Source: Patiria pectinifera
Taxonomy: Eukaryota > Echinodermata > Asteroidea > Valvatida > Asterinidae
Length of the DNA: 64,000 nt
Direction: 5' to 3'
Assembly: GCA_029964075.1 (NCBI GenBank)
Contig: CM057148.1
Location: forward strand, 24,049,916-24,113,915
Shown one piece after another: positions 1-64,000 of this stretch (the stretch's first letter is position 1; each line of letters opens with the position of its first letter). The translations under genes and the position numbers were made by a program. Under the pieces are notes generated by a model. That model ran no database searches. It had not been told where the DNA came from and saw only the letters and a list, made by a program, of their open reading frames with translations.

Positions 1-499
1 TGGGAGTTGAGGTGATATAGTGGGAGTTGAGTCTCGGGCGTGGCGAAGGCAAGCCCTGCTAGGGGTGTCCGGGGCAATCTACGATGATTTCTCCTGCAGT
101 CGAAGGCAATTCAATAATACATTTTGGAACCTAAGCATTATCAAGAGAAATCGGAAAATACTTGTTTAAATAACATAACCAAAATAACGGAGTGGGTTAA
201 GCTCGAAAATGCCAATTCAAAAATGTCAAGTTTTATGGAACAAGAACAACATACTCGTTGTGGGGACAATAACTCAAGCAATACATTTTATATTAAACTG
301 AAATGGTATCGAATATTTATAGTCTAAATAGATAAAACACTTTATGTGAATAACAAGGCAAATTGTCAAATGTTTTTAAATGATAAACAGTTTTTCACTT
401 GAATAGTAACTACAATTTTCTTTCATTCATACATCATGAACAAATTGGGCAAATATCCTGTTGAGTTTTTTGAAGAGACGATATGTTGGCAAATTTGTT

Positions 500-542
500 G
501 TCACCCCCTACCCCCACCCCCACCCCCACCCCCACCCCCATC
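500..542 (+). repeat. (CCCCCA)n microsatellite
   Basis: A run of CCCCCA-type hexamers. A shorter version sits at the matching place in unit 2, around 5,910-5,935. The open frame across it is a low-complexity proline run and not a gene. Confidence 0.8.
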
Positions 543-754
543 AAATCAGCGTAGCGCCGCTCATGGGTGCAGACCAGTAAATCGGTCCGAAATTGCCTGC
601 GCCGGCCAAATCACGATTTGCATGCCCTCAAAATCTTCGGTATTTGAGCATGCTGTGGGCCATGAACTTGAGGGTTTGTAAAAAATATGGGTGGAAGCCG
701 TGCACAGGACTGGGAGCTTGCAGTTCTGTGTAATTTTGATGTAATTTGGACCCT

Positions 755-1687
755 AAAAGCGCTCTATTTGGCAATGGAGGGTAGGCATCGTTTTTCAAAA
801 TGGCGATGGGCTTCAGGACTATTTTCAGGGGTGATCATCTTCAGATGAAAATTTCTCCTAAAAGTCATCAGTTGACCCCCCCAAAAAAAAAATTGAAAAG
901 AAAATGAAAGATGATGAAATAAGCTTTAATTTGATGTGTGTCTCGAACACCTTGGAGAGTTGTGAGTATTTTTCCCGAATTTTTGAAGTGGGAGCATTTA
1001 CCATTGGGGTCTATGGAAGTTTATTTACTGGTCTGCTACCTATTATAGTTTCAAAATGGCGCCTTTCATCGTTTGTTGTCAAATGTTTACGGAGTGGGTT
1101 TTTTTTCAGGGGGGCGGAACCTGGGAGGGGGGCAGCGTTTCAATAGGGGTCACCAATGGCGGTTCCGCAACAAATGCGCCCAAAATCTGAATAGGGCCGA
1201 TGGATCGTCGTCCGATCACAGCAATTTCGAGCGAACAAGGGGGGGGGGTAATTTGGGGTCGGAAGGAGCAAAAACTCAATTAACGCCCGTTGGGGGCGCC
1301 CTGCAGTAAGGTAGCCGCAAACAGAGGGCTTGTTTTCAGGCCAGAAATCGCAGTCAGAGATTTTTTTCTTGCAATTTTTTGATGAAATATGAGTCACGCT
1401 CTATTTTGCAATGGAGTGTAGGCATCGTTTTTCAAAATGGCGATGGGCTTCAGGACTATTTTCAGGGGTGATCATCTTCAGATGGAAATTTCTCCTAAAA
1501 GTCATCAGTTGACCCCCCCCCCAAAAAAAAAATTGAAAAGAAAATGAAAGATGATGAAATAAGCTTTAATTTGATGTGTGTCTCGAACACCTTGGAGAGT
1601 TGTGAGTATTTTTCCCGAATTTTTGAATTGGGAGCATTTACCATTGGGGTCTATGGAATTTTATTTACTGGTCTGCTACCTATAGTG
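755..1687 (+). repeat. Direct repeat, about 290 bp, two copies
   Basis: The segment 755-1,046 recurs at 1,398-1,687 with only a few substitutions and a homopolymer length change. Between them lies a different sequence (1,047-1,397) with G-rich runs. The whole block is absent from the second GPCR unit, where sequence equivalent to 561 joins sequence equivalent to 1,687. No coding content is recognised. Confidence 0.8.
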
Positions 1688-1852
1688 TGTTCCGCTTGTT
1701 TTACGCGGGCGCTGAATGTAGACTTGGCTCGAGTCGGTTGTTGCTCTTGGTATGTGCAGTGTGCGTACATGTACATGTACACACAATGAAGACTCTACGT
1801 GTGCATTTTTGGCACAGCGTTGATGATGGAATTCAGGGGTGGGCTGTTATAT

Positions 1853-2328
1853 ATGGTGTACTATAAAGGACACCTATATGTTATCGTCGTGCGTGTGGGG
1901 AGGTCCGTCGTGTTTGTGAGTAAAACCGTTGTGCCTGTGAGTAAAACCTTCGTGCCTGTGAGTAAAACTTTACTCACAGGCACGACGGTTTTACTCACAA
2001 ATGCGAAGGCTTTACTCACAGGCACGACGGTTTTACTCACAGGCACGACGGTTTTACTCACAAATGCGACGGAGCTCCCCACACGCACGACGCTCTGCTC
2101 ACAAACACGACGGACCTCTCTACAAACACGACGGACCTGCTCACAGGCACGACGGAGCTCCCCACACGCACGACGCTCTGCTCACAAACACGACGGACCT
2201 CTCCACAAACACGACGGACCTCACAGGCACGACGGAGCTCCCCACACGAACGACACACTGCTCACAAACACGACGGAGCGCTCCACACGCACGACGGTAA
2301 CAGATAAGTGTCCTTTATAGAACACCAT
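1853..2328. mobile_element. Foldback/MITE-like element filled with 21-bp repeats
   Basis: The ends are inverted copies of each other. ATGGTGT then CTATAAAGGACAC starts the element, and GTGTCCTTTATAG then ACACCAT ends it. Similarity continues inward through CGTCGTGCGTGTGG for about 40 bases. The interior is a tandem array of roughly 21-bp units (GGCACGACGG plus TTTACTCACA and variants) that flips orientation near 1,968, so the element is palindromic. Because 21 is divisible by three, several frames stay open with a seven-residue period. These are not genes. The second GPCR unit lacks the element. Confidence 0.75.
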
Positions 2329-2639
2329 ACAATTGTCTTGTTTCTCTCTCTCTCTTTGAAATCAACCATATACTTTAAATGCAATGACTGCTACACAAAT
2401 GATAATAACAGCTACATTGTTGACGATAGGCATTCTAATGTTGTGACGTCATCAAGCCGGAAGTTAGGCGCAATCAATACACATAATCATTTGTGTAATT
2501 GTTTCTTCCACTTTGTCGTGCATAAGTCAATAATTCATGCTACACTTTTAACTGACAACATCATCAATACCGGTAGTTATGTGCCAACGAAATCTATGAA
2601 ACCTAAAAGAATGTAGTTTAATCAAATAATGAGTTATTT

Positions 2640-3107
2640 CACTCATAAAGACCTTTCTTTGTCATCCCGTGGTTGAACACTTTTTTTCCGTCCACGGGTT
2701 GGACAACTATGGAAGGTCAGCAGCGCAATAATAACGAATAGTCATAGAATCGTCCAATATGTCACTGAATAATTGTTAAAAGACTTAATGAAAATGCAGG
2801 CTCTTTCTTACATACTGGCAAAACCTGTTACCAACCACGGCTTAAATTGCGATAGTCGACTCAAAATGGCGCTCAATCTTTACAAATCAAAATAAAGGTC
2901 AATTTCTTGCTTGCGAAATCGAAATTTCTTCGAGCTGGCGGAAGTAATGGTTTACCAGGCAAACACAGTGTTATTTGGTAGTGGCTAGCTGGTACTCGGC
3001 CGAGTTTGGCTTCGCACCGAAATACGCTGAATTGTTTTTGTGCTTGGAATCTCCATCAATTGTTGCTCTCATGTCCTTGAATCGTTGCATCTTTTGCTTG
3101 TAAGTCC
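2640..3107. other. 3' flank of GPCR copy 1, no gene seen
   Basis: This stretch lies downstream of the minus-strand receptor stop codon. It matches 6,400-6,800 in unit 2 with a deletion of about 60 bases there. I see no coding region, RNA gene or clear polyadenylation signal that I would defend. Confidence 0.5.
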
Positions 3108-4304
3108 TCACACGCAGGTCTCCATGTAAATTGGCATGGGGTTAGTTGCCGGAGCATTTCTGTCCGATGCTCTGCTGATTGCAGGAGGAGGGTTGGCGGG
3201 GTGTTGTCCACGACCTTTGCGTCTGCAGACTGCCAGCAAAGCTGCTCGATATTGCGGGTTCATTGCGTTGTAGATTAACGGATTCACTGCTGAATTGATC
3301 ATCAACAGAAGCGATGCAGTAACTAGCAATTCGGAGCTGATCGACACTGGAACACCGAGTAAGTAACTGATCATTATATATGTCCTCAAAACTTGATAAG
3401 GTACCTGGAGCACAAAAAATACGACTCCATTAACAACCACCATCTTCGTCACTCGGTTTCCAATTTGCAAAGCATTTTGTCCAGTGTAGAGTCTCGGAGC
3501 AGCACGTCTTTGTTTGTTTAACTCCCAAACGATGCGGATAAACATGTAAGTGTTTATGAGAACATTCAAAAGTATAAGAATGTTGATAACTACACTATAA
3601 ATGTAGTATATCTTTCTATTTGCTTGTGGTACCCGACAGTATGAGAATTTTGATGGAAATCCTTGGTACTTGTCGTTATCAGGCCATGTAACACAATCAG
3701 AATTTATAATTTCCCGCCCAAAGATGATTTCAGTAACAGCTAGCAACCCAACCAGCCAGCAAAGAGCGATCACTTTGTAGGTTCGTCGCCGACTCCGGAT
3801 GCTGTGTAGTTTGAATGGATGGCACAGGGACAGAAATCTCTCGTATGACGACATAGTGACCAGTGCAAGGGATGATATGAATGGTAAGTTCACACCAATA
3901 TGAAAAATGAGACACTGAGCCGTATTCTGAAATGGATCTTGAACAATCTCAGGTGATGAAAACGCTGTCCACATTTCCTGAGATGCCCAAAAAATGAGTG
4001 CAAGGAGGTCTGCTACTGCAAGGTGTGCCAAGTACAGAGTGGTGTGAGATATCCTCTGCGGAGCACGAATCACAACAAACAGAAAACTGGAGTTGGTGAT
4101 GACACCGAGGCACAAAATGATCGGGAAGAGGACGGTGTAAACCACAATTTCTGTTGGCGTGTACACTAATGCCGAGTCCTCATCTACGTAGATATAATCA
4201 ACGCAGTTGCCATCTGATGAGTTGTATTTAATTGCAAAATTTAAGGAAATATCACTGGAGTATTCTTCTGATGACAGGTTGGATTCCATCGTGTTTAAAA
4301 ACAA
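3108..4304 (-). CDS. Rhodopsin-family GPCR, peptide-receptor-like (copy 1, intact)
   Basis: A 398-residue seven-transmembrane receptor of the plasma membrane, read from one uninterrupted open frame. Seen in the protein: an extracellular N terminus with N-S-S sites (residues 28-30), TM1 with the conserved Asn in GVITN (about 67-71), TM2 with LAVADL (Asp 99), TM3 Cys 131, an ERF triplet (155-157) in place of the usual DRY, TM4 Trp 183, ECL2 cysteines (204, 223), TM6 with F...VPY (297-303), TM7 NPLIY (341-345), and Cys 360 that could be palmitoylated. TM5 lacks the usual proline. Class A membership is secure. The overall look is of a neuropeptide-type receptor, but the ligand cannot be assigned. 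A second Met at residue 6 is an alternative start. A non-coding 5' exon is possible. Confidence 0.9.
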   Translation of the reverse strand: MFLNTMESNLSSEEYSSDISLNFAIKYNSSDGNCVDYIYVDEDSALVYTPTEIVVYTVLFPIILCLGVITNSSFLFVVIRAPQRISHTTLYLAHLAVADLLALIFWASQEMWTAFSSPEIVQDPFQNTAQCLIFHIGVNLPFISSLALVTMSSYERFLSLCHPFKLHSIRSRRRTYKVIALCWLVGLLAVTEIIFGREIINSDCVTWPDNDKYQGFPSKFSYCRVPQANRKIYYIYSVVINILILLNVLINTYMFIRIVWELNKQRRAAPRLYTGQNALQIGNRVTKMVVVNGVVFFVLQVPYQVLRTYIMISYLLGVPVSISSELLVTASLLLMINSAVNPLIYNAMNPQYRAALLAVCRRKGRGQHPANPPPAISRASDRNAPATNPMPIYMETCV

Positions 4305-5440
4305 CCCTGTACTGCCAAGTGCTGACTTTAATTAAGTGTTTATAATAGATGTTTCTAACTGTGCCAATGTATTAAGATTTATAAGCAGCAAACGTCTCGG
4401 TCGTGCAGTTTTCTAGAAGTCTGCACACATTTGGCGACGGGTCAGCGTTTTTACTCACAATCAATCTATGCCTGAATTAATGTGTCCCGTTTTAATTTTT
4501 TCTAGACGATTCTTTCTGTCGTGTCGATGGTCCAGAGATACGATTCAGCTGTTTAGAGGTCGCCTCCAATACGAGTCACCCGATGTAATGGAGAGATGAC
4601 GGTAGCTACCTTTAATCGCAGTTGATATAAATTTAAAATCATGAACTGTCGGATACCATGTTTAAACCAGCACTGCAATCAAACCGACACTTGTGTCTCT
4701 CCGAAGTTTCACTCTGCTCTTAGATTTCTCAGTTTAATACGTATCAATGTCTTCAGCATCACTGGATGAGACTGTGCCAAAACTAAGGCTTTTTTCACAA
4801 GATAACGTCGACCGCACGTGCGTTCATGATATACGCTGATGCTCTCAGCATCTGATGCGTGGCTGCAAATCCCACAATGGCTCCCGAAATTCTTGTCAGC
4901 ATTTATTAACGTTTTCCTTAATGTATGTTTTCTTTAGACGCCGATGGGAAATGTTTGCTCCATTACATACTCCAATAACCAATAATTGCTTTTCTTTTCG
5001 AAGAACGGACGTCCAATTAGAGTCAGATTGGAAGTGGTTTACTCTATACATGATTAGAATGGTGTGGAGTTTGAAGTATATCGCTTTACGGCTGGCTGAT
5101 GGGATTGTCGCGTTAATAATGCATGCAACGCCAGGAACTGGTACTGTTTTACTCATTATAGAAACCATATAGGGTCAATCAGTTGAAAGCGTCTGATCAA
5201 TGTCATGCATTAATGACATTGAAAACATTATCGGCATGAGTGATCTACTAAAACATGGTTTTATTTTAATTGATGATGGTGAACTAACACAACTCAAAGC
5301 CTGTCATATTTTGGTGCCTGCTTCCTGTCCAACAAATGAGATGTCCGGTTAATTTAGTTGAAAGCTGGCAATGATGAATAAACGACTCATCGTTTATTGC
5401 TGCATGTGATGATTTGGAAGCACTGGATTACTGATGTTCA
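4305..5440. other. 5' flank of GPCR copy 1, no gene seen
   Basis: This is the upstream (promoter-side) DNA of the minus-strand receptor. It is well conserved with 8,004-9,017 in unit 2. Unit 2 has a deletion of about 100 bases relative to 5,200-5,310. Short open frames on both strands here have unlike translations in the two copies, so I do not call them. Confidence 0.5.
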
Positions 5441-8400
5441 TTCAGGGCGGATCTAGCTTCAGGAAGGGAGGGGTGTGATATAGTGGGAGTTGAGGTGATA
5501 TAGTGGGAGTTGAGTCTCGGGCGTGGCGAAGGCAAGCCCTGCTAGGGGTGTCCGGGGCAATCTACGATGATTTCTCCTGCAGTCGAAGGCAATTCAATAA
5601 TACATTTTGGAACTTTAGCATTATCAAGAGAAATCGGAAAATATTTGTTTAAATAACATAACCAAAATAACGGAGTGTGTTAAGCTCGAAAATGCCATTT
5701 TAAAAATGTCAAGTTTTATGGAACAAGAACAACATACTCGTTGTGGGGACAATAATTCAAGCAATACATTTTGCATTAAACTGAAATGTTATCGAATATT
5801 TAGTCGAAATAGATAAAACACTTTATGTGAATAACAAGGTAAATTGTCAAATGTTTTTAAATGATAAACAGTTTTTCACTTGAATAGTAACTACAATTTC
5901 CCCACCCCAAGTAACTACCCCCACCCCCACCCCCATCAAATCAGCGTAGCGCCGCTCATGTGTGTTCCGCTTGTTTCACGCGGGCGCTGAATGTAGACTT
6001 GGCCCGAGTCGGTTGTTGCTCTTGGTATGTGCAGTGTGCGTACATGTACATGTACACACAATGAAGACTCTACGTGTGCACTTTGGGCACAGCGTTGATG
6101 ATGGAATTCAGAGGTGGGCTGTTATAGGATTTACTTTAAATGCAATGACTGCTACACAAATAATGATAACAGCTACATTGTTGACGATAGGCATTCTAAT
6201 GTTGTGACGTCAACAAGCCGGATGTTTGGCGCAATCAATACACATAATCATTCGTGTAATTGTTTCTTCCACTTTATCGTGCATAAGTCAATAAATCATG
6301 CTGCACTTTTAACTGACAACATCATCAATACCGGTAGTTATGTACCAACGAAATCTATGAAACCTAAAAGTATGTAGTTTAATCAAATAATGAGTTATTT
6401 CACTCATATAGACCTTTCTTTGTCATCCCGTGGTTGAACACTTTTTTCCGAATCTTCCAATATGTCACTGAATAATTGTTAAAAGACTTAATGAAAATGC
6501 AGGCTCTTTCTTACATAGCGGGAAAACATGTTACCAACCACGGCTTAAATTGCGATAGTCGACACAAAATGGCGCTCAATGTTTACAAATCAAAATAAAG
6601 GTCCATTTCTTGCTTGCGAAATCGAAATTTCTTTGAGCGGGCGGAAGTAATGGTTTACAAAAACAGTGTTACTTGATTGTGGCTAGCTGGTACTCGGTCG
6701 AGTTTGGCTTTGCACCGAAATAAGCTGATTTGTTTTTGAACTTGGAATCTCCATCAATTGTTGTCCTCATGTCCTTGAATCGTTGCATCTTTTGTTTGTT
6801 TGTCTTCACACGCAGGTCTCTATGTACATTGGCATGGGGTTAGTGGCCGGAGCATTTCTGTCCGTTGCGCTGCTGATTGCAGGAGGAGGGTTGGCGGGGT
6901 GTTGTCCACGACCTTTGCGTCTGCAGACTGCCAGCAAAGCTGCTCGGTATTGCGGGTTCATTGCGTTATATATTAACGGATTGACTGCAGAATTCATCAA
7001 CAGCAGAAACTCTGCAATAAGTGGCAATTCGGAGCTGACCGACACTGGAACACCGAGTAAGTAACCGATCATTATATATGTCCTCAAAACTTGATAGGGT
7101 ACCTGGAGCACAAAAAAATACGACTCCATTAACAACCACCATCTTCGTCACTCGGTTTCCAATTTGCAAAGCATTTTGTCCAGTGTAGAGTCTCGGAGCA
7201 GCACGTCTTCGTTTGTTTAACTCCCAAACGATGCGGATAAACATGTAAGTGTTAATGAGAACATTCAAAAGTATAAGAATGTTGATAATTACACTATAAA
7301 TGTAGTATATCTTTCTATTTGCTTGTGGTACCTGACAGTATGAGAGCTTTGATGGAAATCCTTGGTACTTGTCGTTATCAGGCCATGTAACACAATCAAA
7401 ATTTATAATTTCCCACCCAAAGAAGATTTCAATAACAGCTAGCAACCCAACCAGCCAGCAAAGAGCGATCACTTTGTAGGTTCGTCGCCGACTCCGGATG
7501 CTGTGTAGTTTGAATGGATGACACAGGGACAGAAATCTCTCGTATGACGACATAGTGACCAGTGCAAGGGATGATATGAATGGTAAGTTCGCACCAATAT
7601 GAAAAATGTGACACTGAGCCGTATTCTGAAATGGCTGTTGAAGAATCTCAGGTGATGAAAACACTATCCACATTTCCTGAGATGCCCGAAAAATGAGTAC
7701 AAGGAGGTCTGCTACTGCAAGGTGTGCCAAGTACAGAGTGGTGTGAGATATCCTCTGCGGAGCACGAAACACAACAAACAGAAAACTGGAGTTGGTGATG
7801 ACACCGAGGCACAAAATGATCGGGAAGAGGACGGTGTAAACCACAATTTCTGTTGGCGTGTACACTAATGCCGAGTCCTCATCTACGTAGATATAATCAA
7901 CGCAGTTGCTATCTGATGAGTTGTATTTATTCGCAGAAATTAAGGAAATATCACTGGAGTATTCTTCTGATGACGGGTTGGATTCCATCGTGTTTAAAAA
8001 CAACCCTGTACTGCCAAGTGCTGACTTTAATTAAGTGTTTATAATAGATGTTTCTAACTGTGCCAATGTCTTAAGGTTTATAAGCAGCAAACGTCTCGGG
8101 CGTGCAGTTTTCTAGACGTCTGCACACATTTGGCGACGGGTCAGCGTTTTTACTCACAATCAATCTATGCCTGAATTAATGTGTCCCATTTTATTTTTTT
8201 CTAGACGATTCTTTCTGTCGTGTCGATGGTCCAGAGATACGATTCAGCTGTTTAGAGGTCGCCTCCAATACGAGTCACCCGATGTAATGGAGAGATGACG
8301 GTAGCTACCTTTAATCGTAGTTGATATAAATTTAAAATCATGAACTGTCGGATGTAATGTTTAAACCAGCACTGCAATCAAACCGACACTTGTGTCTCTC

Positions 8401-9017
8401 CGAAGTTTAAGTCTGCTCTGTTGATTTCTCAGTTTAATAAGTATCAACACAGCATCACTGGATGAGACTGTGTCAAAATTAAGGGTTTTTTTCACAAGAT
8501 AACGTCGACCGCACGTGCGTTCATGATATACGCTGATGCTCTTAGCATCTGATGCGTGGCTGCAAATCCCACAATGGCTCCAGAAATTCTTGTCAGCATT
8601 TAATAAGCTTTTCCTTAATGTGTGTTTTCTTAAGAGACCGATGGGAAATGTTTGTTCCTGCACCTACTCAATTATGCAATAATTGCTTTTCTTTTAGGAG
8701 AACGAACGTTCAGTTAGAGTCACATGAGAAATGGTTTACTCTATACATGATTAGAATGGTGTGGAGTTTGAAGTATATTGATTTACGGTTGACTGATGTG
8801 ATATGTCGTGTTAATAATGCGCGCAACGCCACGAATTATTACTGTTTCACTCAATAAAGAAACCAGAAAGGATTCATCAGTAGCAAGTGCCTGTCCTGTT
8901 TTTGGTCCAACAACTGAGATATCCAATTAATTTAGTTGAAAGCTGGCGATGATGAATAAACGACTCATCGTTTATTGCTGCATGTGATGATTTCGAAGCA
9001 CTGGGTTACCGAGGTTC
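5441..9017. repeat. Tandem duplication unit 2 (GPCR-bearing)
   Basis: Second head-to-tail unit, starting at the TTCAGGGCGGATCTAGC-like boundary that is repeated at 9,018. It carries the receptor pseudogene or second receptor and lacks both insertions seen in unit 1. Confidence 0.85.
6806..8003 (-). pseudogene. GPCR copy 2, frameshifted in TM6
   Basis: This is close to copy 1 over the whole length. It opens at the same Met and keeps the same frame through TM1-TM5 and the third loop. It shifts frame at a run of seven A (7,112-7,118), where copy 1 has six (3,414-3,419). Downstream of the run, the other frame (7,135 to 6,806) continues with VPYQVLRTY, NPLIY, and the same basic tail and C-terminal ETCV. 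Apart from this base no stop interrupts the gene. Substitutions lie in loops and TM7 flanks (for example SELPLIAEF for SELLVTASL). Either it is a recent pseudogene or the extra A is a homopolymer sequencing error and the gene works. Without the shift it would be a full-length paralogue. Confidence 0.8.
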
Positions 9018-9512
9018 ATTCAGGGACGGATCTAGCTTCAGGAAGAGGGAGGGGGGCATGTGATATAATAGAGGGAGTTTAGTCTCTCGGGCGTGGCGAA
9101 GGCATGCCCTGCTAGGGGGACATGGGCAATCTACGGTGATTTCTCCTGCAGTCGAAGGCAATTCAATAATACATTTTGGAACTAGCATTATCAAGAGAAA
9201 TCGGAGAATATGTTTTTTAAATACCATAACCAAAATAACGGAGTGTGTTAAGCTCGAAAATGCCATTCTAATAAATGCCAACTTTCATGGAACAAGAACA
9301 ACATACTCGTTGTAGGGACAATAACTCAAGCAATACATTTTATATTAAACTGAAGTTTTATCTAATAATTATAGTCGAAATAGATAAAACACTTTATGTG
9401 AATAACAAGGCCAAATGTAATGTCAAACGTGTTTAAATGATACAAAAACGTTTTTAAATAGTAACTACCATTTTCATTTATTTAAACATCATGAACAAAT
9501 TGCGCAAATATC
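9018..9512. repeat. Tandem duplication unit 3 (partial)
   Basis: Third copy of the start of the GPCR unit (compare 12-470 and 5,478-5,900). It ends at CAAATATCC near 9,512. It contains no receptor sequence. Confidence 0.8.
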
Positions 9513-9741
9513 CAAAGTGAAGTCACGGTCTACAGAAAATGGCCTGGAAACAAAAAAAATGGAAACAAAAAAATATCACACCAACGTCACACGATAACTC
9601 AAAAACTGGGGTTTTTTTTATTGGATTGAAATGTTGCTTAGATGTAATTCATAACTGACAACACACGCCTGTAAAATATTAATAGAAAATATAGATATTA
9701 TCGGTGTAAATATAATTTTTAGCAAAACCGACAAAACTCAT

Positions 9742-10334
9742 CCACTAGCGGTCTCGCATTAACACAAACGTGTGCAAGTGCCTACTTCAAGTTTCGTTCA
9801 ATAGAGGGCGCGCTTAATAAATAGTGGTTTCCACAAAGCACCAACACGGTTGCTGCCTATTGAACAAAAAGAACACACACGTTTTCGATCAAATACTCAA
9901 GAAATACAAGATGTATTAAATTGAAATCTCGTGCACTGAATTTCCACGATGTGTAACATTGAAAAAAAGGAGATTGAATATCATGAGAAACCGTGCCAAA
10001 AAAATGTAATATGATTGCAACAATGTAGTGTTTTAAACGCGAACAACCCACGTTGACTTCCATTTGGGATTGTATAAGTCGCGCTTAAAACACTGTATTG
10101 TTACGGCCAAAATAGCTTTATTGTTTAACAGTTTCTATTAATATTAAATATCGTACTGTTAAACATACTGACAAATTAAGGTACGAACATTCAATTATAA
10201 TATATCATGTAGTTTTTTGAGTTTTTGTTCCCCAAAACGAGTTTGGTGGTGGAGATTGAGACCACTTTTTATGTGACGTGCCCTCTGTGTAAAGACAATA
10301 TTATTAAATAAGGCATTGGTGCGAGACCACTAGG
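9742..10334. mobile_element. MITE with nested inverted ends, copy 1
   Basis: The outer ends are inverted (CACTAGCGGTCTCGCA at 9,742 and TGCGAGACCACTAGGG at 10,319). A second inverted pair lies inside: CAATAGAGGGCGCGC near 9,799, against a GCCCTCT-containing sequence near 10,288. About 590 bp, no coding capacity. The same family recurs at about 15,755-16,356. Related GAGGGCGCGC sequence is also present at 40,430-40,890. Confidence 0.7.
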
Positions 10335-10623
10335 GCTAGATAAGTCATGGTTTACCTAAAATCGGCCTAACCATTAAACAGAAAAACAACCACACCTATA
10401 TCACATCATAACTCAAAAACTACTTATTTTATAGTTGTATCCAATTGTACCCACTCAAATGAAGAATCAAGTGAAATATTCCAGTAGAGGAGAGTCAAAG
10501 GACTGGAGCGAGATCAAATACAGAGTTTGGACAATTTATTTCCCATGTAGTAAGCTACGTAAAGTTCACGATTCTCTGGGATTAACTGTGAGTGCAAGTA
10601 AGTGTACATGTAATTAGGTAGAG

Positions 10624-11664
10624 ATGGCGGATACAGTTACATCAACACCATCAGTAGAAAAGGACACTGTCATTAATTGGTGATCGGTGACATCAACACA
10701 ATCGGACAAAGGTTCGAAGATGACAAATACGAGAGCACCGAGTCCACGTCCTACACAGGATGACAAAGTTAGTGAATGTAGATCAGTGAGATCGAACAGA
10801 ACAATGAGAAGTTCATGCAGCTTTGCGTCCATCGAAAAATATCGACAGGCTAAGGCGATTCTCGAGATTACCAAGCTGAGGAAAGAGCAGCTCATGCGAA
10901 AGCAGCAACTGGAGCAACAGAAAGTTATGTTGGAGATGAAATTACAACTTCAAAATGCGGAGGATGAAGAGGAGCAGGCAGAATTGGAGACACAGGTTTG
11001 GGGAGAGGAAATGCAAGAGGACGATGCCACAGGAGACATACCAGATGTCACACAAGAGTATGACACTAGTGTAGAAGTCACAAGCAGTACTCTGGTTGTC
11101 AACAACCATGATCGAGCACAGGCCGACATGATAGATGAAAGTGGCATTATAACATTTCCTTCAGATACATCGAAAAAAAAAAACATCGAAAACTGTATAG
11201 TGATGGAACCGACAATGGGCTACGAAACATCACTTGAAATTTTGCTCGAGCAGTTCGGACAGCCACACTTAATAATGCATGCTTTGCTGCGCAAAGTTAC
11301 CAACCGAGGGCAGATACGACAAAACGATGGCATTGCCCTTCGCCTTTTCGCAAGGGACATGAAGAAGTGTCATATAACCGTGTTCCAACTTGGATACAAC
11401 GCGGACATGAACAGCTAAGAGAACCTACTTAAGTTTCAGCGTCTCTTGCCCGTTCATCTACAAGCAGGCTGGGCCAAGAAGGCACAGGTGACCATGACCA
11501 TAGAGTCCACACGAGAACCAAGCTTTGCACAGATGACGCAGATAATGGATTTGAAGGTAAAAACTGCCAGCAATATGTACGGACATGATATCGCCAAGAC
11601 TTTCAGTCCGACCATCGAGAGTCATTCCTCACGCACCAACCGTAGGCTAACCCGGCCAAGGTGA
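10624..11664 (+). pseudogene. gag: BEL/Pao Gag, broken
   Basis: A likely original start ATG lies at 10,624. One frame then runs to 11,664 but is interrupted by an in-frame TGA at 10,681 and TAA at 11,416. The middle is a charged, glutamine-rich coiled coil (around 10,840-11,000, starting ASIEKYRQAKAILEI). A structured region typical of BEL/Pao Gag follows. The zinc-knuckle part, with CxxC and CDNC...H motifs, continues after a frameshift at 11,661-11,972. Confidence 0.7.
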
Positions 11665-12041
11665 CTTCTCTCTCAACTAGTTTGGGTGGTGACTGTCTTC
11701 ATGAAGGAAAGAGGGACAAGCAGGTCAAATGCCTCTGCTGTTCTCAGCCATACAAATTGGCAGAATGCAAGACCTTCACACGGATGTCATATGGTGAGCG
11801 TCGTCAGTTTATGTGGGATAATAAACTTTGTGACAACTGCTTCATTCAGTGGCATGTCGCCAGATGTTGCAGACTGGATGCACGTGGAAGCGCCATACTC
11901 TCATTCATCCACCTCTTGCGCCTGTTGCCAATCATGAGGAGCAGAAGGGCTGCGAAATTCAAGCAAGTGTGAAACCTAAACCGGTACCTGACCTGGGGCT
12001 GGGGGACTGGTGATGGAAGGAGAACAAGATCAGCCTGGAGA

Positions 12042-12374
12042 GTGTCATGTTGTGACATCAAGGCAAGTGGTCTTACGAGTGCTGCCAGTAAAGAAAAACA
12101 CATCGGCCATGAGCTAGAGACTTGTGCTCTACTGGACGAAGGCAGTGACGTTTCACTGTGTGATGAAGAGCTAGCTAAGCAGCTTGGCGCCAAGGGTAAA
12201 AGGTTTAACTTCTCCCTGAATACAGTTGGAGGAACAAGCAAGTATCACGGCATGGAGATACACCTAACAGTGAAGTCCATCCAAAATGATGAGGAGCTGG
12301 ACTTACCGAGAGTGAGGACTGTTCAAACCTTGCCTATATATCTAGAAGCGTTTTCCCAAATTAGAAAGATGTGA
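12042..12374 (+). pseudogene. BEL/Pao aspartic protease fragment
   Basis: The protease active-site region CALLDEGSDVSLCDEELAKQ is visible. It matches the Leu-Asp-x-Gly-Ser pattern of BEL/Pao proteases. The frame closes shortly afterwards at 12,372. The reverse transcriptase that should follow is mostly deleted. Confidence 0.65.
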
Positions 12375-12699
12375 AGAAATCCTTACACCATTCATCCCAG
12401 CCAAGATCTAACTTGTCTGCAACAAGGGGCTTTGTTGGGAGGAAAAGGTTGAGGAGCGAGAATTGTTTAGATGGAAGCGCTGGTTGGATGACTTGCCAAT
12501 ATTGGAGGCTCTCACCATCGCCAGGTGTTTGAGGCCAAGCGAGCTAGACAATACAGCCAGCTGCTGCACCTACAGACAGTGGATGGATCAGGAAGGATTA
12601 ACTTTGTTCTTTCATCGTTGGGAAGGCAAGGCTGTGTTCCAAGAAGTCCATATCCATAGCGGGGTTGGAGCTAACAGCAGCTGATTTATCAGTTCAGCT

Positions 12700-13063
12700 C
12701 AACAAAATGGTTTAAGAAGAGCTGAGACTGCCCATCGCCGACATCGTATTCCGGACTGATTCAACTTCGGTTCTGCAATACATGCGAAACGAGAGTAGGC
12801 GCTCCTGCATTTTTGTGGCAAATCGGGTCGCAAGGATCCAAGATGCCACCGGAGAGTCAAAGTGGCGATATGGTAACTCTGAATCCAACCCGGCAGATGA
12901 AGGGTCCAGTGGCCTGAACGCTGAAGTGATGATCAAAGATGGCCGCTATTTAAAGGGGCCGCAGTTTCTGATGATGAAAGAAGATCATTGGCCAACACCC
13001 CCAGTTGTCCTGCATGGTACTGCACCGAGCACCGACATCTTGCTACTCAACGATGCTCATTAG
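12700..13063 (+). pseudogene. BEL/Pao RNase H-like fragment
   Basis: The pattern TDS...VLQYM.NES followed by FVANRVARIQDAT, a W-R-Y motif and NPADEGSSG is characteristic of the region between RT and integrase in BEL/Pao polyproteins. Frameshifts on both sides make it non-functional. Confidence 0.65.
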
Positions 13064-13084
13064 AGGGATCCTGGCATCAAGAGA

Positions 13085-14188
13085 GTGGTGTCGCAGATAG
13101 CCTTAGTGCGGGAGAAGCCGAAGGTTGATGAATTCCTGACCAAGTACTCGTCATTGAACCGACTGAAGAGAGGGGTTGCTTGGCTGTTGCGTTTTGCACA
13201 GTATCTTTACATCCGCTGCAAGGGGATAGCAGATGACAAAATCCTGAAGCAAGGAGGTCTTTCTGTGGAAGAATGCCAGAGTGCAGAAAGGGGAATACTA
13301 AGGTACGTGCAGCGTCAATCATTTCCAAAGGAGATAGAGGCGCTTCGCTCACCGAAGCAGGAACCTGCCACCTGCGGAAAGAAGTTCAGGGGGCAACAGT
13401 TCTCTCTACAAACTGAATCCTGTTTTGATGGATGACACCTTGCGAGTAGCCGGTCGCCTTAGAAATGCACCGATTGATCAGGGGCTGAAACACTCCAATA
13501 TTCTTCCCAGCAACCATAAGGTGACAGAGCTCATTTATATCATTCACCCTCACTTGCTAGTTAGGCACTCTGGTGTTGGATTGACATGGTTGTTGCTGAG
13601 GGATAGGCTCTGGAACGTCAGAGATGGCGCAACTGTCAAGTCTAACTACGAGTGCAGTAAGAGGAATACTCCTTTTAGACAACAGTTCATTGCTGACGTA
13701 CCTGCGGCTAGAGTAACACCAGATCATCCTCTGTTCACATCGGTCGGTGTTGACTACTTCGGTCCCATCTAGGTTTATCCATGCGGTCAGTCCACCTTGA
13801 AGTGGCTCACTCTGTAGATGCTGATGCCTTCATCAACACACTTCGACGATTTATCGCAAGAAGGGGCAAGCCACAGATCATCATGAGTGATAATGGCACA
13901 AATGTTTTCGAGGGAAGAGCGTGAGCTGCGGGAAAGCCTCAACGACCTGAATCAGCAGAGGGTCAGTGACTTTCTGCTGCAGCAGGGTATTAGGTGGCAA
14001 TTAAATCCTCCAAGCCATACCATATGGACGGTGTATGGGAGAGAATGATACGGTCTGTGCGAAAGATCGTGAGGTGTTTATTGAAAGAGCAAGTGGTGTC
14101 TGATGAAGTTTTGCTTACCTTGAGGCAATTCTCAATGCCAGACCGTTGGCCCCATCGAGTTTTGATCCAGGTGACGATGAGCCTCTGA
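13085..14188 (+). pseudogene. BEL/Pao integrase, broken
   Basis: A linker region (13,085-13,435) is followed by the integrase zinc-binding segment with HPHLLVRHSG and NYECSKRN, then the first core aspartate in [10 protein letters not shown] (ending 13,770). The second aspartate block (IIMSDNGTN near 13,880) and the downstream [12 protein letters not shown] block near 14,030 are in other frames. All three catalytic blocks are recognisable but are not in one open frame. Confidence 0.7.
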
Positions 14189-14569
14189 AACCGAACCATT
14201 TGTTGCTGTTGAGGGCTAATCCCAGCTTGCCCCGGGTCTGCTTCAGAAGGAAGATGCACACAGCCGTTGATGTTTTGGCGCCAGGCTCAGTATGTAGCAG
14301 ACCAATTTTGGAAGCGCTGGCCCGTATTACAACTTCGTCAGAAGTAGCCGCACGAATACAGAATCTTCAAGTTGCAGATCTGGTCCTGGTGGCGGACGAC
14401 AGGGTGTCTTGCGGTCATTGGCCTTTGGGGAAGAGTCAGCAGAAACCTACCCAGACCAAGACGGCAACGTCCGACATGTGAAGGTCAACCATGCAATGGA
14501 ACTAATAAAATGAGAGAGAACTTTAAGAAATACAGAAAAAAAAGTAAAAAATATAATTAATTAAGACAG

Positions 14570-15750
14570 AGAAACAACAGTAAGAAGTCCCCAGATCACG
14601 TGATGTTTCCCTTTACCGTCCCAACAATATGCCTACAAGATTATTTTGATTGATTTCATTTTGGTCAAATTTATATCATTTTAACATTTCATGTGCTTAC
14701 ATTTCACATCGGTCTTTGTGTTTATAAGAGCAATCACATGAATGATCAATTAGGCATTTACACATTGGCTAATTAATGAATCAATCAAAGTTCTATCGTG
14801 ATTTGTATCGGCCTGTATAATTTATTTAAATTGAAGGCATACAATGCACATTTACATTTAAACAAAAATGAAAAAGAATGCTCAATTCAGCCCGTGTCAT
14901 AATTAACAATCGATTTTCTGCGAATTAGATTGTATTCGTAATAATCGGCAGCGCATCCGTCAAACAAAAGTCAAACGTTAAGCACTTTCATTTATTTGAA
15001 GGATGCAAAATGAATCCGGATGCGAAATTATTGAGGGAAATTGAAATCAGGATTAACGTCGTTCTCAAAATCGGCGCCAAACTGAATTTCTGGTTTTACA
15101 AATTCAAATTCACATTTTCCAAGAAAATTTAACATCATTTATGGCTTTGAACAGTTTATAAGCAACAAACGACGTTGCTGGTTTCAATTCAAGGTGGCCG
15201 ACTCGTGATTAAGGCCCATAGACAATAGTGATGAATGTCCACCGTCCAAAATTCTTTGAAAATACACAAAACTCTCACAGGTGTTCAGGCCGCACAAAAA
15301 ATGATGATCAACATGTTTTATTTTATTTTCTTGACAATTTTTGGTGGGTAGACCGATGACTTTTCGAGAAATTCTCGCCCAAAGAAGACGAACCCTGAAA
15401 CGAGTGATGTTTCCTAACTGTGTGCAAGCATCCATCTTGAAAACGGATCCCTCCACTACATGGCTAAATAGCGTCCCTTTCAGTCCCGATTGCGTCCGAA
15501 ATACTCGGAATTGGAAGCCCCAAATCCGGACAAGAGGTGCATTGCCATATCGCTTCAATTTCCCGCTTCCATGGTTCTCAGAAGCCTCTAATATAAAAAG
15601 ATTTGAGGGTATAACCTTTATTCATGATCTCGGCGGACGGATTTTTGACCGGTATTATACTAAGTTCGGCCAGTGATCGGTCTTAATGAATACAAAAGGA
15701 GATTCAATTAGGTGGGAAACCATCAAAGAAAAACTAAAAGTTTCTTTCGA
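14570..15750. other. AT-rich intergenic DNA, no gene seen
   Basis: No supported gene. The 15,183-15,226 stretch (AATTCAAGGTGGCCGACTC and onward) recurs at 16,648-16,691 and in inverse near 63,634-63,678. It is therefore a dispersed repeat end. The open frames at 15,184-15,676 on both strands overlap this repeat and have no recognisable domain. Confidence 0.5.
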
Positions 15751-15754
15751 GAAA

Positions 15755-16356
15755 GGCGCGCTAAATAAAGCTTCTCGCACCGTCATCAAGACAAACGCAC
15801 CTGCTTTATATTTAAGATTTGTTCAATAGAGGGCGCGCCACATAAATAGTGGTCTCCACAAAGCAACAACACGGACGCTGCACTATTGAACAGAATGAAC
15901 ATACTCGTTTCCGATGAACTACTCAAGAAATAGGTAACGTATTCGATTGAAATTTCGAGCACTGATTTTCCACCATGTGTAACACAAGTGTATTGAATAT
16001 TACGAGAAACCGTTGACCTATACAAATAATATGATCGTAACAATGTAGTGTTTTACAGGCGAAAAATCCACGTTGACTCTCATTCGGACTGTACTGGTCG
16101 TGCTTAAAACACTGTATCGTTATGGTCATAATAGCTTCACTTTTGGTCGGTTTCTTACGAAATTAAATCTGGTAAATTGTAACATAACTACAAATCAGTG
16201 GTCAAAAAATCAATTTTTCACATCTTGTATTTCTTGAGTTGTTGGCTTACAAAACGAGTTTGGTGCACGGTGGAGATCGAGATCACTATTTATGTGGCGC
16301 GCCCTCTATTGAAAGAAAAGTAAAATAGGCAATGGAGCGAGATCGAGACCACTAGG
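15755..16356. mobile_element. MITE with nested inverted ends, copy 2
   Basis: Same family and orientation as 9,742-10,334. The inner inverted ends are clear: GTTCAATAGAGGGCGCGCC at 15,821, and its reverse complement with one change ending near 16,313. An outer GAGATCGAGACCACTAG sits at 16,339-16,355. The inverted arm at the far right of the window ends inside this element. Confidence 0.75.
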
Positions 16357-16379
16357 CCGGGTGTACTCAATCAAATAAA

Positions 16380-18673
16380 TAATTTACGAGTTGGTCATTT
16401 TTGTCGAGTTCTCTGAATGCATTTTATTAAATCGATAACTGTTGAATGGGATGGCACCAGATTATTTATGCAGGCACAATTCAGCCTTATTATACAATTC
16501 AGCCTTGCTTTTTTTTATACGGCGTTAAACATTATTGAACGTTTAATTAAAAAAAATTAATATTATTCATTGAAGCAGATTGGAATTTATTATAAATAAA
16601 CCTTTTTTTCTTTTTGCAAGTTCCTAAATTGACCATTTTATCTCACTTTCAATTCAAGGTGGCTGACTCCCGAGTAAGGCCCGTAGACAATCTTGTGATT
16701 GCGATTCGGTCAAAAGGTTATTTTTTTTAAAAAGTTATAAAACGGCAACATATTATTTTTCAAAAACTTTTGAGAATGTAGATAATACTGTAATAGGTAT
16801 ATAATTACCAATATTATGTTTGTCGCCATTCTTATATATATATGTGGCCTTTCCTATATTAAGACCTATATTAAGAAAAATACCTCTAACGAGAGATTAA
16901 TTGAAGAAAAGTGGCTTTTAAATTTTGAAATTTTAAAGTTTTAAATTGCGGTCTTTTTTCTAACTTATCCACTAGCTTTATCTTAAACATGTTTTATTCA
17001 GTAGCACCTGCTTTAGTATGCACAAAAAAGTGATCCATATGGTTATATTGTGGCTGCAACTTTGAGTCTGAATATTGTGGGAAACAGTACTGTTTTTTAT
17101 GTATTCTCAAATTGTATCTAAGACACTTTATTAAATTCTGACGAACAAATTCATTACACGAGCCAGTTTGTAATTCTTTTGCTCAGGTTTCACAAATGCT
17201 TGCTTGTTGGCGAATTTGAGTTCCCAAATTGACGCAACGTGAAGCTCCGGCGAATTTGAATGACCCAATATGACATTTTTATATGAATGCCAAATTTTTG
17301 AAATTGAATAGGCTGAAAAGTGCAATCGCAATTCGCATGCTTTTAAATTTAAATCGATCTTTTTAGTTAATTGAATGCTGATCTAAATGTGCATCTGAAT
17401 TCGTGCGAAAACGGTCGATTCGTCATCAATTTGGCTGCTAAATCTGTTACACTGACGACCAAGAAACCTAATTTATAACGATTGTAAATCTATTATGACT
17501 ATGTTACAATATTGTAAACTATTACAACGATTAAATAACTATATTGCAATAATGGTCGTAGTCAAAATATGAAGCAGCAAGGGTGAATAATAACTAACCT
17601 CTTGAAGTTGCACAGCAACTTATACTTTAAAAATTTCGTGAACATCAAGTAATTTTACATATGAAACAAGAAAATGAAGTATTCTATATTCTAAAATTGA
17701 CCAGAATTAAAAATTTCCGAGAATTATAAAGCTCACAATTCAATTGATTTACCCTTTTTACGGACAACAAGCGTTTTTGGAGTGCATTTAATTATTGACA
17801 AATATAAAAACTGAGTCCTCATTCAATACAAATGTGAAAATGTGAATCACTGCTAGATAACTAAAGAATAGACGCCAATTACAGATCGTATAATTTAATT
17901 GATACAACCTGTTTAAAGGCAAAACATTGATTACTTTTGAAGTGCAATAAATCTTTGTAAATGTTTAAAAGGTGACAACTGAGTACTTCTACAAGGGGAA
18001 TGTTTAAGATTTATTAAGTTCAAGATGAATTAATACATACAATTATCAGCAATTTTCCAAACTCACATGTTCGTGTAATAAGCAGGAGGTTTAAACCACA
18101 ATCACCATTAAAATGTCTCAAATTTCATATAGCTTCATCAAAGTACGCATTGCTCTAACTTTGCATTCTTTTGTTGTATCTCAAAGGATTGGTAATGATG
18201 CAACGAATTGTGGATGACTCTTCACAATGTGAAGCATTAACTTCACCCTGTGAAGAGCGTGACAACCTTGCTTGCCAACCAATCATGTAGCACTATTTTG
18301 ACTCCCCCCTGAGAGACGTCACACAGAAATTGGCCAATGAGAGCGCTAGGAAATCTGACAGCTTGGCGGGTAATGGGTACAAGGTATTAAGTCATTGTTA
18401 TGTCTTAAGCCCGGTTCATACTTCATGCGAATGCGAAGAGATTTGGAGGTCATGAAACGTTCGCTGCGAAAATATCCCGAGTTGAAATGTGTTCAACTTT
18501 TGCAAATTTGCAGCGCGAATGCTACTTCCCATGACGTCACAAATTTACGTTCGCTTTCGCTCCGAGAATGAACCGGGCTTTACATTAAAGCACGAACCAG
18601 CGAAGATTAGCCTTTTATATGATTGTGTATACGACACTTGAATGTGAAGTATATAGAAAAGTACCACATACGT
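16380..18673. other. Non-coding 3' flank of gene B
   Basis: AT-rich DNA with short satellite-like pieces (AATTTAATTGATACA units). From about 17,270 on, parts are homologous to the 3' flank of gene A (25,920-30,060). Examples are the GAGCGCT block at 18,335-18,350 against 30,016-30,030, and the GCATGC-bearing block at 17,330 against 26,000. This shows that the A/B duplication extends past the last exon. No gene seen. The frame at 17,131-17,331 also exists in the right arm but shows no domain. Confidence 0.55.
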
Positions 18674-18789
18674 CTACACGTCGCGACGAGTTTTCGTGCA
18701 AATGAACGGATGTCTGCCGTTCTCCCTTTCCTCTCCACTTCTGTCAAAACTTCGGTGGTATTCTTGTCCAGTGTTGGCGACGAACAATC
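18674..18789 (-). CDS. Gene B exon 5: CTLD C-half and stop
   Basis: Preceded by an AG acceptor in ATTAAG. Encodes 38 residues including [13 protein letters not shown] and EEWENGRHPFICT, ending TRRDV and TAG. The W-x-N-G then PFIC pattern matches the end of C-type lectin domains, where the last Cys pairs with the helix Cys that exon 1 encodes. Confidence 0.8.
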
Positions 18790-21700
18790 CTTAATAAGAA
18801 TGAAAATAGAACCTTATTTGTCAGAAGTTCACAATTAAAAGTTATCAATATTTTTTTTTTCCGTCTCGGGCTAAACAGCTTTTAAAAAGGAAAATTTACC
18901 TGCGTGTTCATGGCTACTGTACAAACCAATTGTTGCTTCCTTTCCTAAAAAAAAAAATACATCCAAAAATAGAAGTGTTAGGAATATGTCACAATTCGAA
19001 GTCATTTTAACACTTTGACATTTTTTTTACTCATTACTTGATCCACACCAGATTGCATTTCCCATGTAAGGTACTCCTTTTGATTCTCATTAGTTTGGTC
19101 GTGTTGTGTTTTATTTGTTTATTTTTTTTCCGGATATACCTTTGCGGATAGATACAGAAGCATTCCTTGAGCCAGAGTTTGCCGTGCAGGTGATGATGTC
19201 GCCCTCAGCAATGGGTCCGTGTCCCTGATCGATGACCAGGGCAGACTGCACCACGCACGGTGAGAAACTGGTCGGGGTAATCTCACAGCCTTCCTCGGTG
19301 GAGTTTCGGCCCAGGTCCTGCCACTGCGATCGCTCTTGGTGGTACACGCTCCAGTAAATAGTGGGTCCAGTAGAGGCGCTTGCCGTGCAAACATAGCGAA
19401 GACTTCCGCTGTTTCCGTAGGTGCTGTCGATGTAGAGGCTGCGGATTTTTAGGCCCCAGTCTGTAGTGACGTATGTGAAAGAATAATACAGATAGAATAA
19501 TGACAAGACTAGGCGATGTATTAGGTGACGTTATGTAGGTCATGTTCCACGCTTCATGTACAGTACACTCAAATAACCATGGGAGTTAAAGGTCAAAGGT
19601 TATGTGAATATGCTGCGTCCCATTACATCCCCTTTTGAGAACAAAATCTATGAATGAAAGTGAGGGATAAATCTAGATTTTGTAGCAAAATTTGAAAGAC
19701 AATGAATTGTCCTCTATGTCTAAGGAATGGACTAATCGCCTTATTGTCACCTAATTTGCTGAGCCAAGTGGGACACTTTTCTACTTTGTTGTTTATCATC
19801 AACAACTTTTTTTTAAACTCTTTTTAGGAACTGCAGGAGTGCTGCTCCGAGTCCTTTCAGAGACGCGTCAACCTGTAGCACTGTGGGTTGTCGAGGGTCA
19901 AAGTGGGTGATCGTACGTTCTGTACCGATTAGCGACTTGACATTTTCGACTGCTTTCTGGTTCGATTCTGTCCTCTGCCACTCACTTTCGTTGCGAAGCA
20001 GTGCGCGGAGTGTGTCTGTATGATTAGCGAGTCTGGGGAGAATCGGCGCGGGGTATTGCATCAGACCCAGAAACTGCTGAAGTTCGTTGACATTCTGCGG
20101 TGCAGGAAGTGCATGTATGTCTTGCACCTTCTCCGGGTCGGGGTGCACACCAGAGGCATCGTAGAGGCATCCGAAGAACTTCATGCAAGGGGTTCTTACC
20201 TCACACTTGCTGAGATTGAAGATCAGGCCGTACTTGCGAGCGACTTGCATGAGGTTGTGCAAGTGTTTGTCATGTTCTTCGACTGTTGTACCGAAGACTG
20301 CAATATCATCTACAATCCCGAAAGTTCCAGGGCGTTGCTCCAGGTTCATGCCCATTTTCTCCTGGAGGATATTCTGGGAGACTTTCAGCCCGAAGGGTAG
20401 AAGACGGAAACGATACCGTCCGAATGGCGAATTGAAGGTTGTCAAGACACTGGACTCCTCATCCAGCACGATGCTCCAGTACCCACGTCGTGCATCCAGC
20501 TTGCTGAACACTTTAGCGCTACTGAACTGATGCGTGATTTCTTCCAGTGTTGACGTGTTGTGTTATATGTCCGCTTGGAGGCTTTGTTCGGTGCCTGTGG
20601 GTCTAGGCACACTCAAAGACTGCAAATGGGCTTTCTGCTGAATGCCAGTGACGAAACCCAGTCTGTGGGCTTCGTGACCTTGGTAATGACATTCAGGCCT
20701 TTCAATCTGTCCAGTTCAGTCTTAAGCTCCTCCTTGATCTGGATTGGGTACTTTCCTGGAAGATGTACGGCCGGACATGCATCCTCTCGTAGCGTGATAT
20801 GGTATTCACCGGGGAATTTACCAATCCCAGTGAAGCGATCAGGATACATGGTTTGGAGGTCATCCTTCGTTGGTATTGGCTGGATGGGCTCGCGTCGTGT
20901 CTGCGATGTGCGACGAACACCCACGGAACTGTCACTGCGTCGCGGTGTTTCGCGTATCGAACAGTTGAGAGTGATGAGGTGGAGAGCTCGTTAGGTCTGA
21001 AGTTCGAGGATTGCCAGACCCGTAGTATCGACGACGATGAAATCTGCGGCAAGCCAGTCTGTCTCACCGTAGCTGCATGGCATCTTGACGCATCCATATT
21101 GTTGAATTCGGACCCCATTGTAGGCTGAGAGAAGCGTACTTTACGGTGTAGTGGAGCCCGGCCGAGGATACCCATATGCGTCCAGTGATCGTGGAAACAT
21201 GTGTCGAAATTAGCGAAGGGGGAGTATGTTCCCCTGTGCACCTGTGTCGACCTTGACATTAAGCGTGTGTGATTTAGGACGATGTTTGAGTTTGATGCGA
21301 AGTATTGCGAAAAGGTCATCGCGAGTATCAGATGAACGCCCAACGGCATCCTGATTGTGCTGGGCTGTGATGGTGTGGAAAGCGATGTTCTCAAACTGGT
21401 GCTGCATATCAGTCACTTCATACTCAACCACGTTTACCTCGTTGGATTTACGAGGTTTGTAACGCGATGAAGACAGACGACCGCATTTAGGTGAGTATGA
21501 TCCCCCGGTACGCGAACGTGATTTGCGAGTGCTTCGAGGTTTAGTCTTAGTGCCTGCTGTACTGAGACACATGTGTTGCCAGTGTCCCTCTTTACCGCAA
21601 CCATTGCATTCTGTGCCATATGCAGGGCACTTATCGCGAGGTCGATATGGGTGTCTTCCAACACAGTTTTTTCATTGTCTCTGCGTCTTGACGACGTCCA

Positions 21701-23668
21701 CTTGGGCCTTTCCAATATGACTAAGCTGTGCCATATGTATGACACTGCCTTCATGTGCTCGTTAAATGTCCAAGGCGTCTTTGAGTTGCAGTTTGTCATC
21801 CTCTCGTAGCACCCGTTATCCACGGAGCCAAATTTCCTGTATAACGTCTGATATGTCTTGACATGCAGATATAGGCAAACCGCGCGCCAGCCAATCGGAG
21901 TCGACTTTTCATTCCCAAATCAAGACTAAATGGTTGATTGGTCATTTCGAAGGCAGTGTTTTGTAATACAACAGCCGGGCGCATTATCGCGTAACATGAT
22001 ACAGAGCGCGTTTTTTTTATCCATTGTCTATGACGCGCAACGGGTGAATGACAGAAGACCTGATATAGAAAGCGCCCGCCGATTGGCCAAAATCTAGGAG
22101 GTCAAGAGGCGGGGTCTTGCCTTATTAATCAGCGAATCTGCTCACGCATAATAGACCATGGCTTTCACCATGGTCTATTACATAGACTAGGAAGGACCAT
22201 GACACAAGATATTCCAAAGAAAACGCAATATGAATGTGGGCAAATATTTCGCAAGGGCTCTGTGAAACAGAGGTTGAGTCAAGAGTTTACGTGTACTATC
22301 TAAGAATTATTCACTTTATAAATATTACGGACAGTGATGATCTTCAGTTTTAGGTGCCGGTATATTGAAAGCGAAACTCACCAAGTGACCCGCAGGCGTA
22401 GAGGTTGGCTATCTGTTCCTCGGTGAGGAGATGATCAAATACCATCAGATTGCTGTAGGCTGCCGAACCTCCGAAATTCAGAGATGAGGGCGGTGGCATT
22501 CCAACGCAGGGATTCATGCTCCCTAAAACCAGCCTGGTACATCCATCTCTAGGCGAGTCTTCTCCTTCATTTAGATTGTAACTGCCAAGCTCCTTGCCGT
22601 CCAGGTACAGGACAAGTTGGGCATTTGTTGGTGAAAGAACCATGGTAGCGGCCATGTGGAACCATTTATCCATCGGGATCTTGCCCAGCGTCTCGTACCT
22701 CTGAAAGTATGACCACGATTCACTCCGAGCTGCGAAGACGAAAGCGTTGAGCGAGTTCCTGTACAGAAAGGCGACGCCCCGTGCTCCTCTTGATCTAGCT
22801 CCCGCTGAAACAAAATAACTATCACGGGTAAAACCTGCCGAAGAGTTGATTTTGAGCCACAGTGACCAGGTCACGCTATCTGAGGCACACACGTCAGGAT
22901 CAGAGACGCAAGTCCCGGCAAAATCGCCCAGGTCGATGTAGGCACCCTTTCCGGCGTAAATCGAGCAATTTTGCTCAACCACGTCGGGAGAGGGAACCAT
23001 TTTGGAGACACCTGTGCCAATCTCGCTCCTAGAGATCGGAACTGGCGAGTCATAAGCATCGCATGATGTGAAGTGACTACCAGTCTCACGAGTCGCACTC
23101 AGTGTATTGTAGTAGGTCATGTTGTAACTCTCTGAAAAGAAAACAAACAAAAATCAATCGATTGGAACTTTGGTCTAATCATTAGAGTCACAACCAATGC
23201 CTCAATCCTGGACACACTTCATCTTTACTCCTTAAGCCAGGAGTTGATGTTCAGAATATAATACAACTGGCGATAACGAACATTCTCCTTCTTTCGTTGT
23301 TTTTTTTTTTCTGGATATAACTTACCAAATGGTACGTCCGCTTTCTTGCCCAACCAGACATACTCAGGGGCAGCCTCAGACGTATTTATTTCACTTAAGA
23401 TGATGTCCAAGTAGTAAATAAGGAATATCGTCTCCTCTTGGGAGTTGGCCGTAAGTAAACCACCTGCCACGTCCCTCGCGGCATAGCGTTGGCAGTACGC
23501 CTCAGCTTCGTCATACGAAAGAGGAACAGGAAAGTAGCGATAGCAATGATGCGGATGCTCCATCCATTGAAACGGGCACGGGGAACATGCGGCTTGGCAT
23601 ACGCCGATCATTGTAGAAAAAGCCACAGTGATGGCGGTATAAAGTTTGATGAGAAACATGCCTTCCAT
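18674..23668 (-). CDS. Gene B: split-CTLD/LamG/Ig secreted lectin-like protein
   Basis: Five coding exons on the minus strand: 23,668-23,326, 23,131-22,382, 19,460-19,140, 18,944-18,900 and 18,789-18,674, giving 524 residues. All sites are GT-AG and all introns phase 1. Order: signal peptide ending near CQA, N-half of a C-type lectin domain, LamG-like domain, Ig-like domain, a 15-residue exon, and a C-terminal exon with EEWENG..PFIC. The Met chosen (MEGMF) aligns with the start of gene A. An upstream in-frame Met lies 17 codons earlier, before the signal peptide. Intron 2 (3 kb) holds a gypsy fragment. Expected to be secreted. A recognition or immune role is inference from the domains only. 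Confidence 0.85.
18900..18944 (-). CDS. Gene B exon 4 (45 bp)
   Basis: A 45-base exon between TTTTAG and GTAAAT, phase 1 on both sides, encoding [15 protein letters not shown]. Exactly conserved in length in all four gene copies, with only one- or two-residue differences. Confidence 0.8.
19140..19460 (-). CDS. Gene B exon 3: Ig-like domain
   Basis: A 321-base exon, phase 1 on both sides. Ig-type core: Cys in LRYVCTAS, Trp in TIYWSVYHQ twelve residues later, second core Cys in ITCTANSGS. An extra Cys pair lies in [12 protein letters not shown]. Nearly identical to the Ig exon of gene A, although the LamG and CTLD exons of A and B differ much more. Confidence 0.85.
19813..21823 (-). mobile_element. 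Ty3/gypsy fragment in gene B intron 2
   Basis: Minus strand, Gag C-end to start of RNase H. Visible: protease DTGAQGN (near 21,220), RT fingers and palm (20,924-20,613 and 20,511-19,813) with the active-site VDDIAVFG block, the FLGLMQY connection, and the first RNase H Asp in LQVDASLKGLGAALL. It stops at an A-rich run (T-run 19,807-19,815 on this strand). No integrase and no LTR are present. Several frameshifts. It sits in the same orientation as gene B. Confidence 0.85.
22151..22181. repeat. Short perfect inverted repeat
   Basis: TAATAGACCATGG and CCATGGTCTATTA are separated by six bases, giving a 13-bp stem hairpin. It lies in gene B intron 2, just upstream of the gypsy fragment, and is kept in the other arm near 58,143-58,173. 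Confidence 0.75.
22382..23131 (-). CDS. Gene B exon 2: LamG-like jellyroll domain
   Basis: A 750-base exon, phase 1 on both sides, after TCTTTTCAG and before GTGAGT. After a short lead (ESYNMTYYN) it shows the LamG-like/concanavalin fold pattern: [53 protein letters not shown], and [22 protein letters not shown]. Six to seven differences separate it from the right-arm copy, mostly around YNLNEGEDS. Confidence 0.88.
23326..23668 (-). CDS. Gene B exon 1: signal peptide and CTLD N-half
   Basis: The hydrophobic leader ends at VCQA. Then CPFQWMEHPHHCYRYF gives the extra N-terminal Cys pair of long-form C-type lectin domains. [13 protein letters not shown] is the helix with the first core Cys, and YVWLGKKAD is the WIG-like strand. 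The exon ends at VPF-G, phase 1. The loop region with the second Cys pair and the C-terminal FIC are not here. The 194-bp intron after it has no room for them. Confidence 0.88.
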
Positions 23669-23769
23669 TTTCAACTTGAAAGGTTTTGAGCTTTGTAAGT
23701 TTAAGCTTGAAATAATCAAGTATTATACCAGTACACAAATGTGAAGCTTTCGGAGCACACAATCCAGCG

Positions 23770-24787
23770 AGCATGCATCGACGGCATACGGATTAATAAG
23801 ATCGAATCAGGTTGGCCTTCCATCGCTTATATTCTAGAATTTGTAAGGGACACAATCTTCTCTTTGGATAATTACCAAATAGACACACAGGGCCATGGCC
23901 ACTCATCAGATCAGTGAATGATTTGTGGGTTAATTAAGAAAATAATTACGAGCGCAGACTCTAATTACCAAAACTAATTTTTGTGAGGCCTTTATAATTA
24001 TCAACTTATCCACTTTTCTTTAATTTCTAAAGCGATAATGAGCATAAGACACGAGCCAATGCACACCGCCGGTTTTAATTGCGAGATTGGTGCCACTTTC
24101 AGTAGCGACTGCTCGTGAGCAAGGCTACCGGCCGGCGCCATACCAATAAAGATGGCACTTTATTCGCAATGAACTTTAAATTAGGTGCAGGCGTTTTTTT
24201 CCATGAAGAGAAGGCAATGACATGCTCGATGTAAACGTAGCTCCAGCTTTAAAAACCAGTTTATTCGTGTATGCATGTTACGTTTGGAATGTTTTTTTTG
24301 AATGAGCAAGGTTTTGTTTTCCTCATTAAGCCGGTAGGTTTGTTTCCCAGTAATTATCAATGTTCCTTAAAAAAAAAAGAAGATGTGTACAGACATCAAC
24401 TCGAGTGATGAAAACAGTACTCTATTACACACGGGCAAACTGGCAATAGTTTGACAGTCCTGCCAGTTACAGCGGAATACAGCGCCTTTTTTTTGTCAGA
24501 TCTATTTCTTTGAACTACCAAACAAACCATAATCTGTACCAGCTTTTGGATTCAAAATACACAGAGTCCAAACGTTCTCATTTTTTGTCTTTAAATGAAA
24601 CCTGATACTGTCATCTATTTATCACAAGATTCAAAAATTTGGCATAAGAATGGCTAAATAAAATACAATTTTTACCTTTTCAAATATTTTCAGAACTTTT
24701 AAGTTCGAGTTCTTCATTAGGAACTAAGAAAACAGAGATGAACATTAGTTTGAAGTGTTAAGGCCTGACGAGGTCATAGGTCAGAGT
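23770..24787. promoter_or_regulatory. Upstream region of gene B, shared with gene A
   Basis: Segments here match the upstream region of gene A: about 24,480-24,725 against 40,905-41,160 (TTTGTCAGATC to a GGAACTAA end), and 24,170-24,260 against 38,650-38,730. They are non-coding and better kept than the DNA between them, so they are candidate regulatory sequence, or simply less decayed parts of the tandem duplication. No specific factor site is claimed. Confidence 0.4.
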
Positions 24788-24924
24788 TTAAACACAAAAG
24801 TGACCCGAGATTGTCTCGATGTGATCGTTTTTCTTGCCCGCAGTGGAGATACCGTTCTTGGAGCAGAATTCATTCAGGACAGCAACGGTCAACTTACCAA
24901 TCAGAGATTGGCCTTGAACCGTAA
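24788..24924 (-). pseudogene. SAP-domain fragment, Ku70 C-terminus-like
   Basis: An open stretch ending in a stop reads QSLIGKLTVAVLNEFCSKNG, followed by ISTAGKKNDHIETISGHF. It fits the SAP DNA-binding motif and resembles the C-terminal SAP of the DNA-repair protein Ku70 (XRCC6). No other part of that protein is present. It sits directly beside the CGTAGC-ended element. Probably a stranded last-exon fragment. Copies: 55,419-55,552, and decayed ones at 28,303-28,370 and 51,288-51,352. Confidence 0.5.
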
Positions 24925-24925
24925 T

Positions 24926-25419
24926 CAGGGGCGTAGCACGGTCATTTATATTGGGGGGGGCTTAAATTTTTTTTGAAAAGGGCACTTGTACATCCGTTGT
25001 GAAATGTAGACAGGTTTTTTCTCCGGACACTTGGCCTCCGTAAAATCAAAAATCGGGAGGGGGAGGGGGGAAAATGGTACCATCTGTCGATGTGGGCGCT
25101 GTTCAAAACCGACGATTATGCACACAAAGGGCCAATATATGGTGCTTTTTAGGGCGATACATGTGCAAAATTCTGAAAAAGGCATCCAAAACGGCAGATG
25201 CCACAAAAAAGGGCACTACTTTTTGAAAAGGGCACTTGTTCAGAAAAAAAGGGTACTTCGTAAAAAAAAAAGGGCACTCTGTACATTTGGGGGGGGGGGG
25301 GGGGACCCCGTTGAAAAAAAGGGCATTTGAATGAATAAGGCAGTTTTTAAAAAAAATTGGGGGGGGGGAATACCATACCCCCTTACCCCCCCCCCCCCTC
25401 CAGCTGGCTACGCCTATGG
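24926..25419. mobile_element. Non-autonomous element with CGTAGC ends
   Basis: The ends are inverted: CAGGGGCGTAGC at 24,926 and GCTACGCCTATG at about 25,408. The interior has long G and C runs and a repeated AAAAGGGCACTT-like motif. It is non-coding. The open frames of Lys-Gly repeats are low complexity. The right-arm copy is at about 54,930-55,414. Confidence 0.55.
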
Positions 25420-25589
25420 TAATTACTATTTCACCTGCTTAAGGCAGACACTGGTCAATAATGAACACTTGTTAGTTGCATTTATCTGCCAAATGAGGTA
25501 ACCATGCCAATCTAACCATTGCAGCCACATGTCTCAATTGCCAACCTGTGTGTTGCATCCACCTGTTCATAATTATCATGTCTTCAAAA

Positions 25590-25912
25590 ATGTGTCAACT
25601 TGTCCATTCAGGTCACCTGTCTATTGTCGATCTTTTTGTGGCAACTGGTACTATTGTGGCCCATGTCCATTGTGATGGACTGTCTATTGTCACCACCTGT
25701 CCATTATGGACACCTTTTCATTGTGACAACCTGCCCTATTCTGGACACCTGTCCATGTTAACTACCTGTCCATTGTGGCCACCTGTCAATTTTGACTACC
25801 TGGTCATTGTGGCCACCTGTCCATGTTAACTACCTGTCCATTGTGGCCACCTGTCCATTTTGACTACCTGTTCATTGTGGCCACCTGTCCATTGCGGACA
25901 CCTGTGCATTGT
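25590..25912. repeat. 17-bp minisatellite
   Basis: Repeats of CCACCTGTCCATTGTGG and close variants (CTACCTGTCCATTTTGA), about 17 bases each. The other arm has a longer version at 54,200-54,740. Confidence 0.85.
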
Positions 25913-26489
25913 TCCGTCACTCATATTATATGTCATTTTAATGAAATGACATCTTAATTTGACTGTCTTAATTTTTGAAATTAAATCATAAAAAGTGCCA
26001 TCGCATGCTTTTAGATTTAAACCGCACGATATATTTAGTGCATCCAAATTTGTGGAAAAATGGGTGATTCGTTATTAATTTGACTGCCAATTCTATTAAG
26101 CCGACCGGGAAAACCTTTATTGTAATATTGGTCGTTTTCGAAATATTAAGTAGCTATAGGGGGGAGAACAACTAACCTCTTGAGGTTTCACAACAACATA
26201 TATCTAAATAATTTAAATAAGCTGAAACTATCAAAAATGAATCCAGCATACCTGAAAACATAGATATTGATACGAGAATCATCTAAATCGACCATATGGA
26301 AGCATTTCTATGAGAAAAGATAGCTCTTAGGGGGGTCGTTTTGGCGCCCATCTTGAAAAAAGGCCGCCATCTTGGATTTTCAATTGGCCGATCGGGCAGA
26401 TTTGTGAAGTATACCCTAGAGAATCATTGTGAAGAGTTTGGTGCTTGTATCAACATTTGCACGGTTTTTCTGTCAACTGCTCAAAAATT

Positions 26490-27750
26490 CAAATCTCAAA
26501 AATTAAGTAATGCATTAAATTGAGCCGTGGCCAGGTGATTTATCTTGAAATATACACAAACTAGACAGAAGATTTAGATAAAATATTGTTTTTCTCTCCC
26601 TCAACAGTGTCTTGTGTAAACGCGGGGAAAAACTTGGAGAGAGTGCCGTCCCAGTCCAAACAGACCATTTTCCACACTTTTTTCTTGGAAACGATAGCCA
26701 TGGACGACAAACTATCTCAAAAATTAAGTAATGCATTAAATTGAGCCGTTGCCGGGTGATTTATCTTGAAATATGGACAAATTAGACAGAAGATTGAGAC
26801 AAAATATTGTTTTTCTCTCCCTCAACAGTGTCTTGTGTAAACGCGGAGAAAAACTTGGCGAGAGTGCAGTCCCAGTCCAAACAGACCATTTTCCACACTT
26901 TTTTTCTCGGAAACGATAGCCATGGACGACAAACTATCTCGAATATTAAGTAATGCATTAAATTGAGCGGTAACCAGGTATTTTATCACTAGAAATAGAC
27001 AAACTAGACAGAAGATTTAGACAAAATATTGTTTTTCTCTCCCTCAACTGTGTCTTGTGTAAACGCGGAGTAAAAATTGGAGAGAGTGCAGTCCCAGTCC
27101 AAACAGAGCATTTTCCACACTTTTTTTCTTGGAAACGATAGTCATGGACTACAAACTATCTCAAAAATAAAGTAATGCATTAAAAAGAGCCGTTGCCAGG
27201 TGATTTATCTTGAAATATAGACAAACTAGACAGAAGATTTAGACAAAATATTGTTTTTCTCTCCCTCAACAGTGTCTTGTGTAAACGCGGAGCAAAACTT
27301 GGCGAGAGTGCAGTCCCAGTCCAAACAGACCATTTTCCACATTTGTTTTCTCGGAAACGATAGTCATGGACGACAAACTATCTCAAAAATTAAGTAATGC
27401 ATTAAATTGAGCCGTGGCCAGTTGATTTATCTTGAAATATAGACAAACTAGACAGAAGATTCAGACAAAATATTGTTTTTTCTCTCCGTCAACAGTGTCT
27501 TGTGTAAACGCGGAGGAAAACTTGGAGAGAGTGCAGTCCCAGTCCAAACAGACCGTTTTCCTCACTTTTTGCTCGGAAACGATAGTCCTGCTGGACACGA
27601 TATCTCAAAAATTAAGTAATGCATTGAATTGAACGGTGGCCAAGTGATTTATCACAAAAAAATAGACAAACATGGCACAAGGTTGAGACAAAATATTGTT
27701 TTTTCTCTCCGTCAACAGTGTCTTGTGTCAACACGGCGTAAAACTTGGCG
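26490..27750. repeat. 222-bp satellite, about 6 units
   Basis: CTCAAAAATTAAGTAATGCA-type unit starts lie at 26,495, 26,716, 26,938, 27,160, 27,382 and 27,604, a strict 221-222 bp period. Each unit holds GACAAACTAGACAGAAG and CAACAGTGTCTTGTGT. No coding frame persists across units. The other arm has about eight units. Confidence 0.9.
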
Positions 27751-29022
27751 AGAACAAAGGAAGTACCCAACTTCCATGCCTGTGTAAAGCGGGTTTGTTT
27801 ATGGTGTAAATCGAGGACTCACACGTGCAACATCATCGGTGAATCGAGGACAAGAACCAAATCGAGGACGACCTCAAAAAAGAAAACGTGTACAAAACCA
27901 ATGAGAGCTGTTGCAAAAATGTTGAAGTACAAACAAAGGAAAAAGGGAAGAGGAACAAAAGAAAATCCTCGATTTACACCATAAACAAACGTGTGTTGGG
28001 GGGGTGGTGGACTGGACACCATCTTACCATGGGGGCGCTGCTCAAAACCGATATCATGGTAAATGGTTACCGCTATTCAAATAAAAAGCCACTCGCGAAA
28101 AACAAGGTTTTGCTCAAAAATAGAACCACAAAATCGTTGGAAAAAGGCACTTTACTTAATCCGCTAATCAAGGTAATTTATAGGACTGTGCATTTTTCCC
28201 CGTTGTCAAATTTCCAGTTGGGGGGGGGGGGTGACTTGGGGGCGGCGGATTTTTTGAGGGGGGCGGGGCGGCCCCTCCCCATACGCCCCCCCCCCCCCAA
28301 CACCAAAGTGGCCCGAGATGGTCTATATGAGATCGGGTTTTTTTGGCCTGCAGTGGAGAGACCTTAACTGAAAAATTTACGAGAATTCAAAATTGACAAT
28401 TATACATTGTATTATTTAATTGATACATCCTTTTTAGAGGCTATTTTTTTTTGTAAGTGCGATAAATTATCAACTATTATCAATAAGGTGACGTGTATTA
28501 CATCGCCAGATAAAGACAATATTGACGAGAATGAAAGTTTGACAATTACAAATCTTATAATTTAATTTGTACACCCTTTTGTACTGGCAATTTTTTAAGT
28601 GCGATAAATTACTAATTATTATTAATAAAGTGTTTTATATTCGCTAGATAATTGAAAAATTGACGACAATAATAAATCTGATAATTTAATTGATACACCC
28701 TTTATATGGGCAAAAATGTGGTTTTTGAAGTGCAATAAATAATTGGCAAATATTTAAAAGGCGACAACTAAGTCCTTCTACAATAGAAATTTTTTAATGT
28801 GAATAATGGCTAAGATCAAGATGAATTAATACATCAAATTATCAACAATACACTTTTCTAAACTCGTGTAATAAGCAGCAACTCGTCTTGATCGTGTAAT
28901 AAACAGGAATTTGAAATCACAATCGACATTAAAAAATTCACAAATGTCATTAAATACTTTGCATTCTTTCCTTGTATCGCAAAGGATTGGGATCAAGGCA
29001 AAGAATTGTGGGTGACCCTTGA
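27750..29022. other. Non-coding 3' flank of gene A, no gene seen
   Basis: Contains an element-like block with GTTTATGGTGTAAATCGAGGA inverted around 27,795-27,990, long G/C runs (28,218-28,300), the decayed SAP-fragment copy (28,303-28,370) and AT-rich satellite-like pieces. No supported gene. Confidence 0.5.
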
Positions 29023-29030
29023 CCCGTCCA

Positions 29031-29896
29031 CAGTGGCGGTGCCAGACTCTAAGATTTGGGGAGGGGGCAACCTCGTGCCCAGTGCTTACTTTATTTCCAC
29101 CGTTGTTTCCCAATAGTAAACCCTGGATAGGAAACTTCCTTCCTGCATCCTGATTCGATACCGCAATTGGCTAGAAATGGATTTATATCGTGTACTTGGT
29201 GTTGTTATTCACAACGTGCAGTACGTGTTTTCGCGATCATTCGTCCACGCCTTCTCGAAAATATTCATTTCCTTTCCAGTTTGTTAATATTAATATGAAA
29301 TGTAATACTACATGTTGTCTCGTTAAGATCGTAACAGTTTAATTAAAATAAAATCATGTTTTCATAACTCACGCCATGCTCGCGCTGCGACGAATTGATT
29401 CTGTTTGTACCCCAGACACTGCATACATAAACAAACGCAAATGTAACGCACAGGCAGGCACCAGACTACTCCTAATTTGCATACGTGTTCAAAAATATTG
29501 CACATGCAAATGATCCAATACCAGGGTGAGATAGCAGGTAGTGGTGGGCGCGTACTGCTCGACACCCTGGGTACGAGGTTGGCGTTTTTATGAATGAGAA
29601 ATGTATCAAACCGCAGAATGGTGTATAATAAAATGTATAACAAAATGCACATATAATAGACGTTGGCAGCGCACTGTCTACGGCTGTATAAATGCCGGTG
29701 TGGCGTGTTTTGTCCAAAGTACCAATGTTTTAATGCTTTCATTGGCCCCAAATTTTATGAATCTTAACGGCGAATAAAATAAACATAATTAATCCACTTG
29801 TCAATAGTGTGTTCATGGAAAACTGGGGGCAAACTGGGGCAAAGACAAAACTGGGAGGGTGCAATGCCCCCATGCCCCCCGTAGCGCCGCCCGCTG
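29031..29896. mobile_element. hAT-like non-autonomous element, 866 bp
   Basis: Starts CAGTGGCGGTGC and ends GCGCCGCCCGCTG, imperfect inverted ends. It is flanked on both sides by CCCGTCCA (29,023-29,030 and 29,897-29,904), an 8-bp target-site duplication as hAT elements make. The 3' flank of gene B lacks it (about 18,220-18,255). The right arm has it at 49,765-50,625 with the same target duplication. No transposase frame. Confidence 0.8.
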
Positions 29897-30170
29897 CCCG
29901 TCCAGCATTGACCTCACACTGCACTGTGAAGAGCGTCACAACCTTGCTTGACAACCAATCACGTAGCACTATTTCGACTCCCCCTGTAAGTTGTCACACA
30001 TAAATTGGCCAATGAGAGCGCTTGAAAATCTGTCAGTTTCGCGGGTAATTGGTACAACGTAAAGTTATCTTTTTTTACGTGCAGATAAGCCATTAAAAGA
30101 TTGCATATAATTATATACCGCCCTCAACAGCAGAACAAAGGTGAACAATAAAGAAAAGCAGCCCATAAAT

Positions 30171-30286
30171 CTACATGTCGCGACGAGTTTGCGTGCAAAT
30201 GAACGGATAACTGCCGTTCTCCCATTCCTCTCCACTTCTGTCAAAACGTCTGTAGTATTCTTGTCCAGTGTTGGCAACGAACAATG
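30171..30286 (-). CDS. Gene A exon 5: CTLD C-half and stop
   Basis: Acceptor AAAG, then 38 residues with [13 protein letters not shown] and [14 protein letters not shown], ending in TRRDM and TAG. The second Cys pair usual in the long loop of C-type lectin domains is absent, leaving only the Cys that would pair with Cys 58 from exon 1. Confidence 0.8.
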
Positions 30287-33200
30287 CTTTAAAAGGATGA
30301 AAAAAATGAAGAAAAAAAACTTATTTGCAAGGGTTTCAAAATTTAAAGTTATCAATAATTATCCTCTTTTCGGCTAAACGACTTTTATAATGGGAAATTT
30401 ACCTGCGTTTTCATGGCTACTGTACAAACCAATTGTTGCTTCCTTTCCTGAAAATCATACAAAACAAAATACAAAAAGTTTTAGGCATATGTCACATTTC
30501 GAAGTCATTTTAACACTCTGGCATTCTTTTAATCATTACTTGACCCACACCAGATTGCATTTCCCATGTAAGCTACACAATCAAATAAAAACGGCAAAGA
30601 TCAACATATTGATACGTCCCCTTTTGATTGTCATTAGTTAGGTCGTGTTGTGTTTTATTTATCTTTTTTTTCTGCATATACCTTGGCGGATAGATACAGA
30701 AGCATTCCTTGAGCCAGAGTTTGCCGTGCAGGTGATGATGTCGCCCTCAGCGATGGGTCCGTGTCCCTGATCGATGACCAGGGCAGACTGCACCACGCAC
30801 GGTGAGAAACTGGTCGGGGTAACCTCACAGCCTTCCTCGGTGGAGTTTCGGCCCAGGTCCTGCCACTGCGCTCGCTCTTGGTGGTACACGCTCCAGTAAA
30901 TAGTGGGTCCAGTAGAGGCGCTTGCCGTGCAAACATAGCGAAGACTTCCGCTGTTTTTGTAGGTGCTATCGATGTAGAGGCTGCGCATTTTTAGGTCCCA
31001 ATCTGAAGAGACGTTCAACGGGTATATAGAATTAAATGATTTCAAATCCATTTTCCGTTATCAAAAAAAAAGAGTTCAGGCACTATATATCAAAAACAAA
31101 TTAGGTTTTCGCCAATTTTTTTTGTTCACGTGTGGGGCAGATTAGTACACAGGACGTGTGCATTTGCCATGCATGGTTCTTGGACCATTCTACAGTTTAT
31201 AGTACATCTTATGCATACTGCAGAGGGGGCTTATTTAAGCAATGTGAAATAGAGATGATGGAGCATCCATCTGTACATTTAGGTTTAGTGTACTCCAGAA
31301 TATACTAAGCCGTCTCCAATCCATATCAAAAAAAAAATCCTACTCACCAAGTGACCCGCAGGCGTAGAGGTTGGCTATCTGTTCCTTGGTGAGGAGATGA
31401 TCAAATACCATTAGATTGCTGTAGGCTGCCGAACCTCCGGAGGACAGCGATGAGGGCGGTGGAAATCCATCACAGGGATTCATGCTCCCTAAAACCAACC
31501 TGGTACATCCATCATTAGGCGAAAACCTTTCTGTTTCATTATCGTAACTGCCAAGCTCCTTGCCGTCCAGGTACAAGACAAGTGCATTTGTTGGTGACAG
31601 ATCCACAGTAGCGGCCAGGTGGAACCATCTATCCATCGGAATCTTATTCGTCTCGTACTTCAGATAGTATGTCCACGATTCACTCCGAGCTCCGAACAAG
31701 AATTTGTTATCCGAGTTTCTGTACGCGAAGAAGATGCCCCGTCCTCTCCACGTACGTCCTCCCACTGAAACAAAATAACTATCATGGGTAAAACCTGCCG
31801 AAGAGTTGATTTTGAGCCACAGTGACCAGGTCACGCTTTCTGAGGCACACACGTCAGGATCAGAGACGCAGGTCCCTGCGAAATCGCCCAGGTCGATGTA
31901 GGCACCCTCTCCGGTGTAAATCGAGCATTTCTGCTGAACCACTTCGGGGGAAAGAACCATGTTGTAGACACCTGTGCCAATCTCACTTTTATTGATCGCA
32001 ACAGGTGAATCATAAGCATCGCATGATGTGAAGTGACCACTTGTCTCAGCATTGGAACCCAGTGTATTGTGGTAGATCATGTTGTACCTCTCTGGGAAGA
32101 AAAAAAAAAGGTATTTTTTTTGTAATTCAGTGATGACAAATTGTTTCCTGTCATTGTATTGAGAGTTTTATGCACGGAAGCTCTGAATACAAATTGAATA
32201 GTGTGAATTTACTGCTGAAAGAGTCATGACTGCGGTGATTGCTGAATGGTAGATGGGAAGGGAATTATAACAAATTTGACGACGGGCTATACTCCGTTCA
32301 GTAAGGTATCCATGGATTTTTTTATTAGGTCACTCGGCAGCAGTAAAATCAAACTGTGGAATTTTTGCTGACAGGGCGACTATTTTGCCAAAAAAAAAGA
32401 ACAATGGGAAGGGAGGACCCTACTCTCTAAATTCCAAAGAGTGAAAAAAAATCGCTCCATTGGAGTGAAGATTCACTCCCACGTCGGAAACTAGGGACTG
32501 GACGTTTTAGAGTGAAATTTCTTCAATCGTAAAGATCGAGTTTTCACTCGAGCTTCGACTGAAGTGGTTCATTTTTCAGGTCTTCATTGCCTTACACCTG
32601 ACGGTTATGAACTTCTGCTGACATGGCGAGAAAAAAAATCACGACAATTTTTATGTGTTCATATTTTTACCTGACGGAGGAAGCTGAAATTTTCTTTTAC
32701 ACATTCCTTGTGGCCAGAATTACAAAGATGATTGGTTTAGAAAAAGTAAATAATGTCCGTGGGCGATGACGTGTTTATCGAAAACATATCGCAGTTGCAC
32801 GCTTTCGTCGTAACCAACCTCGGTAGGAATCCCTGCAGCAAGACCCCCTGACCAGCAGCATCTTCAAAGATATCGCACCGATACGTGCCTTCCGTCGCCA
32901 TAAATCCGTCACCGATCAACTGGTTCGATCAACGCCTCATCAATCGTCCTACACTCCAGGGTCCACCCCGGCAAAACAGAACCTTGCCACCGTACGCGCT
33001 GCATGAAATGCCAGTATGTGGACCCTTCTTTAACCTATTGTAGACCCAAAAGGACACTCCCACTACCCTGCATCACCTGCAACTTGGTGTATGCCATCAT
33101 CTGCCAACAGTGCAAACAGCTCTGTACATTGGTGAGGCTAACGGCGTTTGGGAGACCGGTTCGAGGAGCACTTAGGAAGCGTGAAAAGAAAGAACATTGA

Positions 33201-36200
33201 CACCTGTTGGGCAATATTTCTCTACCCCACCCCACTCAATTGAAGACATAATCTCTTAATCCAAAGAGTAAAAATTCACTCCATTCGAGTGAAGATTCAC
33301 TCCCAGAGTCGGAAACTAGGGACTGGACGTTTTAGAGTGAAATGCCTTCAATCGTTAAGATCGAGTTTTCACAGGAGCTTCGACTGAAATGGTTCTTTTT
33401 TTCAGACTATTTCAATCGAAAATGAGAGTGATTTTCACTCTAAAATGTCTAGTCCCTAATTTCACTCTTTGGAATTTAGAGAGTATGCACGTCTTATGTG
33501 TCTTGGCAACCGTGCAGACTGAGGAAATGCGGAAGGAGCGGGAGCAGCGTCTGATATGCCACCTTGGAACGCTGTTCCCGTGTGGCATCAACGTCGAGTT
33601 CTCCGCGTTTCCTTCTTAGTAGTAGTAGCAACATTTATTTCAATGATGCCATTCATTACAATTGTGTACAATCATATATATATATTCGAAAATGTCACTA
33701 GTAATAATATTTGATAGTTATGTACACAGTGATTAATAACATAGTGTAAAATTAAATGACAACATTTAGGTATAAGGTTAAGCAGAACGCTTTTGTGCCC
33801 TTACCTGTGGACAAACATACAACCAAAGTACTGTATTAAGGGACAAACAAAACACTACGTGAGACAGACAGGACAAGTGTGAGACAAGGCCTAAATATCA
33901 ATGCACAAAGTAATAACATTTCAATTTATGAATATGATTCAAGAAAATTAGTTTTTGAATTGTTGACAAAGACCGATAGTGTGGGTAATGATTTAAAGGG
34001 AATATACAACATTTGCAAACATCGATGAAAACACTTTTTTTACGAAAAACCTTACTAGGATGTTGGTAAATGACAGTTTAAAGCATCCTGTAAAATTATG
34101 GCACCAGGTGTGAAGTCATTTTCAAGAAAATTGGTATTTTGTATAAATTTTCAACGGTGATCGGCCAACCACCGTAGGAAAAACATGACTATTTCTCAAC
34201 TACTGCTCCAATTTACCATTTTTGTTCAGTCCAAGTTTTGTTTGCTATTGGTTACATGTTCATGAACGGGTGCAGGCCAGCTAGACTGGTTCCCTTGCCT
34301 TACAATTTTCCATCATCTATAAATTGATCCATTTTATCTTTTGTGGAGTCAGGGAACCAGACTACTTGAACAATTTTGTTTTTCTTGGTTTTTCCAACCT
34401 TTTCGTACACAAAATTTTAAAAATGTCAGTGTAACAATATTTGATCTATTATACTAACCCCTCAAATAGTTCATTTCTGAAAATTACAGCAAAAGCCAAT
34501 GATGTACATTCACTTTAAATTGAACGAACACTTTTCCCCTTGCACTACTTCGAATGTTATATACATGAATGTTAGATGCTAATGTAAAACAAGTATTAAA
34601 ACAGGACGGGAGTAAATTATGCATAAATGTATACATTAATTCTCCTAAATGAAGGTAATATAAGTCATTACATTGTAATATATTTAATTTAGCAAATAAT
34701 GGAGCAGAATGATCACGATAGTCAGCATTTGAAATTACACGAACTGCTCGCTTCTGTAAAGTAAGTTATTTGTTACACTTAGATGGCAAACTACGCCAGG
34801 TCAAAATTGAGTAATTTAAGTATGGTAAAACAAATCAATTATACAATGTTCATAAAATCTTACTCGGACGGTAATATTTCAAACGATTTATTACTCCAAT
34901 GTTCTTTGATGTTTTTGTCGCTAGTTCATCAATATGATTTTTCCAAGTGAGATTTTCATCAATAGTTACACCCAGGAATTTAGTTATCTTAACCTGATTA
35001 AGCCTTGAGAGGAATGAACATATTGAGTGTACTTGTACTGATTGGCACAAAAAATCGTATAATTTGACTTGACGACATTAATACATAATTTATTTTGCGA
35101 GAAGCCATGTACTGATCTTTTCAAGTTCCATGTTTAGGTTACTAATTGCTTCATCTACATTAGCGTAAGTATACAACAAACTTACGTATCATCTGCAAAT
35201 AAACAACATGTTGTGGTGTCTGAGGTGTTACATATGCCATTAATATAAAGAAGAAATAGTTAAGGACTCAACACGGCACCCTGAGGTACTCCACACGTAA
35301 TGAATCGGCTAGTTGAAGTTACAGATTGAAACGATACATACTGGTTTCTGTTACACAGATAACTTTTTCAGTAGGTCAAAAGCTGTTCCCCGCACTCCGT
35401 AATGTTCTAATTTACTTATAAGAATATCGTGATTTACAGTATCAAATGCTTTTGATAAGTCCAAGAAAATGCCTCAACTGCATTACATAATTTGTTAATT
35501 ACACACGATATCTCTATTTCAGTTGAACGATTTCGTCTAAATCCAAATTGAGACTCGGAGAGAATATTATTTTTAGTAAAAGATACTAATCGTTTATAAA
35601 TAAGGGTCTATAGTTGGTAATGTCATGCTTACAACCTTATTTTTATAGATCGGTGTTACTTGGGCTATTTTTAGATCATCGGGAAAAATTCCAGCTGTCA
35701 AACACTTGTTTAAAATGTCAGCCAAAGGCTGAGCTGAAGAATATCGTGCTTGTTTGATGACAGAAGAACTTAAACCATCAAATCCAGGGGCCTTCCCAGA
35801 AGGTATTTTGTTAAAGTAATCAACAACCTCTTCCTTGGTAAAAGGTGTAAAAAAAAACCCAGTGAATTTGGACATTTGTTGCGTATAGAAACGAATTAAA
35901 GTAACTGTTACATAACGGGAGTTCTCTGGAGAGGCTACTGCCGATGTTCACAAGGTAGTTGTTAAATGCTTCTTCAATTTCCGACCATGCTCCATAGGAA
36001 AGCGCACAAAGTACGGCAGATAGTTGTTTATCGTGAACCGGATAGCAACTGTGTTGCATACGCGTGCGTTGGTTTTCACACGAGAAGTTCATAATGAGCA
36101 GGGAACTGATGATCTTTACGACGAAGGCGTGGATCTGCGATTTATTTTCGGTAAACACGTCGCCGACGGATAAGTTTACTTTTTCTAAACTAAGCATCTT

Positions 36201-36790
36201 TGTAATTCTGGACACAATGCATATGTAAACGAAAAAATCAACTTCCTCCACCATAAAAAAATATGAAAACAAAGATTGTAATAATTATAATCGCCAGGGC
36301 AACAGCAGTTTATACCCTGGACTCCGTCGCGTGTACACAACGGAGGAGTCCAACCTGGGCTAGGAGGACCCCATCCACCTATACCGACGCCGCTGGGTGC
36401 ATGCAGTGCAGCGACTACATTTCAAAGCCATTGCAGTTGGTATAACTTACCGAACGTTTCCTTTGATCCCTTAGCCAACCACACAAAGCTGGTGGTATTA
36501 CCCAACTGTGTTGTTCCATTTAGGATTCCTCCAACGTAGTCAATCAAAAACATCGTCTCCTTCAGGGAATTGACCATTGTAAGACCACCTGACCCGCCTT
36601 GCTTTGAATAACGCTGACAGTACGCCTCAGCTTCATCATACGAGAGAGAAACAGGAAAGTAGCGATAGCAGTGATGCTGATGCGCCATCCATTGAAACGG
36701 GCACGGGGAGCATGCGGCTTGGCATACGCCAATCATTGCAAGCAAAGCCAGAGTGATGGCAGCAATTCTGATGAGAAACACGTGTTCCAT
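30171..36790 (-). CDS. Gene A: split-CTLD/LamG/Ig secreted lectin-like protein
   Basis: Five minus-strand coding exons: 36,790-36,451, 32,091-31,348, 31,002-30,682, 30,447-30,403 and 30,286-30,171, giving 521 residues. GT-AG sites throughout, every intron phase 1. Signal peptide 1-25, CTLD N-half 26-113 (Cys 30, 41, 58), LamG-like about 169-355, Ig-like 362-468 (Cys 386 and 453, Trp 398), small exon 469-483, CTLD C-half 484-521 (Trp 505, Cys 514). It has no transmembrane helix after the leader, so it is probably secreted. Intron 1 (4.4 kb) holds a LINE, a Penelope remnant and a MITE. Tandem paralogue of gene B. The function is not known to me. Confidence 0.85.
30403..30447 (-). CDS. Gene A exon 4 (45 bp)
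   Basis: Encodes [15 protein letters not shown] between TTTTCAG and GTAAAT, phase 1 on both sides. The intron before it is 234 bp here. It is enlarged by a 913-bp hAT-like insertion in the right-arm copy. Confidence 0.8.
30682..31002 (-). CDS. Gene A exon 3: Ig-like domain
   Basis: 321 bases, phase 1 on both sides, acceptor CTCTTCAG. Core Cys 386, Trp 398 and Cys 453 fit an Ig fold. A further Cys pair (420, 430) lies within it. The last codons (CGC CAA G) differ from the other copies (CGC AAA G). Confidence 0.85.
31348..32091 (-). CDS. Gene A exon 2: LamG-like jellyroll domain
   Basis: 744 bases, phase 1 on both sides. Same pattern as gene B ([51 protein letters not shown]). Only five residue differences from the right-arm copy (such as H/R, L/P, E/D, Y/F, M/I). 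Confidence 0.88.
32422..32600. repeat. MITE end, solo copy
   Basis: CTCTCTAAATTCCAAAGAGT followed by GGAAACTAGGGACTGGACG matches one end of the MITE at 33,250-33,485, in direct orientation. Together they bracket the 5' part of the Penelope remnant. Confidence 0.6.
32940..33619 (+). pseudogene. Penelope-like element, GIY-YIG end, broken
   Basis: A zinc-finger-like block, [18 protein letters not shown] (33,070-33,120), is followed out of frame by a YIGE-like piece. The C-terminal block [20 protein letters not shown] ends in TAG at 33,619. This order is typical of the GIY-YIG endonuclease at the end of Penelope-like polymerases. A MITE splits it at 33,250-33,485. It lies on the strand opposite to gene A, in intron 1. 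The sequence before it (32,640-32,930) is of unclear origin and has a diverged inverted match at 36,100-36,270. Confidence 0.65.
33250..33485. mobile_element. TA-flanked MITE inside the Penelope remnant
   Basis: Inverted ends: ATCTCTTAATCCAAAGAGT at the left, and ACTCTTTGGAATTTAGAGAG at the right. A second inverted pair with GGAAACTAGGGACTGGACG-like sequence lies inside. TA on both outer sides suggests a mariner-type target. Confidence 0.65.
33620..35990 (-). mobile_element. Non-LTR retrotransposon (LINE), 5'-truncated
   Basis: Minus-strand reverse transcriptase in pieces: [20 protein letters not shown] then [12 protein letters not shown] (near 35,850-35,750), [16 protein letters not shown] (near 35,440), the LFADDT catalytic block (near 35,190), and [20 protein letters not shown] (34,980-34,920). 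A long 3' tail ends in AATAAATGTTGCTACTACTA at 33,620, directly against the Penelope stop. Jockey/CR1-type by motif spacing. Stops and shifts make it inactive. The right contig begins inside this element. Confidence 0.8.
36100..36270. repeat. Diverged inverted copy of 32,640-32,830
   Basis: TTTACGACGAAGGCGTGGAT and the CTTTGTAATTCTGG block match the reverse complement of 32,640-32,830. In both places an open piece with the pattern F-x-E-N-x-S-Q-x-H-A-F-V-V can be read. I do not recognise the family. Confidence 0.5.
36451..36790 (-). CDS. Gene A exon 1: signal peptide and CTLD N-half
   Basis: Leader [20 protein letters not shown], cleavage probably after VCQA. It then has the same CTLD N-half landmarks as gene [27 protein letters not shown] and [12 protein letters not shown], then GTAAGT, phase 1. 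The WLA in place of WLG is a small departure. One codon shorter than gene B. The right-arm partner is missing because that contig starts downstream in intron 1. Confidence 0.88.
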
Positions 36791-36999
36791 ATTCTACTTG
36801 AGAGGTTTTAAGCTTTGTAAGTTTAAACCGGCAACAAACGGGTATTATACCAGCATACAAATGTAAAACCTGTGGCGCGCACAATCCAACGCGCATGCAT
36901 CGACGGAGTACAGATTGCTTAAGATCGAACCAAGCTGGCTTTCCATAGCTTATAGTTAAGAATTTGTTCACGGACACAGTCGAGCGCTTCTATTTGGAT

Positions 37000-38030
37000 A
37001 ATTACCAAATGCATACACGGGTCCAAGGTCATGCATTAGATCAATGAATGATTGGTGGGTTCTTAATTTTAAAAAAAAGGTAATTACAGGAGAGGCATTA
37101 ATCAGCTAATAATGCAAAGTGGTTGCCTATTCTCTTCAATAAGAAATTGTCTTCACTTTCAGAGCAACCCTCACGCGCTATTAGCTTCTACGCAGCCTTG
37201 ACTAAAGGAACCGCCGGCGGCTTAAATTGCATTTTTTGTTATGGTGCCGTTATTCAGTAGCGACAGCTCATAGCAATTACGATAATTGCGTTTTAATCGA
37301 TTTGAGGCCATAACTTTGGCTTCAAATAATTTATCCCAGCTGGACACTGAGGCTGGTCAGGTAGGGGTCGAAAGGTGGCCCTCCAGATTTGACCGCAAGA
37401 CAAAATGTTTTATTACCTTGGCTTGCCAAACTGACGGGCGGTTGGACTATATGTACCCAGGTTTTACGAGCAAAGTTCATGATTGCTTGAGCAGCCAAAG
37501 GGTGAAGTTATACCCAATTTATTTCGTTTGCATAGAAATTCTGAAAAATTCCCTCCACCACCCCGTGCATTGCCACCTGTGATTCTTTGATTTGTACTTG
37601 CGTTTTCATCACGACCTTTTACTTTTTACAACCTTGCTGATTCTGGAGTCTGATTTACTCGGTTGCCATTTGTTTTTGCGGAGCCAGGAAGGAATTTCCC
37701 CTTTTTTCTCCTCGTTTGGTTTTAAGGGGTTTTCGCCTCCCTCAGTCTCGGCAAGGTGTGCGTGCGGGAATTGCATTCCAAGACCCCCAATAGGCCTCAG
37801 GTGCTTGCCATAAAATCAATACTTCATTTGCTGCAGGGCATGGATGGGATAAACACTTCCTAAATCCGGTGGTGGTTACTGTACACATTTTGAGCGGCAA
37901 ACTTATGAAGGGGGTCAATTACAATTTGTACAAGGAATGCGACTTGATTAATATTGCTAATTGCATTAAACGAGAACAGTCTTGTTTAACAATATATGAT
38001 ATGTACTTGCACTGAAGTTTTGTCAATGAA
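37000..38030. other. Upstream DNA of gene A, no gene seen
   Basis: No supported gene. The frames at 37,286-37,582 and 37,592-37,813 have no recognisable domain and no paralogous support. Parts near 36,850-37,240 resemble the upstream DNA of gene B (23,770-24,120). Confidence 0.45.
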
Positions 38031-38035
38031 TTGCT

Positions 38036-38521
38036 GTTTCGCGAGCCAGCTTCGGCCGGAAACAAAATATGCTGCAAATATTATGCTGAAAAGTTTCGCG
38101 AGTTAGCATCGACCGGAAACAAATTATTGCAAATGGTATGCTGAAAAGTTTCGCGAGTTAGCATCGACTGGAAACAACATATTGCAATTATATGCCGTGA
38201 TGTTTCCAGTTTTGGACGGAAACAAATATTGTAAATATTATGCTGAAAGTTTCGCGAGTTAGCATCGACCGGAAACAAATTATTGCAAATGGTATGCTGA
38301 AAAGTTTCGCGAGTTAGCATCGACCGGAAACTACATATTGCAATTATATGCCGTGATGTTTCAAGCTTTGGACGGAAACAAAATATTGCCAATATTGTGC
38401 TGAAAAGTTTCGCGAGTTAGCTTCGACCGGAAACAATTCATTGCACATAGAATTATGTTTAAGTTCATATATGTTTACCTTATGATAATTGCAGTTTCGC
38501 GAGTTAGCATCGACCGGAAAC
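38036..38521. repeat. Interspersed 27-bp repeat array
   Basis: Seven near-identical copies of a unit beginning TTTCGCGAGTTAGCATCGAC and ending CGGAAAC, plus two shorter variants ending GGACGGAAAC. They are spaced by 25-60 bases of related AT-rich sequence (AATATTGCAAAT...ATGCTGAAAAG). Unit ends read TTTC and GAAA. A higher-order period is visible (38,095-38,220 repeats at 38,251-38,380). Confidence 0.85.
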
Positions 38522-39074
38522 TTTAGACTTTGCCGAATTTAATTGTGAGAATAAAAGGCTGCTCAAGCCACGATGAACATATAGATTGGCGAGTTTACTG
38601 CCTCTGTTTTGTGTCCAACTTTTCGATCATGCGGGGATAATGACACACAGCTTTTAATTTGGTGCAGTATTTGTCCATGAAGGGGAGACAGTTCCATGTT
38701 TGATGAAAATGTAGCTCCAGCTTTCAAACTCACGCGCATGTCTATTTGTTAGTCTTTGTTACCTTCTAATCCGAGATAAATATGTGCGATCCACGCCAAG
38801 TTTCCCAGCACAAGACTGTGTTTATTGACACTTCGTCAATACAGACATACCAATATCTAAAAGGCCACAGAACACAATTTCAGATCATTGTTCGGGATTA
38901 AAGTCAGAAGTGTAAGATTTAAACCAATAATGGTACATGCCCGGGCGCGGGCCTATACATTCGCTTCTTGTTTTTTTTTTAATCGAAAAGAACATTTAAA
39001 AGTAGATATCGATTTATCAAAACAATTCTTAACAGTTGTCGGGGAATCATTTGCCCGACCATGCATTACTTTTT

Positions 39075-40400
39075 TATTACGAAATTTGACCAAAAAATGA
39101 CTTTTATTCAAACTATGCACACATTTTTTAAAAGGCAAAAGGAGCATCAATCAACATTCAAACAAGCAATATATTGAAGATTTGGGCCAAAAATCCTGGA
39201 TTTCTAGAGAAAAGAAATATTATTTTTGACAGATTTCACGCAAAATGTTCGTCGAAGTTTAATTTGAAAAGCACATCTGTTCATAAATTGAAATTTGGCC
39301 AAAAACGAATTTTCTGCAAACTATGCAGAAATTCTTTTTAAGGCAAAAGTAGCATCAATCAACCTTCAAACACAATTATATTGAAGATTTGGGCAAAAAT
39401 CATCGATATTTGTAGGAAAACAAATCATCATTTTTGACTGCCGGATTTCACCCCAAATTTTCGGGATTTTTTTTTTTTTGAAAAGCACATCTGTCCAAAA
39501 ATCGAATTTGAATGCGTTCAATGGTCCTTTGGGCATCTTTCCAGCAAATTTGAAGCGATTTCTTTTTTTGGCCAAAATTGAAAAAAAAAATACAAGGGGT
39601 AAGTATTAAGCCTTACTTTTTCTAATGAAATTTGGCCCAAAAATGAATTTTCTTCAAACTATGCAGAAATTCTTTTAAAGGCAAGAGGAGCAGCAATCAA
39701 CATTCAAACACCCAATATATTGAAGATTTTGGCCAAAAACATCGATATTTAGTGGAAAACTAATCATTATTTTTGACCGATTTCACCCCCAAATTCTCGT
39801 CGAAATTTCATTTTGAAAAGCATATCTGTCCATAAATCGAATTGGGATGTGTTCCAGGGTCCTTTAGGCATCTTTTTAGCAAATTTGAAGCGATTTTATT
39901 TTTTGGCCAAAAAAAAAAACCCAAAAAAACCACAAGGGTAACCCTTACTTTATTTATGAAATTTGGCCAGAAAACGAATTTCTTAAACCTATCCAGAAAT
40001 TCTTTTTAAAGGCAAGAGGAGCATTAATCATCATTCAAACACCCAATATTTTAATAGATTTGAGCAAAAATCATCGATTTTTAGGGGGGGGGAATCATTA
40101 TTGTTGACTGATTTTACCCAAACCTCTTCCGCTAGGGGTGACCACTTGTGGTTGCCCCAAGAGGCACTTTCTCTATGGGCGACCACTTTTGTTCAAATTG
40201 TGCAGAAATTCTTTAAAGGTAAGAGGAGCATCAATGATCATTCAAACACCGAATATTTTAAAGATTTGGGCAAAAATCATCGATTTTTAGGGGGGAAAAA
40301 TCATTATTTTTCACTGATTTTACCCAAAATCATCCGCAAGGGGCGTCCACTTGTGGTCACCCCTAGAAGCACTTCCTCTAGGGGCGACCACTAGCGGTCA
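39075..40400. repeat. Degenerate tandem repeat, about 200-340 bp period
   Basis: The motif pair GAAATTTGGCC...CAAACTATGCAGAAATTC and ATTCAAACAC...ATTGAAGATTTGG recurs from about 39,080, 39,290, 39,630, 39,950 and 40,190. The last copies carry inserted CTAGGGGTGACCACT-type sequences. No coding content. Confidence 0.7.
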
Positions 40401-40429
40401 AACCCTAGAGGTATACTAGAGGTACGACA

Positions 40430-40890
40430 CTCCGTATTTTGTCGTCATCAATCGTTCCGAAAAAAGGCGCGCTACATATACACTGCTTACCACGCCGACT
40501 TATGTCCATTCGCGATGTAAACGAACTTATTGATGCTCGAAAAGCACATTGTATTGAAATGATATTGCGTCCAATATTTTGCTATGATATTCGACTCAAG
40601 AATCTTGAAAACGGACAGAAACCGTGAAGGAATGAATGTATTACAATTTAAGAAAAGTGTTACACTCCGTATTTTATCGTTATCAATTTCTTCCAAAAGA
40701 GGGCGCGCTACATAAACACTGTTTACCGCGCCGACTTCTGTCCATATTCGCGATGTAAACAAACTTATTGTGTGATCGAAAACTCAAGAAAAGCACATTG
40801 CATTGAAATGATATTGCGTCCAATATTTTGCTACGATATTTGACTCAAGAATCTTGAAAATCGACAGAAACCGTGAAGGAATGTAGTGCA
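40430..40890. repeat. Tandem pair of about 230 bp, MITE-related
   Basis: CACTCCGTATTTT to CCGTGAAGGAATG occurs twice, from 40,427 and from 40,664. Each holds a GGCGCGCTACATA block related to the MITEs at 9,742 and 15,755. The second copy is slightly longer. Confidence 0.7.
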
Positions 40891-40904
40891 ATCGATTACA
40901 GCAC

Positions 40905-41160
40905 TTTTATTTGTCAGATCAATTATTTGAAAGTACCAAACAAACCATGATCTATACCATCTCTGGGACTCTAAACAAACATAGTCCAAATTGCCTCTTT
41001 TTACCCCTTTAAATGAAACCTGATACTAGGAACTATTTATCACAAGATTCAAAGTGGTTGACTTAAGAATGAATAAAAAATTAATACCATTTCATGATCA
41101 TTGCAAATATTTTCAGAACTTTTATGCTCGAGTTTTTCATAAGGAACTAAATTAAAAATA
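40905..41160. promoter_or_regulatory. Conserved upstream block of gene A
   Basis: Matches 24,480-24,725 upstream of gene B in the same orientation, while sequences on both sides differ. This marks the upstream limit of the A/B duplication that I can see. A regulatory role is only a possibility. Confidence 0.35.
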
Positions 41161-41543
41161 CATGTTTCTCCCTTACCTTGTACTGATCTGACCAGCTAAA
41201 CCAATGTTAACAGTCAGGTGGCTCAGACCCACTTTTTGACAAGATCGTGACCGACTGGTCCAAAGCACCAAACTTGGCAGATACCAGGTAGATTCTTATA
41301 GCCCTAGATAAACTAGAGATGATATTTAGAAGGGGTGCCACCTGAAATTCTTTTGGGAAGGGTGCCTAATTTGCATAAATCGTAAAAAAACCTGCAGTGT
41401 AATATACTTGTTCCCATTTTAGGGGTTTTTTGGGTGATTCTACTTGCACATTCTTACTGCAATAACATTTTCTAAGCAGATAAGTGACTGAATAATTATG
41501 AGGATATAGTAACGATCCACAATGGCTACTTAAGATAAAAAGG

Positions 41544-41795
41544 TAAAGGTACCCATAGCCATCACTGGCCGTAGGGGCAGTGGGATGTTAGAGGTCCACT
41601 GTGTCTGAGGCGCGGCATATGAGTGGCGGGGCCCAGTCCTCTCCTCTCGCCGTCTTACCTTCCCTGAACGAATCAGGTACCCATTTCACTGTTGGGTCGT
41701 CAGAGAGTCTTTCAGTTTTTGGTCCAAATGGGATTCGAACCGCCAACCTTCCACTCGGTAGCTCCACGCTCTAACTGCTCGGCTACTATTATACC
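41544..41795 (-). mobile_element. tRNA-derived SINE
   Basis: The minus-strand head has an RNA polymerase III A box (TAGCCGAGCAGT, 41,786 downward) and a perfect B box GGTTCGAATCC (41,741-41,731). It has a non-tRNA body and ends with GGTACCTTTACCTTTT. AGTAGCC-like sequence on both sides looks like a target duplication. The inverted homologue at 42,930-42,945 lacks the insertion. Not a functional tRNA gene: no cloverleaf is completed. Confidence 0.7.
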
Positions 41796-42727
41796 CTAAA
41801 GTTGCGCGCATTTACCTTGTCTCCAGATATCATCAAGTAGTCTTGCCAAACATCAGTACTCATGAGCTTCAAATTCACCAAGTTGTTTACTGGCGCAGTA
41901 ACCCTATTAAAACTTTATGAAAAATTATAAACTTTATGTGAAAAATGACAACATTGTGATATTTAGCCCAGAAAACAAAAATGAGGGGAAAAAACGAGGT
42001 GTCCGTAAACTGGACTTAAAAGTAGGTGAAGGGTTGCCTAAAAAGAGGGACACTTGAACAAGTTCACGGAAATTCCCAAAATTATTGCTAAGAAAATGTT
42101 TTGATGTAAACATAATGTTGATAACCAAGAATTATCGCTTATTTTGGGGGATTTCCTTGGACTTGTTCAAGTCCCCCACCTTAGGCAACCCTTCGCCTAA
42201 CTGTTAACCCAATTTATGGACACCTCATTTCCCCGCCCCCCTTTTTGGGGGGGGGGGAGGGGGCTAATAATTATCAATAAGTTATAATTGTTCAGTGTGC
42301 CAATGAGTAATTTTGTGAATTTGAAGCTCACCAATACTGATTTTGTAAATTAATTTTCTATAAACATAGCCAATTACATACACAGTTTCGTTTACTTTTC
42401 GACTAGTTTCACTAGTCATCCTCAGAACGAAGCGCCACCAGTCGGTTGGTGGCGTTGTTGCCTGTTGCGGCCACTAGATGGCGGTCTGTCCACTTGTGTC
42501 CTCCCCGGGCTGGTACTTGGGGTATTTAGATGTTGGATACGGGAAAGTCTATGGATAAGCAGACGACGATCAACTCTTAACAGAGATGAGGGAGGGTATG
42601 AACTGTCACGCATATGGGACCCCCTCATACCCCAAGTACCACCCCGGGGGAGGACACAAGCGGCCAGACCACCATCTAGTGGCCGCAGCAGGCAACAGTG
42701 CCACCAACCGACTGGTGGTGCTTCGTT

Positions 42728-42757
42728 CTGAGGATGACTAGTGAAACTAGTCGAAAC
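42728..42757 (+). ncRNA. Hammerhead-like motif (right palindrome arm)
   Basis: CTGAGGA, then a seven-base-pair stem (GACTAGT with ACTAGTC), then GAAAC. This is the core arrangement of hammerhead ribozymes carried by Penelope-like elements. I could not pair stems I and III convincingly. The mirror copy on the minus strand (42,396-42,425) reads GAAAA in place of GAAAC. Confidence 0.35.
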
Positions 42758-42992
42758 GTAAACGAAACTACGTAAGTAATTGGCTGTGTTTATAGAAAAT
42801 TCATTTACAAAGTTGAAATTTCACCAGCCTGATGAACTTCTTTTCATGATATTCATCAATACTGATGTTTGGCCAGACAACTTGATGGTATCTGAGCAAA
42901 AGGTAAATGCATGCAACTTTAGGATATGATGGTAGCCATTTTCTTTATTATGTCCTCGTAATCACCCAGTCTCTGTTATGCTTTTATGAAAT

Positions 42993-43492
42993 NNNNNNNN
43001 NNNNNNNNNNNNNNNNNNNNNNNNNNNNNNNNNNNNNNNNNNNNNNNNNNNNNNNNNNNNNNNNNNNNNNNNNNNNNNNNNNNNNNNNNNNNNNNNNNNN
43101 NNNNNNNNNNNNNNNNNNNNNNNNNNNNNNNNNNNNNNNNNNNNNNNNNNNNNNNNNNNNNNNNNNNNNNNNNNNNNNNNNNNNNNNNNNNNNNNNNNNN
43201 NNNNNNNNNNNNNNNNNNNNNNNNNNNNNNNNNNNNNNNNNNNNNNNNNNNNNNNNNNNNNNNNNNNNNNNNNNNNNNNNNNNNNNNNNNNNNNNNNNNN
43301 NNNNNNNNNNNNNNNNNNNNNNNNNNNNNNNNNNNNNNNNNNNNNNNNNNNNNNNNNNNNNNNNNNNNNNNNNNNNNNNNNNNNNNNNNNNNNNNNNNNN
43401 NNNNNNNNNNNNNNNNNNNNNNNNNNNNNNNNNNNNNNNNNNNNNNNNNNNNNNNNNNNNNNNNNNNNNNNNNNNNNNNNNNNNNNNNNNNN
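42993..43492. other. Assembly gap, exactly 500 N
   Basis: Five hundred N, a round placeholder length, so the true distance between the two contigs is unknown. Open frames drawn across it are meaningless. Confidence 0.98.
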
Positions 43493-44598
43493 TCTGCTCC
43501 ATTATTTGCTAAATTAAATATATTACAATGTAATGACTTATATTACTCCTTCATTTAGGAGAATTAATGTATACATTTATGCATAATTTACTCCCTGTCC
43601 TGTTTTAATACTTGTTTTACATTAGCATCTAACATTCATGTATATAACATTCGGAAGTAGTGCAAGGGGGAAAAGTGTTCGTTCAATTTAAAGTTAATGT
43701 ACATCATTGGCTTTTGCAGTAATTTTCAGAAATGAACTATTTGAGTTGAGGGGTTAGTATGATAGATCAAATATTGTTACACTGACATGTTTGAAGTTTT
43801 GTGTTCGAAAAGGTTGGAAAAACCAAGAAAACACAAATGTTCTGGTAGTCTGGTTTCCCTGACTCCACAAAAGATGAAATGGATCAATTTATAAATGATG
43901 GAAAATTGTAAGGCAAGGGAACCAGTCTAGCTGGCCTGCACCCATTCATGAACATGTAACCAATAGCAAACAACATTTGGACTGAACAAACAATGGTAAA
44001 TTGGAGCAGTAGTTGAGAAATAGTCATGTTTTTCCTACGGTGGTTGGCCGATCACCGTTGAAAATTTATACAAAATACCAATTTTCTTGAAAATGACTTC
44101 ACACCTGGTGCCATAATTTTACAGGATGCTTTAAACTGTCATTTACCAACATCCTAGTAAGGTTTTTCGTAAAAAAAGGGTAGTTTTGTTTTCCGATGTT
44201 TTCAAATGTTGTATATTCCCTTTAAATCATTACCCACACTATCGGTCTTTGTCAACAATTCAAAAACTAATTTTCTTGAATCATATTCATAAATTGAAAT
44301 GTTATTACTTTGTGCATTGATATTTAGGCCTTGTCTCACACTTGTCCTGTCTGTCTCACGTAGTGTTTTGTTTGTCCCTTAATACAGTACTTTGGTTGTA
44401 TGTTTGTCCACAGGTAAGGGCACAAAAGCGTTCTGCTTAACCTTATACCTAAATGTTGTCATTTAATTTTACACTATGTTATTAATCACTGTGTACATAA
44501 CTATCAAATATTATTACTAGTGACATTTTCGAATATATATATATGATTGTACACAATTGTAATGAATGGCATCATTGAAATAAATGTTGCTACTACTA
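43493..44598 (+). mobile_element. LINE 3' part, right arm
   Basis: Counterpart of 34,708-33,620, with the same TACTACTACTA end. Only the region after the reverse transcriptase is present, because the contig starts here. Confidence 0.8.
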
Positions 44599-45424
44599 CT
44601 AAGAAGGAAACGCGGAGAACTCGACGTTGATGCCACACGGGAACAGCGTTCCAAGGTGGCATATCAGACGCTGCTCCCGCTCCTTCCGCATTTCCTCAGT
44701 CTGCACGGTTGCCAAGACACATAAGACGTGCATACTCTCTAAATTCCAAAGAGTGAAATTAGGGACTAGACATTTTAGAGTGAAAATCACTCTCATTTTC
44801 GATTGAAATAGTCTGAAAAAAAGAACCATTTCAGTCGAAGCTCCTGTGAAAACTCGATCTTAACGATTGAAGGCATTTCACTCTAAAACGCATTTCACTC
44901 TTAATACAGTACTTTGGTTGTATGTTTGTCCACAGGTAAGGGCACAAAAGCGTTCTGCTTAACCTTATACCTAAATGTTGTCATTTAATTTTACACTATG
45001 TTATTAATCACTGTGTACATAACTATCAAATATTATTACTAGTGACATTTTCGAATATATATATATGATTGTACACAATTGTAATGAATGGCATCATTGA
45101 AATAAATGTTGCTACTACTACTAAGAAGGAAACGCGGAGAACTCGACGTTGATGCCACACGGGAACAGCGTTCCAAGGTGGCATATCAGACGCTGCTCCC
45201 GCTCCTTCCGCATTTCCTCAGTCTGCACGGTTGCCAAGACACATAAGACGTGCATACTCTCTAAATTCCAAAGAGTGAAATTAGGGACTAGACATTTTAG
45301 AGTGAAAATCACTCTCATTTTCGATTGAAATAGTCTGAAAAAAAGAACCATTTCAGTCGAAGCTCCTGTGAAAACTCGATCTTAACGATTGAAGGCATTT
45401 CACTCTAAAACGTCCAGTCCCTAG
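44381..45424. repeat. 522-bp tandem duplication, right arm only
   Basis: 44,381-44,902 repeats at 44,903-45,424 with a 522-bp offset. It includes the LINE 3' end, the Penelope C-terminus and part of the MITE. The first copy joins the second at AAAACGCATTTCACTCTTAA. The left arm has one copy. Confidence 0.85.
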
Positions 45425-45800
45425 TTTCCGACTCTGGGAGTGAATCTTCACTCGAATGGAGTGAATTTTTACTCTTTGGATTAAGAGATTATGTCTTCAA
45501 TTGAGTGGGGTGGGGTAGAGAAATATTGCCCAACAGGTGTCAATGTTCTTTCTTTTCACGCTTCCTAAGTGCTCCTCGAACCGGTCTCCCAAACGCCGTT
45601 AGCCTCACCAATGTACAGAGCTGTTTGCACTGTTGGCAGATGATGGCATACACCAAGTTGCAGGTGATGCAGGGTAGTGGGAGTGTCCTTTTGGGTCTAC
45701 AATAGGTTAAAGAAGGGTCCACATACTGGCATTTCATGCAGCGCGTACGGTGGCAAGGTTCTGTTTTGCCGGGGGTGGACCCTGGAGTGTAGGACGATTG
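45121..45800 (-). pseudogene. Penelope-like GIY-YIG remnant, right arm
   Basis: Counterpart of 32,940-33,619, split by the same MITE (about 45,257-45,490). Its C-terminal piece is present twice (also 44,599-44,735) through the 522-bp duplication. The same frameshifts as the left arm show they predate the copying. Confidence 0.65.
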
Positions 45801-46649
45801 ATGAGGCGTTGATCGAACCAGTTGATCGGTGACGGATTTATGGCGACGGAAGGCACGTATCGGTGCGATATCTTTGAAGATGCTGCTGGTCAGGGGGTCT
45901 TGCTGCAGGGATTCCTACCGAGGTTGGTTACGACGAAAGCGTGCAACTGCGATATGTTTTCGATAAACACGTCATCGCCCACGGACATTATTTACTTTTT
46001 CTAAACCAATCATCTTTGTAATTCTGGCCACAAGGAATGTGTAAAAGAAAATTTCAGCTTCCTCCGTCAGGTAAAAATATGAACACATAAAAATTGTCGT
46101 GATTTTTTTTCTCGCCATGTCAGCAGAAGTTCATAACCGTCAGGTGTAAGGCAATGAAGACCTGAAAAATGAACCACTTCAGTCGAAGCTCGAGTGAAAA
46201 CTCGATCTTTACGATTGAAGAAATTTCACTCTAAAACGTCCAGTCCCTAGTTTCCGACGTGGGAGTGAATCTTCACTCCAATGGAGCGATTTTTTTTCAC
46301 TCTTTGGAATTTAGAGAGTAGGGTCCTCCCTTCCCATTGTTCTTTTTTTTTGGCAAAATAGTCGCCCTGTCAGCAAAAATTCCACAGTTTGATTTTACTG
46401 CTGCCGAGTGACCTAATAAAAAAATCCATGGATACCTTACTGAACGGAGTATAGCCCGTCGTCAAATTTGTTATAATTCCCCTCCCATCTACCATTCAGC
46501 AATCACCGCAGTCATGACTCTTTCAGCAGTAAATTCACACTATTCAATTTGTATTCAGAGCTTCCGTGCATTAAACTCTCAATACAATGACAGGAAACAA
46601 TTTGTCATCACTGAATTACAAAAAAAAATACCTTTTTTTTTCTTCCCAG

Positions 46650-47393
46650 AGAGGTACAACATGATCTACCACAATACACTGGGCTCCAATGCTGAGACAA
46701 GTGGTCGCTTCACATCATGCGATGCTTATGATTCTCCTGTTGCGATCAATAAGAGTGAGATTGGCACAGGTGTCTACAACATGGTTCCTTCCCCCGAAGT
46801 GGTTCAGCAGAAATGCTCGATTTACACCGGAGAGGGTGCCTACATCGACCTGGGCGATTTCGCAGGGACCTGCGTCTCTGATCCTGACGTGTGTGCCTCA
46901 GATAGCGTGACCTGGTCACTGTGGCTCAAAATCAACTCTTCGGCAGGTTTTACCCATGATAGTTTTTTTGTTTCAGTGGGAGGACGTACTTGGAGAGGAC
47001 GGGGCATCTTCTTCGCGTACAGAAACTCAGATAACAAATTCTTGTTCGGAGCTCGGAGTGAATCGTGGACATACTATCTAAAGTACGAGACGAATAAGAT
47101 TCCGATGGATAGATGGTTCCACCTGGCCGCTACTGTGGATCTGTCACCAACAAATGCACTTGTCTTGTACCTGGACGGCAAGGAGCTTGGCAGTTACGAT
47201 AATGAAACAGAAAGGTTTTCGCCTAATGATGGATGTACCAGGCTGGTTTTAGGGAGCATAAATCCCTGCGATGGATTTCCACCGCCCTCATCGCTGTCCT
47301 CCGGAGGTTCGGCAGCCTACAGCAATCTGATGGTATTTGATCATCTCCTCACCAAGGAACAGATAGCCAACCTCTACGCCTGCGGGTCACTTG
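46650..47393 (+). CDS. Gene A' exon 2: LamG-like domain
   Basis: 744 bases like gene A, acceptor TTCTTCCCAG, donor GTGAGT. Five residue differences from gene A and none that break the fold pattern. Confidence 0.85.
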
Positions 47394-49490
47394 GTGAGTA
47401 TGATTTTTTTTTGATATGGATTGGAGACGGCTTAGTATATTCTGGAGTACACTAAACCTAAATGTACAGATGGATGCTCCATCATCTCTATTTCACATTG
47501 CTTAAATAAGCCCCCTCTGCAGTATGCATAAGATGTACTATAAACTGTAGAATGGTCCAAGAACCATGCATGGCAAATGCACACGTCCTGTGTACTAATC
47601 TGCCCTACACGTGAACAAAAAAAATTGGCGAAAACCTAATTTGTTTTTGATATAGTGCCTGAACTCTTTTTTTTTTGATAACGGAAAATGGATTTGAAAT
47701 CATTTAATTCTATATACCCGTTGAACGTCTCTTCAGATTGGGACCTAAAAATGCGCAGCCTCTACATCGATAGCACCTACAAAAACAGCGGAAGTCTTCG
47801 CTATGTTTGCACGGCAAGCGCCTCTACTGGACCCACAATTTACTGGAGCGTGTACCACCAAGAGCGATCGCAGTGGCAGGACCTGGGCCGAAACTCCACC
47901 GAGGAAGGCTGTGAGGTTACCCCGACCAGTTTTTCACCGTGCGTGGCGCAGTCTGCACTAGTCGTCGATCAAGCACACGGATCCATCGCTGAGGGCGACA
48001 TGATCACCTGCACGGCAAACTCTGGCTCAAGGAATGCTTCTGTATCTATCCGCAAAGGTATATCCAGAAAAGAAAGATAAATAAAACACAACACGACCAA
48101 ACTAATGACAATCGAAAGGGGACGTATCAATATTTTGATCTTTGCCGTTTTTATTTGATTGTGTAGCTTACATGGGAAATGCAATCTGGTGTGGGTCAAG
48201 TAATGACAGAGGTGGCAGCAAGTCATTTTTTGTAAGTCCAAGTCAAGTCACAAGTCACTGTTTGCAAGTCCAAGTCAAGTCACAAGTCATTAGGTCCAGT
48301 CACAAGTCAAGTCACAAGTCATTAGGTCCAGTCACAAGCCAAGTCACAAGTCATTTGGTCTAAACACAAGTCAAGTCATAAGTATCTTTGTTCAAGAACA
48401 CGTCAAGTTGCACATTATTTGTCCAGCTGTAATAAGCTAAAAGAACCTGGCGTTTGAACTTACAAATTATTTTTAACATGCCTCCTTAATTCCCCTTTTT
48501 CAATGTGTTGTAATTACTATTCTTGTAGTTTATCACATATCCGTCGGATATTAGCCCTTTGTTTACTTTAATAAATTTACTTTACATTGTAGAAATAAAG
48601 GTTGAGATGACATGAAAAAAAGACTTCACTCACTCGATCAATTTTCATGTATACTAAACGCCTACCAATGGGTTAGGCTATCCGGTATTTTACATGCAAT
48701 TGACAAAGGCCTGCTTTCTTTTCATGAAAGATTCCTTTCAAAAGTTGTTCAACCATTACGTTTAGCAAGAGACTTGGTCATTGAAAACTGTAGTTTGTTG
48801 TGACAGTCTTATTGAAAACTTTTGAAACTAGTGGGAACTATATTCATTTTACTGGATTCAGTCACTGAGGTCTATTTTCTGGAATGAAACTTTCTCGCTA
48901 TTACACTTAATTAAAGTGTATTGGTAGCTCGAGTAGCGTCTGACTTGCGTTGGTAACAAGTCATTTTTGCAATCCCAAGTCAAGTCACAAGTCATTGTTT
49001 GCAAGTCCAAGTCAAGTCACAAGTCAAAGCTGGTATCTACAAGTCAAGTCACAAGTCACAAAAATAGGGACTCGAGTCCGACTCGAGTCCAAGTCACATG
49101 ACTCGAGTCAGCAACTCTGAGTAATGATTAAAAGAATGCCAGAGTGTTAAAATGACTTCGAAATGTGACATATGCCTAAAACTTTTTGTATTTTGTTTTG
49201 TATGATTTTCAGGAAAGGAAGCAACAATTGGTTTGTACAGTAGCCATGAAAACGCAGGTAAATTTCCCATTATAAAAGTCGTTTAGCCGAAAAGAGGATA
49301 ATTATTGATAACTTTAAATTTTGAAACCCTTGCAAATAAGTTTTTTTTTCTTCATTTTTTTCATCCTTTTAAAGCATTGTTCGTTGCCAACACTGGACAA
49401 GAATACTACAGACGTTTTGACAGAAGTGGAGAGGAATGGGAGAACGGCAGTTATCCGTTCATTTGCACGCAAACTCGTCGCGACATGTAG
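46650..49490 (+). CDS. Gene A', right-arm copy of gene A (5' end missing)
   Basis: Exons 46,650-47,393 (LamG), 47,737-48,057 (Ig), 49,213-49,257 and 49,375-49,490, all phase 1 with GT-AG sites. The signal-peptide/CTLD N-half exon is not in the window because the contig begins inside intron 1. No frame disruption is seen. Intron 3 carries a recent hAT-like insertion. Its Ig exon differs from gene A at several sites (CVAQSALVVDQAHGSIAEGD). Probably the other allele of gene A. Confidence 0.8.
47737..48057 (+). CDS. Gene A' exon 3: Ig-like domain
   Basis: 321 bases. The Ig core Cys and Trp are kept. Differences from gene A cluster between the two C-terminal cysteines: V/A, I/V, G/A, P/S and I/M changes within 25 residues. 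Confidence 0.85.
48207..49119. mobile_element. hAT-like element, right arm only, 913 bp
   Basis: Starts CAGAGGTGGCAGCAAGTC and ends TCAGCAACTCTG. It is flanked by AGTAATGA (48,199-48,206 and 49,120-49,127), an 8-bp target duplication. Both ends carry arrays of CAAGTCAAGTCACAAGTC and GACTCGAGTC units. The matching place in the left arm (near 30,530) has a single AGTAATGA, a clean empty site. No transposase frame. Confidence 0.85.
49213..49490 (+). CDS. Gene A' exons 4 and 5
   Basis: Exon 4 is 49,213-49,257 and exon 5 is 49,375-49,490. Translations are identical to gene [16 protein letters not shown], then the block with [14 protein letters not shown] ending in TRRDM and TAG. Confidence 0.8.
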
Positions 49491-49764
49491 ATTTATGGGC
49501 TGCTTTTCTTTATTGTTCACCTTTGTTCTGCTGTTGAGGGCGGTATATAATTATACGCAATCTTTTAATGGCTTATCTGCACGTAAAAAAAGATAACTTT
49601 ACGTTGTACCAATTACCCGCGAAACTGACAGATTTTCAAGCGCTCTCATTGGCCAATTTATGTGTGACAACTTACAGGGGGAGTCGAAATAGTGCTACGT
49701 GATTGGTTGTCAAGCAAGGTTGTGACGCTCTTCACAGTGCAGTGTGAGGTCAATGCTGGACGGG

Positions 49765-50625
49765 CAGCGGGCGGCGCTATGGGGGGCATGGGGGCATTGC
49801 ACCCTCCCAGTTTTGTCTTTGCCCCCAGTTTGCCCCCGTTTTCCGTGAACACACTATCGACAAGTGGATTAATTATGTTTATTTTATTCGCCGTTAAGAT
49901 TCATAAAATTTGGGGCCAATGAAAGCAATAAAACATTGGTACTTTGGACAAAACACGCCACACCAGCATTTATACAGCCGTAGACAGTGCGCTGCCAACG
50001 TCTATGTGCATTTTGTTATACATTTTATTATACACCATTCTGCGGTTTGATACATTTCTCATTCATAAAAACGCCAACCTCGTACCCAGGGTGTCGAGCA
50101 GTACGCGCCCACCACTACCTGCTATCTCACCCTGGTATTGGATCATTTGCATGTGCAATATTTTTGTACACGTATGCAAATTAGGAGTAGTCTGGTGCCT
50201 GCCTGTGCGTTACATTTGCGTTTGTTTATGTATGCAGTGTCTGGGGTACAAACAGAATCAATTCGTCGCAGCGCGAGCATGGCGTGAGTTATGAAAACAT
50301 GATTTTATTTTAATTAAACTGTTACGATCTTAACGAGACAACATGTAGTATTACATTTCATATTAATATTAACAAACTGGAAAGGAAATGAATATTTTCG
50401 AGAAGGCGTGGACGAATGATCGCGAAAACACGTACTGCACGTTGTGAATAACAACACCAAGTACACGATATAAATCCATTTCTAGCCAATTGCGGTATCG
50501 AATCAGGATGCAGGAAGGAAGTTTCCTATCCAGGGTTTACTATTGGAAAACAACGGTGGAAATAAAGTAAGCACTGGGCACAAGGTTGCCCCCTCCCCAA
50601 ATCTTAGAGTCTGGCACCGCCACTG
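49765..50625. mobile_element. hAT-like non-autonomous element, right-arm copy
   Basis: Counterpart of 29,031-29,896 with the same TGGACGGG target duplication (49,757-49,764 and 50,626-50,633). It inserted before the two arms separated. Confidence 0.8.
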
Positions 50626-51909
50626 TGGACGGGTCAAGGGTCACCCACAATTCTTTGCCTTGATCCCAATCCTTTGCGATACAAGGAAAGAATGCAAAGT
50701 ATTTAATGACATTTGTGAATTTTTTAATGTCGATTGTGATTTCAAATTCCTGTTTATTACACGATCAAGACGAGTTGCTGCTTATTACACGAGTTTGGAA
50801 AAATGTATTGTTGATAATTTGATGTATTAATTCATCTTGATCTTAGCCATTATTCACATTAAAAAATTTCTATCGTAGAAGGACTTAGTTGTCGCCTTTT
50901 AAATATTTGCCAATAATTTATTACACTTCAAAAACCACATTTTTGCCCATATAAAGGGTGTATCAATTAAATTATCAGATTTATTATTGTCGTCAATTTT
51001 TCAATTATCTAGCGAATATAAAACACTTTATTAATAATAATTAGTAATTTATCGCACTTAAAAAATTGCCAGTACAAAAGGGTGTACAAATTAAATTATA
51101 AGATTTGTAATTGTCAAACTTTCATTCTCGTCAATATTGTCTTTATCTGGCGATGTAATACACGTCACCTTATTGATAATAGTTGATAATTTATCGCACT
51201 TACAAAAAAAAATAGCCTCTAAAAAGGATGTATCAATTAAATAATACAATGTATAATTGTCAATTTTAAATTCTCGTAAATTTTTCAGTTAAGGTCTCTC
51301 CACTGCAGGCCAAAAAAACCCCCGATCTCATATAGACCATATCGGGCCACTTTGGTGTTGGGGGGGGGGGGGCGTTTGGGGGGGGGCCGCACCGCCCCCC
51401 TCAAAAAATCCGCCGCCTCCAAGTCACCCCCCCCCCCCAACTGGAAATTTGACAACGGGGAAAAATGCACAGTCCTATAAATTACCTTGATTAGCGGATT
51501 AAGTAAAGTGCCTTTTTCCAACGATTTTGTGGTTCTATTTTTGAGCAAAACCTTGTTTTTCGCGAGTGGCTTTTTATTTGAATAGCGGTAACCATTTACC
51601 ATGATATCGGTTTTGAGCAGCGCCCCCATGGTAAGATGGTGTCCAGTCCACCCCCCCCCCCCCACACACGTTTGTTTATGGTGTAAATGGAGGATTTTCT
51701 TTTGTTCCTCTTCCCTTTTTCCTTTGTTTGTACTTCAACATTTTTGCAACAGCTCTCATTGGTTTTGTACACGTTTTCTTTTTTGAGGTCGTCCTCGATT
51801 TGGTTCTTGTCCTCGATTCACCGATGATGTTGCACGTGTGAGTCCTCGATTTACCCCATAAACAAACCCGCTTAACACAGGCATGGAAGTTGGGTACTTC
51901 CTTTGTTCT

Positions 51910-53640
51910 TGCCAAGTTTTACGCCGTGTTGACACAAGACACTGTTGAGGGAGAGAAAAACAATATTTTGTCTCAACCTTCTGCCATGTTTGTCTATTTT
52001 TTTGTGATAAATCACTTGGCCACCGTTCAATTCAATGCATTACTTAATTTTTGAGATATCGTGTCCAGCAGGACTATCGTTTCCGAGCAAAAAGTGAGGA
52101 AAATGGTCTGTTTGGACTGGGACTGCACTCTCTCCAAGTTTTCCTCCGCGTTTACACAAGACACTGTTGAGGGAGAGAAAAACAATATTTTGTCTGAATC
52201 TTCTGTCTAGTTTGTCTATATTTCAAGATAAATCAACTGGCCACGGCTCAATTTAATGCATTACTTAATTTTTGAGATAGTTTGTCGTCCATGACTATCG
52301 TTTCCGAGAAAACAAATGTGGAAAATGGTCTGTTTGGACTGGGACTGCACTCTCGCCAAGTTTTGCTCCGCGTTTACACAAGACACTGTTGAGGGAGAGA
52401 AAAACAAAATGTTGTCTCAATCTTCTGTCTAGTTTGTCTATTTTTAATGATAAATTACCTGGTTACCGCTCAATTTAATGCATTACTTAATTTTTTGAGA
52501 TAGTTTGTTGTCCATGACTATCGTTTCCGAGAAAAAAGTGTGGAGAAGGTCTATTGGGACTAGGACTGCACTCTCGCCAAGTTTGTCTCCGCATTGACAA
52601 ATGACACTGTTGAGGGAGAGAACAACACTATTTTGTCTCAATCTTCTGTCTAGTTTGTCTATTTTTCAAGATAAATTACCTGGCCAAGGCTCAATTTAAT
52701 GCATTACTTAATTTTTGAGATAGATTGTCGTCCATGACTATCGTTTCCGAGAAAAAAAAGTGTGGAAAATGGTCTGTTTGGACTGGGACTGCACTCTCGC
52801 CAAGTTTTTCTCCGCGTTTACACAAGACACTGTTGAGGGAGAGAACAATATTTTGACTAAATCTTCTGTCTAGTTTGTCTATTTCTAATGATAAATTATC
52901 TGGTTACCGCTCAATTTAATGCATTACTTAATTTTTGAGATAGTTTGTCGTCCATGACTATCGTTTCCGAGAAAAAAGGTGTGGAAAATGGTATGTTTCG
53001 ACTGGGACTGCACTCTCGCCAAGTTTTTCTCCGCGTTTACACAAGACACTGTTGAGGGAGAGAAAAACAAAATGTTGTCTCAATCTTCTGTCTAGTTTGT
53101 CTATATTTCAAGATAAATCACCTGGCAACGGTTCAATTTAATGCATTACTTAATTTTTGAGATTTGAATTTTTGAGCAGTTGACAGAAAAACCGTGCAAA
53201 TGGTGATACAAGCACCAAACACTTCACAATGATTCTCTAAGGTGTGGAAAATGGTATGTTTCGACTGGGACTGCACTCAATGCAAGACACTGTTGAGGGA
53301 GAGTACAACAATATTTTGTCTTAATCTTCTGTCTGGTTTGTCTATATTTCAAGATAAATCACCTGGCCACAGCTCAATTTAATGCAATTATACTTAATTT
53401 TTGAGATTGTTTGTCGTCCATGACTATCGTTTCCGAGAAAAAAGTGTGTAAAATGGTCTGTTTTGACGGGGACTGCACTCTCTCCAAGTTTTCCTCCGCG
53501 TTTACACAATACACTGTTGAGGGAGAGAAAAACAATATTTTGTCTCAATCTTCCGTCTAGTTTGTCTATATTTCAAGATAAATCACCTGGCCACAGCTCA
53601 ATTTAATGCATTACTTAATTTTTGAGATTTGAATTTTTGA
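51910..53640. repeat. 222-bp satellite, about 8 units
   Basis: Reverse complement of the 26,490-27,750 satellite. TTTAATGCATTACTTAATTT marks occur about eight times against six in the left arm. Some units are shortened (near 53,230-53,370) or joined to the flanking GAGCAGTTGACAG sequence a second time, which points to unequal exchange. Confidence 0.85.
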
Positions 53641-54199
53641 GCAGTTGACAGAAAAACCGTGCAAATGGTGATACAAGCACCAAACACTTCACAATGATTC
53701 TCTAGGGTATACTTTACAAATCTGCCTGATCGGCCAATTGAAAACCCAAGATGGCCGCCATTTTTGAAGATGGGCGCCAAAACGACCCCCCTAAGAGCTA
53801 TCTTTTCTCATAGAAATGCTTCTATATGGTCGATTTGGATGATTCTCGTATCAATATCTATGTTTTCAGGTATGCTGGATTCATTTTTTGATAGTTTCAG
53901 CTTATTTAAATTATTTAGATATATGTTGTTTTGAAACCTCAAGAGGTTAGTTGTTCTCCACCCTATAGCTACTTCATATTTCGAAATCGACCAATATTAC
54001 AATAAAGGTTTTCCCGGTCGGTTTAATAGAATTGGCAGTCAAATTAATAACGAATCACCCATTTTTGCACAAATTTGGATGCACTAAATATATCGTGCGG
54101 TTTAAATCTAAAAGCATGCGATGGCACTTTTTATGATTTAATTTCAAAAGTTAAGACAGTCAAATTAAGATGTCATTTCATTAAAATGACATATAATGT

Positions 54200-54740
54200 G
54201 AGTGACGGAACAATGGACATGTGTCCGCAATGGACAGGTGGCCACAATGAACAGGTAGTCAAAATGGACAGGTGGCCACAATGGACAGGTAGTTAACATG
54301 GACAGGTGGCCACAATGGACAGGGAGTCAAAATGAACAGGTGGCCACAATGGACAGGTAGTTAACATGGACAGGTGTCCACAATAGGACAGGTAGTCAAA
54401 ATTGACAGGTGGCCACAATGGACAGGTAGTTAACATGGACAGGTGGCCACAATGAACAGGTAGTCAAAATGGACAGGTGGCCACAATGGACAGGTAGTTC
54501 ACATGGACAGGTGTCCACAATAGGGCAGGTGGTCACAATGAACAGGTAGTCAAAATGGACAGGTGGCCACAATGGACAGATAGTTAACATGGACAGATGT
54601 CCACAATAGGGAAGGTGGTCACAATGAAAAGGTGTCCATAATGGACAGTTGGTGACAATAGACAGTCCATCACAATGGACATGGGCCACAATAGTACAGG
54701 TTGCCACAAAAAGATCGACAATGGACAGGTGACCTGAATG
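54200..54740. repeat. 17-bp minisatellite, expanded copy
   Basis: Reverse complement of 25,590-25,912, longer by about 200 bases. GGACAGGTGGCCACAAT and GGACAGGTAGTTAACAT units alternate. Confidence 0.85.
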
Positions 54741-54931
54741 AACAAGTTGACACATTTTTGAAGACGTGATAATTATGAACATGTGGATGCAACACACCGG
54801 TAGGCAATTCAGACATGTGGCTGCAATGGTTAGATTGGCATGAGGACAGGTTACCTCATTCGGCAGATAAATGCAACTAACAAGTGTTCATTATTGACCA
54901 GTGTCTGCCTTAAGCAGGTGAAATAGTAATT

Positions 54932-55414
54932 ACCATAGGCGTAGCCAGCTGGAGGGGGGGGGGGGTAAGGGGGGTATGGTATTCCCCCCCAATATTTTGT
55001 AAAGACTGCCTTATTCATTCAAATGCCCTTTTTTCAACGGGGTCACCCCCTCCCCCCCCAAAAAAAATGTACAGAGTGCCCTTTTTTTTTTACGAAGTAC
55101 CCTTTTTTTTCTGAACAAGTGCCCTTTTCAAAAAGTAGTGCCCTTTTTTGTGGCATCTGCCGTTTTGGATGCCTTTTTCAGAATTGTGCACATGTATCGC
55201 CCTAAAAAGCACCATATATTGGCCCTTTGTGTGCATAATTGTCGGTTTTGAACAGCGCCCACATCGACAGATGGTACCAGCCTCCCCCCTTTTTGATTTA
55301 ACGGAGGCCAAGTGTCCGGAGAAAAAAACCTGTCCACATTTCACAATGATGTACAAGTGCCCTTTTCAAATTTTTTTAACCCCCCCCAATAAAAATGACC
55401 GTGCTACGCCCCTG
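54932..55414. mobile_element. Element with CGTAGC ends, right-arm copy
   Basis: Counterpart of 24,926-25,419. ATAGGCGTAGCC at the left, GCTACGCCCCTG at the right. Non-coding. Confidence 0.55.
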
Positions 55415-55418
55415 ATTA

Positions 55419-55552
55419 CGGTTCAAGGCCAATCTCTGATTGGTAAGTTGACTGTTGCTGTCCTGAAGGAATTCTGCTCCAAGAACGGTCTCTCCACTGC
55501 GGGCAAGGAAAACGATCACATCGAGACAATCTCGGGTCACTTTTGTGTTTAA
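55419..55552 (+). pseudogene. SAP-domain fragment, Ku70 C-terminus-like, right arm
   Basis: Counterpart of 24,924-24,788. Reads QSLIGKLTVAVLKEFCSKNG then LSTAGKENDHIETISGHF and a stop. It keeps the LKEFCSKNGLS core slightly better than the left copy, and is still open to its stop. Confidence 0.5.
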
Positions 55553-56653
55553 ACTCTGACCTATGACCTCGTCAGGCCTTAACACTTGTGTTCATCTCTG
55601 TTTTCTTAGTTCCTAATGAAGAACTCGAACTTAAAAGTTCTGAAAATATTATCTCTAGCCATTCTTATGCCAACCTTTTGAATCTTGTGATAAATAGATG
55701 ACAGTATCAGGTTTCATTTAAAGACAAAAATTGAGAACGTTTGGACTCTGTGTATTTTGAATCCAAAAGCTGGTACAGATTATGGTTTGTTTGGTAGTTT
55801 AAAAAAATAGATCTGACAAATAAAGGCGCTGTATTCCGCTGTAACTGGCAGGACTGTCAAACTATTGCCAGTTTGCCCGTGTGCAATAGAGTACTGTTTT
55901 CATCCCTCGAGTTGATGTCTGTACTCATCGTTTTTTTTTTTTTTAAGGAACATTGATAATTACCGGGAAACGAACCTACCGGCTTAATGAGGAAAACAAA
56001 ACCTTGCTCATTCCAAAACATTGCATGGAAACGTAACATGCATACATGAATAAACTGGTTTTTAAAGCTGGAGCTACGTTTACATCGAGCATGTTATTGC
56101 CTTCTCTTCATGGAAAAAAAACACGCCTGCACCTAATTTAAAGTTGAGTGCGAAAAAAGTGCCATTTTCATTGGTATGGCGCCGGCCGGTAGCCTTGCTC
56201 ACGAGCAGTCGCTACTGAAAGTGGCACCAATCTCGCAATTAAAGCCGGCGGTGTGCATTGGCTCGTGTCTTATGCTCATTATCGCTTCAGAAATTAAAGT
56301 AAAGTGGATAAGTTGATAATTATAAAGGCCTCACAAAAATTAGTTTTGGTAATTAGAGTCTGCGCTCGTAATTATTGCTTAATTAACCCACAAATCATTC
56401 ACTGATCTGATGAGTGGCCATGGCCCTGTGTGTCTATTTGGTAATTATCCAAAGAGAAGCATTAGATTGTGTCCCTTACAAATTCTAGAATATAAGCGAT
56501 GGAAGGCCAACCTGATTCGATCTTATTAATCCGTATGCCGTCGATGCATGCTCGCTGGATTGTGTGCTCCGAAAGCTTCACATCTGTGTACTGGTATAAT
56601 ACTTGATTATTTCAAGCTTAAACTTACAAAGACCAAAACCTTTCAAGTTGAAA

Positions 56654-56996
56654 ATGGAAGGCATGTTTCTCATCAAACTTTATACCGCCATCACTGTGGC
56701 TTTTTCTACAATGATCGGCGTATGCCAAGCCGCATGTTCCCCGTGCCCGTTTCAATGGATGGAGCATCCGCATCATTGCTATCGCTACTTTCCTGTTCCT
56801 CTTTCGTATGACGAAGCTCAGGCGTACTGCCAACGCTATGCCGCGAGGGACGTGGCAGGTGGTTTACTTACGGCCAACTCCCAAGAGGAGACGATATTCC
56901 TTATTTACTACTTGGACATCATCTTAAGTGAAATAAATACGTCTGAGGCTGCCCCTGAGTATGTCTGGTTGGGCAAGAAAGCGGACGTACCATTTG
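56654..56996 (+). CDS. Gene B' exon 1: signal peptide and CTLD N-half
   Basis: Same as gene B except EAQAYC for EAEAYC. Ends at CCATTTG before GTAAGT. Confidence 0.88.
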
Positions 56997-59900
56997 GTAA
57001 GTTATATCCAGAAAAAAAAAACAACGAAAGAAGGAGAATGTTCGTTATCGCCAGTTGTATTATATTCTGAACATCAACTCCTGGCTTAAGGAGTAAAGAT
57101 GAAGTGTGTCCAGGATTGAGGCATTGGTTGTGACTCTAATGATTAGACCAAAGTTCCAATCGATTGATTTTTGTTTGTTTTCTTTTCAGAGAGTTACAAC
57201 ATGACCTACTACAATACACTGAGTGCGACTCGTGAGACTGGTAGTCACTTCACATCATGCGATGCTTATGACTCGCCAGTTCCGATCTCTAGGAGCGAGA
57301 TTGGCACAGGTGTCTCCAAAATGGTTCCCTCTCCCGACGTGGTTGAGCAAAATTGCTCGATTTACACCGGAGAGGGTGCCTACATCGACCTGGGCGATTT
57401 TGCCGGGACTTGCGTCTCTGATCCTGACGTGTGTGCCTCAGATAGCGTGACCTGGTCACTGTGGCTCAAAATCAACTCTTCGGCAGGTTTTACCCGTGAT
57501 AGTTATTTTGTTTCAGCGGGAGCTAGATCAAGAGGAGCACGGGGCGTCGCCTTCCTGTACAGGAACTCGCTCAACGCTTTCGTCTTCGCAGCTCGGAGTA
57601 AATCGTGGTCATACTTTCAGAGGTACGAGACGCTGGGCAAGATCCCGATGGATAAATGGTTCCACATGGCCGCTACCATGGTTCTTTCACCAACAAATGC
57701 CCAACTTGTCCTGTACCTGGACGGCAAGGAGCTTAGCAGTTACGATCTAAATGAAAGAGAAGACTGGCCTAGAGATGGATGTACCAGGCTGGTTTTAGGG
57801 AGCATGAATCCCTGCGTTGGAATGCCACCGCCCTCATCTCTGAATTTCGGAGGTTCGGCAGCCTACAGCAATCTGATGGTATTTGATCATCTCCTTACCG
57901 AGGAACAGATAGCCAACCTCTACGCCTGCGGGTCACTTGGTGAGTTTGGCTTTCAATATACCGGCACCTAAAACTGAAGATCATCACTGTCCGTAATATT
58001 TATAAAGTGAATAATTCTTAGATAGTACACGTAAACTCCTGACTCAACCTCTGTTTCCCAGAGCCCTTGCGAAATATTTGCCCACATTCATATTGCGTTT
58101 TCTTTGGAATATCTTGTGTCATGGTCCTTCCTAGTCTATGTAATAGACCATGGTGAAAGCCATGGTCTATTATGCGTGAGCAGATTCGCTGATTAATAAG
58201 GCAAGACCCCGCCTCTTGACCTCCTAGATTTTGGCCAATCGGCGGGCGCTTTCTATATCAGGTCTTCTGTCATTCACCCGTTGCGCGTCATAGACAATGG
58301 ATAAAAAAACGCGCTCTGTATCATGTTACGCGATAATGCGCCCGGCTGTTGTATTACAAAACACTGCCTTCGAAATGACCAATCAACCATTTAGTCTTGA
58401 TTTGGGAATGAAAAGTCGACTCCGATTGGCTGGCGCGCGGTTTGCCTATATCTGCATGTCAAGACATATCAGACGTTATACAGGAAATTTGGCTCTGCGG
58501 ATAACGGGTGCTACGAAAGGATGACAAACTGCAACTCAAAGACGCCTTGGACATTTACCGAGCACATGAAGGCAGTGTCATGCATATGGCACAGCTTAGT
58601 CATATTGGAAAGGCCCAAGTGGACGTCGTCAAGACGCAGAGACAATGCAAAAACTGTGGTGGAAGACACCCATATCGACCTCGCGATAAGTGCCCTGCAT
58701 ATGGCACAAGATGCATTGGTTGCGGTAAAGAGGGACACTGGCAACACATGTGTCTCAGTACAGCAGGCACTAAGACTAAACCTCGAAGCACTCGCAAATC
58801 ACGTTGGCGTACCAGGGGATCATACTCTCCTAAATGCGGTCGTCTGTCTTCATCGCGTTACAAACCTCGTAAATCCAACGAGGTAAACGTGGTTGAGTAT
58901 GAAGTATGAAGTGTTTGAGAACATCGCTTTCCACACCATTACAGCTCAGCACAATCACGATGACGTTGGGCGTTCATCTGATACTCGCGATGACCTTTTC
59001 GCAATACTTCGCATCAAACTTAAACATCGTCCTCGATCACACACGCTTAATGTCAAGGTCGACACAGGTGCACAGGGGAACATACTCCCCCTTCGCTAAT
59101 TTCGACACATGTTTCCGCGATCACTGGACGCAGATGGGTATCCTCAGCCGGGCTCCACTACATCGCAAAGTACGCTTCTCACAGCCTACAATGGGGTCCG
59201 AATTCAACAATACGGATGCGTCAAGATGCCATGCAGCTACGGTGAGACAGACTGGCTTGCCGCAGTACGGGTCTGGCAATCCTCGAACTTCAGACCTAAC
59301 GAGCTCTCCACCTCATCACTCTCAACTGTTCGATACGCGAAACACCGCGACGCAGTGACAGTTCCGTGGGTGTTCGTCGCACATCGCAGACACGACGCGA
59401 GCCCATCCGGCCAATACCAACGAAGGATGACCTCCAAACCATGTATCCTGATCGCTTCACTGGGATTGGTAAATTCCCCGGTGAATACCATATCACGCTA
59501 CGAGAGGATGCATGTCCGGCCGTACATCCTCCAGGAAAGTACCCAATCCAGATCAAGGAGGAGCTTAAGACTGAACTGGACAGATTGAAAGACCTGAATG
59601 TCATTACCAAGGTCACGAAGCCCACAGACTGGGTTTCGTCACTGGCATTCAGCAGAAAGCCCATTTGCAGTCGTTGCGTGTGCCTAGACCCACAGGCACT
59701 GAACAAAGCCTCCAAGCGGACATATAACACAACACGTCAACACTGGAAGAAATCACGCATCAGTTCAGTAGCGCTAAAGTGTTCAGCAAGCTGGATGCAC
59801 GACGTGGGTACTGGAGCATCGTGCTGGATGAGGAGTCCAGTGTCTTGACAACCTTCAATTCGCCATTCGGACGGTATCGTTTCCGTCTTCTACCCTTCGG

Positions 59901-61612
59901 GCTGAAAGTCTCCCAGAATATCCTCCAGGAGAAAATGGGCATGAACCTGGAGCAACGCCCTGGAACTTTCGGGATTGTAGATGATATTGCAGTCTTCGGT
60001 ACAACAGTCGAAGAACATGACAAACACTTGCACAACCTCATGCAAGTCGCTCGCAAGTACGGCCTGATCTTCAATCTCAGCACGTGTGAGGTAAGACCCC
60101 TTGCATTAAGTTCTTCGGATGCCTCTACGATGCCTCTGGTGTGCACCCCAACCCGGAGAAGGTGCAAGACATACATGCACTTCCTGCACCGCAGAATGTC
60201 AACGAACTTCAGCAGTTTCTGGGTCTGATGCAATACCTCGCGCCGGTTCTCCCCAGACTCGCTGATCATACAGACACACTCCGCGCACTGCTACGCAACG
60301 AAAGTGAGTGGCAGAGGACAGAATCGAACCAGAAAGCAGCCGAAAATGTCAAGTCGCTAATCGGTACAGAATGTACGCTCACCCACTTCGACCCTCGACA
60401 ACCCACAGTGCTACAGGTTGACGCGTCTCTGAAAGGACTCGGAGCAGCACTCCTGCAGTTCCTAAAAAGAGTAAAAAAAAAAAAAGTTGTTGATGATAAA
60501 CAACAAAGTAGAAAAGTGTCCCACTTGGCTCAGCAAATTAGGTGACAATTAGGCGATTAGTTCATTCCTTAGACATAGAGGAGAATTCATTGTTTTTCCA
60601 ATTTCGCTACAAAATCTAGTTTTATCCCTCACTTTCATTCATAGATTTTGTTCTCAAAAGGGGATGTAATGGGACCATGCATATTCATGTAACATATGAC
60701 CTATACCTCCCATGGTTACTTGATTGTACTGTACATGAGGCGTGGAACATGACCTACATAACTTCACCTAATACATCGCCTAGTCTTGTCATTATTCTAT
60801 CTGTATTATTCTTTCACATACGTCACTACAGACTGGGGCCTAAAAATCCGCAGCCTCTACATCGACAGCACCTACGGAAACAGCGGAAGTCTTCGCTATG
60901 TTTGCACGGCAAGCGCCTCTACTGGACCCACTATTTACTGGAGTGTGTACCACCAAGAGCGAGCGCAGTGGCAGGACCTGGGCCGAAACTCCACCGAGGA
61001 AGGCTGTGAGATTACCCCGACCAGTTTCTCACCGTGCGTGGTGCAGTCTGCCCTGGTCATCGATCAGGGACACGGACCCATCGCTGAGGGCGACATCATC
61101 ACCTGCACGGCAAACTCTGGCTCAAGGAATGCTTCTGTATCTATCTGCAAAGGTATATCCGGAAAAAAATAAACAAATAAATCACAACACGACCAAACTA
61201 ATGAGAATCAAAAGGGGGTACCTTACATGGGAAATACAATCTGGTGTGGATCAAATAATGAGTAAAAAAAATGTCAAAGTGTAAAAATGACTTCGAATTG
61301 TGACATATGCCTAACACTTCTATTTTTTGCTGTATTTTTTTTTAGGAAAGGATGCAACAATTGGTTTGTACAGTAGCCATGAACACGCAGGTAAATTTCC
61401 CTTTTTAAAAGCTGTTTAGCCCGAAACGGAAAAATTATTGATAACTTTTAATTCTGAACTTCTTGCAAATAAGTTTCTATTTTCATTCTTATTAAGGATT
61501 GTTCGTTGCCAACACTGGACAAGAATACCACCGAAGTTTTGACAGAAGTGGAGAGGAATGGGAGAACGGCAGACATCCGTTCATTTGCACGAAAACTCGT
61601 CGCGACGTGTAA
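56654..61612 (+). CDS. Gene B', right-arm copy of gene B
   Basis: Five exons: 56,654-56,996, 57,190-57,939, 60,832-61,152, 61,346-61,390 and 61,497-61,612. They match gene B in every exon length and phase, giving 524 residues without disruption. It carries the same gypsy fragment in intron 2. Differences from gene B are a handful of substitutions per exon. They include SVSICKG for SVSIRKG at the end of the Ig exon, which adds a Cys, and a TAA in place of the TAG stop. Probably the other allele of gene B. Confidence 0.85.
57190..57939 (+). CDS. Gene B' exon 2: LamG-like domain
   Basis: 750 bases. Compared with gene B: IYTGEG for IYAGKG, SKSWS for SESWS, and ELSSYDLNEREDWP for ELGSYNLNEGEDSP. 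The last cluster lies in the loop after the LYLDGKE strand. Confidence 0.88.
58500..60545 (+). mobile_element. Ty3/gypsy fragment in gene B' intron 2
   Basis: Counterpart of 21,823-19,813, with clearer Gag. Two nucleocapsid zinc knuckles are seen: CKNCGGRHPYRPRDKC, then CIGCGKEGHWQHMC (58,646-58,750). Protease DTGAQGN follows (near 59,060), then RT (59,366-60,230) with the VDDIAVFG block, and the start of RNase H (to about 60,465), ended by an A-run at 60,472-60,484. No integrase or LTR. Frameshifts near 59,700 and 60,095. Confidence 0.85.
60832..61152 (+). CDS. Gene B' exon 3: Ig-like domain
   Basis: 321 bases, acceptor CACTACAG, donor GTATAT. Ig core intact. Almost identical to the Ig exons of genes A and B. 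Confidence 0.85.
61346..61612 (+). CDS. Gene B' exons 4 and 5
   Basis: Exon 4 is 61,346-61,390 ([15 protein letters not shown]). Exon 5 is 61,497-61,612 (EEWENGRHPFICTK, ending TRRDV then TAA). Confidence 0.8.
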
Positions 61613-61699
61613 ACGTATGTGGGGTACTTTTCTTTATACTTCACATTTGCACTTCCGTTAAGTGTCGTATACACGATCATATAAAAGGCTAATTTTCGC

Positions 61700-64000
61700 A
61701 GGTTCGTGCCTTAATGTAAAGCCCTGTTCATTCTCGGAGCGAAAACGAACGTTAATTAGTGACGTCATGGGAATGTAGCATTCGCGCTGCAAATTTGCAA
61801 AAGTTGGACACATTTCAACTAAGGCAAATTTCGCAGCGAACGTTTCATGACGTCCAATTCTCTTCGCATTCGCATGAAGTATGAACCGGGCTTAAGACAT
61901 AACAATGACTTAATACCTTGTACCCATTACCCGCCAAGCTGTCAGATTTCCTAGCGCTCTCAGTGGCCAATTTCTGTGTGACGTCTCTCGGGGGGAGTCA
62001 AAATAGTGCTGCATGATTGGTTGGCAAGCAAGGTTGTGACTCTCTTCACAGGGTGAAGTCAATGCTTCACATTGTGAAGAGTCATCCACAATTCGTTGCA
62101 TCATTACCAATCCTTTGAGATACAACAAAATAATGCAAAGTTAGAACAATGCGTACTTTGATGAAGTTATATGAAATTTGAGACATTTTAATGGTGATTG
62201 TGGTTTAAACCTCCTGCTTATTACACGAACATGTGAGTTTGGAAAATTGCTGATAATTGTATGTATTAATTCATCTTGAACTTAATCAATCTTAAACATT
62301 CCCGTTGTAGAATTACTCAGTTGTCGCCTTTCTTAAACATTTACAAAGATTTATTGCACTTCAAAAGTAATCAATGTTTTGCCTTTAAACAGGTTGTATC
62401 AATTAAATTATACGATCTGTAATTGGCGTTAATTCTTCAGTTATCTAGCGGTGATTCACATGTTCACATTTATATTGAATAAGGACTCAGTTTTTATATT
62501 TGTCAATAATTAAATGCACTCCAAAAACGCTTGTTGTCCGTAAACAGGGTAAATCGATTAAATTATAAGCTTTATAATTCTCGGAAATTTTTAATTCTAG
62601 TCAATTTTAGAATATAGAATATTTCATTTTCTTGTTTCATATGTAAAATTATTTTGATGTTTACGAAATTGTTAAAGTATAAGTTGTTGTGCAACTTCAA
62701 GAGGTTAGTTATTATTCACCCTTGGCCTTGCTGCTTCATATTTTGACTACGACCATTATTGCAATAGTTATATGTTGTTTAATCGTTGTGATAGTTTTAC
62801 AATAGTTTAACATAGTCATAATATATTTACAATCGTTATAAAAAAGGTTTCTTGGTCGTCAGTGTAACAGATTTAGCAGCCAAATTGATGACGAATCACC
62901 CGTTTTCGCACGAATTCGGATGCACGTTTAGATCAGCATTCAATTAACTTAGAAGATCGACTTAAATTTGAAAGCATGCGAATTGCGATTGCACTTTTCA
63001 GCCTAATTTCAAAAATTTGGCATTCATATAAAAATGTCATATTGGGTCATTCAAATTCGCCGGAGCTTCATGTTGCGTCAATTTGGGAACTCAAATTCGC
63101 CAACAAGCAAGCATTTGTGAAACCTGAGCAAAAGAATTACAAACTGGCTCGTGTAATGAATTTGTTCGTCAGAATTTAATAAAGTGTCTTAGATACAATT
63201 TGAGAATACATAAAAAACAGTACTGTTTCCCACAATATTCAGACTCAAAGTTGCAGCCACAATATAACCATATGGATCACTTTTTTGTGCATACTAAAGC
63301 AGGTGCTACTGAAATAAAACATGTTTAAGATAAAGCTAGTGGATAAGTTAGAAAAAAGACCGCAATTTAAAACTTTAAATTTTCAAAATTTAAAAGCCAC
63401 TTTTCTTCAATTAATCTCTCGTTAGAGGTATTTTTCTAAGTGGTCTTAATATAGGAAAGGCCACACTAATATATAAGAATGGCGACAAACATAATATTGG
63501 TAATTATATACCTATTACAGTATTATCTACATTCTAAAAAGTTTTTGAAAAAAATAATATGTTGCCGTTTTATAACTTTTATAAAAAAATAACCTTTTGA
63601 CCGAATCGCTATTCGGTTTCCGAAACAAGCGATTGTCTATGGGCCTTACTCACGAGTCGGCCACCTTGAATTGAAAGTGAGATAAAATGGTCAATTTAGG
63701 AACTTGCATATTTATTCATAATAAATTCCAATCTGCTTCAATGAATAATATTATTTTTTTTTTTTTTTAAATTAAACGTTCAATAATGTTTAACGCCGTA
63801 TAAAAAAAAACAACCCAGTATAATAAGGCTGAATTGTGCCTGCATAAATAATCTGGTGCCATCCCATTCAACAGTTATCGATTACTAAAATGCATTCAGA
63901 GAACTCGACAAAAATGACCAACTCGTAAATTATTTATTTGATTGAGTACACCCGGCCTAGTGGTCTCGATCTCGCTCCATTGCCTATTTTACTTTTCTTT
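61700..64000. other. 3' flank of gene B', no gene seen
   Basis: Mirror of 16,310-18,640. AT-rich, with the dispersed repeat near 63,634-63,678 and the start of the MITE at the window end. No supported gene. Confidence 0.5.

What the first reader, a model, noticed from the sequence alone, without database searches (positions are those of the whole stretch)
30171..36790. A C-type lectin domain split by nested LamG and Ig exons
Seen: exon 1 encodes the CTLD N-half (extra Cys pair, helix Cys 58, WLA/WLG strand) and stops before the long loop. The last exon encodes EEWENG..PFIC, the normal end of a CTLD. The LamG (744 bp) and Ig (321 bp) exons lie between. If exon 1 is joined to exons 4 and 5, about 100 residues separate the first and last core Cys, the normal CTLD spacing. 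The optional loop Cys pair is lost as a pair. Known: the first and last core Cys of a CTLD are disulfide-bonded, and some domains tolerate nested insertions. Inference: this is one lectin domain with two other domains inserted in it. I know of no described family with this layout.
Basis: partly seen in the sequence, partly recalled or inferred. Interest (0 to 1): 0.9.

Follow-up and report, generated by a model that had tools for sequence, protein, structure and literature searches.

The report
Half lectin domain in chimeric gene

Summary
The window holds four copies: tandem paralogues A and B, each also in an inverted arm beyond a 500-N gap. Five GT-AG, phase-1 exons are seen in three copies; the fourth starts inside intron 1 and lacks exon 1. 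Frames are open; exon 1 is constrained (mature dN/dS 0.43). In A and A' only 193-194 bp separate exon 1 from LamG, so no lectin exon hides there.

The CTLD first half is solid. That exons 4-5 are its second half is weak: joining them adds nothing to Pfam or custom profile scores. The B and A' tails score 0.9 and 2.1 bits, within the range of shuffles; 14 of 14 real second halves score 23.7-74.8. What remains is a conserved Cys in a terminal FIC motif (about 1% of shuffles) and plausible spacing. Verdict: partly supported; an eroded interrupted CTLD and a half-CTLD fusion are about equally likely.

The parts
36451..36790 (-). Copy B exon 1: signal peptide (by eye) and CTLD first half (helix-1 Cys58, WLA strand); ends phase 1 about 10 residues after the WLA Trp
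   Evidence: GT-AG, phase 1; 27.6 bits, 0 of 1000 shuffles
31348..32091 (-). Copy B exon 2: LamG/ConA-like domain (Pfam Laminin_G_3) with about 70 unassigned residues in front
   Evidence: E 5.2e-14 (residues 74-240 of 247, profile 7-151 of 151)
30682..31002 (-). Copy B exon 3: Ig-like domain (probable)
   Evidence: (weak); Cys-x11-Trp and GDxITC pattern read by eye
30403..30447 (-). Copy B exon 4: 45-nt phase 1-1 micro-exon
   Evidence: found with its splice sites in four of four copies
30171..30286 (-). Copy B exon 5: tail ending in [10 protein letters not shown] plus 7 residues and stop; putative eroded CTLD end
   Evidence: tail profile tests
32092..36450 (-). Copy B intron 1, 4359 bp, with reverse-transcriptase-like ORF pieces; the same intron is 194 and 193 bp in copies A and A'
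   Evidence: (RT-like by eye; no Pfam hit)
18674..23668 (-). Copy A (tandem paralogue): exons 23326-23668, 22382-23131, 19140-19460, 18900-18944, 18674-18789
   Evidence: 524-aa open frame
56654..61612 (+). Copy A' (counterpart of A in the other arm): exons 56654-56996, 57190-57939, 60832-61152, 61346-61390, 61497-61612
   Evidence: 524-aa open frame
46650..49490 (+). Copy B' (counterpart of B): exons 2-5 at 46650-47393, 47737-48057, 49213-49257, 49375-49490; exon 1 absent because this sequence begins within intron 1 after the 500-N gap

Best explanation
A real, compact, constrained five-exon gene for a probably secreted recognition protein, built by phase-1 exon shuffling. Shown: a CTLD first-half exon ending just after the WIGL-type strand is followed by phase 1-1 LamG and Ig-like exons and two small phase-1 exons. 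Inferred: the LamG and Ig modules entered the intron that some CTLD gene groups carry just downstream of WIGL, leaving the CTLD second half at the 3' end, where it eroded until little more than the last strand and its Cys is recognisable. Inferred working: Cys58 of helix 1 bonds to Cys514 in the tail, so the two ends of the protein clamp together, and the intact LamG domain, held out where a CTLD long loop would be, does the ligand binding. The rest of the lectin head, including any calcium site, is gone.
For: One gene: same order, GT-AG sites and phase 1 in every copy where the exon is present; shortest introns 193, 343, 193, 106 bp; open frames; dN/dS A'-B 0.63 (bootstrap 0.47-0.86), mature exon 1 0.43 (0.22-0.79). 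CTLD first half. The exon boundary lies about 10 residues past the WIGL Trp; an intron downstream of WIGL is reported for fish antifreeze-like CTLD genes, with the same positions in groups VII and XII (PMC514892, passages). Tail: one Cys conserved in 4 of 4 copies; an FIC-like motif class that I chose, near the end, arises in 186 (B) and 222 (A') of 20000 shuffles; W-to-last-Cys spacing 55 against 52-66 in 14 CTLDs, 4 of 60 listed PDB matches (125 in all) run through the joined exon 1/exon 4 junction to residue 127-128.
Against: The B and A' tails score 0.9 and 2.1 bits as CTLD second halves, reached by 149 and 61 of 2000 shuffles, while 14 of 14 true second halves score 23.7-74.8 bits. End-anchored test: 36 (B) and 111 (A') of 400 shuffles over the whole second half, 24 and 117 of 400 over its last part. 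Joining gives no gain. No PDB match to the B tail alone at E up to 10. No match listed (60 of 101 and 60 of 125) reaches the last Cys. No W-x-W-x-DG, no WND, no loop Cys; the tail Trp is Arg in copy A. Helix-1 Cys to Trp is 46 residues against 27-34. Tail dN/dS is uninformative (1.97, 0.35-3.11). No RNA evidence.
Confidence: 0.42

Rival explanations
1. Half-CTLD fusion: the first-half CTLD exon was simply shuffled in front of a LamG-Ig gene. The 53-aa tail is an unrelated C-terminal segment and no CTLD is closed; exon 1 serves as a secretion leader and Cys-rich cap, stabilised by its own Cys or by the unassigned start of the LamG exon.
For: The tails (B, A') and the first 60 residues of exon 2 (B, A') fail as CTLD second halves; no convincing CTLD second-half exon elsewhere in the six-frame scan; symmetric phase 1-1 exons make such fusion easy.
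Against: Mature exon 1 is constrained (dN/dS 0.43), which is odd if it cannot fold; a terminal FIC-like motif at CTLD-like spacing would be a coincidence of about 1% (a post hoc figure).
Confidence: 0.36
2. Two products by splicing: the junctions are phase 1, so skipping exons 2-3 gives a 166-aa CTLD-like form and including them gives the 521-aa form; the lectin function, if any, belongs to the short form.
For: Frame compatibility of exon 1 with exon 4.
Against: No RNA data; the splice sites of exons 2-3 are canonical and conserved; the joined short form gains nothing as a CTLD in profile.
Confidence: 0.12
3. Assembly or gene-model artefact: the parts are fragments of separate genes or decaying duplicates, brought together by a misassembled palindrome.
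For: The window has a 500-N gap with inverted arms whose main blocks are 94-99% identical, as unmerged haplotypes would give; Banyai and Patthy argue that domain-architecture differences between two lancelets reflect gene prediction errors, with a Lectin_C-fn2 example, and treat domain truncation as a warning sign (PMC4967905, passages).
Against: The order repeats in diverged paralogues A and B within one gap-free stretch, with open frames and dN/dS below 1.
Confidence: 0.1

Closest known systems
[quoted passage not shown] Pfam Lectin_C), long form with N-terminal Cys hairpin, NKG2D-like start
   Same: Exon 1 has CPxxW...CY, helix-1 Cys and WLA/WLG strand; best PDB matches include NKG2D, CLEC10A, Ly75 and other CTLDs
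   Different: Second half not recognisable; two modules stand where the long loop would begin; 46 residues between helix-1 Cys and the WIGL Trp against 27-34 in 14 CTLDs
LamG_3 / ConA-like lectin domain (Pfam Laminin_G_3)
   Same: Exon 2, E 5.2e-14, profile positions 7-151 of 151
   Different: About 70 extra N-terminal residues in the same exon; odd number of Cys (7 in B, counted by eye)
CTLD plus Ig proteins such as crayfish PcLec3 (PMC4944128, abstract start in the listing)
   Same: A C-type lectin domain and an Ig-like domain in one invertebrate protein
   Different: There the two are described as in tandem; neither LamG nor an interruption is mentioned in the abstract start that I saw
Host domains with nested insertions (PMC13114784, abstract start and passages)
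   Same: Proposed architecture: one domain interrupting another
   Different: Nesting not demonstrated here; a find in that paper's main text gave 0 for C-type and immunoglobulin, and the 4 'lectin' hits lay inside words such as 'reflecting'

Membership tests
CTLD | First half: beta1, helix-1 Cys, alpha2, WIGL strand | tested here: met
   PDB CTLD matches and 0 of 1000 shuffles for B and A'; Pfam is weaker: UL45 26.8 bits (cutoff 27) for B, Lectin_C 14.6 bits (cutoff 22.6) for A'
CTLD | Second half: W-x-W-x-DG, beta3, beta4, beta5 | tested here: not met
   Tails B and A' at or near the level of shuffles where controls are detected; the A tail was not run
CTLD | Helix-1 Cys disulfide to the last Cys | not testable with these tools
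   Both Cys conserved and spacing 101; the bond needs a structure or mass spectrometry
CTLD | Loop Cys pair and calcium/sugar motifs (EPN/QPD, WND) | tested here: not met
   Tail has a single Cys and no such motif, read by eye
Laminin_G_3 (LamG/ConA-like) | Profile match above the curated cutoff | tested here: met
   53.1 bits against cutoff 27.6
Immunoglobulin-like domain | Significant match to an Ig profile or fold | tested here: inconclusive
   No Pfam Ig hit; PDB E 0.037-0.079; AF2 pLDDT 57.4; Foldseek best E 0.37, Ig chains probability 0.12 or less among the 50 listed, a SPRY domain 0.35
Nested domain insertion | Two separated segments form one fold | not testable with these tools

The most novel reading that the evidence does not exclude
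A single CTLD is interrupted just after its WIGL strand by a complete LamG and an Ig-like domain (355 residues), and closed some 400 residues on by a minimal tail that supplies only the last strand and the core Cys: a lectin fold whose variable loop has been replaced by whole binding domains.
Probability: 0.33. Interest if true: 0.72.

Novelty: new variant of a known kind. Interest (0 to 1): 0.4.

Why it matters
If the two ends do close one fold, the CTLD long-loop site would be shown to accept whole domains, a natural precedent for grafting binders onto a lectin scaffold and a new way to evolve recognition proteins. If they do not, the gene is an example of a constrained half-domain, against the rule of thumb that truncated globular domains signal wrong gene models. 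Either way a pair of paralogues for probable secreted recognition proteins is described, and the two readings can be separated by one cDNA and one disulfide map.

Tried and rejected
Hidden CTLD exon between exon 1 and LamG: rejected, since that intron is 194 and 193 bp in A and A'. A six-frame scan of 2764 stop-to-stop pieces of 15 aa or more gave nothing better than E 0.38 with the second-half model, and E 0.35 with the full model apart from exon 1 itself (the print was cut in the middle, at E about 28). CTLD completed by the first 60 residues of the LamG exon: not supported (965 of 1000 shuffles score as high in B, 549 in A'). AF2 of exon 1 alone: pLDDT 39.6, meaningless, not searched further. 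AF2 of the Ig exon: pLDDT 57.4, Foldseek weak. Relatives: exon 1 of A' and the B LamG exon in viral contigs (2 of 8 scans) and the exon 1 alignment in genome contigs: none confirmed; these collections are viral and prokaryotic, so this says little. No whole genome is held. Literature, 9 searches: no listed title or abstract start described a CTLD split by LamG and Ig; most subscription papers are not held, so this is not proof of absence. Species: not determined; lancelet is only a guess.

Limits of the profile controls: of 14 reference CTLDs only one (tunicate TC14) is from an invertebrate, so a clade-specific second half could score lower than the controls suggest; but exon 1 scores 27.6 (B) and 22.3 (A') bits on the same family model.
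Full report
What is there. On the minus strand, 30171-36790 holds five exons with GT-AG introns, every junction in phase 1, encoding 521 aa: exon 1 36451-36790, exon 2 31348-32091, exon 3 30682-31002, exon 4 30403-30447, exon 5 30171-30286. A (18674-23668, minus) and B (the finding) are tandem paralogues. A' (56654-61612, plus) and B' (46650-49490, plus) are their counterparts in an inverted arm that begins after 500 N at 42993-43492. The five main collinear blocks between the arms are 94.2-98.7% identical. The right arm starts at a point matching 34708, inside intron 1, so B' has no exon 1. I read this as two haplotypes scaffolded head to head, but a true palindrome is not excluded.

One gene. 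Exon order, splice sites and phases agree; exons 2-5 are seen in four of four copies and exon 1 in three of four. Intron lengths in A, B, B', A' are: exon 1-2, 194, 4359, not seen, 193; exon 2-3, 2921, 345, 343, 2892; exon 3-4, 195, 234, 1155, 193; exon 4-5, 110, 116, 117, 106. Each intron is therefore short in at least two copies. The tiny exon 4 is confirmed by the alignment of the four copies. A' versus B: whole coding dN/dS 0.63 (bootstrap 0.47-0.86), mature exon 1 0.43 (0.22-0.79), LamG 0.59 (0.39-0.94); Ig exon 1.07 (0.20-3.71) and tail 1.97 (0.35-3.11) have too few changes to tell. So the protein is constrained, including the half-CTLD.

The first half of the CTLD is real. Against PDB sequences, queries of exons 1+4+5 joined match CTLDs: best whole-sequence E 6.3e-12 for B and 8.4e-11 for A', both to an NKG2D chain with two such domains, whose best single stretch is 7.2e-5 and 2.7e-4; CLEC10A follows with 5.8e-6 and 8.5e-6. 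A custom HMM from 14 CTLDs gives mature exon 1 27.6 (B) and 22.3 (A') bits, with 0 of 1000 shuffles reaching either. Pfam is weaker: for B, UL45 (lectin-like) 4.6e-6, 26.8 bits, just under its cutoff of 27, and no Lectin_C; for A', Lectin_C 14.6 bits, under its cutoff of 22.6. The exon stops about ten residues after the WLA/WLG Trp. [quoted passage not shown] The break is thus near a known CTLD exon border; I did not compare phases.

The second half is not recognisable. Joining exons 4-5 to exon 1 does not raise the scores: Pfam UL45 26.8 to 25.6 bits for B and 26.7 to 25.5 for A'; Lectin_C unchanged at 14.6 for A'; custom HMM 26.4 to 25.9 (B) and 21.2 to 20.5 (A'). Replacing the tail by shuffled tails does as well or better in 1345 and 815 of 2000 trials. 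The tails alone score 0.9 and 2.1 bits against a second-half HMM; 149 and 61 of 2000 shuffles reach that (93 and 25 of 1000). Controls: 14 of 14 real second halves, each left out of its own model, score 23.7-74.8 bits with 0 of 1000 shuffles. Five of five submitted to Pfam match Lectin_C at 18.7-36.5 bits, two of them under the cutoff of 22.6, while the window tails match no lectin family. Anchoring the alignment at the final FIC and shuffling the rest: 36 (B) and 111 (A') of 400 shuffles reach the tail score over the whole second half, and 24 and 117 of 400 over the last part. With 8 of the 14 references as controls, 8 of 8 had 0 of 100 shuffles over the whole; over the last part 6 of 8 had 0 of 100, CD69 1 and TC14 6. 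Only tails B and A' were tested; B' equals B, and A, which has Arg for the tail Trp, was not run.

What still speaks for closure. The tail has one Cys, conserved in four of four copies, in an FIC motif seven residues from the end. Endings of a motif class that I chose after seeing it ([FYWHRSVL][IVA]C, 3-12 residues from the end) appear in 186 and 222 of 20000 shuffles, so the 1% is a post hoc figure. Spacing from WIGL Trp to last Cys would be 55, inside the 52-66 of 14 CTLDs; helix-1 Cys to last Cys 101, just above 81-99; helix-1 Cys to Trp 46, well above 27-34. Four of the 60 PDB matches listed (of 125) run across the exon 1/exon 4 junction to residue 127-128; none of the 60 listed (of 101) goes beyond 111, and none listed in either reaches the last Cys. 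A folded half-CTLD without its last strand is unlikely on general grounds, since beta1 pairs with beta5 (fold described in PMC7618208, passages), and exon 1 is constrained.

The modules between. Exon 2 is Laminin_G_3 at 5.2e-14 over residues 74-240 of 247. The first 60 residues of exon 2 are not a CTLD second half either (965 of 1000 shuffles in B, 549 in A'). Exon 3 looks Ig-like by pattern and by a low-confidence model (pLDDT 57.4, six strands), with weak PDB sequence matches (nanobody 0.037, IMP-L2 0.048 and 0.061, antibody 0.079). Foldseek gave 0 of 321 matches at or below E 0.001; the first five rows are Ig-type chains or complexes that hold them (E 0.37 and up, probability 0.08 or less), but the most probable of the 50 listed rows is a SPRY domain (0.35). 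I treat exon 3 as probable Ig, not proven.

Function. The N-terminus reads as a signal peptide and no transmembrane segment is apparent after it (both by eye; no predictor was run), so the product is probably secreted. The LamG domain is the likeliest ligand-binding part. Calcium-dependent sugar binding by the CTLD is not expected, because the loop and WND region is absent. An immune or recognition role is an inference from the modules and the paralogy.

Context in print. Banyai and Patthy argue that domain-architecture differences between two lancelets probably reflect gene prediction errors, one example being a Lectin_C-fn2 fusion refuted by ESTs, and treat drastic truncation of a domain as a warning (PMC4967905, passages). 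Here the repeated copies answer part of that warning. The nested-insertion survey PMC13114784 (abstract start and passages) has no C-type or immunoglobulin in its main text. Nine searches listed no paper whose title or abstract start describes a CTLD split by LamG and Ig.

Verdict. Real gene, a combination I did not find described, natural exon shuffling. Split-CTLD reading possible (about one in three as a closed fold), half-CTLD fusion about as likely. The spliced structure and a cDNA are decisive and could not be had here.

Noticed in passing
16312-34708 versus 43493-64000, gap 42993-43492: Large inverted repeat around 500 N; five main collinear blocks 94.2-98.7% identical, most likely two haplotypes scaffolded head to head, otherwise a real palindrome.
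   Followed up: partly
30618-31014 versus 60820-61217 (and 19076-19472): Paralogues A and B are mosaic: Ig exon with flanking intron about 95% identical, while exon 1 is 73% and LamG 86% at DNA level (A' versus B); looks like a gene-conversion tract.
   Followed up: partly
19816-20562 and 59728-60225: Retrotransposon pieces in intron 2: in copy A RVT_1 (6.9e-17) and RT_RNaseH_2 (6.9e-9), in copy A' RVT_1 (9.3e-14); a further long frame nearby at 21437-21919 had no Pfam match.
   Followed up: partly
34484-36284: Reverse-transcriptase-like ORF pieces in intron 1 of copy B, recognised by eye; no Pfam match in the pieces scanned.
   Followed up: partly
3114-4331 and 6972-8030, minus strand: Two tandem rhodopsin-type GPCR open frames (Pfam 7tm_1, 3.3e-28 and 2.8e-22) in a duplicated block 2747-5183 / 6450-8881; the second matches only profile positions 2-215 of 260.
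   Followed up: partly
26493-27753 and 51907-53708: Tandem array of roughly 220-bp units present in both arms (blastn self-comparison).
   Followed up: no
18674-18789 and 60832-61152: Copy A has Arg for the tail Trp (EERENG); copy A' has Cys for Arg near the end of the Ig exon (SICK against SIRK/SIRQ), an extra Cys.
   Followed up: no
48058-49212: Intron 3 of B' is about 0.9 kb longer than in B, with AAGTCACAAGTC-type repeats in the extra stretch.
   Followed up: no
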